DNA of 64,000 bases. It comes from Streptomyces venezuelae (GTDB lineage: Bacteria; Actinomycetota; Actinomycetes; Streptomycetales; Streptomycetaceae). Location: contig NZ_CP029193.1 of the NCBI RefSeq assembly GCF_008642355.1, positions 2,752,001 to 2,816,000 on the forward strand. The letters are read 5' to 3'. The notes beneath the pieces were generated by a model. It made no database searches. It was not told the origin of the DNA and was given only the letters and a program-made list of their open reading frames with translations. This document shows, in pieces, positions 1 through 64,000 of the stretch (within the stretch, counting starts at the first letter, position 1; every line of letters begins with the position of its first letter). Position numbers and translations under genes: made by a program.

Positions 1-400
1 CCTGCGCCTGCCCCTGCGTCGGTTCCGTCAGCGCCGGGTTGCCCCTGCCGACCCTTCTGAACGCCGCCGTTCCGCGCGACAGATCGTGCCCGATGGCCAC
101 CGCCTCGATGTCCGCCGACGTCCAGTGCTGCCCGCCCCGCTCCTCGTCGCGCACCTTCAACCTGCCCTGCACGATGACCGGTTCGCCCACGGACACCGAC
201 CCCTGCACGTTCGTGCCGAGCGCCCGCCACGCCCAGACCGTGAAGAAGTTCGTGTGCCCGTCGGTCCATGTGCTCTTCGCCCCGTCGTAGTACCGCGCCG
301 TCACCGCGAGCCGGAACCGTGCCACCGGTCCCGACGGCAGCTCCCGGTACACCGGCGTCGTCGCCACATTGCCCACGACCGTCACCAAGGTCTCGTTCAT
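1..400 (-). CDS. ssbB: Single-stranded DNA-binding protein (C-terminus cut by window edge)
   Basis: The 133 visible residues form an OB-fold SSB. They open MNETLVTVVGNV, have the aromatic stretch around FFTVWAWRALG, and a basic loop ending in KVRDEERGGQHWTS. SSB coats single-stranded DNA in replication, repair and chromosome segregation. The ATG at 400 starts 134 bases after the stop of the dynamin-like gene upstream on the same strand. In Streptomyces the sporulation paralogue SsbB lies beside two GTPase genes of this type, so I favour ssbB over the replicative ssbA, which normally sits with rpsF and rpsR. The acidic tail, if present, lies outside the window. Confidence 0.88.
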   Translation of the reverse strand, partial: MNETLVTVVGNVATTPVYRELPSGPVARFRLAVTARYYDGAKSTWTDGHTNFFTVWAWRALGTNVQGSVSVGEPVIVQGRLKVRDEERGGQHWTSADIEAVAIGHDLSRGTAAFRRVGRGNPALTEPTQGQAQ

Positions 401-534
401 CGCCGAACCCCCTATTCCGCCCCACACTTCGGGCCGTCTGTCTCGTGCCGCCCCGCGGCTGTGAACTCAGATTGCACCGGTCGGGCACATCCCGCTGGGC
501 CCTGTGGACCGCCCCCAGCTTGTGGAAAACTCCG

Positions 535-2484
535 TCACCCGATCGGGGAACGGGCAGCCCCGGACAGCTCCCCCGACACCCGCACGAACTGCTCCCTGAC
601 CTCCCGGTACCGCAGCAGCTCCGCCGCCACCGGATCGAGGACCCGAGCCCGTCCGCACCCGGCCGCCGCCTCCCGCAGCCGCCGTTCCGCGTCGTTTCCG
701 TACCGGCGCGCCGGCCCTCGCGCCGCGATCCGGCTCGTCCACTCCACGCACGGGCCGCCCACGATGCCCGCCAGCATCAGCAGCACCGGCACGCCCAGGT
801 TCGGCGTGGCGAGCCCGACGATCTGGCCCACCAGCCAGACGCCGCCCACGACTTGCAGCAGCGTCATCGCCGCCTGTGCCAGGACCGCGACCGGCCACCA
901 GCCCGGCCGCGGCGGCCGTCCGACCGGCACCCCCACCGTCACCGCCAGCTCGTCGAGCGCCTCGGGAAGCCCTTCAGCCCCCCGCACCGCGGCGTCCCGC
1001 ACGGCCTGTCCCCAGGGCAGGGGCAACCCTCGCGCCGCCTCGTCGGCCACCGTGCGCACGGCGTGCTCCACCCGCTGGCGCGCCGTCGCCTCCTCGTCCA
1101 CGGGCGGCAGGGCGACCGGCGTCAGCACACCCTGCGAGAACCGCCGCGCCTCGTACCAGCGCCACAGCCTGAACCACGGGTCCCCACACGCCTTGCCCGC
1201 GTGCCTGCGCCAGGCACGCTCCGCGGCGTCCCCGGCCGCCGCCGCGCCCACGGCGTCCGCGAGCCGGTCCGCGAACTCCTCGCGGGCCTCCTCGCTGAGC
1301 CCGATCCGCCCGCGGTTGCGGCCGGAGTGCGCCCCGGCGACGTACACCGGACGCAGGCGTTCCGCGGTGGCGTCCACGTCCGCGGAGATCCGACGGGCCG
1401 CGGCGCCCCGCTCCTGGGTGAACTGGCCGAGCGCCTCCCGCAGTTCACCGATCCCCTCCCCCGTCAGCGCGGAGATCGCCAGCACCGTGGCGCCCGGCTC
1501 CCCGTGCTCCCCGAGGGCGACGCCGTCCTCGTCGAGGAGGCGCCGCAGATCGTCGAGGACCTGGTCGGCGGCGTCGCCGGGCAGCCGGTCGATCTGGTTG
1601 AGCACCACGAAGGTGACTTCGGCGTGGCCGGCCATGGGGCGCAGATAGCGTTCGTGGAGCATCGCGTCGGCGTACTTCTCCGGGTCGACGACCCAGATGA
1701 CGGCGTCGACGAGCGCCAGGATGCGGTCGACGTGCTCGCGGTGCTCGCCGACCGCGGAGTCATGGTCGGGCAGATCGACGAGGACGAGCCCTTGGAGCTC
1801 GTCGGCGCCGGGTCCTTGGAGCGGGCGGCGGCGCAGGCGTCCGGGGATCCCGAGCCGGTCGAGGAGGCCCGCCGCGCCATCGGTCCAGCTGCACCCGATG
1901 GGCGCGGCGGTGGTCGGCCTGCGCACACCGGTCTCCGAGATCATCACTCCGGCGAGCGCGTTGAAGAGCGTCGACTTGCCGCTGCCGGTGGCCCCGGCGA
2001 TGGCGACGACGGTGTGCCGGTCGGAGAGCCTGCGCCGGGCGGCCGCCTCGTCCAGGACGCGCCCGGCCTCGGCGAGGGTGCCGCTGTCGAGGCGGGTGCG
2101 GGAGAGCCCGACGAGTTCGCGCAGTGCGTCGAGGCGGGTGCGGAGGGGGTTTTCGTAGGAGGGGGTGGGGGCCGCGGAGGGGGCGGGGGCCGGGGCGTAC
2201 GAGCGGGCTCCCGTACTCGAATCCGTGTCCCGGCCACCGGTGGCCCGTTGCGCGTCTTCGACGCGGCGGGCGATGAGGCCGTCGTCCCAGGGGCGGCCGG
2301 TACGGCTGTCGGTACGTTCATCGCGGCGATCGTGGCACTCGCGGCGGTCGTGGCGTTCGCCAGTGGCGTCGGCGTCAGACGCACCACGCCTACGGCCACG
2401 GTCCCGGCCATGCTCCCCATGGTGCGCACGGTCGGCGGGATCGGCGGGATCGGTGTGATCAGTGACGGCGGTCACCGCGGTCAC
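535..2484 (-). CDS. dynB: Dynamin-like GTPase DynB, membrane-anchored
   Basis: 649 residues from a GTG that overlaps the stop of the upstream GTPase gene (TGA within GGTGA), which implies translational coupling. An arginine- and proline-rich N-terminus is followed by a P-loop GATGSGKST at about residues 164-172, a DLPDHDS G3 region and an NQID G4 motif. Near the C-terminus, about residues 525-575, are two hydrophobic segments that would anchor the protein in the membrane. In Streptomyces venezuelae two dynamin-like proteins, DynA and DynB, stabilise FtsZ rings in sporulation septa and DynB is the one with the transmembrane region. The order, domain content and neighbouring ssb fit that locus. 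The assignment of A and B rests on the membrane segments. Confidence 0.8.
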
Positions 2485-4172
2485 CTCTCCTTCTGCAGTA
2501 CGGACAGGGCGGCGATCAGCTCGGCCTGGGGTTCGGGATGCACTTCGAGGGCGTCCAAGGGGGCGAGCCTGCGCTCCCGCTCGGCGTTGAGGACCTTCTC
2601 CAGGTAGTCGGTCAGGAGGCACCCGCCGCGGTCGCGCAGCCGTACGGCGGCCTGGGCGCCGATCCGCTCGGCGAGGATCTCCCCGGCCGCGCGCGCCCTG
2701 CGCCCGCCGAGCAGCGTCGTGGCGAGCAGCGCGGCGACGACCTCGGGGTCGGGAAGGGCGTTCTTGTCGACCCGTTCGAGGCAGCGCACCTCGTCCTCGG
2801 CGTACTCCTCCAGTTCGCGCCGCCACCTGCGTACGGCCATCCCGATGCGGTGTTCGGCGGTCTCGATGTCCGGGTCGCGGCCCGCCAGGATCGGGGCTCC
2901 GGCGGCGGGCTCGCGCCGCCAGGCCTCGTCGATGCGCTCGTCGGCGGCGGTGACGGCGCACAGCAGCAGGGCCTCCAGGCTCTCGGCGATGGCGTCGAGC
3001 AGTTCACCGGCGCCGCAGTCGAGCGGGTAACTGCGCCAGCGCTTCAGGGCGCTCCCGGCCAGCACCCCGCCGGCCCGCAAACGCCTTCCCACGCGCGCGT
3101 GCTCGTTCTCGTACGCCTCGTCGACGGCGGAGGTGAGCCGTAGTGCGGCGGCGTACTGGGCGGCGACGGCGCCCGCGAGTTCCGGCATGCGCGAGTCGAG
3201 GGACCGGAGGACTCCGAGGGCGGTACGGGCGACGACCCGGTCGCGGACGGCGGGTTCCTGGGCGTGGTGGGCGAGCCAGGCGCGCAGGGGCGCGACGGCG
3301 GTGGCGGGGAGCAGCCCGCCGCCGCCCGCGGACTCGGGCAGTTCGGGAACGGTGAAGCGGGGTACGTCGCCGAGTCCGGCCTTGGCGAGCAGTGCTCCGT
3401 ACTGGCGTGAGACCTCGGTCACCACCTGGTGCGGCACGCGGTCGAGGACCGTGACGAGGGTGGCGTCGTGTTCCTTGGCGGTGCGCAGCAGGTGCCAGGG
3501 GACGGCGTCGGCGTACCGCGACGCGGTGGTGACCATCACCCATACGTCGGCCGCGGAGATGAGTGCGGCGGCGAGGACGCGGTTGTCGGCGACGAGGGAG
3601 TCGATGTCGGGTGCGTCCAGGAGGGCGAGGCCACGGGGGAGGCTGTGCGCGGTCTCGATGCGCAGCGCACGCTCGTCTTCACCTACGTCGGCCGACACAT
3701 CCCCGCCGTCGTCGTCCCGCTCCTCTCCACCGCCCTCCTCCCCGTCCTCCTGTCGGGGCACCCACACGCGCGTGAGGTCGGGCAGGATCCGCATCCCGGA
3801 GAACCAGTGGTGGTCGTCCGGATGGCAGACGAGCACCGGCGTGCGGGTGGTGGGCCGCAGCACACCCGCCTCACTGACCTGTCGGCCCACGAGGGAGTTC
3901 ACGAGGGTGGACTTGCCGGTGCCGGTGGATCCGCCGACGACGGCGAGAAGAGGCGCTTCGGGGGCCCTGAGCCGGGGCACGAGATAGTCATCGAGCTGCG
4001 CCAGCAACTCGTCCCGGTTGGCACGCGCGCGTGGCGCCCCCGGCAGGGGGAGCGGAAAGCGTGCGGCGGCGACACGCTCGCGCAGGGCGGAGAGTGCGTC
4101 AAGCAACTGAGGCCGTACGTCCAAGGTCACCACATGCGAAGAATGCCCAATTTTGGCGTCTTTCTGAAGCAT
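2481..4172 (-). CDS. dynA: Dynamin-like GTPase DynA
   Basis: 563 residues from the ATG at 4172. A GTG at 4133, which would start at [11 protein letters not shown], is an equally plausible start. The P-loop [10 protein letters not shown] is at about residues 80-89, followed by a PTTRTPV switch-like region and a DAPDID G3 motif; the rest is helical. I see no clear membrane segment, unlike the downstream partner. An acidic Glu/Asp-rich insertion follows the WVPRQ region. The stop overlaps the GTG of the next gene, so the two GTPases should be made together. Known family role: paired dynamins at sporulation septa. A generic YfjP/HflX-like GTPase is the alternative if synteny misleads. Confidence 0.78.
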
Positions 4173-4441
4173 ATGGGCGCCTCTGCGCGCCGATCGGACG
4201 CAGGTGAGGGAAGGGGCGACCGGGGCGCAGGCATAACGAGTGCACAACACCCGGGGCGTGAGGCGCCAAAAGCGATGCGAGATTCGCACCTGCCTGCGAT
4301 TATCAGGATCGCTTCACCGAACCTCCACATCACGGCGCGGAGGCGAAGCACCAGGGACAGGGACCCGGGAGCCCTATCCTTGTCCCCGGCAAGGTCACGG
4401 ATCACCCCCACGTCCGGCCCCATGCCACCCGGCCACACCCG

Positions 4442-4517
4442 GCCCCCGTAGCTCAGTGGATAGAGCAGGCGCCTTCTAAGCGCTTGGCCGCAGGTTCGAG
4501 TCCTGCCGGGGGCGCCA
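4442..4517 (+). tRNA. tRNA-Arg (anticodon UCU)
   Basis: Cloverleaf: acceptor GCCCCCG (4442-4448) pairs with CGGGGGC (4507-4513). The D arm contains AGCTCAGTGGATAGAGC, the anticodon loop is CTTCTAA with TCT, and the T arm GCAGG-TTCGAGT-CCTGC is complete. The CCA (4515-4517) is encoded. The integrase gene points at its 3' end, so this gene is the integration target and has kept an intact 3' half. Confidence 0.95.
4476..4517 (+). other. Probable attL core (3' half of tRNA-Arg)
   Basis: Tyrosine integrases of actinobacterial islands recombine within the 3' half of a tRNA, and the int gene lies 260 bases away pointing at it. The exact crossover cannot be read from one end. I looked for a second copy of the T arm and acceptor sequence in the window and did not find one. 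Confidence 0.5.
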
Positions 4518-4722
4518 CTGACGACACGTCAGCTTGGCCGCGTTTTACCTGGTCAGATGGTGTCTGACTCGCGCGGGCCTCTAGCGCGCCCCGCCCTGCC
4601 AGACAGCGCTGAAGTCCGGCTGACGCCGGGTGAATCCAGGTCGATACGGCTGCCTGTCCCCCATGCGTCCCCCAAGCCCTCTCACCCAAAAGCATCCAAA
4701 ATACGCCGCCCGGCAACACTGA

Positions 4723-4764
4723 AGGGCGGTGCGCGATCCCCACGTGGGGATCGCGCACCGCCCT
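4723..4764 (-). terminator. 42-bp perfect palindrome after int
   Basis: A perfect palindrome of 21-base arms centred between 4743 and 4744, starting AGGGCGGTGCGCGATCCCC. It sits 13 bases past the int stop codon, between int and attL. A rho-independent-type hairpin without a strong T run is typical for Streptomyces. It could instead be, or also be, an integrase arm or accessory site. Confidence 0.7.
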
Positions 4765-4777
4765 CGATCTCGTTGGC

Positions 4778-6169
4778 CTACGCCGCGGTAGGGACGTACC
4801 GGATGTCTTCAATCTGCCGCAGGTAGTTGGCTAGCTGACCAACGATGCACCTCGCATAGATCGCCAGGAGCACGGGCACGCTGTTCCCCGCCCACTCCGC
4901 GACCTGAGCCGGCGGGATGCCCCGGTTGAGCCACGCCGTCAGGCATGTGTGACGGCAGTCGTACACGCGCCTGCCCGCGGGAGAGCTGAACTCGTGCGGC
5001 GCCAGGACCGCCTTCCGCGCCTTCTCCCAGACTCGTCGGAACACCGACCCCGCCAGCTTGCCACCGCCCTCCCCCGGAAAGAGCAGGTCAGTGGGCTTGA
5101 GCTCGTAGCGGTTGATGATCTCGCGCAGAAAGGCCACAAGGTCCGGATGGATGGGGACAGTCCGCGTGTCACCCTCAGCCCGGCCCTTCAGCCCGCGGTC
5201 ATCGTGGGTGTCACCACTGTCGGTCCACTGACTGCCCACTTCCGGAGCGGCCTGGTAGATGACGAACTCCCCCCATCCCGAGTCCGGCAGAATGGCGTCA
5301 CTGACACGAAGTGCGACTGCCTCTTCCGGACGAAGGCCGGCATAGCAGAGCGTGGCAAAGAAGGCCCGATATAGGAGCCCTCGCCGAGGACGCTTGCCAA
5401 TCCATTCGAGGAGCGCCGTGACCTGCTGCGCGTTGAGCAGCGAGCGCTTGTCGATGGCCTGAGCCACCTTGGGGGCGCCGCCACTGCTGCCCTTGCCCTT
5501 GGGCATGGGGTTCTGCCGCAAGATCCCGTGGCGGACCGCATAGTCCATCGCGAGGCTCATGATCCGGCGGTTCCGGGTCACAGAGCTAGCCGCTGCAGCG
5601 GTGCCGTCCAGGAGCGTTCCAAGGGCGCCGACTACGACGTCGATCTTCTCGGTCTGCTCCCACGCCGACATAGGCAGCGTGTTCCGCCGGACCCAGTCGA
5701 GGATGACCCGAATATCGTCCGGCATCGGGACGTCGGGGTTGCTGCGTCGCTTGGTGTTGAAGGCCCACTCGCGCAGAGCAGTGCGGACCCGCACCGCGTC
5801 AAACTGCTTGGGAGGGGTACGGAGCAGCGCGACGGTGGCCGAGGTCATGGCCTTGGCGACGTTCTTGCGATGGTTCGGCGACCACTGCATCCAGTTCTTG
5901 TCGATGAATTCAACCGCGAAGTCGTACCAGTTGGCGTCAGCGGCCTTGCTGGCGTACGAGATCGGCTGTCCGGTCTCGGTGCTAAACGGTTCGCCACGCT
6001 TGACGGCGGTCAACAAATCGGAGCGGCGGGCATCTGCGAGCGCTTTGGTCGGGTAGGTCTTGCTGTGCTTTTTTGTGCCGACCTTCCAGACCACCTTGTA
6101 GGTGTATCCGTTCGCCCTCGTTCGGCGCTCGATGCCGTAGATCCGTACGTCAAACGTGCTTTCTATCAA
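4778..6169 (-). CDS. int: Tyrosine recombinase (site-specific integrase)
   Basis: 463 residues from a TTG at 6169 that overlaps the excisionase stop (TTGA), with GAGGA upstream; an in-frame start at 6184 is possible. An N-terminal arm-type DNA-binding segment (VVWKVGTKKHSKTYPT) is followed by a core-binding domain. The catalytic domain shows the box I arginine in CYAGLRPEEAVAL, box II as YDCRHTCLTAWLNRG (Tyr in place of the first His, common in Streptomyces integrases), and the tyrosine nucleophile in LLAIYARCI. The length suits AICE and phage integrases. It points at tRNA-Arg and is coupled to xis, so it should integrate and excise the island in the tRNA 3' end. Confidence 0.93.
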   Translation of the reverse strand: MIESTFDVRIYGIERRTRANGYTYKVVWKVGTKKHSKTYPTKALADARRSDLLTAVKRGEPFSTETGQPISYASKAADANWYDFAVEFIDKNWMQWSPNHRKNVAKAMTSATVALLRTPPKQFDAVRVRTALREWAFNTKRRSNPDVPMPDDIRVILDWVRRNTLPMSAWEQTEKIDVVVGALGTLLDGTAAAASSVTRNRRIMSLAMDYAVRHGILRQNPMPKGKGSSGGAPKVAQAIDKRSLLNAQQVTALLEWIGKRPRRGLLYRAFFATLCYAGLRPEEAVALRVSDAILPDSGWGEFVIYQAAPEVGSQWTDSGDTHDDRGLKGRAEGDTRTVPIHPDLVAFLREIINRYELKPTDLLFPGEGGGKLAGSVFRRVWEKARKAVLAPHEFSSPAGRRVYDCRHTCLTAWLNRGIPPAQVAEWAGNSVPVLLAIYARCIVGQLANYLRQIEDIRYVPTAA

Positions 6170-6363
6170 GAGGCGTCCTCGCAATCACTAAGCCAGTTTT
6201 CGAAATCGCTGCGTCGTATTCGGAGGGACCCGTTCGGGAGACGGATGCAGCGCGGCCCCCGCCCCTTCTGTCGCCAGTCGTAGAAGGTGCTGCGTGCGAC
6301 CCCCAGCTCGTCGCATACGTCATCGACGGTCAGCTTCTCCCCAGTTCGAACGGCTACTGTCAT
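6166..6363 (-). CDS. xis: Excisionase / MerR-type helix-turn-helix protein
   Basis: 65 residues with a winged helix-turn-helix of the excisionase (DNA-binding, excisionase-family) type: LTVDDVCDELGVARSTFYDW, then a GRGPRCIRLPNG wing. It is directly upstream of int and overlaps it by four bases. Such proteins bend DNA at the attachment sites and bias recombination toward excision; they can also repress int. The length is typical of the family. Confidence 0.88.
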   Translation of the reverse strand: MTVAVRTGEKLTVDDVCDELGVARSTFYDWRQKGRGPRCIRLPNGSLRIRRSDFENWLSDCEDAS

Positions 6364-6746
6364 GACGCCGCCCCACTAGTTCCGTGATCGTCGAGGAGGA
6401 ACGATCCACCTGTCTCGCAGCGAAAATGGGCAGGGGGTATCGCAAATCGGCACATGGGCGAGGTTCCTTGCAGACGGGCGCGTGGAGCGGCTAAGAGGAT
6501 TCCGGAAATGCCTAGATCCGCCAGCACAGCGAAATGTCGCTGGCCTTCAGCGGATGGGCGTTGCGTTTCAGGTCAACAGCAACCGCGAGCCGGTCATGAC
6601 CTCCCTACTTATTTGCGGCACGGGTAACTGTGTCCGCCACGGCTCCACCGCCAAGCACAGCCGGGTGCGAACTCCCTCAATGATCTGCACGATCCCCGGT
6701 TTCGGTAACCGGGGATCGTCGGCTACATTCCGCCCAGCACCGCGAA
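6364..6746. other. Intergenic region between xis and a membrane/HTH gene
   Basis: No convincing coding frame. It should carry the xis-int promoter near 6364-6430 on the minus strand and the terminator of the next minus-strand gene (6689-6719). A 91-codon plus-strand frame here has no good ribosome binding site and no recognisable protein. Confidence 0.5.
6689..6719 (-). terminator. Hairpin terminator
   Basis: Arms ACGATCCCCGGTT and AACCGGGGATCGT form a perfect 13-bp stem with a 5-base loop (6702-6706). It lies 28 bases past the stop of the minus-strand gene that ends at 6747. Confidence 0.75.
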
Positions 6747-7238
6747 CTACGAGGTAAGTCGGTAGGACCTGAGCGCGGGGTGCGCGTCGTCGTCCACCAG
6801 GACCACGAGTCCGTTCTCGGTGAGTCGGCTGAGGTTGCGAGCCACGACGCGTTCGGGGCTGCCGACGGCTCGGGCGATACCTCGGGCTTCGGCGCCCAGG
6901 TGAGCCGCGACGTGCGCCAGCACCATCAGGTCTTGGCGATACCCGCGCTGCACCAAGTCCTCACCGAAGAGGCCGGCGGCGCAGACGCAGAGGCACAGGG
7001 CCGTGGAAAGGGCGGCGTAGTCGGCTTTCGTCTGGGCGGTCCATGCGTTCATGGCGCCGAGCGCCATGAGGATCGAAGCAGTGACGCGGGCCGATCGAAG
7101 TGCGGCCTTCGGCAGGTGGGCCTCCTTGCTAGGGCCCAGGGGCGAGACGGGAGACGGAAGCCAGCGCGGCACGCTGGCACCCGCACCGCTGGAAGCGTCT
7201 CTGACCTGGTGTTTTCCGGGGAGGTAGTACGTTGACAT
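6747..7238 (-). CDS. Small membrane protein with winged-helix tail
   Basis: 163 residues with no family I can name. Two hydrophobic stretches (about residues 53-68 and 75-95, around ASILMALGAMNAW and LSTALCLCVCAAGLFG) are followed by a winged-helix-like segment, VLAHVAAHLGAEARGIARAVG then NLSRLTENGLVVLVDDDAHPALRSYRL, resembling the end of MarR-type regulators. This suggests a membrane-tethered DNA-binding protein. The start ATG follows GGAGA, and a GC inverted repeat (7244-7267, CCGGGGG/CCCCCGG) overlaps the leader just upstream, so translation or binding control there is possible. Confidence 0.6.
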   Translation of the reverse strand: MSTYYLPGKHQVRDASSGAGASVPRWLPSPVSPLGPSKEAHLPKAALRSARVTASILMALGAMNAWTAQTKADYAALSTALCLCVCAAGLFGEDLVQRGYRQDLMVLAHVAAHLGAEARGIARAVGSPERVVARNLSRLTENGLVVLVDDDAHPALRSYRLTS

Positions 7239-7511
7239 GGTCTCCGGGGGTGGTTCCAGTCCCCCGGGGCTCTTTCTCGTCTGCCGTGGGCGAATCTGAC
7301 CTCGGGCCTACGAGGCGGGGTCCGGCCATCTCGGCGGGAGGAGGGAGGCGACGCCTTCAACGCGAAGCAACTGCACCACCTCGCCGATTAGGGACTGGTC
7401 ACATCGGAACCGAACGCTTCGCGTCGGTCGCACCCTTGTACGCAGGCATCCCAGCGGCCAGGGGACGAAGTCCGGCCAGCCGCGATCTGAGCCTGCGCAC
7501 GCCGACACCCG

Positions 7512-8393
7512 TCAGCCCACCGCGGTCCAATGCCAGGGCCGGCGTCCTTCCCGTCCTCTTACGCAGTCGATTCGATATTGAGCCTGCTCTCGCGCCCCAG
7601 CATTCTGGTCCGCTGTTTGCATCCCGAATGTCACCAGCCGCAGTTCACGGATGCCCCGCAGGGTCGGATACCCCGCCCAGTCGCGTACGTCAAAGCCGTA
7701 CTGATCGCTGTAATCGGCGTACTGGCTGGCGGACAGGGTGCCGAATGTATCGAGGGCCACCGCCGTTGAGGTCAGGTCCCATTCGGGAGGCCCCATCGAT
7801 GTGCGTTCGAAGTCCAGGAGGAGGGCACCCTGGTCGGTAACTGCGCAGTTGCCGCCCCATGCATCTCCATGGACCACGCAGTGCGGCAGTCCCGGCGGGA
7901 GTTGGGACCACTGCTCCTTCAGTTCGTCGAGGCGACCCAGAAGCCAGGACTTATCGCCCTCGGTCGCGCAGCGCGCAGCGCTGAGTCGCTCGGCGATACG
8001 CACGAACGGCTGTAGCTGCCCGATGGGAAACGTCGGCCTGGGCAGATTGTGCATCCGCCGTAGGAGCGGGGCCAGTTCAGCTTCACTGCCCTGCCGATGT
8101 GGAGGAAGAAGTTCCCAGAACGTCGCCGCGCGACCACGTGCCTGGACGGGCTGATCTCTCGATATCGGCCGCACGGCCGGGACGCTGTTCTCGGCGAGCC
8201 ATCGCGCCACGGCTACCTCGCGGGCGGCGACATCATCCTGGCCCGATCGAGAGATGCGCACGACCACGTCGCTGGCGAGCTTCCACAGGTCGTTCTCGGC
8301 GAGGCGGATGGGTTCAGCGCCGTCAGCGGACAGGCCGGCAGCCGCAGCCACCTCTTCGAGGACGGCGAAGGACTCCTCGGTGGGCGTCGTGAT
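7512..8393 (-). CDS. Aminoglycoside phosphotransferase-family kinase
   Basis: About 294 residues; the start lies at the ATGA overlap with the XRE gene upstream (ATG at 8394-8396). Kinase-fold hallmarks: VVVRISR with the ATP-binding region, the catalytic loop HGDAWGGN and the metal-binding DFERTSMGPPEWDL. The family phosphorylates small hydroxylated molecules, from aminoglycosides to choline and homoserine; the substrate here is unknown. Coupling to an XRE/TPR regulator gene is common in Streptomyces and suggests the regulator and kinase act in one signalling unit rather than in antibiotic resistance. Confidence 0.85.
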   Translation of the reverse strand: MTTPTEESFAVLEEVAAAAGLSADGAEPIRLAENDLWKLASDVVVRISRSGQDDVAAREVAVARWLAENSVPAVRPISRDQPVQARGRAATFWELLPPHRQGSEAELAPLLRRMHNLPRPTFPIGQLQPFVRIAERLSAARCATEGDKSWLLGRLDELKEQWSQLPPGLPHCVVHGDAWGGNCAVTDQGALLLDFERTSMGPPEWDLTSTAVALDTFGTLSASQYADYSDQYGFDVRDWAGYPTLRGIRELRLVTFGMQTADQNAGAREQAQYRIDCVRGREGRRPWHWTAVG

Positions 8394-9790
8394 CATGCGT
8401 TGACCGTAGTGGTGATCCTGCTCCGGAGTTCAGCCACGTCGGGCCTGCGGGCATACCGGGCGGAGGCGCTCGTGAGATCGTCTATGTCAGTGACTGCGCG
8501 TTTGGACCGGAGCTTCCCGACCTCGTCCAGGGCTCGGTTCGCGATGGCCACGGCCTGCTGGGGGTCGCCCGTGACCATCGTCAGCGTGGCCAGCTTGGTG
8601 CCGGACAAGGCGCGCGAGCGTACATAGGCGTCCGTATGGCCTTCGATCGCCGTCTCGAGTCGAGAGATCGCCAACTCGGTCGACTGTCCAGGCATGAGCG
8701 CGATATCGAAGGCAGCGTGACCGGTGTCCCCGTGGTGCTGCGCGTCGTCGTAGTAGGACATCCAAGGTACGTCTTCGCCATCGCGGGCTCGCCCGAAGAT
8801 CTTGTCGGACTGATTGATCGCGGCCAACGCCTCATCCGGTTTCCGCATCTTCGCCCATGCCCGCGCCCTGGCGTTATGGAGCATCGACTGCTCACGCGGC
8901 GTGAGGCGATCTGAGCGCAGAAGGCCGCTCTCCGCGTAGGTGAGGCCCTCGTCCGGGCGCCCGCGCCAAATTTCGTGACGTGCACGCCAGTTGAGTGCCG
9001 ATGCGCGCAAGTGCCAGTTATTGCCCTGTTCAGCGCACCAGGTGCCGAACCGCAGCAGCTCGGTCGCGTCGTCGTGGGCGTAAGCATCGAAGGCACTGGC
9101 GCCCATCACGACGGAAAGACGCCCGACAGCGGTATAGAGGCCGTCCTTCAGCTCAGTCGGGTACTTCGCGGCGAGCAGCCCCTTGGCCCAGATGAACAGA
9201 CCCAGGGATGAGCTGCCGACGATTCCTCCACCTCCGTAGAGGTTGTCCCAGCCCGCGAGGGTGTCCGCCGCTGTCAGGACCTGGCGGATGTCCTCGGGTC
9301 GGACGGACTTGGGGAGTGCATTTGGTCCAGACGACGGGAGCAGGTCAACGAATGCGGTCGGGGCGAGGGCGGCTACCCCACCCAAGGAGAAGAAGGCGCG
9401 GCGCTCCATAGCTGACTGGCTCCGTTCCGAAAGCACAGGCGGGTTCAGTTCCAGCATGCCCTCCGTCCGGGGGCCATTGGCACCCTGATCGACTTCGCTA
9501 GCGACTTTGTCCGCATGCGTGGCCTCCCTGGCTGCCTCCTCCTCGACAAGACGCCACAACCTCGTGAGCGCACCTCCGGCCTCAACGGCGCCATCCAGGA
9601 GGCTGGCCAGCGCCCCGTCGCACTCCCGCTCACACTTCTCGATGCGCTCAATCATTGTGGCGCTGAGGTGCACCTTTGCGCCGACCTCGCGCGTCGACAT
9701 CCTGCGCATGTTGCGCCAGTTGCGCAGCTCCTTGCCCCACCATGCGCGTACCGACGCCGTCTCATCCAGGGGCTTGGGCTTCTGTGCCAT
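8393..9790 (-). CDS. XRE-family regulator with TPR-like C-terminal region
   Basis: 465 residues from the ATG at 9790, chosen because of the strong GGAGGAG eight bases upstream. Residues about 20-75 form an XRE helix-turn-helix (MSTREVGAKVHLSATMIERIEKCERE). A long alpha-helical region with tetratricopeptide character follows (ALNWRARHEIWRGRPDEGL, MLHNARARAWAKMRKPDEAL). This architecture is a common Streptomyces transcription regulator type that may bind a peptide or small ligand through the TPR part. It overlaps the kinase gene downstream by four bases. Confidence 0.85.
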   Translation of the reverse strand: MAQKPKPLDETASVRAWWGKELRNWRNMRRMSTREVGAKVHLSATMIERIEKCERECDGALASLLDGAVEAGGALTRLWRLVEEEAAREATHADKVASEVDQGANGPRTEGMLELNPPVLSERSQSAMERRAFFSLGGVAALAPTAFVDLLPSSGPNALPKSVRPEDIRQVLTAADTLAGWDNLYGGGGIVGSSSLGLFIWAKGLLAAKYPTELKDGLYTAVGRLSVVMGASAFDAYAHDDATELLRFGTWCAEQGNNWHLRASALNWRARHEIWRGRPDEGLTYAESGLLRSDRLTPREQSMLHNARARAWAKMRKPDEALAAINQSDKIFGRARDGEDVPWMSYYDDAQHHGDTGHAAFDIALMPGQSTELAISRLETAIEGHTDAYVRSRALSGTKLATLTMVTGDPQQAVAIANRALDEVGKLRSKRAVTDIDDLTSASARYARRPDVAELRSRITTTVNA

Positions 9791-10002
9791 GACTTCTCCT
9801 CCGGCGCCCTGATGCGGACAGCACTGCTGCCCTTCGATTGTCCGCATCCCGGTTCCCGTTCACAGGGTTTCTTCGAGACTGGTCGAGCTCAACCGCAGTC
9901 GTTCACAGGGGTTCTGGTGCCCCGTCAGCAATGTGGCCGTGGCGCAAACATGACGGCCCGGCCCCCATGGCGAGGGCCGGGCCGCACAGCGCGAGCGCAC
10001 CG

Positions 10003-10212
10003 TCACCTGAGTAGGGGCGACGTCAAGGAGCCGATGCAGGTAGTGAATGTGGCCCACGCGTCCGGCGAGAACCGGGTGCGCGGGCCGTCGGGGCACTTGG
10101 AGTCCCGGACCAACGTCAGCAGCGGCGTGTTGGCTACTTCCACGCATTCATTGTCGGGTGAGGCGCTGTAACTACTCTTGAACCATGTGATTTCCTGGGG
10201 CTGTTCGGCCAC
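10003..10212 (-). CDS. DUF397 protein
   Basis: 69 residues with the DUF397 signature: WFKSSYSAS, then ECVEVA and LVRDSKCPDGP. Proteins of this family are partners of XRE/DUF5753 regulators in whiJ/abaA-type loci, and this one follows such a gene by 14 bases on the same strand. In characterised loci the small protein counteracts or modulates the repressor during development and antibiotic production. The ATG has a modest upstream purine run. Confidence 0.92.
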   Translation of the reverse strand: MAEQPQEITWFKSSYSASPDNECVEVANTPLLTLVRDSKCPDGPRTRFSPDAWATFTTCIGSLTSPLLR

Positions 10213-10226
10213 GAATTCTGTCCTCG

Positions 10227-11129
10227 CTACTTCTGATCTTGCAGGTGCCTCTTGCGGGCCTCGGCGATCAACTCGGCCGAAGAATCGGGGTCTAGCGCCT
10301 CTTCGCTAAGAAAAGCGCGAGCACGCTCGTAGGCGGCTCGCGAACCTTCTTCTTCCAGAAAGAGGGAACCTACGGCGTTTTCGATGAAAATGACATCGAG
10401 GGACGGATCTGGCCCGCCGTAGACGATGAAGCTGGTGAGCGTTGCGCTGTACGCGCCAGAGTTGAACGGGAGGACTTGGATCGTGATGGTCGGCTCTGCT
10501 CGCCGGTCCAGCAGCAGGTCAAGCTGCTCGACCATGACTTCGGGTCCTCCGACGTTGCGCCGGAGCACGCTCTCGTCGAGCACGCAGTGGTAGGTCGGTG
10601 GCGTCACGCGCGAAAGGATCTGTTGGCGTTGCATTCGCATGTCCAGATACTCCGTCACCTCTTCCGCCGTAAGGGTGTTGCCCGGCGTTGCCTTGATGGC
10701 GGCGGCGTAGCGCCTCGTCTGAAGGAGGCCCGGCACCACGCCGTTAGAAAGGTGCCAGATCGATTTGGCCTCATTCTCAAGCGGCAGCAGCACCCTCATG
10801 GGGTCCGAGAGCTTTCCCGCGTAGGGTACCCACCACCCGTCCGTGACCTTACTGTTCTGTGCCAGGTCGATCAGCTCTGCCGTCTCCTCTGGTGAGGCTC
10901 CGTATACCTCGCCGAGTTGCTTGACCTGATTCCACCGCACATTTCCCTTGGCCTGCTCATATCGGCTGACCGTCGCCTTCGACATGCCTGCCCGCCGGCC
11001 AGCCTCCTCGGCCGAGAGACCAGAACCCTTCCTCAGCGCGAGCAGGCGAAAGCCGAGCTGGCGGCGTCGGGCTGTCGGACCCGACTCGATCTCGCCGTTC
11101 AGCGCGGCACTCTTCGACGCGTTCGTCAT
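10227..11129 (-). CDS. XRE regulator with DUF5753 domain (WhiJ-like)
   Basis: 300 residues from the ATG at 11129 with GGGGAG upstream. The N-terminal helix-turn-helix (LSAEEAGRRAGMSKATVSRYEQAKG) is followed by a DUF5753 region (VPGLLQTRRYAAAI, YHCVLDESVLRRNVGG, ITIQVLPFNSGAY). Together with the downstream DUF397 gene and the divergent HATPase gene it forms the three-part whiJ/abaA-type set that streptomycetes carry in many copies. These act as developmental or secondary-metabolite repressors whose DNA binding is tuned by the DUF397 partner. Confidence 0.9.
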   Translation of the reverse strand: MTNASKSAALNGEIESGPTARRRQLGFRLLALRKGSGLSAEEAGRRAGMSKATVSRYEQAKGNVRWNQVKQLGEVYGASPEETAELIDLAQNSKVTDGWWVPYAGKLSDPMRVLLPLENEAKSIWHLSNGVVPGLLQTRRYAAAIKATPGNTLTAEEVTEYLDMRMQRQQILSRVTPPTYHCVLDESVLRRNVGGPEVMVEQLDLLLDRRAEPTITIQVLPFNSGAYSATLTSFIVYGGPDPSLDVIFIENAVGSLFLEEEGSRAAYERARAFLSEEALDPDSSAELIAEARKRHLQDQK

Positions 11130-11448
11130 GCTGGCGGCTCCCCTTGAACGAGTGCGACCAGTGTCCTGTCTGGCGCGTAGCGACCACAAGGGACGTTACA
11201 CGGCGGAACAGAGGCCGGGTTACGCACCGGATGGAGCCCGGAAGTCTCATGCGGACACTTCCGCCGTGAGCGTTACATGGAGAGCGTTCCCGCGCCCATA
11301 CTCCAACTCAATCGATTCGCACCGCAGTTGAGCAAGCGCGCTTAACGGTCCGCTTCAGACCCTTGGACGCGAGACCACGGTAGCGACGCCGCTTCACTCG
11401 CACCCCTGACGCCGAGCGCCCCCATGCACGTCACTTGGGAGACTGCCG
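11130..11448. other. Divergent promoter region of the XRE and HATPase genes
   Basis: No gene. It separates two divergent genes, so it should hold both promoters and the XRE operator. A 10-bp palindrome AAGCGCGCTT is at 11334-11343, and CAACT and AGTTG half-sites flank ATCGAT just before it. I cannot choose among these as the operator. Confidence 0.45.
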
Positions 11449-11886
11449 ATGAGCCCAGCCACAACTGCGCTTCTCAGCGCCGCTGCCGACCTGCGCCTAG
11501 ACCCGAGCCCTGGCTTCGCAGCAACCTTTCCTCCTTGCCCCTCGCGAGTCGGTGAGATGCGCCGCCGCACAGCCAGCCGGCTCCAGGCGTGGAAGATCTC
11601 TCAGCGGGACGCCGAGGGCATCACCCTCGCGGTGTCGGAACTCGTCACGAACTCGGTAGTCCACGGCGAAGGATCGGTCTGCTTCGTCCTTCGGCAGGTC
11701 GCCAACGAGATCCGGGTGGAGGTCACCGACAGCAACCCGCAGCCGGCCATGGTGAAGAACGCGAGCCCGGACGACATCTCGGGCCGCGGGATGTTCCTGG
11801 CCGCAGTCTTCGCGCAGCGTATCGAGGTCAGCGACGACGGCTACACCACCACCGTCGCCTTTCCCCTCTCAGGGCACCAGCGATGA
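11449..11886 (+). CDS. RsbW-like ATP-binding protein (anti-sigma kinase type)
   Basis: 145 residues with a single HATPase domain: N-box ITLAVSELVTNSVVHG, then VEVTDSNPQP and SGRGMFLAAVFAQR as the G-boxes. The family includes anti-sigma kinases that phosphorylate anti-anti-sigma factors. In Streptomyces many such short kinases accompany XRE/DUF397 pairs, as here where the XRE gene is divergent. No cognate sigma factor is adjacent, so the target is not shown. Confidence 0.88.
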   Translation: MSPATTALLSAAADLRLDPSPGFAATFPPCPSRVGEMRRRTASRLQAWKISQRDAEGITLAVSELVTNSVVHGEGSVCFVLRQVANEIRVEVTDSNPQPAMVKNASPDDISGRGMFLAAVFAQRIEVSDDGYTTTVAFPLSGHQR

Positions 11887-11954
11887 GGGCGCTGGTGGCC
11901 GAAGGTGCAACACCGTTCCGAGGACCGTGGAACGGCATCGACCAGGTCTCCCAA

Positions 11955-12872
11955 TTACGCGAGCGCGGCACAGCGGAATCCGGTGTCGTTGTCCTTCATC
12001 GACGCGGCGGCCGTGTTCTGCAGGGACGGCGCCGCGCGCTCGAACGGAGAGGTGAAGGCCGAACCCTTCAGGTGGTAGCGGCCATTGCCAGGCTCTTCCT
12101 CGGTGGAGCACCACTCCCAGACGTTGCCGCAGAGGTCGAAGATGCCGAACGGGCTAACGCCGGACTGGTAGCGGAAGACGGGAGTTGTCGCGTCGATGCC
12201 GGCCTCAGTCGTGTTCGCCTTCGCGGCGGTCGGCTCGTTGCCCCAGGGGTAGATGCGCCCCCGTGGTCCGCGAGCCGCCTTCTCCCATTGCCGCGCAGTG
12301 GGCAGCGACTTACCGGCCCAGCGGGCGTAGGCGGTCGCGTCGTGCCAGGTGACCCATACCACCGGATGAGTGGCCAGAGTGACAGGACAGTGGCCATCTG
12401 GCCAGTGCTGTGGTGGCCGGTGATTCGTGGCAAGCACGAACCTTCCGTAGTCCTCGTTGGTCGTCGGGTAGACGTCGATGAGGAACGGCTCCAGCCACAC
12501 CGAACGGTTGTCGGGCCCCGAGAGGTAGATGCCCTCTTCAACGAGGGCCATGACCTTCCTGTCGACCGGGTGTCGGCGAGTACTCGGCTCCCTGCGCAGC
12601 AGTTCCTCGGCTCGTTCGTCGTGCTCGGCAGCGGCACGTTCGGTCAGCAGCGCAGCAAACCGCTGCTGGACGTCAGGTGGGGCCTGGGCCAGGAGCGTGT
12701 CAAGAGCTGCCTGGTTGTCGAGCCCAAGCTCGATGGTCTCCCCGCGTCGCTTCCACCGTGGGACCTGGCGCGGGTTCACACCAACCAGGTCGGCGAAGTC
12801 CTTCTGCTTCTTGCGCATGGCCATGCGCAGCAACTCGGCCTCTCGGCCGGTCCACCTAGTCACCCCCGCCAC
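11955..12872 (-). CDS. FGE-sulfatase domain protein with N-terminal helix-turn-helix
   Basis: 305 residues. The first ~50 residues look like a helix-turn-helix (KQKDFADLVGVNPRQVPRWKRRG). The rest is a formylglycine-generating-enzyme/EgtB-like C-type-lectin fold: EPFLIDVYPTTNEDYGRFV, HPVVWVTWHDATAYARWAG, SLPTARQWEKAARG, YPWGNE, FDLCGNVWEWC and GFRCA at the end. Members oxidise cysteines or serve as effector domains in conflict and signalling proteins. The DNA-binding front end points to a regulator-effector role rather than sulfatase maturation. It is 9 bases from the aminotransferase gene upstream, so they probably share a transcript. Confidence 0.82.
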   Translation of the reverse strand: MAGVTRWTGREAELLRMAMRKKQKDFADLVGVNPRQVPRWKRRGETIELGLDNQAALDTLLAQAPPDVQQRFAALLTERAAAEHDERAEELLRREPSTRRHPVDRKVMALVEEGIYLSGPDNRSVWLEPFLIDVYPTTNEDYGRFVLATNHRPPQHWPDGHCPVTLATHPVVWVTWHDATAYARWAGKSLPTARQWEKAARGPRGRIYPWGNEPTAAKANTTEAGIDATTPVFRYQSGVSPFGIFDLCGNVWEWCSTEEEPGNGRYHLKGSAFTSPFERAAPSLQNTAAASMKDNDTGFRCAALA

Positions 12873-12881
12873 GATGTCGCC

Positions 12882-13664
12882 TTACAGAGTCTCACCGGGG
12901 ATCGACAGGTACGCCTCCTGCAACTGCCGCAGGACGGGATGGTCCACAGGGAACTCGGTGTCGTCGATCGCGGCGAGCGGCCGGACACCGATCGAGGTGT
13001 TCGTGGCGAAGGCAGCGGCCATGCCCCTCGCCTGGTCCAAGGTGACCGTGGCCGTGCGGTGTTCGCCCTGCTGCTGAAGCAGGGCCATGGTGACGCCGGG
13101 CAGCACAGGAGCATCGGGCCACACCACGGTGCCCTCCTGGTCGACGAAGGCCACGTTCCAGGTTCCGCCCTCGGAGACCAAGCCGTCACGGCCGACGAAG
13201 AGGGCGTCGTCGAAGCCTGCGCGCTGGGCTGCGCTTCGGGCGTGAAGGGCACCGAACAGGCCGACGTGCTTCACCTGGGGGAGATCGCGCTCGTACACCA
13301 GGCTCTGTGCGCGCAGCGGCGCAGGAGGCAGTGCGCCGGCGCCGCGTACGGACACGAGAACGTGCGGCTCGTTGGCGTCGGCCGGGTGCCCCATCTCGAC
13401 CTTGGGGTCATAGATCGAAACGCGCACGACGCACGGCAAGGTCTGTCCCTCCAGCGCCTGGCGGACGTAGTCGCGCACACGGTCGGTATTCAGGGCTGCG
13501 TTCCACACGATCTTGCAATCCCGTACGAGGCGTTCCATGTGCAGCGTCAGGCCACGGATGCTCCCGTCGGTGTCGACGCGCATGGACGTGAAGTGCCCGA
13601 CGTTGGTCAGCGCCAGGGAGAGCAGGTCGTCTGCGGATACGGGCTTGCCATCGAGAGTCGCCAT
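12882..13664 (-). CDS. Class IV aminotransferase (PabC/branched-chain type)
   Basis: 260 residues from the ATG at 13664 (MATLDGKPVS); an ATG at 13676 adds four residues. Fold-type IV PLP enzyme: the lysine in QVKHVGLFG is the likely Schiff-base residue, and SEGGTWNVAFV is the phosphate-binding region seen in PabC, DAT and IlvE. An SMRVD...HMERL segment near the N-terminus also fits. Possible reactions are aminodeoxychorismate lyase or D-/branched-chain transamination; sequence alone does not decide. It is coupled with the FGE-like gene. Confidence 0.82.
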   Translation of the reverse strand: MATLDGKPVSADDLLSLALTNVGHFTSMRVDTDGSIRGLTLHMERLVRDCKIVWNAALNTDRVRDYVRQALEGQTLPCVVRVSIYDPKVEMGHPADANEPHVLVSVRGAGALPPAPLRAQSLVYERDLPQVKHVGLFGALHARSAAQRAGFDDALFVGRDGLVSEGGTWNVAFVDQEGTVVWPDAPVLPGVTMALLQQQGEHRTATVTLDQARGMAAAFATNTSIGVRPLAAIDDTEFPVDHPVLRQLQEAYLSIPGETL

Positions 13665-13940
13665 GGCGCCCAGCATGGCAGGACCGCCCGGTCGGGCGGC
13701 ACCCCGATTCAGGTTACTGACGGGTCAACGTCATCTGAGAGTCATTCCCAAGCCTTCACGGCGAGGTGTTCGCTAGTCACCGCGCAGTCACTTCGAGTGA
13801 TCGACGGCGAGGTCGGTGCCGCACGCCGCAACGGCGCCGTGTGCCGCCCACCGCTGCACAGCCCACCTCCGAGGACCCCGATGAGCCCTGCACGAGTCGC
13901 GGCCAGCCCTGGTTGGCCTGATGTGAAGAGGAGTAGCGCC

Positions 13941-14438
13941 ATGCGCCTTTCGTTGGCCCCTCGCCGAGCCAGCGGCCAGTTCACGGGCGGGCTCGGGCGG
14001 CAAGCGCCTGTTGCTGGAGCGCCGACGGCGGACCGTGATCACGTGGTGGCCGCGTCAGAGACGGTGACGCTGGTGCTGGGCGAGGATTCGCTACTTCCCG
14101 AGAGCCCTGCCGATGTGGAGGACCTCGTACGCCTGTTGCGCGGCCACGTTGCCCAGCTGGGCGCGCGTTCCGTTCAGGGGACCTCCGCGCTGCTGCGGGC
14201 GCAGCAGCTTTGCTCCGAGAGCATCCCCGAGGGCTACATGCCGAGCAGGGTGTACCTGGTCAGGCTCGCGGAGGCCACGCAGGAGCTGGCAGCTCACGTG
14301 GAGCCCGGTGAGTGCGGACCGAAGGCCACGAGGGGAGCACGGCGTTGGCGCCGGCCCAAGGTCAATGTGCTGCGCGGGGCCGTCTTCGCTCTCGCCCTGG
14401 CCTGCTTGGTCCTCGCTGCGTCGGTTCCACGGCCATGA
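13941..14438 (+). CDS. DUF6415-type Streptomyces protein
   Basis: 165 residues from an ATG with GAGGAG ten bases upstream. The central part (PADVEDLVRLLRGHVAQLG, then ARLAEATQELAAHVEP-type helices) matches the small DUF6415 proteins often annotated near natural-product loci, whose function is unknown. The last ~25 residues are hydrophobic (LRGAVFALALACLVLAASV), giving a predicted C-terminal membrane anchor. It stands alone between divergent units. Confidence 0.65.
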   Translation: MRLSLAPRRASGQFTGGLGRQAPVAGAPTADRDHVVAASETVTLVLGEDSLLPESPADVEDLVRLLRGHVAQLGARSVQGTSALLRAQQLCSESIPEGYMPSRVYLVRLAEATQELAAHVEPGECGPKATRGARRWRRPKVNVLRGAVFALALACLVLAASVPRP

Positions 14439-14650
14439 CGGTGAGCGGAGTCGTCGTGCTGGCTCTCGTCCTCGGACCGACGGCCTGACTGATGCTTCGC
14501 GGCGAGCGGCGATCTGCCCAGCACCAGCCGCCGCGCGGCAAGCCCCCCTCTTTCCGACGGCCACCGAACTGAGGTCCGTCCACCGATCCTGGCTGCCACC
14601 GCAGCCCCGAAGCCAACCCCGCAGTCACGGGGCTTATGGAGATCCACGCG

Positions 14651-16648
14651 ATGATTCGACGTCCGCGCATCGAGCAGTACGGCCTGATCGGCGACATGCA
14701 GACGAGTGCCCACGTCTGTGACGACGGTTCGATCGACTGGCTGTGCCTGCCTCGGTTTGACTCGTCGGCCATGCTTGCCGGCCTGCTCGGCACGCAGAAG
14801 CACGGTTCCTGGCGCCTCGCTCCCGCTCCTTGGACCAGCGAGTCCGACGAGGGAGTGGTCGCCGAGCGTCGGTACGTAGGTGACTCGCTCGTCCTAGAGT
14901 CGCGCTGGTGCACACCGACAGGTTCGGTTCGGGTACTCGACTTCATGCCGCCGCGTGACGGAGCGCCGCAGGTGATCCGGCTGGTTGAGGGCGTGACCGG
15001 TGAGGTGCAGATGGTCTCGGCTCTGCGTCCGCGGCCGGGTTACGGCAGCGTCAGCCCGTGGATCCACGAGGTCGGCGGGCGCATGGTCGCGGAGGCAGGC
15101 GCGGACGCGTTGTGGCTCGACACCGGCGTGCAGCAGGTGGAGAAGGACGGAGCCGTCGTCAGTGCCTTCGCAATTGCCGCGGGGCAGAGCGTGGCGTTCG
15201 TGCTCAGCTGGTGCCCCTCCCACGCTGCGGCGCCGGACCTTCCCGACCCGCAGGCCGCGCTCACCGAGACGCTCACCTTCTGGCAGAGCTGGACCAGCGA
15301 GTGCTCGTACGACGGGCCTTACCGCGAGCCCGTAGTCCGCTCGTTGATCACGCTGAAGGCGATGACCTACGGGCCAAGTGGCGGGATCGTAGCGGCGCCG
15401 ACGACGTCGTTACCCGAGGAGATCGGGGGCATCCGGAACTGGGACTACCGGCACACCTGGCTGCGCGACGCCTCAACCACGCTGGGCGCGCTGCTGGGCA
15501 CCGGGTACCGGCAGGAAGCGCAGGCGTGGCGACGCTGGCTGCTACGAGCCGTGGCCGGCGACCCACAAAACCTGCAGATCATGTACGGAATCACCGGTGA
15601 GCGCGACCTGCGCGAGCGGGAGCTGCCGTGGCTTCCCGGATACGAGGGATCAGCGCCGGTACGGGTCGGCAACGGAGCGGCCGACCAGCTTCAGCTCGAC
15701 GTGTACGGCGAGGTGATCGAGACCCTGTACCTCGCACATCAGAGTGGGGTCGCGCACTGCGCGGACACCGCGGTCCTGCACCAGCGACTCGTCGAGCACT
15801 TGGTCCAGCGCTGGCAGGAGCCCGACGAGGGGATCTGGGAGATCCGCGGGGCCCGCCGACACTTCGTGCACTCCAAGGTCATGGCCTGGGTGGCCATCGA
15901 CCGCACCATCCGCCTGATCGAGGCCGGTGCTCTCAACATGGAGCTGGGCCCCCTGATCAAGCTGCGCGAGACGATCCACCACGAGGTGTGCACCAAGGGC
16001 TTCGACCCCCACCGCAACACCTTCACGCAGTCCTACGAATCGACGACTCTGGACGCCGCCACCCTGCTCATCCCCAGCACCGGGTTCCTACCGCCCGGCG
16101 ACCCGCGCGTCATCGGCACCGTGGACGCGGTACGCCGGGAGCTGAGCACCCCGGACGGACTGGTGCGCCGATACCCGACGGCCGGCAACCGAGCCGGAAT
16201 GGACGGCCTCAAGGGCGACGAAGGCACCTTCCTTCTCTGCTCGTTCTGGCTGGTCGATGCCCTGGCCTTGACCGGCCGCCTGAATGAGGCCACCGGCCTG
16301 TTCGAACGCCTCCTCGCACTGCGCAGCGATCTCGGGCTCCTGGCCGAGGAGTACGACCCCACACAGGGACGGCAACTCGGCAACTTCCCGCAGGCGTTCA
16401 GCCACATGGGCCTGATCCAGAGCGCCCAGCTCCTGCACCGGCTGTCGCCGCAGCCCTCCCTCCGCCTAGGGCGCGATCCGCGCCTCCGGCGGGACGGAAG
16501 TGGAACGGAAGTAGAACGGCCGGTAATTGGCTGCGAGTTGGCCGAGCGCGACGCTCGAAGCGTCCCCCGGACCGCGCCAGACGATTCAGAACCCGACGCC
16601 GAGGCACGCTCTGTCGCCCCACCCACTGACGAGGTTTCCCATGCCTGA
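14651..16648 (+). CDS. Glycoside hydrolase family 15 (trehalase/glucoamylase type)
   Basis: 665 residues from the ATG at 14651, which has GGAG nine bases upstream; an ATG at 14636 adds five residues. It opens IEQYGLIGDMQTSAHV and contains SIDWLCLPRFDS, IRNWDYRHTWLRDASTT and EPDEGIWEIRG, the catalytic acid region of GH15 trehalases and glucodextranases. The last ~70 residues are low-complexity and overlap the start of cvnA and a repeated DNA element. No signal peptide is visible, so a cytoplasmic trehalase or oligosaccharide hydrolase is expected. Many actinobacterial members hydrolyse trehalose. Confidence 0.92.
   Translation: MIRRPRIEQYGLIGDMQTSAHVCDDGSIDWLCLPRFDSSAMLAGLLGTQKHGSWRLAPAPWTSESDEGVVAERRYVGDSLVLESRWCTPTGSVRVLDFMPPRDGAPQVIRLVEGVTGEVQMVSALRPRPGYGSVSPWIHEVGGRMVAEAGADALWLDTGVQQVEKDGAVVSAFAIAAGQSVAFVLSWCPSHAAAPDLPDPQAALTETLTFWQSWTSECSYDGPYREPVVRSLITLKAMTYGPSGGIVAAPTTSLPEEIGGIRNWDYRHTWLRDASTTLGALLGTGYRQEAQAWRRWLLRAVAGDPQNLQIMYGITGERDLRERELPWLPGYEGSAPVRVGNGAADQLQLDVYGEVIETLYLAHQSGVAHCADTAVLHQRLVEHLVQRWQEPDEGIWEIRGARRHFVHSKVMAWVAIDRTIRLIEAGALNMELGPLIKLRETIHHEVCTKGFDPHRNTFTQSYESTTLDAATLLIPSTGFLPPGDPRVIGTVDAVRRELSTPDGLVRRYPTAGNRAGMDGLKGDEGTFLLCSFWLVDALALTGRLNEATGLFERLLALRSDLGLLAEEYDPTQGRQLGNFPQAFSHMGLIQSAQLLHRLSPQPSLRLGRDPRLRRDGSGTEVERPVIGCELAERDARSVPRTAPDDSEPDAEARSVAPPTDEVSHA
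16487..16564 (+). repeat. Repeated regulatory element, copy 1 (tandem 11-bp repeats)
   Basis: A 31-base block (16487-16517), identical to 47349-47379, holds two tandem 11-mers, GGAAGTGGAAC (16496-16506) and GGAAGTAGAAC (16507-16517). The similarity continues more loosely to about 16564. The 11-base spacing is one helical turn. It lies within the end of the GH15 gene, 124 bases before the cvnA start, so it is a candidate operator or promoter element of the conservon. Confidence 0.8.
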
Positions 16649-18143
16649 CCGCGCGTTCCCGACACGGCCGGCCGCGACCAGTCACCGCAGACGGCAAGCC
16701 CCACAGATCGACGCCCTTACCGTGGGTCGCGTCCGTCGCGCCGTGATGCTGCCTCTGGTCCTAGTGGCGGTGTTGTTGAGTGGCGCTTGGATCGTGTGGC
16801 TGACGGCCGCGACGGCTCACGCCTGGATCGTGGTCGGCTTGGTCTGCGGGCTGGGCGTCATCGCGCTGGTCGCCCGGAGCGGCACGCGCACGGCAGCCGT
16901 CGCCATCCATGCAGTCGTGGAAGAGCGGCGAGCGGCGGAGCTGACCGCCCTCGCCAAGGACACGGCGGCTGCGGAGAAGACGGTGCTGTGGTCGGCTGAG
17001 GAACTGTGCCGAGGAGCCCGGCCGCCGCTGCCCGAGCGTCGGATGCCTGGTCCGGCCGGTGCGACGGCGGAGATCAGCAGTGCGCTCGGGGCACTCCAGG
17101 TAGAGGCCGTCACGGCGCTGATACGTGTGCGCGACGAGTCCCAGTCCATCGTCCTTCTCCAGGTCCTGCGCCGTCTGGCCATGCGAGAGCACGCCCTGGT
17201 GGGCAAAGCCCTGGAGGCCCTGAACCAACTGGAGAAGCTCACCGACGATCCGGAACTGCTGGACAGGATCTTCCAGATCGATCACCTAGTGACACGGGTG
17301 CGTCGTCAGGTGGAAAACACAGCAGTTCTGGGCGGTCAGTCCCTGCGCAGCACTCGTCAGCCGGTGTCCGTCACGACCACGCTGCGCGGCGCGGTCTCGG
17401 AGGTCGTCCAGTACTCAAGGGTGGTGGTCGCAGCGGGTTCGGTAGGAGTTCAGCTGGGGCTCCCGGGACATGTGGGCCCCGACTTGACCCACCTGCTGGC
17501 GGAACTGATCGAGAACGCGTGCGAGTCCTCCGATCCCGCCACCAGAGTGCTGGTGCGCGCGGAGCCGGTGCCCAACGGACTGGTCATCGAGGTCGAGGAC
17601 CGAGCCATCCCCATGCCCCCGCAGTCCCGCGCACAGATGAATCACCTGCTCAAGGCCCCCGACGAGGTCGACGTCAGTGCCCAGGTGCGGGCGGGGCAGA
17701 TCGGTCTGCTGGTCGCAGCGAAGATCGCACAGTCGCACAACCTGACCGTGCACCTCCAGGAGAACGCCATGGGAGGCACCACTGCCCAGGTGATCATCCC
17801 CAAGCGGCTCCTCGTGACGATCACACCTGCCGGGAACGTGAGCACCCAACGCGACGTCCGTCTCGTCGGGCCGCCGCCGGAGCAGACCCGCACGGCACCT
17901 GCCCCCGCGATCCACCCGGGCGGAAGCCCGACCGCGGCGCCACTGCCTTCAGCCGGAAGCCCCAGGCCCTCCACTCTGCCGCGGAGAACACGCAAGCCCG
18001 GCTCGGTTCGTCCGCCGGGCGAGCGTGAGCACGTTCCCGTGGCTGCGCCCAGGCCGGGGCTGGCAGCTGCCTTCCGTCGCGGCGTCCAGGCCGGCGAATG
18101 CGCCGCCACACCCACAGACTCCGACGAGCCCACCCGCCCCTGA
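16641..18143 (+). CDS. cvnA: Conservon sensor-kinase-like protein CvnA
   Basis: 500 residues; the ATG overlaps the end of the GH15 gene by eight bases, with GACGAGG upstream. Two transmembrane segments (about residues 33-75: MLPLVLVAVLLSGAWIVWL and VVGLVCGLGVIALVA) precede a helical region and a HATPase domain with N-box LLAELIENACESSDP. A proline- and arginine-rich tail ends the protein. In Streptomyces conservons, CvnA resembles a histidine kinase and forms a membrane complex with CvnB, CvnC and the GTPase CvnD, likened to eukaryotic G-protein signalling. All four genes follow in order. Confidence 0.92.
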   Translation: MPDRAFPTRPAATSHRRRQAPQIDALTVGRVRRAVMLPLVLVAVLLSGAWIVWLTAATAHAWIVVGLVCGLGVIALVARSGTRTAAVAIHAVVEERRAAELTALAKDTAAAEKTVLWSAEELCRGARPPLPERRMPGPAGATAEISSALGALQVEAVTALIRVRDESQSIVLLQVLRRLAMREHALVGKALEALNQLEKLTDDPELLDRIFQIDHLVTRVRRQVENTAVLGGQSLRSTRQPVSVTTTLRGAVSEVVQYSRVVVAAGSVGVQLGLPGHVGPDLTHLLAELIENACESSDPATRVLVRAEPVPNGLVIEVEDRAIPMPPQSRAQMNHLLKAPDEVDVSAQVRAGQIGLLVAAKIAQSHNLTVHLQENAMGGTTAQVIIPKRLLVTITPAGNVSTQRDVRLVGPPPEQTRTAPAPAIHPGGSPTAAPLPSAGSPRPSTLPRRTRKPGSVRPPGEREHVPVAAPRPGLAAAFRRGVQAGECAATPTDSDEPTRP

Positions 18144-18216
18144 CGAGCACACCTTCCCTCGTCTCCCGACGAACCGGCCATAGTCGCCGGCCCTTCCCCC
18201 TCCAGGAGTGATTCCC

Positions 18217-18732
18217 ATGAGCACCCACGCCGAGTTGGACACCGCGTCCGAGGACACCTCCACGTCGCAGGTGGAGGTGACGGCCAGCGGCATGCGCGGT
18301 GACATGCAGTGGCTGCTGAAGCACTTCGTCGCCGAGGTCGCGGGCGTCACGCACGCCGTCCTGCTGTCGCGGGACGGCCTGCAACTTCTGGACAGCGAAG
18401 TCGACAGGGACTGGGCGGACGAGTTGTCCGCCGCCCTCAGCGGAATCTCCGCTGTCGCGAAGAACCTCACCGGGCCAAGCCATCTGAAGCGGCCCGCAAG
18501 CCAGGTCATCATCGAGCGCGACGACTGCCTCATTTTCGTCCAGAGCGCCGGAAGCAGCACCGCCTTCAACAACCACCCGGGCAGCAAGGTGAAGGACACG
18601 ATCCTGGGCGTTGTCGCCACCACGGAGGCGGACGCGGGCAGCGTCGGCTTCGAAATCGGGCGCTTGGTCCAGAGGTTCGCCTCCTACATGCAGGTACCGG
18701 TCCGCAGCCGCACTGACGACGAGGCCCGGTGA
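18217..18732 (+). CDS. cvnB: Roadblock/LC7 protein CvnB
   Basis: 171 residues from the ATG at 18217, with AGGAG eight bases upstream; an in-frame GTG at 18208 is inside that site. Roadblock/LC7 fold: WLLKHFVAEVAGVTHAVLLSRDGL, then a central helix and LIFVQSAGSSTAF-type strands. CvnB proteins regulate the partner GTPase. About 35 extra N-terminal residues rich in Ser/Thr/Glu precede the fold. Its stop overlaps the GTG of cvnC. Confidence 0.92.
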   Translation: MSTHAELDTASEDTSTSQVEVTASGMRGDMQWLLKHFVAEVAGVTHAVLLSRDGLQLLDSEVDRDWADELSAALSGISAVAKNLTGPSHLKRPASQVIIERDDCLIFVQSAGSSTAFNNHPGSKVKDTILGVVATTEADAGSVGFEIGRLVQRFASYMQVPVRSRTDDEAR

Positions 18733-19154
18733 ATACCCACGACCGCACAGACGAGGACGCCACGTTCGTACGGACCTACACGCTGACGCGCGGGCGCACC
18801 CGGCCGCGACACCTGCTGAGCCTGGAGACCGTCCTGGCCACCGGCCCCGGACGTCCCGGTCCCCGTCAGGCCGAGGAGTGCGAGCAGATCCTCGCCCTGT
18901 GCCAGGAGCACCCGCGACCGGTCACCGAGCTGGCCGGGCTGCTTGCCCGCCCCGTCACCGCAGTCAAGGTCCTCATCTCAGACCTTCTGGACGCCAACGC
19001 CCTGATCATCTCCGTGCCCTCCGCGTATACCTCCTCCGATGCCGCCCTCGACGCGGACGCGGAAGAACGACCCACCACCGATCTACTGGCTGCCTTCGCG
19101 GTGGGCCTAAAAAGGAAGTGGCCCAATGCCAACCGTTATTCCCAGGCCGGATGA
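18729..19154 (+). CDS. cvnC: DUF742 protein CvnC
   Basis: 141 residues from a GTG that overlaps the cvnB stop by four bases. DUF742 features: FVRTYTLTRGRTRP, LSLETVLATG, ILALCQEHPRPVTELAGLL with a helix-turn-helix-like segment, and VKVLISDLLDANALI. The third conservon component binds the others at the membrane. The tail overlaps the start of cvnD by 29 bases. Confidence 0.92.
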   Translation: MNTHDRTDEDATFVRTYTLTRGRTRPRHLLSLETVLATGPGRPGPRQAEECEQILALCQEHPRPVTELAGLLARPVTAVKVLISDLLDANALIISVPSAYTSSDAALDADAEERPTTDLLAAFAVGLKRKWPNANRYSQAG

Positions 19155-19794
19155 CCCCCGCGCGGGACTGCGCACTTCGCCGCCCGTACAGGCTGCTGCA
19201 CCAACCGTGCTGAAAATCGTGATCGCCGGAGGCTTCGGCGTGGGCAAGACCACCGCCGTGGCAGCGGTCAGCGACATCACTCCTCTGAGCACGGAGGAGT
19301 ACCTGACCGAGGCAAGCACGGGCGTGGACAGTCTCGAGGGCGTCGAGGCGAAGGAAACCACCACAGTCGCCTTCGACTTCGGCCGGACCAGCCTGCCCGA
19401 CGCGCCCGTTCCCCTGGAGTTGTTCCTGTTCGGCACGCCCGGCCAGGACCGGTTCGGAGACCTCTGGTACGACCTCTCCCGCGGAGCCGTCGGCGCGGTC
19501 GTGCTGGTCGACACCCGCCGCCTGGAAAGCAGCTTTGCCCCCATCGACTTCTTCGAAGACATCCAGCTGCCCTTCGCCATCGCGGTGAACCACTTCGATG
19601 GAACCGAGCGCCATCACCCCGAAGAGGTGCGTGATGCCCTCGGACTGTCGGCGTCCGTGCCGGTGTTGCCCTGCGACGCCCGCAATCCGGACCACGTGGC
19701 GGGCATCCTGATCGCCCTCGTCGGCCACGCCATGCGAACCCCCCCGACAGAGCCCGCCCCCGTCCCATCCGCCACCACTTACCAGGACGCCTGA
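19126..19794 (+). CDS. cvnD: Conservon GTPase CvnD
   Basis: 222 residues. P-loop GGFGVGKTTAV at about residues 34-45, a switch region around TTVAFDFGR, the G3-like FGTPGQDRF and the NHFDG G4. This is the small ATP/GTP-binding family specific to conservons (Ras-like). The ATG lies inside the end of cvnC; the stop overlaps the next ATG, so the GAF gene is part of the operon. Confidence 0.92.
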   Translation: MPTVIPRPDDPRAGLRTSPPVQAAAPTVLKIVIAGGFGVGKTTAVAAVSDITPLSTEEYLTEASTGVDSLEGVEAKETTTVAFDFGRTSLPDAPVPLELFLFGTPGQDRFGDLWYDLSRGAVGAVVLVDTRRLESSFAPIDFFEDIQLPFAIAVNHFDGTERHHPEEVRDALGLSASVPVLPCDARNPDHVAGILIALVGHAMRTPPTEPAPVPSATTYQDA

Positions 19795-20435
19795 TGTCGT
19801 ACCAGCCCTCTACGCCTCATCTCCTGACGCCGCCGGCCGCGCCCATCCTCCCTTTACCGCAACGAGCCCTGCGTCACGGAACGCAGAACCCGGCGCAGCC
19901 CGTCGCCACCACCCCAGCCCGCCCGCAGGAGGCGGAGCCGAGCGAACTGGCCCGGCGGTACGAACTGCTGCGCCGCCTGGGCATGCCCACCACCGCCAGC
20001 GACGAATTCGACGAGATGGCCCGCGCCATGGCCGAGAAAGCCGGATTCCTCTACGGGTTCGTCAACCTGTTCCTGGACACGCAGACCTTCGTCGGGCTGC
20101 ACCAACCACCGGCGGACAGCGGATACGTCATCGTCGGGCGCACCATGAGCCGCGAGCACGGCTGGTGCCCCGAGGTCGTGGCACGCAAGAAGGCCCTGCC
20201 GCTGCCTGATGTGCACGCCAGCCCCCGCTTCAGCGGCAACCACGTGGTCGACGCCGTCGGAATCCGCTCCTACTTCGGCGCTCCGCTCATCCACGACAGC
20301 GGCACCGTGCTCGGCACGGTGTGCGTGATCGACCCCGAGAAGCGCCCCCTGAGCGACGCCCGACGGATCCGGGACATCGTCATCGACGGCGGAGCCCATG
20401 TGATGGACCACATCGCCCCCACGTCATTGCGCTAG
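19794..20435 (+). CDS. GAF-domain protein, fifth gene of the conservon operon
   Basis: 213 residues; its ATG overlaps the cvnD stop by one base. After a ~45-residue proline/alanine-rich leader comes a GAF domain: FDEMARAMAEKAGF, FVNLFLDTQTFVGLHQPP, ARKKALPLPDVHASPRF, YFGAPLIHDSGTVLGTVCVID. GAF domains bind small ligands or haem. Some conservons carry a cytochrome P450 as an extra partner; here a GAF sensor takes that place. A TTA leucine codon at 19854 makes its translation depend on the bldA tRNA. Confidence 0.85.
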   Translation: MSYQPSTPHLLTPPAAPILPLPQRALRHGTQNPAQPVATTPARPQEAEPSELARRYELLRRLGMPTTASDEFDEMARAMAEKAGFLYGFVNLFLDTQTFVGLHQPPADSGYVIVGRTMSREHGWCPEVVARKKALPLPDVHASPRFSGNHVVDAVGIRSYFGAPLIHDSGTVLGTVCVIDPEKRPLSDARRIRDIVIDGGAHVMDHIAPTSLR

Positions 20436-20516
20436 ACGTTCGGCCCGCACCACCCAAGAGCGCGCCCGGTCGGCCGCTCCACCGTGCGACCTTCGCCCAC
20501 GCAGAGGGAGACGATC

Positions 20517-21776
20517 TTGCCCGCCACATCCAGCACTCCGCCACCGGCTCTGCGCCCCTACCTCAGCGCCCGCCACGCACAGTTGTGGACCGAGGCGGAC
20601 ACGTTCGCTGACGAACAGGTCACTCCCCGCATCGCGCGCATGGAGGCCGCACCCGATCGGGTGGAGCGCAAACTTGCCGAACTGATGGGCGCACGCGGCT
20701 GGTTCGGCGCCACCATCCCGACCGCGCTGGGTGGGATCGGCGCCGGGCACGTGGCGCGGTCCGTGCTGGTCCACCGAATCGCCTGCGCCTCCGCTTCCGC
20801 CGCGGCCATCCTGCAGGCCACGCTGATCCCGGTCGGCGCCGTGCTCCACTTCGCCAACGACGAGCAGAGGCAGCGATGGCTGCCCGGAGTCGCAGACGGC
20901 TCGCGCCTGCTGTCGATCGCGGTGACGGAACCGGAGGCCGGCGGGCACATCGGCGGCATCGAAACCACCGCCCGCCGCGCCGGGAAGGAGTGGGTGATCA
21001 CCGGCAGCAAAGTCCACGTCGGCAACAGTCACATTGCCGCTGCCCACCTCGTCGTCGCCCGTACCGCCGGGGCCGGGGCGAGCACCTCCACCGCTCTGAC
21101 CGCGTTCATGGTCGAATCCGACCGGCCCGGCCTCACCCTTCACGACCACCGCGGCGGCCTGGGCCTGCACGGCTTCTCCGCCGGCCGCCTCGACCTCGAC
21201 CAGGTCCGCATCCCGCACGACAACGTGCTCGGCGACATCGGGCGGGGCTCGGCCGTAGCGCAGAGCAGCAGCATCCTCTACGGCCGCCCCAACCTCGCCG
21301 CCGTCAGCCTCGGTATCCACGAGGCCGTCGTAGCCACCACGACCGAACGCCTCAAAACCCGCATCCGCTATAGGAGCACCCTGTCCGACCTGCCAGTCCT
21401 GCGCGACCGCGTCGGCGGCATGGAAGCTCGACTGCGCGCCGCGCGCATCCTCGCCTACCAGGCCGTGCACCTCCTCGACGAGGGCGTGTCCTGCGACGCG
21501 GAACTGATCAACAGCAAGTACCTCGGCCACCGATGGGCGATGAAGTCAGCCCAGGACGCCATGGAGCTGCACGGCGCCCACGCCCTGGACCGCGACTACC
21601 TCCTCCAGCGCCTGTGGCGGGACATACAGCACACCTACCCGCCGGCCGGAACCGGGGAAGTCCAGCGGATTCGCCTCGCCGACGCCGCCTTTGACGAGGA
21701 CCACGTCCAGTGGTCCGAACGCCTCGCCGCCACCTCAGCAACGCCCGCCAACGAACTGTCCACCGCCAGCATCTAA
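20517..21776 (+). CDS. Acyl-CoA dehydrogenase family protein
   Basis: 419 residues from a TTG at 20517 with GAGGGAG six bases upstream; a GTG at 20484 is the longer alternative. Three-domain acyl-CoA dehydrogenase pattern: ARGWFGATIPTALGGIG, SIAVTEPEAGGHIGG (FAD-binding Thr region), GFSAGRLDLDQVRIPHDNVLG, and near the C-terminus MELHGAHALDRDYLLQRLWRDIQ with TGEVQRIRLADA. Natural-product relatives of this family dehydrogenate carrier-protein-bound acyl or aminoacyl groups. Nothing nearby makes such a substrate, so its role is open. Confidence 0.88.
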   Translation: MPATSSTPPPALRPYLSARHAQLWTEADTFADEQVTPRIARMEAAPDRVERKLAELMGARGWFGATIPTALGGIGAGHVARSVLVHRIACASASAAAILQATLIPVGAVLHFANDEQRQRWLPGVADGSRLLSIAVTEPEAGGHIGGIETTARRAGKEWVITGSKVHVGNSHIAAAHLVVARTAGAGASTSTALTAFMVESDRPGLTLHDHRGGLGLHGFSAGRLDLDQVRIPHDNVLGDIGRGSAVAQSSSILYGRPNLAAVSLGIHEAVVATTTERLKTRIRYRSTLSDLPVLRDRVGGMEARLRAARILAYQAVHLLDEGVSCDAELINSKYLGHRWAMKSAQDAMELHGAHALDRDYLLQRLWRDIQHTYPPAGTGEVQRIRLADAAFDEDHVQWSERLAATSATPANELSTASI

Positions 21777-21860
21777 CCCTCGCCGCTATAGGCGCTCTCC
21801 GTCACCGGGCGCCGCCCACGACCGACTCTACTCACTCCACACCTGACCAGCCGAGGACTC

Positions 21861-22417
21861 ATGACCGACCCCACCCAGGCTCGCCCCGCCAGCAGCAATG
21901 CCCCCACGCCGGTACGGCCGAGGCAGCCACTTTCAGAGCGTCAACAGGCGATCCTGCGGTTCGTTCAATCGACCATGCAGGAGACGGGGTACGCGCCGTC
22001 CATCCGCGAGATCGGCGATGCGGTCGGACTGTCCAGCTCCTCCTCCGTGGCTCGCCAGCTCGCCAAGTTGGAGGACAAGGGGCACATCGTCCGCGCCTCA
22101 CGTCGTTCCCGAGGCTTGCGACTCGTCTCGCAGACAACCGGAGAGACCCTGCTTCCTTCCGGCCTGCCCCCAGCTGCCTCCTCCTCAGCGACGGTGATGA
22201 GGACGCCTCACGCAACGTCCTCAAGGTCGTACTCGGCACCGGGGTATGGCAAGCCCTCCTCCAGGGAGCCGCCCTGACGGTGCAGCGACTGCCCCTGACC
22301 AGCAACAACTCGAAGCTCGGCGAGGGCAGCATCTTCGGGCAGGTCACCGCCATCACTCACCCGGTGTCCATATCGCCCGCCTACAGCGCATCTACAGGCC
22401 CGCTCCCGACCCACTGA
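21861..22417 (+). pseudogene. LexA-like regulator, probably frameshifted
   Basis: Residues 1-105 in the first frame carry a LexA-type winged helix (LSERQQAILRFVQSTMQETGY, SIREIGDAVGLSSSSSVARQL, ASRRSRGLRLV). That frame then runs 45 residues of low-quality sequence to a stop at 22277. From about 22175 another frame reads LLLSDGDEDASRN, WQALLQGAALTVQRLPLT and GQVTAITHPV, like the C-terminal part of Streptomyces LexA-related regulators, ending at 22417. The two halves join by one frameshift near 22170-22190. It may be a true mutation or a sequencing error. Confidence 0.6.
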
Positions 22418-22441
22418 CCTGCCCTCGACGAGGACGCTGCC

Positions 22442-22918
22442 ATGATCACCACCCCGACACAGCCACTCACCCCGTCCGAACGGCGCATCGCCCAGCACGT
22501 GATCAAGGGTCTGGACGTCCGCGGGATCGCCGCGGCCACCCAGCTCAAGCCGGGCACCATCCACTCCGCGCTGCGCACCGTGCGCTGGAAGCTGGCCTGC
22601 CCCGAACGCTGCCCTCTCTCCGTCGTCGCCCACCACATCCTCGACTCCGGCCAGGTCTCCGCCCCGCCACCACCACGGCCGGTCCCAGATCTCGAGCCCG
22701 AGCAGATCAGCCTGATCAAGGCTACGACCGCACACACTCTGCCTCGGGACATCGCTCTCGCCGCGGGCCTCCCCCCTGCCGACCTGCGCGCCGCACTCGA
22801 CCAACTTCTCGCCGACACGGGCGCACAGACCGTCACCGAGCTGATCGTGCTCGCGCACAGCTGGCAGGTATTGACCGCCGAAAAGACCGGTGAAACGGGA
22901 AGCGGGGTATCCCAGTGA
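22442..22918 (+). CDS. Small protein with two LuxR-type helix-turn-helix segments
   Basis: 158 residues. LTPSERRIAQHVIKGLDVRGIAAATQLKPGTIHSALR is a LuxR/GerE-like helix-turn-helix at residues 9-45. A second, weaker one follows around ISLIKATTAHTLPRDIALAAGLPPADLRAAL. No receiver or sensor domain is present. Such stand-alone proteins occur in Streptomyces accessory loci. Its stop overlaps the next GTG. Confidence 0.65.
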   Translation: MITTPTQPLTPSERRIAQHVIKGLDVRGIAAATQLKPGTIHSALRTVRWKLACPERCPLSVVAHHILDSGQVSAPPPPRPVPDLEPEQISLIKATTAHTLPRDIALAAGLPPADLRAALDQLLADTGAQTVTELIVLAHSWQVLTAEKTGETGSGVSQ

Positions 22919-23562
22919 TCCGGCCCGCATCCCACACGGGCAGCGAAGACCGCTCCGCTCCCGTCCCGTTCACACAGACGCCGGCGTCCGCTCTCTACAC
23001 GATGCGCATGCTGGACACCGCTGCAGAGCGTCAGGAAGCCGCAGCGCTTGTTCAGGATCGCCAGGGCTGGCTCATCCGGCACGGCCTGCCCCTCCCTGGT
23101 GACGAGGACGTCCCCGCGCAGTTCCGAGCTGCGCAGACCCGCTCCGCCGGGTTGTTCGAGGACGGACGGATGCTGGCCTGCCTGATCCCTGAGCACACCC
23201 CCGATATTCGGTGGGGCCAAGGGCCGTGCCTCTTCCTCCGCAGCCTCTATACGCTGCCCGGTCACCCGGACGACGTCACGCGTCTGATCACCTTGTGGGC
23301 TTCCGACGTCGCCGCCCGCCACGGTTTACCCCGCATACGAGCGGAAGTGCCCACCCGCCAGCTGCGTGATCCGGCCCCGGTCGCGCGACTCCTCAATCGC
23401 CTGATCGACATGGGCTGGGCTCTGCACGGTGCCGGCGACGGACAGGCCGGCGAGGTCGCCCACCTCGAACTGAGCGCCGAGCGCCGCTCCGGGCTCCACG
23501 CACTGCTCAGTTGCCGGGTCCGCGTCCCCCAGCCCGCTCACGGAGAACGGAGCGCCACGTGA
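22915..23562 (+). CDS. GNAT-like acetyltransferase
   Basis: 215 residues from a GTG overlapping the previous stop. The fold resembles a GNAT: FEDGRMLACLIPE, CLFLRSLYTLPGH, TLWASDVAARHGLPRIRAEVP and RLLNRLIDMGWALHG, although the acetyl-CoA loop is weak. A TTA leucine codon at 23326 (in HGLPRIR) is the bldA signal. The three genes 22442-24107 overlap by four bases each and form an operon with no metabolic clue. Confidence 0.6.
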   Translation: MIRPASHTGSEDRSAPVPFTQTPASALYTMRMLDTAAERQEAAALVQDRQGWLIRHGLPLPGDEDVPAQFRAAQTRSAGLFEDGRMLACLIPEHTPDIRWGQGPCLFLRSLYTLPGHPDDVTRLITLWASDVAARHGLPRIRAEVPTRQLRDPAPVARLLNRLIDMGWALHGAGDGQAGEVAHLELSAERRSGLHALLSCRVRVPQPAHGERSAT

Positions 23563-24107
23563 CCACCGACGAACCGCGGCGGCCCGACCTCGCCCGCGAG
23601 CTGATCGCCCGTGCCGACGGCTCGGACGCGCAGCGAGCCAAGCGCGTACGTGACCAGCTCGACGCCATCCAACTCGGGCGAGGCCGGCACACCGAGCACG
23701 CCAACACCGCCATGTTGCGTCGGATCCTCATCGAGCACGACTGGCCCGGCCACCGGCTCGTGGGCCTCACCGCTGCCCGCGCCGCATGGACGATCGCCCT
23801 CCACAGCGACGACGACCCCGCCTTCCAACGCGCCGCCACCATCCTGCTTAAGCGCGCAGTCCAGGCCGAAGACGCGCTGGTTCAGCACTGGGCACACCTG
23901 CACGACCGTGCCCTCATCACCAACGGACACGCCCAGGAATTCGGCACCCAGCACCGCCTGATCGCCAGCAGTATCGAACTGTGCCCGCTACGCGCACCTG
24001 AGTCCGTTGACGCCCGCCGAAGCTCGGTGGGTCTGCCGCCGCTCGCCGTCGCGCTAGAGGCAGTGAGACACCGATTCACGCCCGTCGTCCTCGCACGGGC
24101 CGCGTGA
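23559..24107 (+). CDS. DUF6624-type protein
   Basis: 182 residues from a GTG that overlaps the previous stop (GTGA). The pattern RPDLARELIARADGSD, MLRRILIEHDWPGHRLVG, AAWTIALHSDDDPAFQR and QEFGTQHRL matches a family of Streptomyces proteins of unknown function that carry a conserved GTQ motif. No catalytic residues can be assigned. It closes the 22442-24107 operon. Confidence 0.7.
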   Translation: MTTDEPRRPDLARELIARADGSDAQRAKRVRDQLDAIQLGRGRHTEHANTAMLRRILIEHDWPGHRLVGLTAARAAWTIALHSDDDPAFQRAATILLKRAVQAEDALVQHWAHLHDRALITNGHAQEFGTQHRLIASSIELCPLRAPESVDARRSSVGLPPLAVALEAVRHRFTPVVLARAA

Positions 24108-24181
24108 ACGAGCCAACGCCCAAATCCACTACCAGTCGGCCAATCGGTCACAACTCCGCCCTGCGAAAGGGATGTTGACTG

Positions 24182-24642
24182 ATGAAGCTCACCACTGCCG
24201 TCCTCACCGCCCGGCGCCGCTGTCTCCCTCACCACCGCCGTGGTCGGTGCGGCCCGACTCCGGCAGGACGCGCGGCACCAGGCCGAGCAGAACGAGGTGG
24301 TCGTCGGCAGCAACCAGCTCGACTGGCTGGCGCAGATGTCCACCATCCCCGATCTCAACAAAATCTGGGCGCCCGAGGACCTGAACGCCGAGGAGTACAT
24401 GCAGCTGCTCAAGGCCAACCAGCTCATCTGCACGCTCAGCCTCCGCGACCGCCTCGGCTTCGTCCGCGCCAGCAAGCTGCCGTTCTACGCGGCGATGGTG
24501 ATGGGCAGCGATGTGTGCCGGCGGCACTGGGACCTTTTCGGGGGGTCTCCGAGCCGAGGGTGACGAGCGCGCCGAGCGGTTCACGGACGCCTTTGACCGG
24601 GCCTCGCAGGCCCATAAGAACGAACAGCTCGCAGCCTCCTAA
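24182..24642 (+). pseudogene. DUF6082-type protein, broken by two frameshifts
   Basis: The start MKLTTAVLTA (24182) is followed about 35 bases later, in another frame, by AVSLTTAVVGAARLRQDAR and a well-conserved body (QAEQNEVVVGSNQLDWLAQM, LNKIWAPEDLNAEEYMQLLKANQ). The body stops after FGGSPSRG at 24563. With one G fewer in the run of six at 24539-24545 it would continue GLRAEGDERAERFTDAFDRA to 24642. DUF6082 proteins are short, N-terminally anchored and common in Streptomyces; function unknown. Two indels in GC or G-run contexts suggest decay or sequencing error. Confidence 0.7.
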
Positions 24643-24700
24643 ACAGGGGCTGCCACATGCTGCCCAAGTCAGTCTCACCTTGAACTTGCGGAGGAAATCG

Positions 24701-25111
24701 ATGGATTTCAGCGCTGTCCTACTGCCGTCCGGCGACTTCACCATCGGAAAGACGTTCACTTTCGAAGCGGGACACCGGATCCCTGGGCTGCCGGACGAGC
24801 ACAAATGCTCCCGCCAGCACGGACACAGTTACGAGGTCGAGGTCGTACTCACCACTGCCTCTCTGGAGGAGCCCGGCTTCGTCACGGACTTCGGGGCGCT
24901 CGCTCCGTTCAAGGAGTTCCTGAACAACGAACTCGACCACCACAACCTGCACGAGATCCTCCCCTTCGAGCCGACCTCGGAGCGCCTGGCCCAATTCCTG
25001 GCCGGCTGGTTCGTCCAGAACCTCCAGCCCGCCATCCCCGGCCGTCTGGTTTCCGTCTTGGTCCGCGAGACCCGCGCAAGCTGGGCCCGCTTTACCGTGG
25101 AGGGCCAGTGA
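24701..25111 (+). CDS. queD: 6-carboxytetrahydropterin synthase QueD
   Basis: 136 residues from an ATG preceded by GGAGG. QueD turns dihydroneopterin triphosphate into 6-carboxy-5,6,7,8-tetrahydropterin. Zinc ligands are visible at His25 (FEAGH) and His40/His42 (QHGH). The catalytic cysteine is Cys36 (KCSRQHGH, the CxxxHGH pattern of QueD rather than plain PTPS), and DHHNLHE follows at residues 79-85. The length is normal. Its stop overlaps the queE GTG and folE follows, so the three make the 7-deazaguanine precursor CDG from GTP. Confidence 0.93.
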   Translation: MDFSAVLLPSGDFTIGKTFTFEAGHRIPGLPDEHKCSRQHGHSYEVEVVLTTASLEEPGFVTDFGALAPFKEFLNNELDHHNLHEILPFEPTSERLAQFLAGWFVQNLQPAIPGRLVSVLVRETRASWARFTVEGQ

Positions 25112-25854
25112 CCACACCCCAGCCGATCAGCCTCGGGCCCCAGGCTGGAGAAGCCGATTTTGGGCTGATCGTCGCAGAGTGTTTCGGTGTCGAAGTCCCG
25201 ACGTTCCAGGGTGAGGGGCCGAGCTGCGGACACCCAGCCATTTTCATCCGCCTGTCCCGGTGCAACTTGACCTGCACGAAATGCGACACGAAGTACACGT
25301 GGGACTGGTCCCAGTTCGATCCGCGCAAGGAATCGACGAAACGGACCGTGGAGGACCTGCTGGCCTATGCGGCGTTGTCGCCGGTCGAGTTGGTCGTCAT
25401 CACCGGCGGTGAGCCGTTGATCCAGCAGGCTCGGCTGGTGCCGCTCGTCCGGGGCCTGATATCAGCCGGCAAGCGGGTCGAGGTCGAGACGAACGGCTCC
25501 ATCGCCCCTCTTCATGAGCTGGTGATCGACGGGGTCCGGTTCAACGTCTCGCCCAAACTCGCCAGCTTCGGGATCAAGGAGAGCAAGAGCATCGTCCCCG
25601 CCGCACTGGAGGCATTTGTCGCTTCCAGGCGTGCAGGTTTCAAGTTCGTCGCGTCCACGCTGGCCGATCTGGACCGGATCGCCGAGCTGGCGGACACCTA
25701 CCGGCTCGCGCCGGTGTGGGTGATGCCGGAAGGGACTACCCCCGAAGCGATCACCGCAACCACCCGAGTCCTGGCCGACGCGGTCGCCGCTCGGCACTGG
25801 CACTTCACCACCCGGCTTCACGTATTGGCCTTCGCGGACGCCCGAGGCCGGTAA
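25108..25854 (+). CDS. queE: 7-carboxy-7-deazaguanine synthase QueE (radical SAM)
   Basis: 248 residues from a GTG overlapping the queD stop by four bases. QueE rearranges 6-carboxytetrahydropterin to 7-carboxy-7-deazaguanine. The FeS-binding CxxxCxxC is CNLTCTKC (Cys52, Cys56, Cys59), preceded by the QueE-typical VEVPTFQGEGPSCGHPAIFIRLS and followed by ITGGEPL at about 98-104. Strand-end motifs VETNGS and FNVSPK also fit the family. All key residues are present, so the enzyme should be active. Confidence 0.94.
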   Translation: MTTPQPISLGPQAGEADFGLIVAECFGVEVPTFQGEGPSCGHPAIFIRLSRCNLTCTKCDTKYTWDWSQFDPRKESTKRTVEDLLAYAALSPVELVVITGGEPLIQQARLVPLVRGLISAGKRVEVETNGSIAPLHELVIDGVRFNVSPKLASFGIKESKSIVPAALEAFVASRRAGFKFVASTLADLDRIAELADTYRLAPVWVMPEGTTPEAITATTRVLADAVAARHWHFTTRLHVLAFADARGR

Positions 25855-25909
25855 CCGCACATCACCACGCCCCATCCGTTCCCATAACCCCAGGAAGCGA
25901 GAGACGTCC

Positions 25910-26539
25910 ATGACGATCTCCACCGCCAGCCCGGAAGCGGCACCGCCCGCCACCAGCCCCGGGCCCGCCGCGATCATCGACATGGGCCGGGTCGCCAACC
26001 TGGTCCATCAACTCCTGGTCGAGTTGGGCGAAAACCCCGCCCGCGAGGGGCTGGCCGACACACCGGACCGTGTTGCGGAGTGGTGGAACACCTTCCTGTC
26101 CCCACACGGCGCCGCGACGACCACCTGCTTCACCGAGTCCCAACTGGGTGGCCAGCTGGTCATCGTGGGCGGCATGAGCGTGTGGTCGCTCTGCGAGCAC
26201 CACTTGCTGCCAATGAACCTTCAGGTCACAGCCGGATACGTGCCGCACGGCGAGGTGGTGGGCCTGTCGAAGTTCGGGCGGGTCGCCCATCACTTCGCCG
26301 GCCGACTGCAGGTCCAGGAACGCTTCACCCATCAGGTCACTGACTACCTCAAACACGTGATCGGACACGAGAACGTCGCCGTCGCCGTGCGCGGCGTTCA
26401 CCTGTGCATGAGCATGCGGGGCGTACGCATGGAGGAAGCCCGCACCACCACGATGCTCGCGGGAGGCCGATTCGAGACCGACCCGGTTCTCTCCCAGCAG
26501 TTCCTCACGCTCACCACCGGCCTGTGGAGGGCGTCGTGA
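25910..26539 (+). CDS. folE: GTP cyclohydrolase I FolE
   Basis: 209 residues. FolE opens GTP to dihydroneopterin triphosphate, the QueD substrate. Zinc ligands are Cys95 and His98 in SLCEHHLLP and Cys166 in GVHLCMSMRGV; the substrate loop GLSKFGRVAHHFAGRLQVQE is intact. A ~25-residue Ala/Pro-rich N-terminal leader precedes the fold. A streptomycete needs a chromosomal folE for folate, so this copy beside queDE is a dedicated, pathway-specific one. Its end overlaps the next gene. Confidence 0.95.
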   Translation: MTISTASPEAAPPATSPGPAAIIDMGRVANLVHQLLVELGENPAREGLADTPDRVAEWWNTFLSPHGAATTTCFTESQLGGQLVIVGGMSVWSLCEHHLLPMNLQVTAGYVPHGEVVGLSKFGRVAHHFAGRLQVQERFTHQVTDYLKHVIGHENVAVAVRGVHLCMSMRGVRMEEARTTTMLAGGRFETDPVLSQQFLTLTTGLWRAS

Positions 26540-27360
26540 CCGCCACGGGCATCGACTTCTCCGTCATCGCTCCGCCCGCCTACCTGAAGCACTTCGTCGC
26601 CCAGGAGCCGGCCCGCGTGCACCACGTGGCCGCCCAACACGTGCTCTCCGACGAGACGTACCGGGATTTCTTCGCCCGTGAGGCCGAGCGCGGCGCCGAG
26701 ATCATCGTCGACAACGGGCTCTTCGACCTCGGCTACGCCCTGCCGGCGGAGCGCCTCGTCGAAGCTGCGCTTGCGGTGTCCGCGAGGGAGATCATCCTGC
26801 CGGACGTCATGCGGGATGGGGCCGCGACCCTGAAGGCGAGCGAGAAGGCCGCGTGCGAGATCCGGGCACTGTCCGGCGAGGCGTTCCGTCTGTGCGCGGT
26901 GCTGCACGCCGCGGACGATGACGAGTGGCTGCGCACCTACGACGCCTATGTGACCAGCGACTGGGCCGGGGCCATCGCGCTGCCTGCGTCGCGCCGACCT
27001 GATCCACACCAGCAGTTGTGCCGCACCCGCTGGCTGGCTACCGCCTACCTGCAAGAGCACGGCTTGGTCGACGATCTGCTCGTCTACCGGCTGCTCGGTC
27101 TGGGCCGGACCGGGCACCTGGAGCTGATCGAACAGCGCGAGCACGAGTGGATCTCCTCCGTGGACGGCGCGGCGCCGGTCATCCTCGGCGCGATGGGCAT
27201 CGCCCTGCTGCCCGAAGGCCCGTACGAGAAGCCCTCCACGCCGCGGATCGAGAACCTCGGCCCGATTCCCGAGGACCGGTTCGGCCTCGTCCGGGAGAAC
27301 ATCTGCGTTGTCCGCGCGGCGGCCGGCAGCACAGTGAAGATCGCCGAGGAGTGCCGATGA
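26536..27360 (+). CDS. TGT/DpdA-like base-exchange enzyme (putative)
   Basis: 274 residues from a GTG overlapping the folE stop. The sequence looks like the TIM-barrel of tRNA-guanine transglycosylase relatives, especially the short DpdA-type proteins of phages and DNA-modification clusters. IIVDNGLFDLG (residues 57-66) stands where TGT has its DSGGFQ active-site segment, and EIILPDVMRDGAATL (85-99) is the next strand with a conserved Asp. No tRNA-binding or zinc domain is visible. Beside folE-queD-queE it could attach the 7-deazaguanine base to a nucleoside, nucleotide or DNA. Family placement is by motif and context only. Confidence 0.55.
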   Translation: MTATGIDFSVIAPPAYLKHFVAQEPARVHHVAAQHVLSDETYRDFFAREAERGAEIIVDNGLFDLGYALPAERLVEAALAVSAREIILPDVMRDGAATLKASEKAACEIRALSGEAFRLCAVLHAADDDEWLRTYDAYVTSDWAGAIALPASRRPDPHQQLCRTRWLATAYLQEHGLVDDLLVYRLLGLGRTGHLELIEQREHEWISSVDGAAPVILGAMGIALLPEGPYEKPSTPRIENLGPIPEDRFGLVRENICVVRAAAGSTVKIAEECR

Positions 27361-28436
27361 CCCCCTTACTGGCCGACCCCGCGCCCGGCCTCCTGCGCGC
27401 TGCCGCGATAGAGCCGGCCGGGCACACTATGAGTCACGCGCGGCTGCTGCGCTACCTGGAGATCAAGGTCCACCACCTCATCCAGGACCAGGAGTGGGAC
27501 AGCATCCGCGTCATCGGCGGCTACGACCGCACTGCGGTGGTATCGCGGTACGAGAAGACTGGGAAGCTGTTCAACATCGAGCGGCCCACCGCAGAGGTTC
27601 ACGGCCGTGACCTCATCGTCAAGGCGTTCCCCGGCGCCGACTACGTCCAGCACTACGCCCTGATCATCGCCACGTACCTGGCCATGACCGGCCGACCGGT
27701 CGGAACTGTCACCTACCAGCCGCCCGAGCAGGAGCAGTGCCGCGCGGCGTTCAACGCGCTGGACCTGGACCTGGACGGCGACCTGGTGATCATCGGCTGG
27801 GGCCTTCAGTACCTCGCTCCCGGGAACGGCGTGTGGACCCGCGGGCCTGGCTACGCCTGGCAGAGAGCCGTGGTCGCCGGCCGTCGCGTGGTCTACCTCG
27901 GGTTCCTGCACAGCATCTGGGGAGACGTGGCTGGGCGGGTCGTCGCGCGCCTTGCCGAACTCGGCGCAGGCGACGTCGTCTACGTCGGCAAGGTCGGCTC
28001 CCTGACCCCCGGCGTCGAGCCGAACTCCTGGCTGGCGACCGGCAACACCAGCCTGGTCCGTGGGGCGATGGTGACCTGGGACGACTTCTTCGGCGACTAC
28101 GCCGTCAACCACGAAGGAGTGCTCGGCGGTCTGCACGTCTCCTCCCCGTCGATCCTGCTGGAGAACCGCGACTGGCTTCTTCAGCACACCGCCTCGTACG
28201 CCTTCGTCGACCCGGAGATCGGCCCCATGGGGGCAGCAGCACGCCAGGCAGCGATCGGTTTCGGCTACCTCCACGTCATATCCAACAACCTCGCCTCCCA
28301 CTATCCCGCCGACCTGTCCAATGAGCGGCACAGCGACGTCCTGCGCCGGCGCGCCGTCCTGGTGGACCGCATCCGCACCCTCATCACCGGCCGCCTGACC
28401 ACCGGTCCCGCCCACACCCCTGGAGAGTCCCGATGA
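27357..28436 (+). CDS. Nucleoside-phosphorylase-like protein (putative)
   Basis: 359 residues; the ATG overlaps the previous stop. The middle and end resemble the purine nucleoside phosphorylase/MTAN superfamily: VVYVGKVGSLTPGVEPNSWLATGN (207-230, like the phosphate/base loop) and FVDPEIGPMGAAARQAAI (283-300, like the ribose-binding Met-Glu segment). The N-terminal ~140 residues are unassigned. In this setting it could make or break an N-glycosidic bond of a 7-deazapurine. The fourth codon is TTA (27366), so translation should need bldA. Family call is uncertain. Confidence 0.45.
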   Translation: MTPLLADPAPGLLRAAAIEPAGHTMSHARLLRYLEIKVHHLIQDQEWDSIRVIGGYDRTAVVSRYEKTGKLFNIERPTAEVHGRDLIVKAFPGADYVQHYALIIATYLAMTGRPVGTVTYQPPEQEQCRAAFNALDLDLDGDLVIIGWGLQYLAPGNGVWTRGPGYAWQRAVVAGRRVVYLGFLHSIWGDVAGRVVARLAELGAGDVVYVGKVGSLTPGVEPNSWLATGNTSLVRGAMVTWDDFFGDYAVNHEGVLGGLHVSSPSILLENRDWLLQHTASYAFVDPEIGPMGAAARQAAIGFGYLHVISNNLASHYPADLSNERHSDVLRRRAVLVDRIRTLITGRLTTGPAHTPGESR

Positions 28437-29125
28437 CGGCGAACGCGCCGACCACCACCGCAGCCGGGAAGCTGATCACCTTCGTCGGCGGTGACGGGGC
28501 CGGCAAGTCGACCCTCGCTGCCCGCCTGCACCAGGCCCTCAACGACGCCGGCCACGCGGCGCTCCTCATCGGCAAGCACAACACCGACGTCCCCCAGGAC
28601 CCGGACCTGTCCGCCTACCTCGACCACCTCAACGAGCTGGTCTATCGGCGTGACGCCCGTGTCGCCCAGGCGTGCGGAGATCACTACTGGCTGCTCGCCC
28701 TGGCTTCCTGGTACACCCTGCAGGACCGGCTCGTCATCCGCCCGGCCCTCGCCGCAGGCACCCATGTGGTCCTCGACAACGGGCACCACAAGATCCTCGC
28801 CCGGTATGCGGTCAACCCTGCCGTGCCCTCCGGTCTGTGCGAGCAGGTCTTCGCGCATCTAACACCGCCGGACCTGGTGTTTTTCCTGAATATCGGCGCT
28901 CGCGAGGCTCTCGTGCGCAAGGGCTCGTTCACTTCCCTGGAGGCCGGCCACGCCGGCGGCAGTGACGAGGACTTCATCCGCTACCAGGACGCCGTCCTGC
29001 GGCAGATGCGCGAACAGGCCGACGCGGGTGGCTGGGCGAGGCTCGACGTCGCCCAGTCGGGCCGGGGCCAGGTCTTTAAGGCCGCCTCCGCCGCCCTTGC
29101 CGACCGTCTGCGTTTGACCGTCTGA
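28433..29125 (+). CDS. Thymidylate-kinase-like P-loop kinase
   Basis: 230 residues; ATGA overlap with the previous gene. Walker A GGDGAGKSTL at residues 19-28, preceded by LITFV as in dTMP kinases, with DNGHH (about residue 120) where dTMP kinases have their DRY-type motif and a loop GSFTSLEAG further on. The N-terminus and the nucleotide-monophosphate part fit the dTMP kinase fold, but the DR(Y/F) motif is replaced, so a different substrate is likely. It ends the tightly overlapped queD-to-kinase run and could phosphorylate a deazapurine nucleotide. Confidence 0.7.
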   Translation: MTANAPTTTAAGKLITFVGGDGAGKSTLAARLHQALNDAGHAALLIGKHNTDVPQDPDLSAYLDHLNELVYRRDARVAQACGDHYWLLALASWYTLQDRLVIRPALAAGTHVVLDNGHHKILARYAVNPAVPSGLCEQVFAHLTPPDLVFFLNIGAREALVRKGSFTSLEAGHAGGSDEDFIRYQDAVLRQMREQADAGGWARLDVAQSGRGQVFKAASAALADRLRLTV

Positions 29126-29157
29126 CCCCTCGCTCTTCGATCGAGAAGGAACGCACC

Positions 29158-30087
29158 ATGGACCAGGCCCTGCCCGACAGCGGGACATACGTGTGCCACG
29201 GCATCACCTGGGCGAGTGGAGACCCCCGCCTTCTACTCGCCCCCGTGGCCACCGGGCCGCTTGTCCACGCCCGCGTTATGAGCAGGCGCCTGGGATACCG
29301 GGTGAGCGGTACCGGCAGGTGGTGCACCGGCCGGTACCGGTTCGCCGACCGCGTCCGCGTCGAGGCCATCGCCTGCCCCGACCAGGCCCCGGCCGAAGCC
29401 GGCGGCCAGTGCGCGGCCTGCACAGGCCGGGACGACTTCCGCTTCGCCCACCGGTTCCACGATGGCGGGCACGTCCCCGACGCCCTGGCGTCGTACATGG
29501 CCCAGCCGCACTGGCTGTACCTGGCCACATTCGCCGACGGCACCACCAAGATCGGCACCGCAGCCGAGCCTCGCAAGCGCTCGCGCCTCGACGAACAGGG
29601 CGCGCTGATCGCCACCTACCTCACCCGGAGCGGCGACGGCCGCGCGGTGCGGTTCCTGGAGGACGCCCTCACCCGCCGCCTCGGCCTGACACAGACAGTG
29701 CGTGCCTCGGCCAAACTGGCGGCCCTGGCCGCACTGCGCGACCTCGCACCAGCTCACGCAGCCCACCAGCAGCACCTCGCCCGCGCAACGGAGGCCCTGA
29801 ACGCCCTGGACGTCCCGGCCTCGCCGGAGCCGTGGACACCGCCCGGAGTAGGCGACCTGCTGCGAACCCCAGATGCGGGGCGCGCACTGTATCCGCACGA
29901 CCCGCGCTCTGGTGAGCACGGTCTGACGGTGCTCTCCTGCCTCGGCTCCCAGGTCCTGGCCACCCTCGACGGCGACGGCGAACAACTGCCCCATCTGCTG
30001 GACCTCGGTGCCCTCAAGGGCCGGCGCATCATCCTCGGCGCCAAGTTCTCATCCCCGCCCGGCGCCGTACAGTCCGCGCTCTTTTGA
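29158..30087 (+). CDS. DUF2797 protein
   Basis: 309 residues from an ATG with GAGAAGGA upstream. Conserved segments: CTGRYRF with a CxxC-like zinc site (GGQCAACTGRDDF), then HWLYLATFADGTTKIGTA with a GIY-YIG-like core (KIGTAAEPRKRSRLDEQGA), as in DUF2797 proteins of actinobacteria. Function is unknown; the GIY-YIG resemblance raises a nucleic-acid or small-molecule binding role. It continues the same transcript with a 32-base gap. Confidence 0.75.
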   Translation: MDQALPDSGTYVCHGITWASGDPRLLLAPVATGPLVHARVMSRRLGYRVSGTGRWCTGRYRFADRVRVEAIACPDQAPAEAGGQCAACTGRDDFRFAHRFHDGGHVPDALASYMAQPHWLYLATFADGTTKIGTAAEPRKRSRLDEQGALIATYLTRSGDGRAVRFLEDALTRRLGLTQTVRASAKLAALAALRDLAPAHAAHQQHLARATEALNALDVPASPEPWTPPGVGDLLRTPDAGRALYPHDPRSGEHGLTVLSCLGSQVLATLDGDGEQLPHLLDLGALKGRRIILGAKFSSPPGAVQSALF

Positions 30088-30143
30088 CCCTGCCCCCTCG
30101 GCCTGCACTGCCGGGCCGCCCCGAGAAGCGAGGCCACAGCCAT

Positions 30144-30989
30144 ATGGCACCCCAGGACGCCGTCCTCGGCTGGGACGAGGACAGCAACGCCGAAGCGTAC
30201 AACGCCTTCACCCGCGAGCACCCCATGTACGACGCGACCAGCCGCGACCTCGCACGCCGAAGTCATCTGACCGACGCGAGCCTGGTGGTCGACCTGTGCG
30301 GCGGCGCCGGCGCGACCGCCCGCGCGATCCTGGGCGTGATTCCGGCCCAGGCCCGGGTCGTCTCCGTCGACAATGCCGCCGCGATGCAGCACGTCGGCCG
30401 CCGTGCCTTGGCCGATGCCCGCGTGACCTGGATTACCTCCCCGGCCGAACGGCTCGCCGATCACCTGCCGGCCAGCAGCGCCGATGCCGTGGTGTGCAAC
30501 TCCGCGATCTGGAAGACCGACACCGCCACCGTGTTCTCGGCCGTCGCCCACGTCCTGCGCCCGGGCGGATACTTCGTCTTCAACATCGGCGGCGGCTTCG
30601 CCGGCGTCCGGCATCCTGACGAGCTGACCACCCGCACCGGGCCCTCCCTGAACGCCCTCATCCGCCAAGTCGCGGCCGATACACACGGATACATACCCCT
30701 CTCACGGGATGCAGGCGGGCCGCCGAAGTTGCCGCTGGAAACCGTGACCGGCCAACTGGCAGCAGCCGGAATGATCGTGGTCGACACAGAGGTCACCGCT
30801 CAGCACGGCACCGCGGCCGAAAAGAAGGCATGGCTGTCCATTCCCGTCTTTGCCCGGCCCGAAGGCAACTTCACTCACGCTCAGCGGATGCAGATCCTCG
30901 ATGCCGCCTACGCCATGACCACCCCTGATGCCCCGACCGTGACGAGCTGGCTCGTCGTCGTCGCCCAACTGCCACAGGCCACCACATGA
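30144..30989 (+). CDS. Class I SAM-dependent methyltransferase
   Basis: 281 residues from the ATG at 30144 (AGCGAGG upstream); a TTG at 30084 overlapping the previous stop would add 20 residues. Motif I is VVDLCGGAGATARA (48-61), followed by VVSVDNAAAM (motif II acid) and AVVCNSAIW, and LRPGGYFVFNIGGG for the post-I motif. It is a small-molecule type methyltransferase with no DNA methylase (N/DPPY) motif seen. Likely a tailoring enzyme of the cluster. Confidence 0.85.
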   Translation: MAPQDAVLGWDEDSNAEAYNAFTREHPMYDATSRDLARRSHLTDASLVVDLCGGAGATARAILGVIPAQARVVSVDNAAAMQHVGRRALADARVTWITSPAERLADHLPASSADAVVCNSAIWKTDTATVFSAVAHVLRPGGYFVFNIGGGFAGVRHPDELTTRTGPSLNALIRQVAADTHGYIPLSRDAGGPPKLPLETVTGQLAAAGMIVVDTEVTAQHGTAAEKKAWLSIPVFARPEGNFTHAQRMQILDAAYAMTTPDAPTVTSWLVVVAQLPQATT

Positions 30990-31537
30990 CTCCCGCTGCC
31001 CCGGCTACCGGTGCCGGTGCCGGTGCCGGACTCTGTGATCACGCGAGCGTCGGGGTGCTGATCTCCTCTCCGAGCGGCCTGCTGGTGTTCGAGCGGGCGA
31101 CTCCTCCGGCTGGCATCGCCCCGGTCGCCGGCCATGTCGACGAGCACGGCGGCCCCGAACAGGCAGCGCGCGCCGAGGTCACCGAAGAGGTCGGTCTCAC
31201 CGTCACCCACCTGCACCCGCTGCTGAACCAATGGCGTCCCAACCACTGCCGCCGCACACCCATCGGACCGGTCGGCCACCGCTGGTGGATCTTCCAGGCC
31301 GAGGTATCCGGAACGCTCCGCCCCTCGCCCCGCGAGGTCAGCGCCCCGCGGTGGCTGCGCCCAACCCGTCTGCGGCAGTACGCCGCGCGGACCGCCGCAT
31401 ACGCCAACGGCCACCTGAATCGTGAGGAGTTCGAGCAGGAACCCGGCCTGGAGCCGGTGTGGTGCCGCTTCCTTCACGATCTTGACTTGGTCACCCTGGC
31501 CACGGCCGACCTGGACCGGATCGAGGCCGTCCTGTGA
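30986..31537 (+). CDS. Nudix hydrolase
   Basis: 183 residues, ATGA overlap with the methyltransferase gene. The Nudix segment APVAGHVDEHGGPEQAARAEVTEEVGLTV matches the box except that the Arg before Glu is Ala (AEVTEE), so activity is likely but not certain. The C-terminal VWCRFLHDLDLV region is extra. Nudix enzymes hydrolyse nucleoside diphosphates linked to other moieties. It is the first of seven Nudix proteins here. Confidence 0.82.
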   Translation: MTPAAPATGAGAGAGLCDHASVGVLISSPSGLLVFERATPPAGIAPVAGHVDEHGGPEQAARAEVTEEVGLTVTHLHPLLNQWRPNHCRRTPIGPVGHRWWIFQAEVSGTLRPSPREVSAPRWLRPTRLRQYAARTAAYANGHLNREEFEQEPGLEPVWCRFLHDLDLVTLATADLDRIEAVL

Positions 31538-31557
31538 ACGGCGGCCAGGAGCACACC

Positions 31558-32088
31558 TCAGCGGGATCCGACCACCCGGGCGGCTTCCAGACGGCGTGCG
31601 TGCGCATGGATCCGCTCGCGGTCCTCGGGGAAGACGCTGTCCCAGCCCGTGTCCAGGCGGAACCATGCGACCGGCTGGTTCTGCTCGCCGGCGAGCGGTA
31701 CGTCGCGTCCGGCGACTGCGGCGTAGGACAGGCCCAGCGTCGCGGACCAGTCGGCCCGGTAAGAGCGCACCGCCACGGCTGCGGGCTCACGCAGCAGCTC
31801 GCAGTGCAGGCCGGTCTCCTCCAGCAGCTCCCGTGCCGCTGCCGCACGCGGCGCCTCGCCCAGCTCGACCTTTCCGCCCGGCGGCACCCACCCGCGTACG
31901 CGGTGCTTGACCAGCAGGACGTACTCGAAAGCTGGGTCGGTGACCCACACCTCGGCGGCCAGCGGCTCCATGGGGTGCCGACGCGCTTCCTCCAGCCAGG
32001 CCCGCGCACCGTCGAACTCCCAGGCTGCGAGGCGGGCGTCCGCAACCACCTCGTCCAAGATCACCGGACTGACTTCACCATGACTCAT
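31558..32088 (-). CDS. Nudix hydrolase
   Basis: 176 residues from the ATG at 32088. It is the only minus-strand gene between 24.7 and 44.7 kb. A perfect Nudix box GGKVELGEAPRAAAARELLEETGL is preceded by RGWVPPG and the usual strand ending LLVKHRVRGW. The N-terminal 50 residues (SPVILDEVVADARLAAWEFDG) are helical. The substrate is unknown. Its 3' end is 20 bases from the convergent stop of the upstream Nudix gene. Confidence 0.88.
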   Translation of the reverse strand: MSHGEVSPVILDEVVADARLAAWEFDGARAWLEEARRHPMEPLAAEVWVTDPAFEYVLLVKHRVRGWVPPGGKVELGEAPRAAAARELLEETGLHCELLREPAAVAVRSYRADWSATLGLSYAAVAGRDVPLAGEQNQPVAWFRLDTGWDSVFPEDRERIHAHARRLEAARVVGSR

Positions 32089-32230
32089 CCGTCCCACCCT
32101 AGGCCGCTGGCCCAGCCGGACGGCGTAATGACGAGCAGGCAGCCGTCCGGTGATGTCCGCCCGCCCCGGTGCCTGCGCCGGGCTGCGGGGCGATCATCCG
32201 CGGTGCCCGGTTCGCACGAAGGAGACCAGC

Positions 32231-33439
32231 GTGCACGATGAAACGACACTGGCTCGGGGAGCGTGGGTCGTCCTCGGCGGCATCCACCTACTCAACCGCA
32301 CCGCGCCGCGGCGACCGGACGAGCCGGTCGTACTCGTCAAGGTGCCGCCGCAGGAGGTGTGCAGGCCGGCCACCACCGTGATCGTCCGCTGGCAGACCCT
32401 GGGGCACTGCCCGGCCCAGGCGCTCCTCTCCAACGGCACCCGCCTCGCGGCGGCCGGCATTGATGGCGACGCACTGTTCCCCGACGGCATCGCAGGCCCC
32501 GCCCTGCACGGACTGATCGGCGCCGAAGCTATCCCCAGTCTGGTGCCGCTGTGCTACCTGGCCGAACACCCCGGCGGCGGCTACCACGCCTACGCACAGG
32601 TCCGCTTCCACCCCGAGGACGCCTGCTTCATCCGCACCACCCCAGAGCCCGTCGGCCTCGGTCCAGTCGAAGACCTGCGCTGGTTCGAGCCCGTGCTGAC
32701 AGCGCACGCCGAGTCGAGCATGGCGCTCAACAACCATCTGCGGTACTTCCGCAAGCACTTCACCGGCACCGAGCTGGAGTTCAAGTACACCCTCGACCCG
32801 GCACCGGACATCTGGGCCGCGTCCATGGAACTACTCAAGGCGCTGCGCGACGGCAAGTTGGAAGGCTGCCGCCCGGAATACCGGGAGGAATTCCAGATCC
32901 ACCACACCGAGAACCACCTGTTCGACGTCACCGGCCCCGAGCCCGAGATCGGCTACGCCTCCTTCATCCCCACCGTCACCGCCGAGCACGTGCTCAAACG
33001 CAAATGGTTCACCCAGGACGCTTTTGCCCGCCGCGAGGAACTCACTCCCGGCCTCGACCTCACCCCTGATCGCTTCGGGCCGTACTTGCGCGACGAACTG
33101 GGCCTCCAGGTCCGGGCCATGCCGCCCTTCCAGCGCGTGCGCTACGACATCCAGTGCGAGTCGCTGCGCACCGGACACATCTACGGCATCTTCCTCGACC
33201 GGTGCGCCCTCCTGGCCGCCCCCGACGTCATGCTCTCCCAGTGCGAGCTGGAGTACCTGCGCTCACGCAGCATCCTCGACCACGCCCAGGACGAGGTCCT
33301 CACTGAGATGCAGCGGATCAACACCTGGCTCGGCGAGTACCTCGCCCAGCACGGCTGGGCGGCCGAGCACACCTTCTACTCCAAACGCAGCTTTCTCCGC
33401 GACGCCCTCACTCGCCGCCCGGACCTCGCCACCCCATGA
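32231..33439 (+). CDS. CYTH / triphosphate-tunnel domain protein with an N-terminal unknown domain
   Basis: 402 residues from a GTG with GAAGGAG six bases upstream. Residues ~175-350 look like a CYTH domain: the signature ExExK is E181-L-E-F-K185, basic strands follow as LKRKWF (255-260) and QRVRYD, and the closing ExE is E339-L-E341 in QCELEYLRSRS. CYTH enzymes act on triphosphates (adenylate cyclase class IV, thiamine-triphosphatase, inorganic triphosphatase). The first ~170 residues resemble part of a Nudix-like fold (HAYAQVRFHPEDACFIRTTPE) without a Nudix box. It suits the nucleotide-handling theme of the cluster. Confidence 0.6.
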   Translation: MHDETTLARGAWVVLGGIHLLNRTAPRRPDEPVVLVKVPPQEVCRPATTVIVRWQTLGHCPAQALLSNGTRLAAAGIDGDALFPDGIAGPALHGLIGAEAIPSLVPLCYLAEHPGGGYHAYAQVRFHPEDACFIRTTPEPVGLGPVEDLRWFEPVLTAHAESSMALNNHLRYFRKHFTGTELEFKYTLDPAPDIWAASMELLKALRDGKLEGCRPEYREEFQIHHTENHLFDVTGPEPEIGYASFIPTVTAEHVLKRKWFTQDAFARREELTPGLDLTPDRFGPYLRDELGLQVRAMPPFQRVRYDIQCESLRTGHIYGIFLDRCALLAAPDVMLSQCELEYLRSRSILDHAQDEVLTEMQRINTWLGEYLAQHGWAAEHTFYSKRSFLRDALTRRPDLATP

Positions 33440-33653
33440 CCGCCCACGCGGCCCCCGGCAATCCCCCGCTGGAGGTACCAGAACCCACACGAGTGATCGA
33501 ACACACCATCACAGACCACCGCACCCAGCCACAGAAGGGAAGGGCCCATTATTCGAAATCAGGTTCTAGATTTCGCCCGCTTACACCCATTACGGCGACA
33601 GCAAACCCGCCGTTACCCGATCACCTGTCCGCATCTCGCCCCGAGGAGCCCAC

Positions 33654-33785
33654 ATGCATCCCGTACTCGTTCATCCTGCGTTCGAAAACCCCACCGCCTC
33701 CTCGGGCACCCTCCACCGCGTCAGCTCCGAACACGCCGTAGTCCTCGCCGACGGTTCACGACCGGATACGAGGTACCTGGCATGA
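33654..33785 (+). CDS. Small 43-residue protein upstream of the kinase gene
   Basis: Too short to appear in most gene lists, but it has a strong CGAGGAG six bases before its ATG. Its stop overlaps the start of the next gene in ATGA, the same coupling used throughout the cluster. The product opens MHPVLVHPAFENPTASSG and resembles nothing I know. It may be a leader that couples or regulates translation of the kinase. Confidence 0.6.
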   Translation: MHPVLVHPAFENPTASSGTLHRVSSEHAVVLADGSRPDTRYLA

Positions 33786-34657
33786 CGGACTCGACTCGTC
33801 TGCCCTCACCCCTCCAAGCTTGGGTGGAAAGTGTGCTGGGGCCCCTGGACGGGGTGCGGGACTCCTCGCACGACCGTGACAACTCACAGGTGTGGCGGGT
33901 GAGCAGTGCCGCCGGGGACCACTATGTGAAAGTGGCGCCCAAGCCCATCCTCTACACGCGGGAAACCCGCGCCTATCGGGAGGCCGTCCCTCACCTCGGC
34001 CACGGCAACGCCCCTGTGCTGCAGGACAGTTCCGCTGAACTACTCGCCCTGATCCTGACGGCCGTGGATGGCGAGCCCTTGAAGGATGAGCGGTCACCAT
34101 CGCGCCGCCGCGCGGCCCACCGGCAGGCCGGCCAGCTCCTGCGCCGCCTCCACGGCACGCTGGCCGGCGCCCTCGGCCAACCGGAGACGGACAGGATCGT
34201 CGACAGCACGGTCACCGGCCTGGACAAGCACATCGCCGAGGCCGGCGACCACCTGTCTGCCGTGGAGGCCGGTGTTCTGCGGCAGCTGGTGAGCACGCTG
34301 CCCGACTGCGGGCCGCTACCGGCTGGGCTGCAGCATGGTGACTTCTGGGAGCGCAACCTGCTCTGGGACGGACAGAGGTGCGCACTGATCGACTTCGAGC
34401 GCAGCGCACTGGGCCCGTGCGTCGCCGACTTCGTCAAACTCGCCACCTCGTTGTGGCCGGATCATCCCGACCTGCGGACGGCCCTGTTCGAGGGGTACGG
34501 CAGGCCCCTTTCCGCGGCGGAGAGCGAGGCGCTTGCCGCATTCGCCGCCGCTGACGCTGCCAGTGCCCTCGCCTACGGTCCCCGGCACGGCGATGCGCTG
34601 GTGACCGCGCGAGGCCGGCGCACCGTCGAGCGACTCGCACGGGAGGGGGGCCTGTGA
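33782..34657 (+). CDS. Aminoglycoside phosphotransferase-family kinase
   Basis: 291 residues. Kinase-fold motifs: VWRVSSAAGDHYVKVAP (ATP-binding lysine region), the catalytic loop QHGDFWERNLLWD and the metal-binding LIDFERSALGPCVADF. In the cluster a role in phosphorylating a sugar hydroxyl of a nucleoside, or in self-resistance, is plausible. It is coupled to both the small ORF before it and the Nudix gene after it. Confidence 0.85.
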   Translation: MTDSTRLPSPLQAWVESVLGPLDGVRDSSHDRDNSQVWRVSSAAGDHYVKVAPKPILYTRETRAYREAVPHLGHGNAPVLQDSSAELLALILTAVDGEPLKDERSPSRRRAAHRQAGQLLRRLHGTLAGALGQPETDRIVDSTVTGLDKHIAEAGDHLSAVEAGVLRQLVSTLPDCGPLPAGLQHGDFWERNLLWDGQRCALIDFERSALGPCVADFVKLATSLWPDHPDLRTALFEGYGRPLSAAESEALAAFAAADAASALAYGPRHGDALVTARGRRTVERLAREGGL

Positions 34658-35121
34658 AGCACACGCCTCACCTGCTGATCGCCGACGTGGCGCAAGTCCT
34701 GCTTCGGTCGAACGGATCCGCCCTGTGCGTACGCCGCAAGGCAGATGCCCCCCTCGCTCCGGGCCAGCTCACGATCGTGGGCGGCCACCTGGAGACCGGT
34801 GAGCCGCTCGATCACGCGGCGCGGCGTGAAGCGCGGGAGGAAGCAGGGGTCCTCATCAGCGCAGACCAGCAGGAGTTCTGCGGCCTCATCCACCACCACG
34901 CCCCGGACGGCGAGGCAGACCGGATCACCGCCGTGTTCGTGACCCAGTCGTGGACAGGCGAGCCCTACAACGCCGAGCCGGACACACACGAAGGGCTCTT
35001 CTGGGTGCACATGGAGAAGCCGTCGCCGGACTGCCACCCCTACACCGCCACGATCTTCCACATGCTCACCCACGGCCCGTCCTACCGGGCCGTCAACTGG
35101 CCTGCAGGAGGCGCTCGGTGA
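34654..35121 (+). CDS. Nudix hydrolase
   Basis: 155 residues from a GTG overlapping the kinase stop. Perfect box GGHLETGEPLDHAARREAREEAGV at about residues 47-70. The strand before it (LCVRRKADAPLAPGQLTIV) and the region after (GLIHHHAPDGEADRITAVFVTQSWTGEPYNAEPDTHEGLFWV) are typical of small MutT-like enzymes. It overlaps the ABC transporter gene, so export and hydrolysis are co-expressed. Confidence 0.88.
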   Translation: MKHTPHLLIADVAQVLLRSNGSALCVRRKADAPLAPGQLTIVGGHLETGEPLDHAARREAREEAGVLISADQQEFCGLIHHHAPDGEADRITAVFVTQSWTGEPYNAEPDTHEGLFWVHMEKPSPDCHPYTATIFHMLTHGPSYRAVNWPAGGAR

Positions 35122-37094
35122 AGAAGCTCTTCGGCAGGATCACCAAGGCGGACACGAAGATCAGCGAGGCGGAGCTGGAGCTGTTCGGCGGGCCGCTGCG
35201 GTACGACATGGGGTGGAGCACTCACGAGTACGCACGACTCGACCTCACATTGTGGGGTGCACTGAAGTCGCTGCCACGTCTCGTGGGGCGGACGGTCGCG
35301 CTGGCCTGGCGGACCGACCGGCGCTCCCTGATCACCGTCGGTGTCACAGAGGTGGGCCAGGGCGTCGCCACGGCATTCAAGTTGCTGGCCGTCAACGCTG
35401 CCCTGCACGCCGTCCTCGCGGCCGGCACAGATGTGCGGGGCCTGCGGCACGCGCTGCCCGCCGGGGTCCTGCTCGTGGTGATCAACAGCATCAACGCCCT
35501 GCTCGCTTCCTGGTCGACCTCGGCCGCGGGAAGCCTGGAACCCAAGGTCGAGCGAGCCGCTTCCGAGCAGTACCTGACCGCCTGCGAACGCGTCGAGATG
35601 GAGGCGATCGAGGACGGCGAGTTCCGCGAGCTGATCGACCGCGCCCAGTACGGGGCGAACGAGGCACGCCACATGATCGGCTCCAGCGTGGCCGCCATCA
35701 ACAGCGTCCTGTCCCTGGTCGCGTCCGGCGGGGTGCTGCTCTCGCTCAACCCGGCTCTGCTGCCGATGCTCGTCCTGATCGTGGCGCCGCGCGGCTGGGG
35801 CGTCATGCGGGTAGCCCAGCAGCGCTACGCCTCGACCATGTCCTGGGTGGAGCACCTGCGGGCCAGCCGGGTGCTGTCGAACCTCCTCACCTCCGTCACC
35901 GCCGCGCTGGAGGTACGCGTCCATGGGGTTGGCACCTACCTGCTGCGCCACTTCAAAACGATGTCGCACACGGCGGAGAGCGAGCAGGAGCGCCTGGCGC
36001 GCGACAAGGCCCGCACGGAACTGCTGGCCTCCGCCCTCCAGGGCGTCGGCTACCTCCTGACGTTCACGCTGATGATCAGCCTGTGCCTGACCGGGCACAT
36101 GAGCGTGGCCGCGTTCGGCACCGCCGCCATGGCCCTCAACTCCGGCTCCGCCGGCATCGGCGCGCTGGTCAGCACCATGAGCCAGCTGCATGAACAGTCC
36201 CTGTACGTGGCTGATCTGTCCGAGTTCCTGGTGCGGGCGCAGGAGCGTGCCATCCCTGATGCCGGCCTTCCGCTGACGGAACGCCCGCGCTCCATCAGCC
36301 TGGAGAAGGTTTCCTTCTGCTACCCCGGGCGGACCGAACCTGCGGTCAAGGAAGTGACGTTCACCATCCCGCTGGGCAGTGTCATCGCCTTGGTTGGTCC
36401 GAACGGGAGCGGTAAGTCCACGCTGGTCCGGCTGCTGTCCGGCCTCCACCTGCCCGACGCCGGCCGGATCCGCTGGGACGAGGTGGACGTCGCGGCTGCC
36501 GACCGGCGCCAGCTCTTCAGCCACGTCAGCCTGCTCACCCAGACATTCGAGCGCTGGCCGTTCACCGCAGGGACCAACATCCGCATCGGCCAGCACGACC
36601 GCACCGCCTCCCCGGAGGGCCTGGCAGCCTCCGCCTTGTACTCGGGTGCGGACACTGACATCGCAGCCCTGCCGCGGGAGATGAACACGCTCCTGGGCAA
36701 GCAGTTCCGGGGCGGCCACGACCTGAGCGGAGGCCAATGGCAGAAAATCGGGCTGGCGCGTGCCCACTTCCGTGACGCCTGCATGATCATCGTGGATGAG
36801 CCGACCTCGGCGCTCGATCCGGACGCCGAGCAACGTGCCTTTGAGCAGATCCTGGGGCTTGCCGGCCCTGACCGGATCATCGTCCTGGTCACCCACCGCA
36901 TGGCGGCGGTCCGGCACGTCGACCACATCTTCGTCATGCACGAAGGGCGCCTCGTCGAGCAGGGCAGTCACGCCGAGCTGTTCGCCGCCGAACCTGCCAG
37001 CCGCTACGCGCGGATGTACCGCCTCCAGGCCGAGCAGTACGAGTACCCCTCCGTGCCCCGGCCCGCCCGGCCCTCAACCTCCGAGCCCGCATGA
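35118..37094 (+). CDS. ABC transporter, fused permease and ATPase (exporter type)
   Basis: 658 residues from a GTG overlapping the Nudix stop. An N-terminal membrane domain (about residues 70-330, six hydrophobic spans including GVLLVVINSINALLA and MISLCLTGHMSV) is followed by the ATPase: Walker A GPNGSGKST (about 427-435), signature LSGGQWQKIGLARA (about 535), Walker B ACMIIVDEPTSALD and the switch VTHR. Half-transporter exporters of this type dimerise to pump lipids or drugs; the neighbour MFS pump suggests product export or self-protection. Confidence 0.9.
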   Translation: MKKLFGRITKADTKISEAELELFGGPLRYDMGWSTHEYARLDLTLWGALKSLPRLVGRTVALAWRTDRRSLITVGVTEVGQGVATAFKLLAVNAALHAVLAAGTDVRGLRHALPAGVLLVVINSINALLASWSTSAAGSLEPKVERAASEQYLTACERVEMEAIEDGEFRELIDRAQYGANEARHMIGSSVAAINSVLSLVASGGVLLSLNPALLPMLVLIVAPRGWGVMRVAQQRYASTMSWVEHLRASRVLSNLLTSVTAALEVRVHGVGTYLLRHFKTMSHTAESEQERLARDKARTELLASALQGVGYLLTFTLMISLCLTGHMSVAAFGTAAMALNSGSAGIGALVSTMSQLHEQSLYVADLSEFLVRAQERAIPDAGLPLTERPRSISLEKVSFCYPGRTEPAVKEVTFTIPLGSVIALVGPNGSGKSTLVRLLSGLHLPDAGRIRWDEVDVAAADRRQLFSHVSLLTQTFERWPFTAGTNIRIGQHDRTASPEGLAASALYSGADTDIAALPREMNTLLGKQFRGGHDLSGGQWQKIGLARAHFRDACMIIVDEPTSALDPDAEQRAFEQILGLAGPDRIIVLVTHRMAAVRHVDHIFVMHEGRLVEQGSHAELFAAEPASRYARMYRLQAEQYEYPSVPRPARPSTSEPA

Positions 37095-38413
37095 CCAGCC
37101 CCCGGCGCGCCCCGTCCCTCTGGCGGCACCGCGACTTCCGCCGGTACCTGACGGGCCAGGCGGCCAGCGTGGCAGGCAGCTCGATCACCTCTATGGCCCT
37201 GCCCGTGCTCGCCGTCGTGCACCTGCACGCCACCACCGCACAAGTCGCCGTCCTGGCTTTCCTGGGCCAGCTGCCACCAGCGCTGCTGGCTCTGCACGCC
37301 GGAGCGCTCGCCGACCGGCACTCGAAGAAGCAGCAGATGATCGTCAGCGACCTGATCTGCGCGACCGCGCTGGCGACGGTGCCCGTCGCGGCAGCACTGG
37401 GACGGCTCACCATCGAACAGCTCATGGTCGTGGCCGTCGTGCAGGGGGCGGCGGGGGTAATGCAGGATGCTGCGGCGATCAGCCTGCTGCCGTCTCTGGT
37501 CGATCGAGCACTGATCCAACGTGGCAACAGCAGGATCGGCGCCTTGTTCGCTGTCGCGGCGACGGGTGGCAGCAACCTCGGAGCCCTCTTGACCGCGGTA
37601 GCGGGACCGGCGCGGGCCCTCGTCGGCGACGTCGTGTCCTACCTGGTGAGCGCCTGGTGCACCCTGCGGATCCAGTCCCGAACGACTTCCCCGCCCCGAG
37701 CACGGCGTGCGATGCGGACCGAGATCATGGAGGGGGTCCGCTACGTCCGCGCTGATCCCCGCCTGGCCGTACTGACCTGGGTGAACACGACCATTTCCTT
37801 CGCCTTGGCGCTCTTGAACTCGCTCTGGGCGCTGTATCTGTTGCGGTCTTTGCACATGAGCCCGACCGCGTTCGGCGTCGTTCTGGGAGGGGGCGCTATG
37901 GGCGCTGCCGTCGGCGCGCTGGCCGCACCACTCCTCGCGGACAGGTATGGGCCGGGCCCGATGATGCTCGCCGCGCTCGCCGTCACGCCCCTGACGCAGG
38001 TCCCTCTCCTGGTCGCCTCCCCCGGACTCGCCTGGGAGGTCGTGATCGCCGGCGCCCTGTTCGTGCAACTCGCCTGTGCGGGCGCAGCTGGAACCACGCA
38101 GCGTTCGATCCGGCAGATGGTCACACAGCCCGCCATGCAGGCCCGCATGCAGGCCGTGAGTACGTGCCTGACCTCGGCCGGCAGACCGCTGGGAGCCCTT
38201 GTCGCGGGAGTCCTGGGCACAGGAGTCGGGGTGCGCGCCGCGCTGGTCGCCGGAACCGGACTGCTGACCGTTCCGTTCCTCGTCCTCCTGCTCTCCCCAC
38301 TGCGAGGGCTGCGCGAGATGCCCGTGCCCACGTCGAGCGGGGAAGACCTCCGTCAGGGCCCCGCACCACTCGGCGCCCTCCCGTCCTCCTCTCCGAAAGG
38401 TGCAACTGAGTGA
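37091..38413 (+). CDS. MFS transporter
   Basis: 440 residues, ATGA overlap with the ABC gene. Major facilitator, drug-export type, with about 12 spans. The entry WRHRDFRRYLTGQAASVAGSS is typical of this group, and ALADRHSKKQQMIVSDL is the conserved loop between helices 2 and 3. It overlaps the exporter gene in one operon and probably exports the same product or a related intermediate. Confidence 0.9.
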   Translation: MTSPRRAPSLWRHRDFRRYLTGQAASVAGSSITSMALPVLAVVHLHATTAQVAVLAFLGQLPPALLALHAGALADRHSKKQQMIVSDLICATALATVPVAAALGRLTIEQLMVVAVVQGAAGVMQDAAAISLLPSLVDRALIQRGNSRIGALFAVAATGGSNLGALLTAVAGPARALVGDVVSYLVSAWCTLRIQSRTTSPPRARRAMRTEIMEGVRYVRADPRLAVLTWVNTTISFALALLNSLWALYLLRSLHMSPTAFGVVLGGGAMGAAVGALAAPLLADRYGPGPMMLAALAVTPLTQVPLLVASPGLAWEVVIAGALFVQLACAGAAGTTQRSIRQMVTQPAMQARMQAVSTCLTSAGRPLGALVAGVLGTGVGVRAALVAGTGLLTVPFLVLLLSPLRGLREMPVPTSSGEDLRQGPAPLGALPSSSPKGATE

Positions 38414-38529
38414 CGAGCGAGCTCGACGACGGCAAGGGGAACCGCAGCACCGGATGAACACCGGCGCATCACGATCGTCCCGCTGGTAGGCGTACCTTCG
38501 CCCGCCCACCACCTGAAAGGCAGAGCCCT

Positions 38530-39666
38530 GTGGCCTCTCCCGTTAGCCCTGCAGATCACCCCGCCCCGGGTGCTTTTGAACCCGAAGACCAGTACGCCTC
38601 GTCCCGGCATGCGGCGTGGCTCGGCGCGGCGGCGATCATCACCGACGAGGTGGGCCGGGTCCTGCTGGTGCACCCCACCTACCGCAAGGACGACTCGTGG
38701 CTGCTGCCCGGAGGCGTCGTCGAAGCCGGCGAACACCCGCACGTCACCTGCCGACGCGAGATCACAGAGGAACTGGGCCTGGATCTGCCCCTGTCGGCCG
38801 TGCTCGCCGTCCACTCCTTCTCCGCGCACCACCCCGACCTCCAGCCCGGCACGCCATGCCCCGGAGAGGTCCGGTTCGTATTCGACGGAGGAACCCTCAC
38901 CCCCGACCAGGTGGCGACGATCCGGCTGCCGCACGAGGAGCTGTCCGAGTACGCCTTCCAGGAGACCCGGGACGCAGTGCAACGGCTGCGGCCCGTGGAC
39001 GGGCGGATCATGCTCGCCGCCTACCGAGCCCGGCTCGGGAACACCGCGACCGCGCACCTCGCCGACGGCCAGCACATCCTCGACGTCCCGGCCCTGGACC
39101 GGCTCGACGTCCACGTCCGCTACCGGCCCTTGTGGGACAGTCCGCTCCACCGCGGACCCGTCCCCGACCAACTGCCCGTGCAGCAGACGTGGGCGTGGTG
39201 CTTCGTCCCCGACGGCCGGGTCGTCGTCGTGGCCGACCCCGGCCCGCGGGGCGCGCTGCCGATGCTGCCCGGTGGCACCGTGGAGAGCACCGATACGACG
39301 CCCGAAGAGACCCTCCACCGCGAGGCTAAAGAGGAAGGCCAGCTCACGCTGGCCGATCCGGTACGGCTGGGCTGGGTGCTGGACGAGAACGGCGAGGTCT
39401 ACGGCGGCGTAGGGCCCAACGCGAGGCTCCGCCTGGCCGCCAGGGTCACCGCCATCGGACCGGCGGCCGTCGATCCCGCCACCGGTCGGCCCTTCGCCCG
39501 CCTGCTCGCCACGCCCGCCCAGGCAGCCGCCCTGTTGGGCTGGGGCCAGCCCGGCGCGCGACAGGCCCAAATCGCCGCGGGCGTGGCACGCGAGCAATGG
39601 CGGCTGCCCACCGCTTTCGCTGCAGTCATCGAGGAGATCCCGGCGGCGGGGATGCGGCTGAGCTGA
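38530..39666 (+). CDS. Protein with two Nudix domains
   Basis: 378 residues from a GTG. Domain 1 has a perfect box at residues 61-84 (GGVVEAGEHPHVTCRREITEELGL) followed by LDLPLSAV. Domain 2, about residues 220-290, has GGTVESTDTTPEETLHREAKEEGQL, in which the final glycine is displaced, so it may be weak. Both lie after PGG/PGGT loops. A 116-base gap separates it from the MFS gene. Tandem Nudix proteins often combine one active and one regulatory domain. Confidence 0.88.
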   Translation: MASPVSPADHPAPGAFEPEDQYASSRHAAWLGAAAIITDEVGRVLLVHPTYRKDDSWLLPGGVVEAGEHPHVTCRREITEELGLDLPLSAVLAVHSFSAHHPDLQPGTPCPGEVRFVFDGGTLTPDQVATIRLPHEELSEYAFQETRDAVQRLRPVDGRIMLAAYRARLGNTATAHLADGQHILDVPALDRLDVHVRYRPLWDSPLHRGPVPDQLPVQQTWAWCFVPDGRVVVVADPGPRGALPMLPGGTVESTDTTPEETLHREAKEEGQLTLADPVRLGWVLDENGEVYGGVGPNARLRLAARVTAIGPAAVDPATGRPFARLLATPAQAAALLGWGQPGARQAQIAAGVAREQWRLPTAFAAVIEEIPAAGMRLS

Positions 39667-39718
39667 CCCGACCCCCACCTCGACTCGTCCCCCTTCCCAT
39701 GCATCTCTGAGGTAGCCC

Positions 39719-41194
39719 ATGCCGTTGTCGCACGACCACGTCCGCACCACCGTCGAGACCTACCTCGCTCGCCACCCGCACGAGCGCGAGCAGCTCGCCG
39801 ACTTCTTGAATGCCCTCGACCGGACCGGCGAGGACATCGCCAGCCGTTCCACCTTCACGGGACACGTCACCTGCGGCGCTATCGTCCTCGACGATCTTGG
39901 CCGCGTCCTGCACGTGCTGCACCTAGCCAGCGGGAAGTTTCTCGCCCCCGGCGGACATACCGAGCCATCGGATGAGTCCCTGGCCAGAGCAGCGCTGCGA
40001 GAACTGCACGAGGAGACCGGGATCTCGCCCCAGGCCGTCACGCCGTGGCCCGGCTACGAGACAGTGCCGTTCGACATCGACATCCACGACATCGATGCCC
40101 ACGCGGCCAAGGGCGAGCCCGGCCACCAGCACTACGACCTCCGGTTCCTCTTCCGCCTGCGCAAAGTGAACGAGACACCGGTGGTCCTGCAGGAAGAGGA
40201 GGTCGGCGGCATCGAGTGGCGGCCCATGGACCGGGCGGCCTCCCCTTCCCTGCGAGAGAAGCTGGTCAAGCTCCCGCTCCAGACCGAACCGGAGACAGCC
40301 AACGCGTCCGCCCTGATCTACAACGACCGTGGCGAGTACCTGCTCCACCTACGCGACTATTTCCCCGGCCAGATCTGGGAGCCGGGCATGTGGTCCCTGC
40401 TCGGCGGCGGCCGAGAGCGCCAGGACGCCACTTTGGAACACACCGTGCGGCGCGAACTGGCCGAGGAGGCCGGGCTCGCTCTCGCAGACCTGACCCCGTT
40501 CGGCACCGAGTACGCCTCCAACGACGCCGGAGCGGCGGTACCCATCGCCATCTACGCCGGCCGCTGGAACGGTGAGCCACGCGAACTCCCCCTCACCGAA
40601 GGGGTGATGCTCGCCTGGTTCGCCCCCGAGGACCTTTACCGCCTGCGCATCGCTGACACCACCAGCGACCTCGTACGACGCCATGCCGCCAGCCTTCCGG
40701 CGACGCAGAGCGGGCCCGCAACCGAGGGACGAAGTCTGGCCTCACCACGTGGCACAGTCCCCAACATCATCGGTGTCCACCTCTACCTGGAGCGACCCGA
40801 CGGGACGGTGCTGCTCGGACTGCGCCACCCCGACTCCGCATTCGCGCCATCCACATGGCATGTGCTGGCCGGCCACTGCGGGAACGAGAACGCCATCGCC
40901 TGCCTGCTCAGGGAGGCCCAGGAGGAAGCCGGCCTTCACATCGAGCGCCAGGACGTCGAACTCGCCCACGTCATCCACCACATCGGCAAGCCCAAATACC
41001 CGCCCCGCATGGGCCTCTTCTTCCGCGCGCGAACCTGGAGCGGCGAGCCTGAGCTACGCGAGCCGGACAAATGCACCCAGTGGAAATTCTGGGACCCCTC
41101 CGCACTCCCCGACAACCTCGTCCCGTACACCCGGGTGGCCATCGAGGCCATCCAGAACGGGGAGCTGTACAGCGAGACGGGCTGGCCCGCATGA
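39719..41194 (+). CDS. Protein with three Nudix domains
   Basis: 491 residues. Boxes: GGHTEPSDESLARAALRELHEETGI at residues 79-102; GGGRERQDATLEHTVRRELAEEAGL at about 226-250; and AGHCGNENAIACLLREAQEEAGL at about 383-405, where the first half is divergent but REAQEEAGL is intact. Each is followed by the usual strand pattern (FRLRKVN, EYASND, FRARTW). Three Nudix domains in one bacterial chain are unusual. The stop overlaps the next ATG. Confidence 0.88.
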   Translation: MPLSHDHVRTTVETYLARHPHEREQLADFLNALDRTGEDIASRSTFTGHVTCGAIVLDDLGRVLHVLHLASGKFLAPGGHTEPSDESLARAALRELHEETGISPQAVTPWPGYETVPFDIDIHDIDAHAAKGEPGHQHYDLRFLFRLRKVNETPVVLQEEEVGGIEWRPMDRAASPSLREKLVKLPLQTEPETANASALIYNDRGEYLLHLRDYFPGQIWEPGMWSLLGGGRERQDATLEHTVRRELAEEAGLALADLTPFGTEYASNDAGAAVPIAIYAGRWNGEPRELPLTEGVMLAWFAPEDLYRLRIADTTSDLVRRHAASLPATQSGPATEGRSLASPRGTVPNIIGVHLYLERPDGTVLLGLRHPDSAFAPSTWHVLAGHCGNENAIACLLREAQEEAGLHIERQDVELAHVIHHIGKPKYPPRMGLFFRARTWSGEPELREPDKCTQWKFWDPSALPDNLVPYTRVAIEAIQNGELYSETGWPA

Positions 41195-42450
41195 CCGGGG
41201 CACCAAGCGGTACACACCGCCGCACCTCCACTGCACTTGCGACCGGACGTGAAGACACCCGCCTCGTAGTGATTCGCGGCAACTCGGCGTCGGGCAAGTC
41301 AAGCGTGGCCCAGGGCCTGCGAGATCACCACGGCCGCGGCATCGCGATCGTGGGCCAGGACGTGATCCGCCGGAACGTGCTCCGGGAACACGACACCGCA
41401 CGCGGCGCCAACATCGCCCTACTCAGCAGGATCGCACGCGAGGCTCTCGACGCAGGCTTCCACGTCGTGCTCGAAGGAATCCTCTACGCGGACCGCTACG
41501 GCCACATGATCACCTCTCTGGTACGCGACCACCGCGGCATCTCCAGCTGCTACTACCTGGACGTACCGCTGGAGACGACGTTGGCCCGACACGCCTCGAA
41601 GGCAGATGCCGCCTACCTGGAGCAAGTCACCGACGACCACCTCGTCTCCTGGTACCGCGAGCTGGATCTACTGCCTGACGGTCTGGAGACCGTGGTCCAA
41701 GCCGACAGCACATTGCAGGACACCATTGCGCGCATCCTGCGCGAAACCGGCCTCGCTCCTACCCCGACGCCGCAGTACAAGCCATTCCAGGGAGACTCGA
41801 TGAGCAGTCTGGTGCTGATGTCCGATCCGCAGGTCGCCGCGATCCCGGTGAGGGAGTGCGGGGAACCGCTCGTCGACGTGCGCGACCACGGCCTCCGCGT
41901 CGATCCCCGCAAGGAAGATCCGCTGGGCGCGTTCGCCCACGTCCGCGAGGGTGTCCTGGCCCGGCTGATGCACGCGCGCTCGCTCCTGCCCGCCGGCATC
42001 GACCTGCTATTCATCGAGGGCTACCGGCCACTGTCCCTCCAAAGACGCTACTTCACCGAGTACCGGCAGGAGTTGGCCGTTGCGCAGCCCGAGTGGACGG
42101 CTCAGCAGCTGCACCAGGCCGCGAGCCGGTACGTGTCGCCGCCGGATATCGCGCCCCACTCCGCGGGCGCGGCCGTGGACATCACGCTCGTCGACCAGGA
42201 CGGCCACGAGCTCGACCTCGGCGCCCGCGTCAACGCCTCCCCCGAGGAAAGCGACGATGCCTGCTTCACGCACGCCCCGAACCTCAGCAAGTCCGCGCGC
42301 CACCACCGCGCTCTGCTACTCGACGCCATGGAAGGCGCCGGATTCACGAACTACGGAACGGAATTCTGGCACTTCTCGGCGGCAGACCGCTACGACGCAC
42401 TGATGCGGAGCGAGCCCTACGCGCGCTACGGACCGATCGAACTGCCCTAG
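41191..42450 (+). CDS. P-loop kinase fused to a VanX-type D-Ala-D-Ala dipeptidase
   Basis: 419 residues. Residues 1-~195 form a zeta-toxin-like kinase: Walker A GNSASGKSS (30-38), VGQDVIRRNVL, and HVVLEGILY. Residues ~204-419 are an M15/VanX-type zinc dipeptidase: GYRPLSLQRR (276-285), HSAGAAVDITL with His323 and Asp330, and GTEFWHFS with Glu391 and His394. An internal ATG at 41800 follows AGGGAG and could give the peptidase alone. The kinase may phosphorylate a nucleoside; the peptidase may trim a dipeptide moiety or confer resistance. Fusion of the two is odd. Confidence 0.8.
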   Translation: MTGAPSGTHRRTSTALATGREDTRLVVIRGNSASGKSSVAQGLRDHHGRGIAIVGQDVIRRNVLREHDTARGANIALLSRIAREALDAGFHVVLEGILYADRYGHMITSLVRDHRGISSCYYLDVPLETTLARHASKADAAYLEQVTDDHLVSWYRELDLLPDGLETVVQADSTLQDTIARILRETGLAPTPTPQYKPFQGDSMSSLVLMSDPQVAAIPVRECGEPLVDVRDHGLRVDPRKEDPLGAFAHVREGVLARLMHARSLLPAGIDLLFIEGYRPLSLQRRYFTEYRQELAVAQPEWTAQQLHQAASRYVSPPDIAPHSAGAAVDITLVDQDGHELDLGARVNASPEESDDACFTHAPNLSKSARHHRALLLDAMEGAGFTNYGTEFWHFSAADRYDALMRSEPYARYGPIELP

Positions 42451-42578
42451 CACGCCGGCAGCCGCGTCCACTTCTTCAATCCCCGCACCGTCCCGGAAGC
42501 ACCGGAACGTGGCCACTCCACCTCGGTCCGGTTGCGGTCCCGGACAGCAACGGACGATGTGCATCAACGGAGGTACGT

Positions 42579-43481
42579 ATGCCTGACGGCACCAAGCACG
42601 TGATCCCGGCGGTCCCAAGTCCGGCGACCGGCGGCGAACCACCAGAGCACCACATGCACCTGCTCGGCCGGTACTACCGCCAAGTGGAAGCCGGCCGCAA
42701 GACGATCGAGGTGAGGGTGGCCACCCCGAACAAGCGCGCCCTGGTCAGCGGCGACACGCTCGTCTTCCACGATCGGGACACCGAGCGGGAACTCGACGTC
42801 GTCGTGCAGCAGATCACACCGTACGCCTCCTTCGAGGACCTGCTCGACTCGGAGGACGCCGCACGTATCGACCCTGATGCCCCGCGCGCAGAGCTGCTCG
42901 CCAACCTCCGCAGCCTCTACCCGCCGGACATGGAAGCCCTCGGCGTTCTCGCCCTCGCCTTCGACCACCGGCCTGCCCGGCCCGGACGCCCCATGCCGAT
43001 GACGGCCGACGAGTACGCGCAAACCGTCCCGCACCACACGGTGTACGGCTGCTTCTACATCCGCGACGAGCACGACCGGCCGGTTCAACTCCGGTCGGTG
43101 TACGGATCGAGACTCTGGCAATTCCCGGGCGGCAACCTGGACGCTGTGGGCGAGGACCCACTGCAGACCGCACGGCGCGAAGCGGTCGAGGAGACCGGCC
43201 TCGAACTCGGGCTGGATACGTCGAAGCTGCTCCTGACGCACTTCCTGCACACCGGGCCCCGTATGCCGCTGAACAAGGTGGGATTCATCTTCGACGGGGG
43301 CCGACTCACCACCGACCAGCTCGGTCGTATCCGCCTCGATCACGCCGAGCACGACATGTGGGCCGTCCACGATCTCGCCACCTGGCAGGAGCTGATGGCA
43401 CCGCGCGCCTTCGCCCGCCTCGACGCCATCGAACGAGCCCGGCGTGGCGAGGGCCCCGCCTACCTGATCACGCACACCTGA
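42579..43481 (+). CDS. ASCH domain fused to a Nudix domain
   Basis: 300 residues from an ATG with ACGGAGGT upstream. The N-terminal ~125 residues are an ASCH domain: MHLLGRYYRQVEAGRKTIEVRV (26-47) and LVSGDTLVF. ASCH domains bind RNA or modified nucleosides (one hydrolyses N4-acetylcytidine). The C-terminal Nudix domain has its box at residues 184-208, GGNLDAVGEDPLQTARREAVEETGL, with one extra residue. This joins a nucleoside-binding front end to a phosphohydrolase. Confidence 0.82.
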   Translation: MPDGTKHVIPAVPSPATGGEPPEHHMHLLGRYYRQVEAGRKTIEVRVATPNKRALVSGDTLVFHDRDTERELDVVVQQITPYASFEDLLDSEDAARIDPDAPRAELLANLRSLYPPDMEALGVLALAFDHRPARPGRPMPMTADEYAQTVPHHTVYGCFYIRDEHDRPVQLRSVYGSRLWQFPGGNLDAVGEDPLQTARREAVEETGLELGLDTSKLLLTHFLHTGPRMPLNKVGFIFDGGRLTTDQLGRIRLDHAEHDMWAVHDLATWQELMAPRAFARLDAIERARRGEGPAYLITHT

Positions 43482-43512
43482 CCCCTAAACACCCGCCCAC
43501 TAGGAGGCAACC

Positions 43513-44685
43513 GTGCCCGCCAAGGACACCAACACCCGGGCCTGGCAGGTCTACGGCCAGCGTCAGATCGGGCACGGCTACGTGCCGCCCGTGCCCGAGA
43601 CGATCGGCTGGGGCCCGTGGGACGGCGTCGGCCCAGGCACCGAGATCCTCGGCGTCCTCACCGGCAAGCGCGTCCTGGACATCGGCTCCGGCGCCGGACA
43701 CCACGCAGTACACCTGGCCCGCGACCATGGCGCACACGTCACCGCCGTCGAGCAGTCCGCCACACAGCATGAACGCGCGGTCCGCCACTTCGGCAACCGG
43801 CCCGGCATCGAATGGGTCCACGGCGATGTCATCGAGCACCTGCGCGCGGTCGAGCCGTACGACGCCGCGTATGCGATCGGCACCCTCGCCTACACCGATC
43901 CGCACGAACTGCTGCCTGCCCTGCGCGACGGGCTGGCCCCGCACGCCCCGCTGATCTTCTCCTGCCTGCATACGGACCTGCACGGACGCGGCCCCTCCAC
44001 GAGCGTCGTGCCGCGCGAACAGCAGCTTCTGCTTCGCAAGGACCCGCCGATCACGGTGGACATGTACGTTCTGGCCCCGCTCTTGTGGGAAGACTTGCTG
44101 ACCGAGTACGGCTTCCAGGTCGAGGCCAGCGACCTGCTCACCGCCCCCTCCACGGACAACCCGGTCCGCCACCAGCTGATCCGCGCCCGCCGCGTCCCGG
44201 ATCGGCCTTCCCTGATCACCAGCCGCCCGCGCAGCAACCGGCCCCCTGCCCCGCACGCAGCAATCGGCGTCGGCGCCATCCTCGTCGGCCAGCAGGGTCT
44301 CCTCCTGGGCCGCCATCGCCGTGGTACTCGCGAACTTCCCGGAGGGTCCGTGGAGGCCGGGGAGTCCCTGGAGCAGACGGTGGTGCGCGAGCTGGCCGAG
44401 GAGACCGGCCTGTCTGCGCGCATCGAGGACGTCACGCTCCTGGGCACCCTCGTCGATCACGTCGGCGACGTCGTACGCCTCACCGTGGGCGCCCTCGTCA
44501 CCGCCTGGGAAGGGGAACCCGCTGACCAGGCCGGCGAGAGCATCGGCGACTGGAGCTGGTGGCCGCTCGACGAACTACCCGACGAGCTGTTCGTGTGCAG
44601 CGCCCAGATCCTCACGGCCTGGCGGCCCGACCTGCCCATCGATCACCCACCAACGCACTTCAACGCCTTCGCCCCGGCCCGGTAG
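43513..44685 (+). CDS. SAM methyltransferase fused to a Nudix domain
   Basis: 390 residues from a GTG with AGGAGG upstream. Methyltransferase: motif I VLDIGSGAGHHAVHLA (54-69), acidic motif II VEQSATQHE, and AYAIGTLAYTDP. It is followed by a Pro/Arg linker and a Nudix domain with a perfect box at ~276-299 (GGSVEAGESLEQTVVRELAEETGL). The two halves could methylate and then process a nucleotide substrate. It is the last plus-strand gene of the cluster. Confidence 0.85.
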   Translation: MPAKDTNTRAWQVYGQRQIGHGYVPPVPETIGWGPWDGVGPGTEILGVLTGKRVLDIGSGAGHHAVHLARDHGAHVTAVEQSATQHERAVRHFGNRPGIEWVHGDVIEHLRAVEPYDAAYAIGTLAYTDPHELLPALRDGLAPHAPLIFSCLHTDLHGRGPSTSVVPREQQLLLRKDPPITVDMYVLAPLLWEDLLTEYGFQVEASDLLTAPSTDNPVRHQLIRARRVPDRPSLITSRPRSNRPPAPHAAIGVGAILVGQQGLLLGRHRRGTRELPGGSVEAGESLEQTVVRELAEETGLSARIEDVTLLGTLVDHVGDVVRLTVGALVTAWEGEPADQAGESIGDWSWWPLDELPDELFVCSAQILTAWRPDLPIDHPPTHFNAFAPAR

Positions 44686-44773
44686 GCGCCGCTGGCACGA
44701 CAGCCGTACCCGGCGTCTCCTGCAACATGACATCGGTGCGGCACCCCGATAGCAACACACCGCTCAACATCGC

Positions 44774-45577
44774 CTATGCGTCAAGCCGCATCCGAGGCAT
44801 CGGAACGGTACCGACGGGGAGGGCATGGAGGCGTGCAGCTAGGGCTGGGGGGCCGAGTGCGGTCAGGGCCCAGAGGGCACTGAGTCGGCGGCCGGTGGAC
44901 CAGATGCCGGTGGTCGGCGGCCGAAACGGGGCCACGGCGATGTTCCGGGCCGTGAACGGGGCGGAGTCGAGATAGGTCATGCCGCCGGTCCCGCACAGAT
45001 AGGTACGGGCACCGGTCGCGACGGCCAGGTCTGCGAGCCGGACTGACCGGCCCGGCCGGGCGGGTAGCTGGCTGCTGGTGAGGATCTGGCCACGCCAGCC
45101 GAGCAGGTCCAGCAGGACGCGGGTGGATATCTCAGCGACGGCCGCAGTCCGGCCGGTGGAAAAGGCGTCGAGCATGGGGTCCAGGACCTTCGCGAGAGCA
45201 GGCCAGTGTGGGCTGGTGCCATAGTGCTGCTGCAGCATCCCGGTGGTCCGCCGGCGAGCGAGTCCGGGGTCGTCGATCACGGCGTCCCGGATAAGGGTGG
45301 GCCGTCCGCCGGGGAGGCGTGTGGGGATTGTGAGCCACTGCTGACGGGCCAGGTCGTCAAGGTCGGCGAGCCGGGCTCGGTGCTGGTAGTCGCGGCGGGT
45401 GAACTGCACGTCGTCCAGGACGATCCAGTAGTCCGCCGCGAACAGCTTGGCCAGCGTGGTCAGCCGGGGCAGGAAGTTCGGCTGGTGAATGGCGCACAGC
45501 CCGCCCGGCTCGGGCAGGTCAGGAAGCGATGAGGCGGCTGGTGAAGCCGTCGCGGATGAGGGATTCGTACGCGGCAT
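44774..45577 (-). CDS. WbqC family protein
   Basis: 267 residues. WbqC-like family pattern: CAIHQPNFLPRLTTLAKLFAADYWIVLDDVQFTRRDYQHR, then LTIPTRLP and GTGGMTYLDSAPF. WbqC proteins occur with sugar or amino-sugar pathways and their reaction is not established. It overlaps the YdcF-like gene upstream by 59 bases, so the two are co-translated or the true start is further in. Confidence 0.85.
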   Translation of the reverse strand: MPRTNPSSATASPAASSLPDLPEPGGLCAIHQPNFLPRLTTLAKLFAADYWIVLDDVQFTRRDYQHRARLADLDDLARQQWLTIPTRLPGGRPTLIRDAVIDDPGLARRRTTGMLQQHYGTSPHWPALAKVLDPMLDAFSTGRTAAVAEISTRVLLDLLGWRGQILTSSQLPARPGRSVRLADLAVATGARTYLCGTGGMTYLDSAPFTARNIAVAPFRPPTTGIWSTGRRLSALWALTALGPPALAARLHALPVGTVPMPRMRLDA

Positions 45578-46187
45578 GCACGTCCTCCGGGACCTCCTGC
45601 TCGATGGCGAATCCGAGCTTTGGATACTCGATGACCCGCTGGAGGTCGCCGACGAGCATGTCCAGAACGAGCTTCTCGTCGCCGATGGACTTCAAGTAGT
45701 CGTCGAACTCCAGCGGCTCCGACGCGCAGAGGATCTCGACGTCGGGCCACAGCTTGCGGGCGGTCGCGAACGACCGCCGTTCCATATATGGCTTGGAGAC
45801 CAGCAGCACCGTCTTCGGCCGGATCCCTGCGTCGGCGAGGACCTCACGGGAGAGGGTGATGTTCTGCCCGGTGTTCCCCGCGTTCGGCTCGAGCAGGATC
45901 GCGTCGGCGGGGACGCCGAGGTCGATGGCGTGCTCGCGGAAGTGGACGGCCTCACCGCGCGGGAAGACCTTGGCGGTGGTGGGGCTGTTGCCACCGGTGA
46001 AGATCAGGGCCGAGAAGAGTCCGGCCTGATAGAGGTCGGCGGAGTGGGTGGCGACGCCGAGGTCGTGGCTGCCCAGTCCGATCGCTACGTCGACGGGCCG
46101 CAGCTCGTGGCTCATCTGGTGGTAGTCCCAGATGAGCTTGGCCTGGCGCCACTGGTCCTCGGTGATGGCCTGCTGGTTGTCGCTCAC
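45519..46187 (-). CDS. YdcF/DUF218-like protein
   Basis: 222 residues from a GTG with AGGGAG upstream. ElyC/SanA/YdcF fold: VAIGLGSHDLGVATHSADLY, GNSPTTAKVFPRGEAVHFREHAIDLGVP, ILLEPNAGNTGQNITLSREVL and VLLVSKPYMERRSFATARK. There is no membrane anchor. The family may hydrolyse or bind phosphate-sugar compounds. With WbqC it forms a two-gene unit under the XRE gene, 16 bases upstream. Confidence 0.85.
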   Translation of the reverse strand: MSDNQQAITEDQWRQAKLIWDYHQMSHELRPVDVAIGLGSHDLGVATHSADLYQAGLFSALIFTGGNSPTTAKVFPRGEAVHFREHAIDLGVPADAILLEPNAGNTGQNITLSREVLADAGIRPKTVLLVSKPYMERRSFATARKLWPDVEILCASEPLEFDDYLKSIGDEKLVLDMLVGDLQRVIEYPKLGFAIEQEVPEDVHAAYESLIRDGFTSRLIAS

Positions 46188-46203
46188 GCGTTGTTCTCCC
46201 TGG

Positions 46204-47304
46204 TCACCGTTGCCGGGGGCCGGTCGGCCCCTCGCTCATGGCCTTGATGCCCTCGATACTGCGCAGTTGGTGCACGAGTCCGTACTGCGCGGCTGTCCTG
46301 GCGGCCTGGTCGAGGACGAGGTGTCCATCATCCCGGGTCGCTGCGTCGGAGAGCAGGATGTGGCCATGAGCGGTGTCCAGTCGCACGCGTTGCATCGGTG
46401 ATTCGGTGGTTCCGCTGTTGCGGGCGATGTCGATGAAGTACAGGGCCTGGGTAAGGTCGCCGGCGCCGCGGGCGGCGAGGGCGAGTTTCTGGTGGGCGAC
46501 CGACCAGTCGTCGGGTTCCTGGAGGTCTTCGAAGTCGCGGGTCGCGGCCTGCATGACGCGGGTCGCATAGTCGTGGTTGCCGTCCTTGCTCAGCGCGGTC
46601 CCCACCCACAGTCGGGCCCTGGCGCGGTCGCGGCGCGAGAGCCGGTCGTCGACAGCGAGGGTTTCGTAGTGGTGGGCGGCGATCTCCAGCTTCCCGGACA
46701 TCTCCGTGACGACCGCGAGGGACAGGTCGAGCTGGGCGACGCGGCGGGGGATGTCGAGCTGGGTGAAGACGGAGCGGGCGCCAGCATAAGAGTGCTGGGC
46801 GGAGAGCGGGCCAAGGACGACGCCCTGGTCACGCTTAAGGTCGCCGAGCAGGGCGGTCGAGCGGGCGAACAGATACAGGCCCTTGTCGTCGAGTTCGGGG
46901 GCCTTGAACCGGCCGAGCCAGCGCGCCAGGAGGCTGTCGGCGAAGGTGAAGTTCTGCCTGGACAGGGCGACGACCACACGGTCCAAGTCGTCGGCCCAGG
47001 ACTCGTACTCCCAGGCCCGGGGACCGGAGGCGGTGACACGGCGCCCGGCGCTCTGCACGGCGCTGATCGTCTCGGACAGGAGCGTCTCGAAGCGCAGGTG
47101 GACGGCAGCATCTGCGCGGCCGAGCGCGGTGTCGAGGATGGCCTGGGTGTCGGGTCTAGGCTCGGTGGCGGCGAGTTTGGACTCCCACTTGGAGACCGTC
47201 GCGACCGCCAGGCCGAGGTCTTGGGCGAAGGCCCGCACGCTCAGCCGCAGTGCGAGCCGCAGGGCCTTGGCCTCCAGGCCGGTCCAGTGGTGCACGGTCG
47301 CCAC
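46204..47304 (-). CDS. XRE-family regulator with TPR-like region
   Basis: 366 residues from a GTG with GGAAGGGAG upstream. The N-terminal helix-turn-helix (LRLSVRAFAQDLGLAVATVSKWESK) is followed by alpha-helical repeats (ALLGDLKRDQGV, AHHYETLAVDDRLS, ALYFIDIARNSGTTES). It heads the minus-strand XRE-YdcF-WbqC transcript and lies 45 bases from copy 2 of the repeated 11-mer element, which occurs again before cvnA. It is a candidate to bind that element. Confidence 0.83.
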   Translation of the reverse strand: MATVHHWTGLEAKALRLALRLSVRAFAQDLGLAVATVSKWESKLAATEPRPDTQAILDTALGRADAAVHLRFETLLSETISAVQSAGRRVTASGPRAWEYESWADDLDRVVVALSRQNFTFADSLLARWLGRFKAPELDDKGLYLFARSTALLGDLKRDQGVVLGPLSAQHSYAGARSVFTQLDIPRRVAQLDLSLAVVTEMSGKLEIAAHHYETLAVDDRLSRRDRARARLWVGTALSKDGNHDYATRVMQAATRDFEDLQEPDDWSVAHQKLALAARGAGDLTQALYFIDIARNSGTTESPMQRVRLDTAHGHILLSDAATRDDGHLVLDQAARTAAQYGLVHQLRSIEGIKAMSEGPTGPRQR

Positions 47305-47348
47305 ACGTCACTCCCTTCCGCCAGCCATCGAAGCACGGTCCGTGCAGT

Positions 47349-47426
47349 CGGCGGGACGGAAGTGGAACGGAAGTAGAACATGCGGTGATTGGCCCGGAGT
47401 TGGCGGGCGGCCCACGCTCAAGACGT
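47349..47426 (+). repeat. Repeated regulatory element, copy 2 (tandem 11-bp repeats)
   Basis: GGAAGTGGAAC (47358-47368) and GGAAGTAGAAC (47369-47379) are in the same arrangement as at 16496-16517. The first 31 bases are identical and similarity tails off to about 47426. It lies between the divergent XRE gene and the gene at 47462, 83 bases before the latter. Confidence 0.8.
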
Positions 47427-47461
47427 CACCACCTGTCGAGCCCTTTGGACGGTCCTGAGCA

Positions 47462-47890
47462 ATGGAACCCCTCACAGAGCATCACCCGGTCAGCGGCCCG
47501 GCTGTGTACGGCTTCCTGCGGCTGGTGCGGGTCTCCGCAGCCCGGCACGCGGCACTGGCCGCGTCGCTCACCGAGTACTGCCGCAGCCACGAACTGCAAC
47601 TGTCCGGCGTCTTCGCCGACCGCCACGTGAGTTCTGGGCCTGACTCCGCGGCGTTCACCGGACTGCTAGACGTGCTCGCTCTGCCGGACGTGTACGGCGT
47701 GATCGCCCCGGCTATGTCGCACCTGGGGCCGCAAGCCATAGCCGCTGAACGCAGGCGGCGGATCGAAGCGGCCGGCTCGCGGCTGCTGCTGGTCCGCAAA
47801 CCCCGCGCCGCCCAGGACTCCGTCTCCCGCAACAGCCCCATCCCCAGCCGCCACCCCGGGACCACCCGCATCCTGGACGCCGAGTCATGA
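47462..47890 (+). CDS. Resolvase N-terminal-like protein
   Basis: 142 residues. VYGFLRLVRVSAARHAALAASLTEYCRSHEL and the strand LQLSGVFADR, then LALPDVYGVIAPAMSHLGP resemble the N-terminal catalytic half of serine recombinases (YxRVS...EYCxxHxL...VFxD), but there is no DNA-binding domain and the usual catalytic arginines are not clear. Such short proteins occur in Streptomyces beside XRE regulators. Function unknown; it may be a nonenzymatic remnant. Confidence 0.6.
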   Translation: MEPLTEHHPVSGPAVYGFLRLVRVSAARHAALAASLTEYCRSHELQLSGVFADRHVSSGPDSAAFTGLLDVLALPDVYGVIAPAMSHLGPQAIAAERRRRIEAAGSRLLLVRKPRAAQDSVSRNSPIPSRHPGTTRILDAES

Positions 47891-48059
47891 GGACCTTGAT
47901 GCCCCAGACGACCCAGCGATTCTTCGAGGCCCGGACCGAGTCGGTCGGCCGTGCACAATCCTTCCGCGGGTCGACAACCACACCGCCCCTCCACGCCCGC
48001 TATCGTCTCGCCTGGCGCTTCTGCGCCCGTGAACTGACTGGTGGAAATGGGGAGTTCGG

Positions 48060-48629
48060 GTGACCGAGGTACAGCCAAGCGACCGGATGAGGGGCCTGGG
48101 AGTGGTCCAGCTCGGGGCCCCGATCCTGGACGAACCCGCCCGCCGGTTCAACCTGCCCTCCGAGCAAGGCGCGGCCGAGGACACCGTCGACCTCCTCTTC
48201 GCCGCGATCGAGCGCATCGCGCAGATCCACCCCTTCGCCAAGGGCATGGGAATCGCTGCCCCCCAGCTCGGCGTCGGCCGCGCCGCAGCTGTCGTCCAGC
48301 CGCCCGCACCGGATTCCCGCGCCATCGTGCTTCTCAATCCACGTATAACCGAACGCTCCGAGGGCATGGACGAGCAGTACGAGGGGTGTCTCAGCTTCTT
48401 CGACGTCCGCGGTCTAGTGCCGCGCCCGCTGGCGGTGACAGTCGAGACCACTGCTCTGGACGGCAGCACCGTCACCACCGTCTACGAGCGCGGCCTCGCC
48501 CGGCTGATCCAGCACGAAATCGACCACCTCGAAGGTCTGCTGTACACCAGCCGCATGCGCGCCGGCGTCGAACCGCTACCGGTAGCGGAGTACCGCCAGA
48601 CCGGATACTCCTGGGGATACGAGCAGTAG
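48060..48629 (+). CDS. def: Peptide deformylase
   Basis: 189 residues from a GTG with GGGGAG upstream. All three signatures are present: GMGIAAPQLG (motif 1), YEGCLSFF (motif 2, with the metal-binding Cys) and QHEIDHLEG (motif 3). The enzyme removes the N-formyl group from nascent proteins. Streptomyces encode several deformylases; an extra copy in an accessory region may serve resistance to deformylase inhibitors or act on a specialised product, but neither is shown here. Confidence 0.95.
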   Translation: MTEVQPSDRMRGLGVVQLGAPILDEPARRFNLPSEQGAAEDTVDLLFAAIERIAQIHPFAKGMGIAAPQLGVGRAAAVVQPPAPDSRAIVLLNPRITERSEGMDEQYEGCLSFFDVRGLVPRPLAVTVETTALDGSTVTTVYERGLARLIQHEIDHLEGLLYTSRMRAGVEPLPVAEYRQTGYSWGYEQ

Positions 48630-48840
48630 GCTGCGGCCTCGCTCAACCGCGCAGCGCCAAGCACCGGAGAGGGAGGAGTCCCTCCGTGGGGCATTAGCCG
48701 TTCCTCATCCCCTTCGGTAACAACGGCTCCAGCACATCACAGGGACCACTTGCAACGCAGGGCCTCGAACCTTTCCGGGCAGGACGATCTCGTCCCCTGC
48801 ATCGCCTCTGACGCCGTCAGGGGTGACGGCCCTGGAGTGT

Positions 48841-49512
48841 TCATGCACGGTCGGGCCGCTCCGGGTGGCAGATGCCGCACGTCTTGAAGCGTTCGCCGCC
48901 CTTGGGGCCAGTGCGCTCCGCGATCCAGGAGGCGGCTTCGTGTCGAGCGAGCACCGTGCACGCCTCACCAGGAATGCCCGCAGAGTCGTCGTGCACAGAC
49001 CATTTGAGCTGCTGGGCATATTCTTCGGGATCGATCTCACCCAAGTTCGTGAACAAGAGCCCGCATGTTTGGCCCAGCGACTCCACATGACGGCACGTGA
49101 TCCGGTGAAGGGTGGAGCGGATGGCGGCCCATGGATGGGCAGCCGGATCACGGTATCGCTCGCGCTGCACGAGCACCTGGTGGAGTCGGCGGTCGAAATC
49201 TGGTTTGCGGGCGATGCACTCGTCGCAGTCGCCGTAGCAGCGAGCCAGCGCACGCATGTCGGGGTCGGCTTCCTGGGGGTCGCAGGCGAGTACAACCTTG
49301 TCCGCCGCGGATGCAAGGAGTCTGCGGGCCCTTTCGACGGTGAGCTCGCCGGCAATGACCTTGTCCATGAGCGCGAGGATCGCGGGCACTTCGACAGCAG
49401 CCCCCCAGCCTTCGAGGTGACGTCTGTCCTTGGGGTAGTCGCCGCCCCAGGTGAAGCGGATGTTCTTGATCGGCTTGTCACCGATGTTGAAAACTACGTG
49501 CCTTGTCTCCAT
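48841..49512 (-). CDS. Conserved protein with two cysteine clusters, unknown function
   Basis: 223 residues; I do not recognise the family. Visible features: KNIRFTWGGDYPKDRRHLEGWGAAV near the N-terminus, CYGDCDECIARKPDF (C-x3-C-x2-C) in the middle and CGICHPERPDRA at the very end, suggesting two zinc-binding sites. A single transcript with the gene at 49525 is likely, since only 12 bases separate them. It might be a nucleic-acid-linked or regulatory zinc protein. Confidence 0.55.
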   Translation of the reverse strand: METRHVVFNIGDKPIKNIRFTWGGDYPKDRRHLEGWGAAVEVPAILALMDKVIAGELTVERARRLLASAADKVVLACDPQEADPDMRALARCYGDCDECIARKPDFDRRLHQVLVQRERYRDPAAHPWAAIRSTLHRITCRHVESLGQTCGLLFTNLGEIDPEEYAQQLKWSVHDDSAGIPGEACTVLARHEAASWIAERTGPKGGERFKTCGICHPERPDRA

Positions 49513-49524
49513 AGCGCAGTCCGC

Positions 49525-49965
49525 TCACCCGTGCGCGGCGGGCATACGAGCGCCGGCGATTGTCTGGAGAAGGCCCTTCCTGGTCACAGCAAGGGCGCCG
49601 CTGGCATGCAGGTGGTGCGCGTGGACACGCAGTTCGTCCGGTCCGACCCCTGCTGTGGCCGCGAACTCAGCTACCGGCAGAGCCTTTCCCTTCTGCCCGC
49701 CGGGGTCGAGCACGCCGATCACGTCCTGCCGCAGAACCTGGTCCAACAGCGCAGCCGACTCTGGGATGCTGCCGCCATAGATCGGGAGCAGTTCCTCCAT
49801 TGCCCGAAAGAACTGCACAGTCTCTGGTGGCGCGGTGGGCTCCAACATGAACGTGCCCGTGATCGGGTTCGGCTCCATCCGCTCTCCCCAGAACACGCCC
49901 AAGGCGCGCATCCCGGGTTCCAGCAGGCGTTGACGCTTGTGCTTACGAGCTTTCTGTCGCCCCAC
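49525..49965 (-). CDS. Winged-helix-like protein, unknown function
   Basis: 146 residues from a GTG with AGGAGA upstream, chosen over a longer frame that would reach 50196 through low-complexity sequence. KKLYRKHKR-type basic residues at the start are followed by ALPVAEFAATAGVGPDELRVHAHHLHASGALAVTRKG, a winged-helix signature. The partner gene downstream (48841) is cysteine-rich. No family identified. Confidence 0.5.
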   Translation of the reverse strand: MGRQKARKHKRQRLLEPGMRALGVFWGERMEPNPITGTFMLEPTAPPETVQFFRAMEELLPIYGGSIPESAALLDQVLRQDVIGVLDPGGQKGKALPVAEFAATAGVGPDELRVHAHHLHASGALAVTRKGLLQTIAGARMPAAHG

Positions 49966-50289
49966 GGAGTCTCCTAGCAGCCGGTCATACCCACGCCGCG
50001 CAGGGGGCGGCGCTCGCGCTCTTGCAACAGCCGCACCGCGCTGAGAGTTTCGCCCCGTGATGTTCCACCGCCCAAATGACGCGATGCCTTCGCCATACAT
50101 CTGGCGGCTGGACGCCACCGCCAGTGCCGCCCGCACCGCCCAGGCGGGCGCCCGGCTCAGTGGACGGTGGAAGTGCTCAGCGAGGAGGTGTGCCACGCCT
50201 GGGCCCAGGGCTACACGGAGACCGGCAGGGCCGCCCTCGTCGCCACCTACGATACGTTCGCCCCGATCGCCCTTAGCCTCATCCGCCGG
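49966..50289. other. Intergenic region with a phosphoketolase-like remnant
   Basis: Most of this stretch has no convincing gene. The exception is 50161-50280, where a plus frame reads VEVLSEEVCHAWAQGYTETGR and ALVATYDTFAPI, close to the conserved region of phosphoketolase (VMEVLSEH...GY..TGR). It has no start and is cut by a stop soon after. Confidence 0.5.
50161..50280 (+). pseudogene. Fragment resembling phosphoketolase (XFP)
   Basis: About 40 residues in one frame: VEVLSEEVCHAW, GYTETGRAALVATYDTF, APIALSLIRR. This matches the strongly conserved transketolase-like core of xylulose-5-phosphate/fructose-6-phosphate phosphoketolase. Upstream in another frame there is RPNDAMPSPYIWRLDATAS, of unclear relation. 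The surrounding sequence is non-coding, so it is a decayed remnant. Confidence 0.4.
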
Positions 50290-50706
50290 TCAGCGGCTAT
50301 CGCCCAGTGCCGCCCGGACTGTGGACGGGCCGGTGAAGTCCTTGGCGAGGGCGTCCATGATGACCTCGTCGCAGATCTGGCCGAGCCAGTAACCGGCCTC
50401 GCGCATCGTCCCGACTGTGCGAAAGCCGGCCTTCTCGTAGGCACGGATGCCGGCGGTGTTCGGGGCGAGGGCCTTGAGCCAGACCATCCGCAGGTTGGTG
50501 ATGTGGAAGGCGTAGTCGAGGATGAGCCGGGTCGCTGCGGTTCCCAGTCCGTGGCCGCGGGCCTCACGGGCGAGCATGATCACGTACTCGGCGGTCCGTA
50601 CGGAGTGGTCCGGCAGGAGCGTGGCGACGCCGGCGGGCGTTGGGGTGTCGGTGCTCAGGTCGTAGATGGTGAAGCGGATGTTCTCGCCGCGGAGCTGGTG
50701 GGTCAT
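50290..50706 (-). CDS. GNAT acetyltransferase, N-terminus lacking a normal start
   Basis: The ATG at 50706 gives 138 residues with a GNAT core (YVIMLAREARGHGLGTAATRLILDYAF, VWLKALAPNTAGIRAYEKAGFRTVG). Homologous-looking sequence continues in frame upstream: PTLWLSTDTCALGPYRADLVETYWRWEQDPALLVGYG, reaching about 50830 without ATG, GTG or TTG. A GGAGG precedes an ATCATC there. Either the start codon is lost or a rare start is used. Function: N- or O-acetylation, substrate unknown. Confidence 0.7.
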   Translation of the reverse strand: MTHQLRGENIRFTIYDLSTDTPTPAGVATLLPDHSVRTAEYVIMLAREARGHGLGTAATRLILDYAFHITNLRMVWLKALAPNTAGIRAYEKAGFRTVGTMREAGYWLGQICDEVIMDALAKDFTGPSTVRAALGDSR

Positions 50707-50857
50707 GCCCTCGGTGCGGGCTTCGAGGGACTCGGGGCTCTGGCGGCCGTAGCCGACGAGGAGTGCGGGGTCCTGCTCCCAGCGCCAGTACGTTTCGACC
50801 AGGTCGGCGCGGTAGGGGCCGAGGGCGCACGTATCGGTGCTGAGCCACAGGGTCGGC

Positions 50858-51235
50858 TCAGGGCTGGTGCTGATGATGGCCTCCGATGGTGAGGGCGGGC
50901 GTGTAGGCGAGCGTCGAGGGCGGTTCGGCGACGGGGGCGCCGTCCTCAGTCTCTACCCAGGCGTGCAGCCGAACGGGATCCGGCGCGACGCCGTGGCACC
51001 AGGTGACGGACAGCCGCCGCGCCGCCAGGAGGATCACGGTGGCGGCGGACTCCTCCAGACAGGCCGTTCGGGCCGGGGAGTACCAGCAGGCGTGGCGCAC
51101 AGCGAGGACTGCGGCCCTCGCCTGAGCTGGGGTCGCTGGGCGGCGGCACCTTGACGCGGTGGTGTTCAGCGCGATGGTGATGCGCTGCAATGGGGCAAGG
51201 CGGACGAGACCGCAGTCGCCCTGCTCGCCGCTCAC
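50858..51235 (-). CDS. Lasso-peptide B2-like / transglutaminase-fold protein, truncated start
   Basis: About 125 residues if the GTG near 51235 is the start; a longer frame reaches 51349 but overlaps plus-strand remains of another gene. ATPAQARAAVLAVRH, CLEESAATVILL, VTWCHGVAPDPVRLHAWVE and EPPSTLAYTPALTIGG match the lasso peptide leader-peptidase (B2) family, with the Cys/His/Asp region. No precursor, cyclase (B) or B1 gene is adjacent. Its end overlaps the upstream part of the GNAT frame. Confidence 0.6.
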   Translation of the reverse strand: MSGEQGDCGLVRLAPLQRITIALNTTASRCRRPATPAQARAAVLAVRHACWYSPARTACLEESAATVILLAARRLSVTWCHGVAPDPVRLHAWVETEDGAPVAEPPSTLAYTPALTIGGHHQHQP

Positions 51236-51363
51236 CGGGAAGCACCGGCTGAGGTCCGCGACCGCCCCAGCATGCGCGCCATCGTCACCGAGCTCGCCGA
51301 CCACCATCCCCGCACCGCCAGCGTCCGACAACTGACTGCTGCCTTGCATGCGCGCAGCGCCTG
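51182..51363 (+). pseudogene. C-terminal remnant of a TPR-type regulator
   Basis: Plus-frame reading ALQWGKADETAVALLAAHRE, APAEVRDRPSMRAIVTELAD and RTASVRQLTAALHARSA ends with TGA at 51363. It resembles the end of Streptomyces XRE/TPR regulators (AEVRDRPS...HPRT..VR.L..A). No start or HTH part lies upstream, where the lasso B2-like gene now runs on the other strand. Confidence 0.5.
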
Positions 51364-51400
51364 AGTGCGGCTGCCCACCGAGACGGCTAAGGCGGGCCGA

Positions 51401-51808
51401 TCAGTCCGCAGTGTGGCGCGCGAAGAAGCCGGTCTCGGCTTCTGACATGCGGCGTAGTGCCCCCGTCTCCAGGTTGAAGGCAGCCATCTTGGTCGTCGCC
51501 TCGGCGTACGTATGCTCGGCGTCCCTGATGGCGTATCCGAGCTCGAGCCGCGCGCCTCGGCAGGTAACGACCCAGACATCGACGTCAACCGGCTGATCGC
51601 GGTAGTCCAGCGGCTTCTTGTAGTCGATGACGGACTGCTGAACGACGAAGGCGTGGCGCCGCCGCTCAGCCTCGTCCGTCGGCAGCAGCTCCTGGACCAT
51701 CCGGGTGCGTGCTTCTTCGAGGTAGGTCAAGTAGCGGGAGTTGTTGACGTGGCCGTAGCTGTCGGCATCGGCCCAGCGCAGCGGGAGCGCGTAGGTGAAC
51801 TTCGGCAT
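51401..51808 (-). CDS. Acyl-CoA thioesterase (4HBT hotdog fold)
   Basis: 135 residues. Hotdog-fold thioesterase with RWADADSYGHVNNSRYLTYLEEARTR, including the Asp/His region of the 4-hydroxybenzoyl-CoA thioesterase subfamily, and SVIDYKKPLDYRDQPVDVDVWV. It hydrolyses acyl-CoA thioesters; the physiological acyl group is unknown. Weak RBS and a lone gene between two minus-strand genes. Confidence 0.9.
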   Translation of the reverse strand: MPKFTYALPLRWADADSYGHVNNSRYLTYLEEARTRMVQELLPTDEAERRRHAFVVQQSVIDYKKPLDYRDQPVDVDVWVVTCRGARLELGYAIRDAEHTYAEATTKMAAFNLETGALRRMSEAETGFFARHTAD

Positions 51809-51901
51809 GAGGGTCTTCCTGTGCAGGTGACGGGTGCGTAGCAGAGGGCCGCTCGTCCGGGAGCCGCAGCTGTCGGCGACTCCCGGACAAAGCCCGAGGG
51901 G

Positions 51902-53296
51902 CTAGAACTGGCCGGTCTCCCGGGCCGCAGCGCCGCCATCATTCTTGATCTTGTTGAGGACCTCGCGCAGCACACGCTGCTCGGTATCGCGCTCTTCAAG
52001 GAGCTGCCCGATCCGCGCGGTGGCCGCAGCAGCGTCAGCCGGCAGCGCGACACGCACCAGCTGGAGCACTTCGGCGAGGCACGCTCCGTGGATGGCCTCG
52101 CGCGGCACGCGCGCAATGACGGTGGCGGGCCGCACGTGCGTGACGGACCAGATGCCAGCGGCCTCTTCCACTGCCCACACCACGGTGCTCTGCTCCGGCG
52201 CGAGCGTCAGCTGGGCGTCGGGCCCCATGAGCTTGCTGATCGCCGGCATCGGTACGCCGTTCGCCCCGGCCAGCTCGGCCGCCTCGTCAGGGGTCGACAC
52301 GACCGTGCGGGACGCGAGGGCTGCCGCCTCGCGACGCCAGCGGGTGGCGGCGTCCTCGGCCACGCGGTTCTGCTCGTGCCACTGCGCCGCTTCGACGTCA
52401 TCCTGGTTCGCCGCGGTGGCAGCCCAGGCATTGCGGGTACCTCCGAGCGCATCGCGCTCGCCCTCGCCGCCTTCGACCCAGGTGATCACGACGAAACGGC
52501 ACTGCGGCATGGACGCCGGGTAGAGGACGTGGCTGACGACCTCTATGGTCTCCCAGTCGAGCGCCGCGACGTTCATGCGGAACACGTGGCCGTCACGGGT
52601 CTCACCCATGGACTTCTCGGTGTCCCAGACGTGCAGGACGTCAGGGTCCTTCTTGACCTTCTCGATCAGCTCACGCAGCTCGGGGTCGTCCCCGCGGGTG
52701 GCCTCGGCGAACTTCAACATCTTCACGTAGGCCGAGGCGTGCATGTCCCAGTCCTGGTACTGAACGCGCGCTTCGGGCGACGTCAGAGCCCACAGGATGA
52801 GGTTCGCCCCCGGCTCCATCACCCAGGGCCACCACTCTGCCATCGCCGAGTTGAAGCCAAGGATGTTCCAGTGCTGGTCGCACAGGTAGGCAGGGCTCGG
52901 CATCTGCCGGTCGATGAGCAGTCGCAGCGCCTTCTGTAGCTGAGGCTGGCTGCTGCCGCGCGGCGCGATCAGCGTTGAGCCGATGTTGTGCAGCGTGAGG
53001 GCGTGGCGCCCTTCGTCGTCCAGACCGAAGAGTTCCGCCAGCGACTCGAACTGCGCCGGAGTGAGCCTGGGCGGCACCGCACCCTTCTCGATCTTGCGAT
53101 ACGTGCGTACGGAGATCCCCATGGCCTTGGCCGTCCGGGCCTGCGTGGGGCGTCCGGGGGCCGCCTTTCGCCACTGAAGCAGTAGGGCACCGAAGCCCAT
53201 GTACTGGCCGGCAGGCTGCTGGGCTGCGCCAATCTTTCCTGAAATACCTTCGTCCGCACCGCCGTTACTGCTGGTGTCGTGCGCATATGGGACCAC
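51902..53296 (-). CDS. XRE regulator of the MmyB type
   Basis: 464 residues. An N-terminal helix-turn-helix (TQARTAKAMGISVRTYRKIEKGAVPP, residues ~50-75) is followed by the MmyB-like ligand-binding region (AYLCDQHWNILGFNSAMAEWWPW, ANLILWALTSPEARVQYQDWD, FVVITWVE). MmyB family proteins are regulators with a PAS-like ligand pocket. The start was taken as MVPYAHD. The operon upstream and downstream are not connected. Confidence 0.87.
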   Translation of the reverse strand: MVPYAHDTSSNGGADEGISGKIGAAQQPAGQYMGFGALLLQWRKAAPGRPTQARTAKAMGISVRTYRKIEKGAVPPRLTPAQFESLAELFGLDDEGRHALTLHNIGSTLIAPRGSSQPQLQKALRLLIDRQMPSPAYLCDQHWNILGFNSAMAEWWPWVMEPGANLILWALTSPEARVQYQDWDMHASAYVKMLKFAEATRGDDPELRELIEKVKKDPDVLHVWDTEKSMGETRDGHVFRMNVAALDWETIEVVSHVLYPASMPQCRFVVITWVEGGEGERDALGGTRNAWAATAANQDDVEAAQWHEQNRVAEDAATRWRREAAALASRTVVSTPDEAAELAGANGVPMPAISKLMGPDAQLTLAPEQSTVVWAVEEAAGIWSVTHVRPATVIARVPREAIHGACLAEVLQLVRVALPADAAAATARIGQLLEERDTEQRVLREVLNKIKNDGGAAARETGQF

Positions 53297-53554
53297 GAGA
53301 AACCTGCCTTACGCCTCTGAGAAGCCTTTCGCTCTTCTCGGGCACGAAAAGGGTCCGGTCTTGCACACCGGATCCCCCGCCCGAAGCCCCCTGCAGGAAC
53401 GATACGCAATATTTAAATGATCTTGACCACGTGTGGAGTGGGCCACAAACGCCCCCAGCACCCTGGTTCAACCTCGAACAACTTATGTCTGACACTGCGG
53501 AACGTTCACCCCCGAATCGGGCGGTCCGGATGATCGTTTAGCACCCTCAGAGGA

Positions 53555-53580
53555 AAAAGCGGCAAAACGTTGCCGCTTTT
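53555..53580. terminator. Bidirectional hairpin terminator
   Basis: Arms AAAAGCGGCAA and TTGCCGCTTTT (11 bp) around AACG, with A and T runs on both sides. This is a classic rho-independent terminator working in both directions, rare in such GC-rich DNA. Confidence 0.85.
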
Positions 53581-53748
53581 CATCAAACCCCTCCGGGATC
53601 GGTCTAGACCTGTTTCACTATGCGTCAACATAGCGCCCCGAACCCCTCACTCCCCTTGCGCTGTAAGCGACTTACGGGAGCGTAGGTATACGGAGGTCCG
53701 CATACTCGCCGGGCGACCTATCCAGGTAAATCGGGCAAAAGATCACCG

Positions 53749-53778
53749 TTGACGCCCCTGGCGGGGCTTGGCTTAAAT
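53749..53778 (+). promoter_or_regulatory. Candidate promoter of the plasmid-type operon
   Basis: TTGACG at 53749-53754 and TTAAAT at 53773-53778 with an 18-base spacer; the -10 is imperfect. It faces the operon. The spacer contains a GC hairpin, which could be an operator. Confidence 0.35.
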
Positions 53779-54238
53779 CGCTGTGACCAGCCGGTTCAAC
53801 AAACTGTGGTCAGGCGACACGCTAGGGGGGCACCGTGAAGATCATCTCCGAGTGCATCGGAACGATCAAGGTGCTGCCCGCGTTCCGACCCGCTGCCTCC
53901 ATCCGCAGGCGCAGGTGCCGACGCCCTCCCCAGCGACTTGTAGAGAGTCCTTTAGCAAGGTCTGGATCTTGCCGCGAACCCTGCATATGTTCGTCGTCCC
54001 CCGCCGGGCACCCCGCCCGGCCGTAGACGGCACAAGGAGCCCTATGCAGAACGCGCGATTTAGCCGGGCGGCATAGCCCAAGAAACAGCGACGGCGCCCA
54101 AGGAGCCACTAACTCCCGGACGCCGACCGCTAGATGACACTCCAGCCCCGGCAAGGGCTCGGAGATTACCCACCTCACCGCACCGGACCTTTCCTACGGG
54201 CACCCCGGCGCGGGTTTCACTACGGAGGAGAGTCTTAC

Positions 54239-54361
54239 ATGCCGCCTGCCCTGCGCAAAAGGCCGGGATCCCCGGCCAGCGCGGCAGCCACCCTCACCCA
54301 CCCCGCCTATTCGCCGCGGCCCTCGTCTGGCGCGCACCGCGCGACGGCGGTGCCCCGATGA
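54239..54361 (+). CDS. Leader peptide upstream of the replication-type gene
   Basis: 40 residues (MPPALRKRPGSPASAAATLT at the start, arginine- and proline-rich). It has the best ribosome binding site of the region, GGAGGAGAG eight bases upstream, and its stop overlaps the start of the next gene in ATGA. It probably serves translational coupling; no homology recognised. Confidence 0.55.
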   Translation: MPPALRKRPGSPASAAATLTHPAYSPRPSSGAHRATAVPR

Positions 54362-55281
54362 GCGGGCAGGCACGGAAGTGGGTGTGGGGGAGCAGCGCCA
54401 GCCGTGGCACGGCCCGCCTGGTCCTGCTGTCGATCGCCGACCGGATTCCCGACGCGCAGTGCGTCGCCTACGCGTCCGTCACCGAGCTGATGGAGCGGAC
54501 GAACGCCAGCCGCAACGCCGTGCGCACCTCGCTGGCCCTGCTCGCGGACGCCGGTGAGCTGGAGATCCTCGACGATTACGAGGGCCCGCAGCACAGCACG
54601 GTCTACCGCATGCCGCGCCCCGCTGCCTGGCTGGCGAAGGTCGCGGCGGCGCAGAAGGCCGATCCCGACCTGCGGATCGAGGACGTCGAACCCCTGACGG
54701 ACGCCGACCCCGCACCCGCCCTCAAGGACCTGGACGACGAGCTGCTGCGCAAGCACCGCATCCGGCGCACGACAGGGTCAGAAACGGGCCCCCGTCGTCA
54801 GAATCTGACCGGGTCAAAATCTGCACCCCCTCGTCAGAATCTGACCCCCCGCAGGGTCAGAAACCGACCCCCCTCCGGGTCAGATTCTGACCCCCAGAAC
54901 TGTAGTGAACCGAAGGTGAACCGTAGGTACAGCAGCAGCAGTGCTGTCGACCTCACCACGGCCACCGACTGGCAGGTCGACGAAGCGAGCCTGTCCTGGG
55001 CCCAGCAGCAGGGACACCTGGAACGCCTCGGTGAGCAGGGCCTGCAGGCCGCCGACGCGAAGTGGCGCCACTACCGCGCCGCCTGGAGCCCTCGCTCCGC
55101 CGCGGCCTGGGCTGCCGACTGGCGGTCCTGGATCGACCGAGAGCACACCCCCACACCACAGCGCCCGAACCTCTACGCCCTGCCCGGCGGCACCCCCGCC
55201 CCGCAAACCGGCATGACCCGCTCCGAAGCGCACATGGCCGCCCTGCTCGCCGCCGTCGACGAACCGACTGGAACGGAGTAA
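54358..55281 (+). CDS. Helix-turn-helix replication-initiator-like protein
   Basis: 307 residues, ATGA overlap with the leader ORF. Residues 1-105 form a winged helix of the type found in plasmid replication or transcription proteins (LVLLSIADRIPD, VTELMERTNASRNAVRTSLALLADAGELE). A low-complexity linker (about 135-190, Ser/Arg/Pro/Gln) follows, then a C-terminal helical domain ending TGTE (WAQQQGHLERLG, WRHYRAAWSPRSAAAWAADW). The linker is encoded by six iteron-like palindromes (54775-54893). The gene stands at the head of a plasmid-type operon, so a replication or transfer-control role is likely. Confidence 0.65.
   Translation: MSGQARKWVWGSSASRGTARLVLLSIADRIPDAQCVAYASVTELMERTNASRNAVRTSLALLADAGELEILDDYEGPQHSTVYRMPRPAAWLAKVAAAQKADPDLRIEDVEPLTDADPAPALKDLDDELLRKHRIRRTTGSETGPRRQNLTGSKSAPPRQNLTPRRVRNRPPSGSDSDPQNCSEPKVNRRYSSSSAVDLTTATDWQVDEASLSWAQQQGHLERLGEQGLQAADAKWRHYRAAWSPRSAAAWAADWRSWIDREHTPTPQRPNLYALPGGTPAPQTGMTRSEAHMAALLAAVDEPTGTE
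54775..54893 (+). repeat. Six iteron-like palindromic repeats
   Basis: Core GTCAGAATCTGAC is perfect at 54797-54809 and 54833-54845; GGGTCAGATTCTGACCC (54877-54893) is a perfect 17-bp palindrome; degenerate copies lie at 54775, 54811 and 54854. Spacing of 16-23 bases between starts places several on one DNA face. They sit inside the coding sequence and could be initiator or repressor binding sites. Confidence 0.75.
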
Positions 55282-55286
55282 CTACC

Positions 55287-55973
55287 TTGGACCGCCGCGA
55301 AGTTGCTGCCGTACTCACCTACGTCGGCCGCTTGGACCCCCGCACTATCCGCACCGACGCGGGTGAAGCCCGCGACCAGCTCGCCATGTGGCACGAGCTG
55401 CTCGCCGACGTTCCCATGACCACCGGCCAGGGCTGGGATGTGCGCGATGTGGTGCGCAAGCGCGTTGTCGCCTCCCCTTATCCGATCCTGCCCGCTGACG
55501 TGGCCCGCGAGTGGAACGCCCACTACCGCGACCGCCTGGGCCGACACACCGATCCGACGCCGACGGCCGACCCCGACGACCCGCGCGCCTGGCGGGCGGA
55601 ACTCGTCGCGACCCGCGACGCCGTCGTGACCGGGCGGATCGCGCCGACGCCGCACCGCGGGGTGACGGCCGGGGAACCGCAGCCCGGCCTGAAGAAGATG
55701 CTCAAGGCCGTCGGCGCCTACGTCCCGGATGCCGTACGAGCGGAACTGGCACCCTTCCGGCCCGCCCGTGCCGCCCGTGAAGCCGCCATCGCCGCCGGCG
55801 GGCCCGACATCTTCAGCGTCCCGTGCGAGAGGTGCAGCGCCCCCCAGGGTGAGCCCTGCCGCGAGCGGAGCGGCGGAGGTGTCCGCAACCGGAACACCAA
55901 ACCTCGCATCGAGCCGCATCCGGTCCGCGTCGAGGACGCCCTGGCCGCTCAAGCCCAAGCCCTACCTGCCTGA
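55287..55973 (+). CDS. Zinc-ribbon protein of unknown function
   Basis: 228 residues from a TTG with GGAG eight bases before. Helical N-terminal part (REVAAVLTYVGRLDPRTIRTDAGEARDQL, VRDVVRKRVVASPYPILPADVAREWN) and a C-terminal zinc ribbon VPCERCSAPQGEPCRER, as in small actinobacteriophage and plasmid proteins that carry a single CxxC-CxxxxC. Function unknown. It follows the previous gene by five bases. Confidence 0.6.
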   Translation: MDRREVAAVLTYVGRLDPRTIRTDAGEARDQLAMWHELLADVPMTTGQGWDVRDVVRKRVVASPYPILPADVAREWNAHYRDRLGRHTDPTPTADPDDPRAWRAELVATRDAVVTGRIAPTPHRGVTAGEPQPGLKKMLKAVGAYVPDAVRAELAPFRPARAAREAAIAAGGPDIFSVPCERCSAPQGEPCRERSGGGVRNRNTKPRIEPHPVRVEDALAAQAQALPA

Positions 55974-56119
55974 CCCGGCCGCCACCGCTCCACAGAAACG
56001 TTCCGCCACGCGGTACGGCACGCCGCCGTACCCCGAGCCCGCCACGAAGCGCCCCCGCCGCACCCCAGCCGACCCAGGTGCCGAGCGACCGCCGACCAAG
56101 GCGACTTCCGGAGACTGTC

Positions 56120-56728
56120 TTGCGCCACATCACCACCAACGACACCTCGGCTCCAATCCTGCGGGGCATCGCCGACCACAGCTGGCAGGCCCGCGGCCTG
56201 TGCCACGGCATGGTGCCCAAGGACATCGACGAGCTGTTCTTCCCCGGAGCCCGCGCCCGCGCGGCCATCGACGAGGCCAAGTCGATCTGCGGCCGGTGCC
56301 CGGTGAAGAAGGCGTGCTTCGACTACGCCCTGGATAACGAGATCCGCCAGGGCGTGTGGGGCGGGCTCACCGAGGCCGAGCGTCGCCCCTGGCACGCCAA
56401 GGTCAACAAGCGCCTGGACTACAGCCGGGTGAAGGCCGCCTTCGAGGGGCGCGACGTCCACCTCAGCGACGCCGAGCGCGAGGCCGTCACCCGCCATGCC
56501 TACGTCCGCGGCTGGAGCCCCGAGCGCCTCGCTTACACGCTGCGCCTCGACCTCGACTGGGCCCGCGACCTGATGCGCAACGCCGCCCACGCTGTCGCCG
56601 ACCGCGACCGCTACTGGGACCAGGCCGACGACGAGACCGCCGAGGACGACGACGCCGCCTCGTCGGTCCAGGTGCCCCGCCAGGTGCAGACCGACTCCCT
56701 GATCGCCGCCCTCCGAAAGGCCGCATGA
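56120..56728 (+). CDS. WhiB-like regulator with C-terminal extension
   Basis: 202 residues from a TTG with GGAG upstream. WhiB signature: GLCHGMVPKDIDELFFPG, the cluster ICGRCPVKKACFDYAL and the GVWGGLTEAER turn. Four cysteines bind an iron-sulphur cluster. Beyond residue ~85 is a ~115-residue extension with a helix-turn-helix-like segment (REAVTRHAYVRGWSPERLAYTLR). Plasmid and phage WhiB-like proteins often combine such parts. Its stop overlaps the DUF2637 ATG. Confidence 0.85.
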   Translation: MRHITTNDTSAPILRGIADHSWQARGLCHGMVPKDIDELFFPGARARAAIDEAKSICGRCPVKKACFDYALDNEIRQGVWGGLTEAERRPWHAKVNKRLDYSRVKAAFEGRDVHLSDAEREAVTRHAYVRGWSPERLAYTLRLDLDWARDLMRNAAHAVADRDRYWDQADDETAEDDDAASSVQVPRQVQTDSLIAALRKAA

Positions 56729-58572
56729 CTCACCCCATCTCCATGTCCTTGCCCTACGGCATCGATCCCGTCTACCTGGTCGCGGCCCTCGGGCTGCTCG
56801 CCCTCGCGCTGGCCGGCTGGTCGTTCCGGCGCAACCGGAACCGCGCGGACGGCAGGCGCGTCGGCACCCCCGCGGTCTGGGTCTCCGCACTCGCCGCCCT
56901 CAACTGCACCATCTACTCCGCCGACACCAGCTGGCGGTTCGCGGCCGACTACCTCGACATGGCCGGCACGGTGGAGCGCGCCATGATGTTCAGCGCGGGC
57001 GAGGCCGCGCTGTTCGCGACCGCACTGATGGCCCGGCAGAACCTGAAGACCCAGGGGGCGCCCGGACTGCCCGGCGCCCTGGTCTGGGTGATCACCGGGG
57101 TGCAGGTCATCCCGGCCTACGCCGAGTCGGCCGCGGTCGGCGGCACCGTGCGCGCCTTCGTCGGCCCGGTCATGGCCGCCGTGCTGTGGCACCTGGCCAT
57201 GGGCATCGAACTGCGGCTGCACAAGCCGGACGCCACCTCGCAAGGGCTTCTGGCCACGCTCGGACGCGAAGCACGAGAGCGGCTCCTCTCCCGCCTCGGC
57301 ATCGCCACCCGCAACCGCGATGCCGCGCAGATCACCAAAGACCGTGCGTCTCGGCGGGCCGTGGCCCTTGCCTCCCAGCTGGCCGGCATGTCGGTGGCGG
57401 ATCGCGAGAAGGACACCCGGGTCACCCGTCGACTTCAGGCCGCGCTCACGCGGGCGGAAGTCGGCACCGATCCTCGCCAGCGCCAGGCGTTCTTGGAGGA
57501 GCTGGCCGCCCGTCGGCACGCGGCCACCCTCGCGACCATCGATCTGCCCTCGCCGTGGGTGAAGGCTCCGGATACCAAGAACGCCGGTCTCGGGAACGGC
57601 TACCCGCTCGCCCCGTCCCCATCGATGCTGTCGGCGGCCGAGAAGCCGATGGGGCGACGGGCGAGTGCGGTCCCCGACGACGGTCCCCAAAGCAGTGGGG
57701 ACGGGGACCGTGCGGAATCAGGGACGGGGACGGTAGCCGAAGGGGACCGTCCCCTCACCGTCCCCGACGACAACGGGGACGGCGTCACTGAGCCCGTCTC
57801 GAACCTGCCGAGCGAGGGGACGGGGACGGCGCTCGGGGACCACGGCGACGTGTCGGCCACGGGCGCAGCAGCCGATGTCGACATCGAGGACTCCGCCACG
57901 GACGCTCGCGAAGCTGCTGCTCAGGGCGCTATGGGACCGTCCCCAGCAGCCGTCCCCGACGGCGGCGGGGACGGCACACACTCGGAAACGGGGACGGGGA
58001 CGGGGACGGGGACGGGGACCGAAGGGGACCGTCCCCACACCGTCCCCAACGACAACGGGGACCGCGCACACCCGGACACGGAAACGGGGACGGGGACCGA
58101 AGGGGACCGTCCCCACACCGTCCCCAACAACAACGGGGACGGCACACACCCGGACACGGAAACGGGGACGGGGACCGAAGGGGACCGTCCCCACACCGTC
58201 CCCAACAACAACGGGGACGGCACACACCCGGACACGGAAACGGGGACGGGGACCGAAGGGGACCGTCCCCACACCGTCCCCGTGCGCCGGAAGCCGAAGC
58301 CCAAAGCGAAGGCGCAGCGGAGCCGGCCGGGGGGCGGTAAGTCTCAGCGCCCTCAGCGCAAGGGGCTGAGTCCCGAAGAGACGGCCGACCTGGTGCGTCC
58401 CCACGTACCCGCGCTGCTGGAGCGCGATGGGACCGAGGTCATCACCCGTCCCCAGCTGCGGGAAATCCTCCGCTCCCTGAACCTCGCGGGCGGCCGGAAC
58501 TCGAACATCACGCGGCTCCTGCAGCTGCTGAGGTCCGAGACGAACACCACCACGGCAAGGAGCACGACATGA
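56725..58572 (+). CDS. DUF2637 membrane protein with repeat-rich linker
   Basis: 615 residues. N-terminal ~170 residues contain about four hydrophobic spans (VAALGLLALALAGW, ALVWVITGVQV, AVLWHLAMGIEL) as in DUF2637/Spd-like proteins of actinobacterial plasmids. The middle is a charged helical part. Residues ~335-525 are a low-complexity linker rich in Gly, Thr, Asp, Glu and Pro, including a 26-residue unit repeated about four times. The C-terminus (PEETADLVRPHVPALLERDG) is a helix-turn-helix-like domain. Its function may lie in spread or transfer of the element. Confidence 0.78.
   Translation: MTHPISMSLPYGIDPVYLVAALGLLALALAGWSFRRNRNRADGRRVGTPAVWVSALAALNCTIYSADTSWRFAADYLDMAGTVERAMMFSAGEAALFATALMARQNLKTQGAPGLPGALVWVITGVQVIPAYAESAAVGGTVRAFVGPVMAAVLWHLAMGIELRLHKPDATSQGLLATLGREARERLLSRLGIATRNRDAAQITKDRASRRAVALASQLAGMSVADREKDTRVTRRLQAALTRAEVGTDPRQRQAFLEELAARRHAATLATIDLPSPWVKAPDTKNAGLGNGYPLAPSPSMLSAAEKPMGRRASAVPDDGPQSSGDGDRAESGTGTVAEGDRPLTVPDDNGDGVTEPVSNLPSEGTGTALGDHGDVSATGAAADVDIEDSATDAREAAAQGAMGPSPAAVPDGGGDGTHSETGTGTGTGTGTEGDRPHTVPNDNGDRAHPDTETGTGTEGDRPHTVPNNNGDGTHPDTETGTGTEGDRPHTVPNNNGDGTHPDTETGTGTEGDRPHTVPVRRKPKPKAKAQRSRPGGGKSQRPQRKGLSPEETADLVRPHVPALLERDGTEVITRPQLREILRSLNLAGGRNSNITRLLQLLRSETNTTTARSTT
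58004..58282 (+). repeat. Tandem 78-bp repeats in the DUF2637 gene
   Basis: The 13-base palindrome GGGGACCGTCCCC starts at 58024, 58102, 58180 and 58258, exactly 78 bases apart, and once more at 57742 in diverged sequence. The unit encodes 26 residues around GTGTEGDRPHTVPNNNGDG. The DNA is nearly identical between units, so recent amplification is likely. Confidence 0.85.
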
Positions 58573-58760
58573 AGACCTGCCTCAGGTTCGACCGCATCAA
58601 GGCCGGCTTCGAGAAGGACGTCCTCTTCCTGCGCGGGCACGCCGAGCGCCACGTGGGGTCGCCAGCGGCGAGGACCAGCGCGAAGCACGCCATCTCCGTG
58701 AAACGGAACATGGCACGGGCCCTGAACACGCACCTCGCCCGCTGCCGCGAGTGCGGCTGA
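58569..58760 (+). CDS. Small conserved basic protein
   Basis: 63 residues, ATGA overlap with the DUF2637 gene. Lysine/arginine-rich, with a CxxCG ending (ARCRECG) and one Cys near the start, so it may bind zinc. Such small proteins often lie in plasmid transfer operons. No known family. Confidence 0.55.
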   Translation: MKTCLRFDRIKAGFEKDVLFLRGHAERHVGSPAARTSAKHAISVKRNMARALNTHLARCRECG

Positions 58761-58803
58761 CGCCTGCGAAAGCCCAGGTCAAACCCCTAGATCCTCATTC
58801 GTC

Positions 58804-59091
58804 ATGGTGGCCCGGCCTCGGTCGGGCCACCGCGCCTGCCCCGGAGGGACCGTCATTCCTGCCCGCCACCCGCGCACGCACGCCCCCTCGATCGCCGAGG
58901 CCGGCGCTTGGGCGGACGTACTCGTGCGCCACCAGCTGCTGCACGCCGCAGTCCTGGCCCCGAACGGCCAGTGGCTCGTCCAGCACCACCCCCACTCGGC
59001 CGTCGAGGTCCTCGCCGACCCGACCGCCATGGTCGATCTGGCCGCCGAGATCCAGCACCGCATCCGCTCTACGAGGAACCAGAACCGATGA
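58804..59091 (+). CDS. Small helical protein before mobC
   Basis: 95 residues; the stop overlaps the mobC-like ATG. After a ~25-residue Arg/Pro-rich start comes APSIAEAGAWADVLVRHQLLHAAVLAPNGQWLVQHHP, an alpha-beta helical region. The start is not certain because several alternatives are close. No known family. Confidence 0.5.
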   Translation: MVARPRSGHRACPGGTVIPARHPRTHAPSIAEAGAWADVLVRHQLLHAAVLAPNGQWLVQHHPHSAVEVLADPTAMVDLAAEIQHRIRSTRNQNR

Positions 59092-59759
59092 CGAACCTGA
59101 CGACAAACCCCGCTCCCGAGCCCGATAAGCCGGAAGCCAACTCGACCTCAGCGGGAGCAAGTTGGTGCGAGAGTCAGACTCCCGTTGGGAGTCTGACTCT
59201 CGCGTCCTCCGCCCCGGGGGTGGCGGAGGCGGTCCAGCGCCGGGGGGCACTGGACCGGGGGGATGCGACCGAGGGCGGCGCGCATCCCAAGGAGGAGACG
59301 ACTCACCCGTGCCACAACCCGCACTGCGCCCAGCACGCGAGTGCGCCGCCGAGCCAGCCACCTGCTCGTAACCGCACGCCGAAGACCAAATCCAACAAGC
59401 GCAAGCATCGGATCACCAGCCGATTCAACGACGCCGAGAATCAGTCCGTGCTCGATGCCGCGGCAGCGTGCGCCATGACGCCCTCCGGCTTTCTCGCCCA
59501 TGCCGCACTCAGCGCCGCAGACGACCTCACCCGTACGGAAGCCGAGGTCGCCGGCCACCGTGAAATGACACGCCGACTGTTCGCCCTGGGCCCCGCGCTG
59601 AGCCGGATCGGCAACAACCTCAACCAGGTTGCGGCAGCCCTGAACCGTGACGAGCCGGCGCCGCAGGCCCAAGCGGTCCTCGACGGTGTCGACCAGGTTC
59701 GCCTGGAAGTCCAAGCGTTCATCCAGCACTACCTGGACAGCGAGCGACCGGCAGCATGA
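59088..59759 (+). CDS. MobC-like relaxosome protein
   Basis: 223 residues, overlapping the previous stop (ATGA). The C-terminal 120 residues match MobC: KRKHRITSRFNDAENQSVLDAAAACAMTPSGFLAHAAL (ribbon-helix-helix type DNA-binding part), LSRIGNNLNQVAAALN and DQVRLEVQAFIQHY. The N-terminal ~85 residues are low-complexity and cover an inverted repeat at 59167-59203. MobC proteins assist the relaxase at oriT. Its stop overlaps the relaxase ATG. Confidence 0.85.
   Translation: MTNLTTNPAPEPDKPEANSTSAGASWCESQTPVGSLTLASSAPGVAEAVQRRGALDRGDATEGGAHPKEETTHPCHNPHCAQHASAPPSQPPARNRTPKTKSNKRKHRITSRFNDAENQSVLDAAAACAMTPSGFLAHAALSAADDLTRTEAEVAGHREMTRRLFALGPALSRIGNNLNQVAAALNRDEPAPQAQAVLDGVDQVRLEVQAFIQHYLDSERPAA
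59167..59203. repeat. Perfect 17-bp inverted repeat, candidate oriT element
   Basis: Arms GCGAGAGTCAGACTCCC and GGGAGTCTGACTCTCGC with a three-base loop. It lies in the N-terminal coding part of the mobC-like gene, just upstream of the relaxase, the usual position of an oriT hairpin. The inner GTCAGA/TCTGAC is the same as the half-site of the iterons at 54797-54893. Confidence 0.6.
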
Positions 59760-61513
59760 TCCCCTCAGTGAACGACATGGGTGACGACACCCATGGCCTG
59801 CTGAAATATCTGTACGGCCCCGGCAAGGCCGAGGAGCACATCGACCCCCACCTTGTCGCCGCATGGGACAACCTGGCTCCCGATCCCGGCCGCAACGCGG
59901 ACCGCAAGGCGGCGCTGCGCGCCCTGCAGATCCTCCTCGACCAGCCCGTCATGGCCTTGCCCGAAACCGAACGGCCCGCCGAACACGTCTGGCACCTGTC
60001 CGTACGCGCCGCGCCCGAAGACCCGATCCTCACCGACGAGCAGTGGGCGGACATCGCCCGCCGCATGGTCTCCGCCACCGGCATCGCGCCCGAGGGCGAC
60101 GACGCCGCCTGCCGCTGGGCGGCCGTCCGCCATGCCGACGACCACATCCACATCGTCGCCACCGTCGTCCGCCACGACGGCCGCCAGGCCCGCATCCGGC
60201 GCGACGGTGCCCGCGCCCAGGCGGAAGCCCGGAAGATCGAAATCGACTACGACCTGCGCCGGGTGAACACCGGGGACGGAACCGCCGCCAAACGCCCGAG
60301 CAGCGCCGAACGTCATAAGGCGAACCGCCAGGGCAAGGAACGCGCCCCACGCGAGGAGCTGCGTGAGACGGTGCGCCGCGCCGCCGCCGGCGTCGCCAGC
60401 GAGGAGGAGTTCTTCGACCGTCTGGCTGCCGCTGGCCTCCTGGTTGATACGCGCGCCGCGCCCTCCGGTGATCTGCTCGGCTACAAGGTCGCGCTGTCCG
60501 ATGACCGCAACGAGGACCAGGAGCCGATCTACTATTCGGGCTCCACGCTCGCGGCCGATCTCTCCCTGCCTCGCATCCGCGAACGCTGGGCGAACAACGC
60601 CTCCGAGCCCGGCCGGGACGCCGCCACGGATCGCTCCTCCGGATCGGACCCCATCAGCCCCTCGGACGCGCGCCGCCAGGCGGCGACGGCGTCGTGGCAG
60701 GCCGTACTCGTCATCGACCAGGGTGAGGACGGGCAGATTTCCGGCCTGATCGCGGCGGGCGGCGAGGTCCTCGACGCGCTCGCCAAGACCTCGGCGTTGA
60801 ACACCCGGCGTGAACTGCGCGACGCCGCCTTCGTGTTCGAGCGGGCGACCCGTTCCCACATCCGGGCGGAGCGCCAGCACGCCCGCGATCTGCGCAAGGC
60901 CGCCCGCGACCTCGTCCAGGGCGGGCCGGCACTCGGGCGGGTGGAGGACGGTGCCACGACCGCCATGCTGATCGACATGGTGTTCTTCCTGGTCACCGCC
61001 ACCGCACAGTGGCACGCGATGAAGGGGCACGCCCAGCAGGCCGCTGCTGCGCGCCAGGCCGCCGAACACCTGCGCGCCGCCTACCAGGCCGCAGCCCCGA
61101 TGTATCTGGGCGTCATGCGCGACCGCGGCCGGCGCATGTCCCTGCCCCTGCAACGCAAGCAGACGGCCTACCTGCGCCGGGCAGTGCCGGAGCTGGCCGA
61201 GCAGGTCCTCGCCGAGCCGGGCTGGTACGCCCTGGCCTCCACCCTCGCCGACGTCGAGCGCGCCGGGCACGACCCGGCCGCGCTCCTGGCCGAAGCCGCC
61301 GAGCGACGGGAGCTGGGGACCGCCGACTCGATCAGTGACGTCCTCGTGTGGCGGCTTCGACGGATGGCAGACCTGCCCGCTGACGCTTCCGCAACGCCCC
61401 CCACCCCGGAGAAGCACACCACGGCGCCGAGCCGCCGCGGGCACACCCGCACCGCGACACCCTCTCGCACGCCGGGGCCGGGGACCGAAGGCACACGAGA
61501 GCATCGGCGGTGA
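59756..61513 (+). CDS. MobA/VirD2-like relaxase
   Basis: 585 residues, ATGA overlap with mobC. The N-terminal relaxase domain has the metal-binding motif HADDHIHI (His126, His130, His132) and upstream HVWHLSVRA. A catalytic tyrosine may be Tyr18 or Tyr20 in LLKYLYGPG. The rest is an alpha-helical region with many Arg, Glu and Ala and ends with a low-complexity tail. It nicks oriT to start conjugative transfer. No conjugative coupling protein was seen in the window, so the island may be mobilisable rather than self-transmissible. Confidence 0.88.
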   Translation: MIPSVNDMGDDTHGLLKYLYGPGKAEEHIDPHLVAAWDNLAPDPGRNADRKAALRALQILLDQPVMALPETERPAEHVWHLSVRAAPEDPILTDEQWADIARRMVSATGIAPEGDDAACRWAAVRHADDHIHIVATVVRHDGRQARIRRDGARAQAEARKIEIDYDLRRVNTGDGTAAKRPSSAERHKANRQGKERAPREELRETVRRAAAGVASEEEFFDRLAAAGLLVDTRAAPSGDLLGYKVALSDDRNEDQEPIYYSGSTLAADLSLPRIRERWANNASEPGRDAATDRSSGSDPISPSDARRQAATASWQAVLVIDQGEDGQISGLIAAGGEVLDALAKTSALNTRRELRDAAFVFERATRSHIRAERQHARDLRKAARDLVQGGPALGRVEDGATTAMLIDMVFFLVTATAQWHAMKGHAQQAAAARQAAEHLRAAYQAAAPMYLGVMRDRGRRMSLPLQRKQTAYLRRAVPELAEQVLAEPGWYALASTLADVERAGHDPAALLAEAAERRELGTADSISDVLVWRLRRMADLPADASATPPTPEKHTTAPSRRGHTRTATPSRTPGPGTEGTREHRR

Positions 61514-61927
61514 ACAAGGCGTTCAGACCAGGACGGCAACCATCGCGACGGCCACGGTAGCTCCCGCGATGCACAGCATCACGGTGCGCATGGCCGGCAC
61601 CCGACGAGGAGCTGGCGACGACACATCTCGAGTGCCGTCGCAGGCACAGCCCGGAGCATGCGGCAGGAACGGCGAGTCCATCCAATAGGCGCCCCGCAGT
61701 TGCGGCGAGACGACGGGCAAAGGGGAGCTGGGCATACTCGGACAACGCCGCGTCCCTCCCGGCGGTACGGGCCGCAATGCATTTGTAACGAGAGGCCCGC
61801 TCGCGTCCGCTTCGTCTCTGCGCGCCCTCGGAAATGCCGGTCTCACTTCACGAATTCTAGAGTTGCAGCAGGTCAGCGACTTGCGGCACTCTCCTCGTGC
61901 AGGCGAGATGACAGAGATGGAGACGGC
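61514..61927. other. Intergenic region after the relaxase
   Basis: About 410 bases with one possible minus-strand small ORF (61523-61735) and no other clear feature. No terminator with a T run was seen. Two purine-rich stretches near 61905 precede the next ATG. Confidence 0.4.
61523..61735 (-). CDS. Possible small membrane protein
   Basis: 70 residues with a C-terminal hydrophobic helix (MRTVMLCIAGATVAVAMVAVLV). It has a CACDGT segment in the middle as seen in small Streptomyces secreted or membrane proteins. The RBS is weak. A real gene is plausible, but the frame overlaps longer shadow frames. Confidence 0.4.
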   Translation of the reverse strand: MPSSPLPVVSPQLRGAYWMDSPFLPHAPGCACDGTRDVSSPAPRRVPAMRTVMLCIAGATVAVAMVAVLV

Positions 61928-62356
61928 ATGTTCCGACGCACGACCCGAGCGGACCGAGAGTTCCGTGAAGCCCAGCGAGCCGGCCAGGCCCTGCTGGCCA
62001 TGCACACCGAGTGGCCCGAGGCTCTCGCCCCGGTCGCCGCGCCGGCCGAGGCCACGGTGGTGCCCGACTTCCTGCCGCCGGAGTTCCGCGCGCCGTGCCG
62101 CCAGGACGTCTCGGGCTTCATGATGCGCTGGGACGTCCCGCTCGTCATCGACGGCGAAGTCCACGCCTGCCACTGCGGCGCGTACCGGAACTGGATCGTC
62201 TTCAACATGCACGACGACTCCGTGTGGCTGCGCTGCAAGGACGGCCACGAGACGCACGAGACCCGGTTGGACACCGCCTGGTACAACCGCAACTCCGGTC
62301 CGGTCGACCACTTCCACCCCAACCTCGAAGACGGCCTGCGCCACCTCGGCCACTGA
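61928..62356 (+). CDS. Conserved protein with zinc-ribbon-like segment
   Basis: 142 residues from an ATG with GGAG six bases before. Centre: VDGEVHACHCGAYRNWIVFNMHDDSVWLRCKDGHETHETRL, with a CxC then C spacing that could bind zinc. The N-terminal helix REFREAQRAGQALLAMHTEWPEAL is common in small Streptomyces plasmid or island proteins. Function unknown. Confidence 0.6.
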   Translation: MFRRTTRADREFREAQRAGQALLAMHTEWPEALAPVAAPAEATVVPDFLPPEFRAPCRQDVSGFMMRWDVPLVIDGEVHACHCGAYRNWIVFNMHDDSVWLRCKDGHETHETRLDTAWYNRNSGPVDHFHPNLEDGLRHLGH

Positions 62357-62453
62357 CGACGCCAAACCCCTTCCCCCACCCCTGCGTTCATCGGCACCCG
62401 GAGGGCCGATCCGGTCAGACCATCCGTCTCGCATCACCAAAGGGGTTTCACTT

Positions 62454-63146
62454 ATGCGCCGCTCCACCACGACCGTCCTCGGCCTCGGCGCCGTCTTCAC
62501 CACCTTCACCCTGACCGGCTGCGCCGGCCACGCCGCACCGTCCGACACCTCCGCCTCCGCATCCGCACACCCGGGTGGCAGCACCGCGGCGGCGTCCGTG
62601 CCGCTGTCCTCGGCCCAGCTGCACCAGCGCCTGCTGAACATCGGCGATCTGGGCGAGGGCTACACCCGGAAGCCCGAGCCCCCTCGCCGCAACGACGACG
62701 TGACCGTGATCGGCTGCCCGGCCCTGGAAAAGCTCGGCAGCAGTGCTGCCACCGGCTCCGGCCTCGACTTCGCGCGCAAGGCGAAGGCGTCATTCACCTA
62801 CAGCGGCAGCAGCTCCTCCGAGGTCAGCGAGGAGCTGTACAGCGACAGCCCGGCGAAGCTGTCCACGGGCATCTCGAAGGTCTTCGACGCGATGCTGTCC
62901 TGCCCCTCGTACCAGATGGCGTCGGGGAGCACGGCCGTCGACATCGGCACTGCGAAGTCGGCCGCGCCGAACCTCGGCGACGAGCAGTGGAGCCAGCTGC
63001 TCACCTTCTCCGCCGGCGGGCAGCGCAGCGTCGTCAAGCAGACGGCGATCCGCGACGGCAGCGTCCTGGTCCTCGTCTCCGGCTCACCGGGCCTCGTGGA
63101 CACTCACCTGGACAAGGCGCTCGCCAAGGCCCACACCGCACGCTGA
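62454..63146 (+). CDS. Secreted lipoprotein of unknown function
   Basis: 230 residues. A lipoprotein signal peptide MRRSTTTVLGLGAVFTTFTL ends at the lipobox LTGC (about residue 23). The mature part is Ser/Thr-rich, then LSSAQLHQRLLNIGDLGEGYTRKPEP and a beta-rich domain with two conserved cysteines (VIGCPAL, AMLSCPSY). This resembles sensor-like lipoproteins common in Streptomyces. Anchored to the outer face of the membrane. Confidence 0.82.
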   Translation: MRRSTTTVLGLGAVFTTFTLTGCAGHAAPSDTSASASAHPGGSTAAASVPLSSAQLHQRLLNIGDLGEGYTRKPEPPRRNDDVTVIGCPALEKLGSSAATGSGLDFARKAKASFTYSGSSSSEVSEELYSDSPAKLSTGISKVFDAMLSCPSYQMASGSTAVDIGTAKSAAPNLGDEQWSQLLTFSAGGQRSVVKQTAIRDGSVLVLVSGSPGLVDTHLDKALAKAHTAR

Positions 63147-63165
63147 TCCGCTCCTCCTGCACCCG

Positions 63166-63210
63166 CCCCGGTGTCCGGGCCCGTTCTTCCGACGGGCCCG
63201 GACACCGGGG
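63166..63210 (+). terminator. Hairpin terminator of the lipoprotein gene
   Basis: Arms CCCCGGTGTCCGGGCCCGT and ACGGGCCCGGACACCGGGG (19 bp, perfect) around a seven-base loop, followed by TTTCG. It lies 20 bases past the stop of the lipoprotein gene and faces the convergent minus-strand gene, so it may serve both. Confidence 0.85.
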
Positions 63211-63228
63211 TTTCGTCGTTCGCGCCGA

Positions 63229-64000
63229 TCAGCCGTCGAGGCGGAGTTCGCCTGGCTCGTATCGGAGTTGGAAGGTCTGGGCGTGCTCGCCGTGCATCCA
63301 GTACAGGGTCATGGTCGACAGCATGCTGCGCTTGACGTACCGGGTGCGCGAGGGCATTCCTTCGTCCTGCTCGACGATCCACTTCTCCACCCGCTCCGGC
63401 AGCCCGAACCGGAGCGCATATGCGTCGGGGTGCTCGGCGGCGCGCAGTTCCCAAACGGGGTGCGAGGCTGCCTGATTGATGCGGCGCAGACGCACCGCAT
63501 GTGTGGGGTGCTCTCGCGCGTATTCCACGAAGCCATACAGGTCGTCCGAGGCGAGCCCCAGAACGAACGGCGCTGCGGGAAAGGCCAGAACAAGGCCGAG
63601 CTGCGACCGGCTGCGAAGAGCGTCCGCGAGGAAATCGAGGGGACTGCAAATCGCGGCGGGCAATTCCAGCCCTCCCGGATCCATCTGCAAGAGCGGCCCG
63701 CGGAGATACGCGCGCATCTCGCGCATCTTCGGCCGCTCACTCGTCGGAGCCGCCTTGAGCACTGGGTGGATCGCGTCGGCCGCGGTCCTTACGAGACTCC
63801 GCAGCCCATCAAAGTCCGGTGCAGAAAGGTCGATTAGCGATATCTGGTGGGCCAGCGCATAGTCCTGCGCCTCCGGGGTGAAGCCGGACGTGGAGAAGAT
63901 CGCGTAGCTGTAGCGGTATCGCGTCCGCGGCCGGCCAGTGCCTGGCGCGGAGAGCGTGGTGGTCTCCGCTTCGTTCACGTCGTGGATCACACCGTGGCCG
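63229..64000 (-). CDS. Possible Mrr-like restriction/nuclease-fold protein (N-terminus outside window)
   Basis: At least 250 residues; the frame runs off the window edge, so the true start is unknown; a GTG at 63988-63990 is inside it. RYRYSYAIFSTSGFTPEAQDYALAHQISLIDLS resembles the end of Mrr/PD-D/E-K nuclease domains (FSTxGFTxxA...IxLID). The C-terminal half has SPLDFLADAL, VLGLASDDLYGFVEYAREHP and RYVKRSMLSTMTLYWMHG. The catalytic residues would lie upstream. Function is inferred weakly. Confidence 0.45.
   Translation of the reverse strand, partial: GHGVIHDVNEAETTTLSAPGTGRPRTRYRYSYAIFSTSGFTPEAQDYALAHQISLIDLSAPDFDGLRSLVRTAADAIHPVLKAAPTSERPKMREMRAYLRGPLLQMDPGGLELPAAICSPLDFLADALRSRSQLGLVLAFPAAPFVLGLASDDLYGFVEYAREHPTHAVRLRRINQAASHPVWELRAAEHPDAYALRFGLPERVEKWIVEQDEGMPSRTRYVKRSMLSTMTLYWMHGEHAQTFQLRYEPGELRLDG

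Follow-up and report, generated by a model that had tools for sequence, protein, structure and literature searches.

We describe a conserved gene set, present in certain soil actinobacteria, whose probable function is to make 7-carboxy-7-deazaguanine (CDG) and to substitute it for the guanine of nucleotides or DNA by means of a relative of phage enzymes that mask viral DNA. In the window, the 64,000-nucleotide stretch of Streptomyces venezuelae DNA analysed here, the genes for CDG synthesis are followed by those for a putative base-exchange enzyme (P4), a protein of predicted nucleoside-phosphorylase fold (P5) and a thymidylate-kinase-like protein (P6), and our preferred reading, with a probability of roughly 0.5, is that CDG is made by a pathway independent of QueC and attached to a sugar through base exchange. 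The original prediction, namely CDG synthesis lacking QueC and linked to proteins of these three kinds, is supported, and we found no description of the operon in the literature searched.

The unit opens with queD, queE and folE on the forward strand. QueD (6-carboxy-5,6,7,8-tetrahydropterin synthase; 24701..25111, start inferred from a ribosome-binding site) matches PF01242 with 90.3 bits when scanned as a longer ORF, and contains the H...C...HGH, LDH and PTSE motifs. QueE (radical SAM 7-carboxy-7-deazaguanine synthase; 25108..25854) combines CX3CX2C with QGEG and finds its best NCBIfam matches in QueE models, below their cut-offs; its scores of 86.3 and 78.1 bits, compared to 24.1 and 19 bits for viperin models, led us to reject a viperin, and it is the sole TIGR03365 match of the genome, also below cut-off. 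FolE (GTP cyclohydrolase I; 25910..26539) matches PF01227 with 171 bits, keeps the catalytic residues C95, H98 and C166, and is the second FolE of this genome, 38% identical to the other, whose gene we located at genome position 4532516 following a suggestion in the original prediction. Families and motifs confirm the intact catalytic residues read earlier for all three enzymes, and the CDG synthesis set appears complete.

The absence of QueC and QueF, noted earlier for the window, holds across the genome, a single contig of 8.02 Mb: we found no matches at E 0.001 to TIGR00364 (QueC; control positive in 12 of 14 genomes), TIGR03139 (QueF; 9 of 14) or the TGT family PF01702 (14 of 14). On this search we reject a QueC gene at a distant genomic site, as well as queuosine formation via a canonical TGT; with no QueC match, the genome appears to lack the preQ0/queuosine pathway. 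None of 45 related loci contains the pattern SGG[LVMIY]DS, and among 30 other carrier genomes, drawn from a set of 44 loci, QueC above cut-off is missing from 22 and present in eight (some match at E 0.001 in 14), while TGT above cut-off is missing from 29. CDG itself is very likely the base used.

Downstream, P4 (26536..27360), P5 (27357..28436), P6 (28433..29125), P7 (29158..30087), the putative class I SAM-dependent methyltransferase P8 (30144..30989) and NUDIX protein 1 (30986..31537) follow on the same strand, NUDIX protein 2 (31558..32097) is convergent on the reverse strand, and an ORF of uncertain start with no Pfam match (32150..33439, forward) follows. The six genes from queD to P6 lie where they were originally placed, and the conserved unit extends past 29125, the end of that prediction, to about 32097. 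Homologues were counted by tblastn (E 1e-4, within 10 kb) at 45 loci, comprising 43 loci plus the plasmid loci L049 and L050 and excluding L046 (93 residues matched) and the short stretches L051-L060: QueD, QueE, FolE and P5 occur in all 45, P6 in 44, P7 and P8 in 43 each, and NUDIX protein 2 in 42, with NUDIX protein 1 (29) and the last ORF (20) as optional members. This co-occurrence, together with four-base overlaps at QueD/QueE, FolE/P4, P4/P5 and P5/P6, supports treating the genes from queD to NUDIX protein 2 as one unit. In L039-L044, six loci in all, the synthesis genes run FolE-QueD-QueE, and the FolE proteins of the four compared are 32-36% identical to that of the window and 72-88% identical among themselves.

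The operon is patchy, found in 10 of 295 same-genus genomes (our own included, one a fragment) and in four plasmid records. Sampling 396 genomes across the phylum yielded three matches, our own included and all same-genus, too few to infer distribution; further bacterial relatives may exist, since the protein matches listed were 120 of 211, 120 of 221 and 120 of 1538. No second copy of the tRNA-Arg 3' end was found in the window in an attachment-site test, and we therefore do not claim that the operon sits within the adjoining element.

The partner proteins are largely of nucleotide-handling type. The phosphorylase-like nature of P5 is borne out by its predicted fold, which is that of nucleoside phosphorylase family 1 (NP-1), with an additional N-terminal region of about 130 residues. 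Its invariant S-N-N would correspond to S-D-H of DeoD, which holds the catalytic Asp, by the order of elements only, since the hhalign alignment of the two covers just 28 residues, elsewhere in the protein. P6, earlier called kinase-like, does match thymidylate kinases, both in Pfam (PF02223, 28.6 bits, cut-off 27) and among PDB sequences (E 3.1e-6). P7 is DUF2797-like, with conserved Cys and His; it scores 24.3 bits against PF10977 (cut-off 25), a family matched by ten of ten P7 relatives (best E 5.6e-9), and finds nothing in the PDB even at E 10. P8 matches PF13649 (45.1 bits), NUDIX protein 1 matches PF00293 (58.1 bits), and the NUDIX box of NUDIX protein 2 is kept in 11 aligned sequences.

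P4 is likely the enzyme that does the base exchange. Its predicted fold bears out the barrel seen originally and, with paired catalytic Asp residues, points to the TGT superfamily, the level at which the label "DpdA-like" stands. In alignments these residues are in register with 9g-type DpdA and, weakly, with E. coli TGT. The link to 9g-type DpdA rests on a mixed alignment (hhalign probability 69.9%), tblastn and folds, the actinobacterial proteins alone giving a weak 2.7%; a PDB sequence search with query A3 returned a DNA-guanine transglycosylase at a non-significant E of 0.14. P4 does not appear to be a canonical tRNA-guanine transglycosylase, as neither it nor, at E 1, any of 32 aligned members matches PF01702. 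That it nonetheless inserts CDG into tRNA, as the tRNA-guanine transglycosylase of a genome lacking queuosine enzymes, is extremely unlikely, for although its fold and the missing canonical TGT, here and in nearly all carriers, would fit, P4 has 274 residues compared to 375 in E. coli TGT and is missing from 285 of the 295 same-genus genomes.

The relatives of P4 found outside actinobacteria are phage proteins, with queuosine-type genes nearby in seven of eight phages. tblastn connects P4 to Youna2 (E 2e-10) and BSP7 (4e-9), and the BSP7 protein to phiST (2e-5) and CP220 (2e-4); the phiST protein ranks third among the BFVD fold matches, and no relative turned up in IMG/VR, scanned with query A1 or the BSP7 protein. 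P4 is homologous to the phiST/CP220-type phage proteins, sharing ten invariant residues at 17-24% identity. In seven of the eight phage records, one per kind and picked by us, the gene for a small P-loop protein lies no more than three genes from the P4 homologue, compared to none of 11 loci with 9g-type DpdA (phage 9g and ten other records of the 234 matching 9g DpdA; 64 genes, same pattern applied). Grouped by us into about five lineages, the contrast is four of five versus none of five (one-sided p 0.024). The phage P-loop proteins come from different families, those of BSP7 and Youna2 fall below every Pfam cut-off, and phages often carry kinase genes. In StAshley this interval holds no P-loop protein, and the gene annotated as deoxynucleotide monophosphate kinase is the fifth downstream. 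A pyrophosphohydrolase gene lies near the homologue in two phages, and in CP220 the adjoining gene encodes an HD domain; we count both in favour of exchange at the mononucleotide level. Phage Bipper, with no dpdA annotated in the fetched stretch, was left out of the counts.

This contrast in P-loop neighbours leads us to favour mononucleotide exchange followed by phosphorylation. FolE, QueD and QueE would convert GTP to CDG, and P4, as a compact TGT-superfamily enzyme, would swap guanine for CDG; D210 would be the nucleophile and D59 the general acid/base, the roles that such Asp residues have in TGT. We put the chance that P4 acts on (d)GMP, a guanine mononucleotide, and not on tRNA or intact DNA, at about even, by analogy with the phage neighbourhoods; the products would be CDG-(d)NMP and guanine. 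P6 would phosphorylate the CDG mononucleotide, P5 may cleave or form the N-glycosidic bond of a nucleoside or nucleotide (salvage or base release), P8 may add a methyl group, possibly to the carboxylate of CDG, and the NUDIX proteins may provide monophosphate or remove triphosphate. The pathway would end in a CDG nucleotide or nucleoside serving as metabolite, antiviral or DNA precursor. To our knowledge, no mononucleotide guanine transglycosylase activity has been reported. It is a long shot that the P4 family as a whole are such enzymes and that the actinobacterial CDG (deoxy)nucleoside triphosphate poisons phage polymerases while NUDIX guards the host, as a viperin-like antiviral nucleotide made with queuosine enzymes.

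The phage relatives of P4 are themselves thought to modify DNA, which counts against the mononucleotide level. Cui et al. 2023 reportedly named a DpdA3 subfamily, which we take to cover part of the phiST/phi13:1, CP220, immuto and BSP7 proteins, and are said to have concluded that insertion is post-replicative. In favour of the mononucleotide level are the 100% replacement of dG in CP220 and CPt10 (PMC8306585) and the modified-dGTP route raised for Campylobacter phages (PMC6884629).

P4 may instead be a true DNA-guanine transglycosylase that inserts CDG, perhaps methylated by P8, into the DNA of the bacterium or of an element; P7 would then bind nucleic acid or serve as a restriction partner, and modified nucleotides would be recycled by P5, P6 and NUDIX. 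We regard this, the main rival, as possible but somewhat unlikely. Consistent with it, and with the DpdA-type link drawn originally, queD, queE and folE all lie within the stretch shown around the P4 relative in four of eight phages (Youna2, BSP7, phi13:1 and immuto), phi13:1 having no QueC match and so providing a precedent for a CDG-only set; the 14.6-kb stretch shown for CP220 has no que gene. A DNA polymerase gene directly follows the homologue in three of the eight phages, one relative is annotated as a DNA guanine transglycosylase, P8 matches the PADLOC model mad2 (E 9.7e-13), and the patchy, partly plasmid-borne distribution also fits. A dpd island has been validated in the actinobacterium Kineococcus, according to part of a 2025 preprint (PMC11888242). 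However, Pfam scans of 40 window ORFs found neither ParB-like (DpdB) nor DUF328 (DpdC) families, P4, P5 and P7 have no PADLOC match at E 0.1, the conserved partners are nucleotide-type enzymes, and it is hard to picture a bacterium replacing all its guanine as CP220 does.

It is less probable still that P5 joins CDG to ribose-1-phosphate to give a secreted antibiotic of the cadeguomycin type, the CDG riboside, and that P6 and the products of nearby phosphotransferase, NUDIX and transporter genes provide resistance and export. CDG synthesis without QueC, the P5 fold and the accessory distribution would suit such a product; cadeguomycin comes from a Streptomyces hygroscopicus strain, and one of the 44 loci (L008), a weak pointer, from another. 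The portion consulted of a late-2025 review lists cadeguomycin among compounds with no identified cluster (PMC12648386). The original argument that transporters favour a small molecule is weakened: in seven longer stretches, four of which overlap loci of the 45 (L090/L038, L091/L015, L092/L013, L094/L011), an ABC homologue (36-56% identity) lies downstream in four, an MFS homologue in one and a close APH homologue in one, with further NUDIX genes after some streptomycete copies. The ABC homologue occurs within 10 kb in 10 of the 45 loci, all streptomycete, and just two loci extend far enough to judge MFS; the transporters are thus an add-on in some streptomycetes, outside the widely conserved unit. 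A secreted nucleoside would also leave P4 with no role, and the 40 scanned window ORFs include no phosphoribosyltransferase family.

QueC-independent base exchange, the reading we prefer, would define a conserved bacterial system with CDG itself as the base. In passages of a 2025 preprint, preQ0 is still called the universal precursor of known 7-deazapurines (PMC11888242). The kinase linkage makes it testable whether the target of CP220/phiST-type transglycosylases is DNA or, ahead of replication, the mononucleotide. Either outcome would bear on the total replacement of guanine in some phages and would define a source of deazaguanine nucleotides.

Among known systems, the phiST/phi13:1, CP220, immuto and BSP7 proteins resemble P4 in homology, invariant residues and a nearby small P-loop protein, and phi13:1 also in having queD, queE and folE with no QueC match; they differ in being phage-encoded and in their low identity, and PHROGs gave only weak or generic phage matches for P5, P7 and P8. 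Bacterial Dpd islands (dpdA-dpdK) likewise pair a TGT-superfamily enzyme with 7-deazaguanine synthesis genes, but are described, in the parts of the two sources consulted, as preQ0-based with DpdB and DpdC (PMC11888242, PMC12839542), neither of which appears to stand beside P4 in the ORFs scanned. The toyocamycin, tubercidin and huimycin clusters use the same FolE/QueD/QueE first steps in actinobacteria, with preQ0 as key intermediate of toyocamycin and tubercidin in the portion consulted of PMC12648386. The window differs from these clusters in having no QueC and, among scanned ORFs, no phosphoribosyltransferase. Prokaryotic viperins with kinases combine a radical SAM enzyme and a nucleotide kinase to make a modified nucleotide, a pairing that the window repeats with a QueE that fits QueE models far better than viperin models.

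Six genes run head to tail at 24701-29125 in the order queD, queE, folE, P4, P5, P6, where P4 (26536-27360) is a TGT-superfamily candidate for base exchange, P5 (27357-28436) a protein of nucleoside-phosphorylase fold and P6 (28433-29125) a thymidylate-kinase-like P-loop protein; 4-base overlaps join queD to queE, folE to P4, P4 to P5 and P5 to P6. Family profile searches match QueD to PF01242, FolE to PF01227 and P6 to PF02223, while QueE models score below their cut-offs on QueE and neither P4 nor P5 gives a family match. Sequence inspection finds the catalytic motifs of QueD, QueE and FolE undamaged. A Streptomyces RNA family in the window, together with the names borne by relatives, suggests Streptomyces as the source. 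The unit continues beyond P6 with P7 (29158-30087, DUF2797-like), P8 (30144-30989, a methyltransferase), NUDIX-1 (30986-31537, plus strand) and the convergent NUDIX-2 (31558-32097, minus strand), ending at 32097. We found no description of this operon by title or abstract opening in the literature searched, whose coverage leaves out most subscription papers.

The original prediction held that, lacking QueC and QueF, the locus would have 7-carboxy-7-deazaguanine (CDG) as its end product, and the lack of both extends to the whole genome. A search of its single contig of 8,018,484 bases at an E threshold of 0.001 returns no TGT (PF01702), one QueE, the operon's own, and two FolE genes, and both QueC (TIGR00364) and QueF (TIGR03139) give zero matches, so that the pathway from GTP appears to end at CDG. 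Among 30 carrier genomes, QueC exceeds its cut-off in 8 (14 have some match at E 0.001) and TGT in 1 (2 have some match); judged by gene content, the operon is a system independent of both.

A P4-alignment scan of genome contigs gave 44 loci, of which 43 (L046, with a match of only 93 residues, was dropped) and two annotated plasmid loci make up a 45-locus set, in which a gene counts as conserved when tblastn matches it no more than 10 kb from P4. Across these loci, which are non-independent, several being closely related, QueD, QueE, FolE and P5 each accompany P4 in 45/45, P6 in 44, P7 and P8 in 43 each, NUDIX-2 in 42, NUDIX-1 in 29 and the protein at 32150, an optional member, in 20. One metagenome-assembled genome (L037) lacks P6, P7, P8 and NUDIX-2 despite a contig that continues, and L005 and L040 are truncated at contig ends. 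The operon is rare, with matches in 10 of 295 same-genus genomes at E 1e-10 (its own included, and one a 35-residue fragment), and it also occurs in 4 plasmid records; all organism-named entries among the 120 P4 relatives listed of 211 are actinobacterial.

The CDG genes themselves vary. Loci L039-L044 have the order FolE-QueD-QueE, and FolE of L039, L041, L043 and L044 is only 32-36% identical to that of the window (72-88% among the four), but P4 there is still 58-63% identical to the window P4, so that P4-P8 seem to have been combined with two distinct CDG gene sets. The QueC motif is absent from either set, and SGG[LVMIY]DS occurs in 0 of the 45 loci, a pattern of gene content which argues that CDG itself is what P4-P8 require. 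QueE of the second set (L039:9154-9954, L043:3578-4405) carries an expanded cysteine motif, read as CX3CX18C, compared with CX3CX2C.

Farther downstream, the APH, ABC and MFS genes of the window begin ~7.2, 8.4 and 10.6 kb from P4, and 38, 37 and 2 of the 45 loci reach 8, 10.4 and 11.9 kb, respectively. The ABC protein is matched in 10/45 loci, all streptomycete (four at only 32-33% identity), MFS in 1/45 at 28% identity, and APH in none; seven longer stretches contain a downstream ABC homologue in four, an MFS homologue in one and a close APH homologue in one. On these counts, the exporters, with additional NUDIX genes, are an extension that lengthens the operon in some streptomycetes and lies outside its widely conserved core. 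Window positions 34654-44685 encode several NUDIX proteins, among them one with three NUDIX stretches and one in which NUDIX is joined to a methyltransferase; an M15 peptidase in the same region carries a fused P-loop domain. Upstream of the operon, a row of HATPase, Roadblock, DUF742, ATP-binding and GAF genes (16527-20435) resembles an actinobacterial conservon. A tRNA-Arg followed by a minus-strand phage-type integrase gene (4442-6184) suggests an integrated element, and a second copy of the tRNA-Arg end is absent within the window.

Around the phage homologues of P4, the stretches examined contain all of queD, queE and folE in the case of Youna2, BSP7, phi13:1 and immuto; StAshley and MA9V-3 have two of these genes nearby, Ahp1 has only folE, and CP220 has none. 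A DNA polymerase gene directly follows the P4 homologue in Youna2, BSP7 and StAshley, and no QueC match is found in 3 of the 8 records (phi13:1, MA9V-3, Ahp1). In CP220, gp056 (L071:6932-7708) is a TGT-superfamily homologue annotated as hypothetical that adjoins a thymidylate-kinase-like gene. PMC6884629 places Campylobacter phages of this group among those without DpdA and raises a modified-dGTP route for them, and PMC8306585 gives 100% replacement of dG by dADG in CP220 and CPt10.

A small P-loop protein (156-189 residues) lies within three genes of the P4 homologue in 7 of these 8 phages (Youna2, BSP7, CP220, phi13:1, immuto, MA9V-3 and Ahp1); in StAshley, an annotated deoxynucleotide monophosphate kinase is instead the fifth gene downstream. 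Pfam assigns five of the seven to AAA_28, AAA_18 or deoxynucleotide monophosphate kinase, and the proteins from BSP7 and Youna2 stay below every Pfam cut-off. A pyrophosphohydrolase gene is also within three genes in phi13:1 and immuto, and an HD-domain gene adjoins the CP220 homologue. In contrast, 0 of 11 loci of 9g-type DpdA have such a P-loop protein (64 genes, identical pattern), and in 10 of the 11 the nearby annotations include a gene for a DNA polymerase clamp or a ParB-like protein. The difference gives a one-sided Fisher p of 0.00016 by record (7/8 vs 0/11) and 0.024 when each side is sorted, by our own grouping, into five lineages. CDG is probably the base used, and P4 probably the enzyme that exchanges it. 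Both the phages and the operon pair this type of transglycosylase with kinase-like genes, and for this reason we favour a mononucleotide as the substrate of P4. That P4 is a true DNA-guanine transglycosylase, exchanging the base in DNA, remains a strong rival to the mononucleotide reading. Cui et al. 2023 reportedly described a subfamily, DpdA3, in which replacement is complete, and concluded that insertion is post-replicative.
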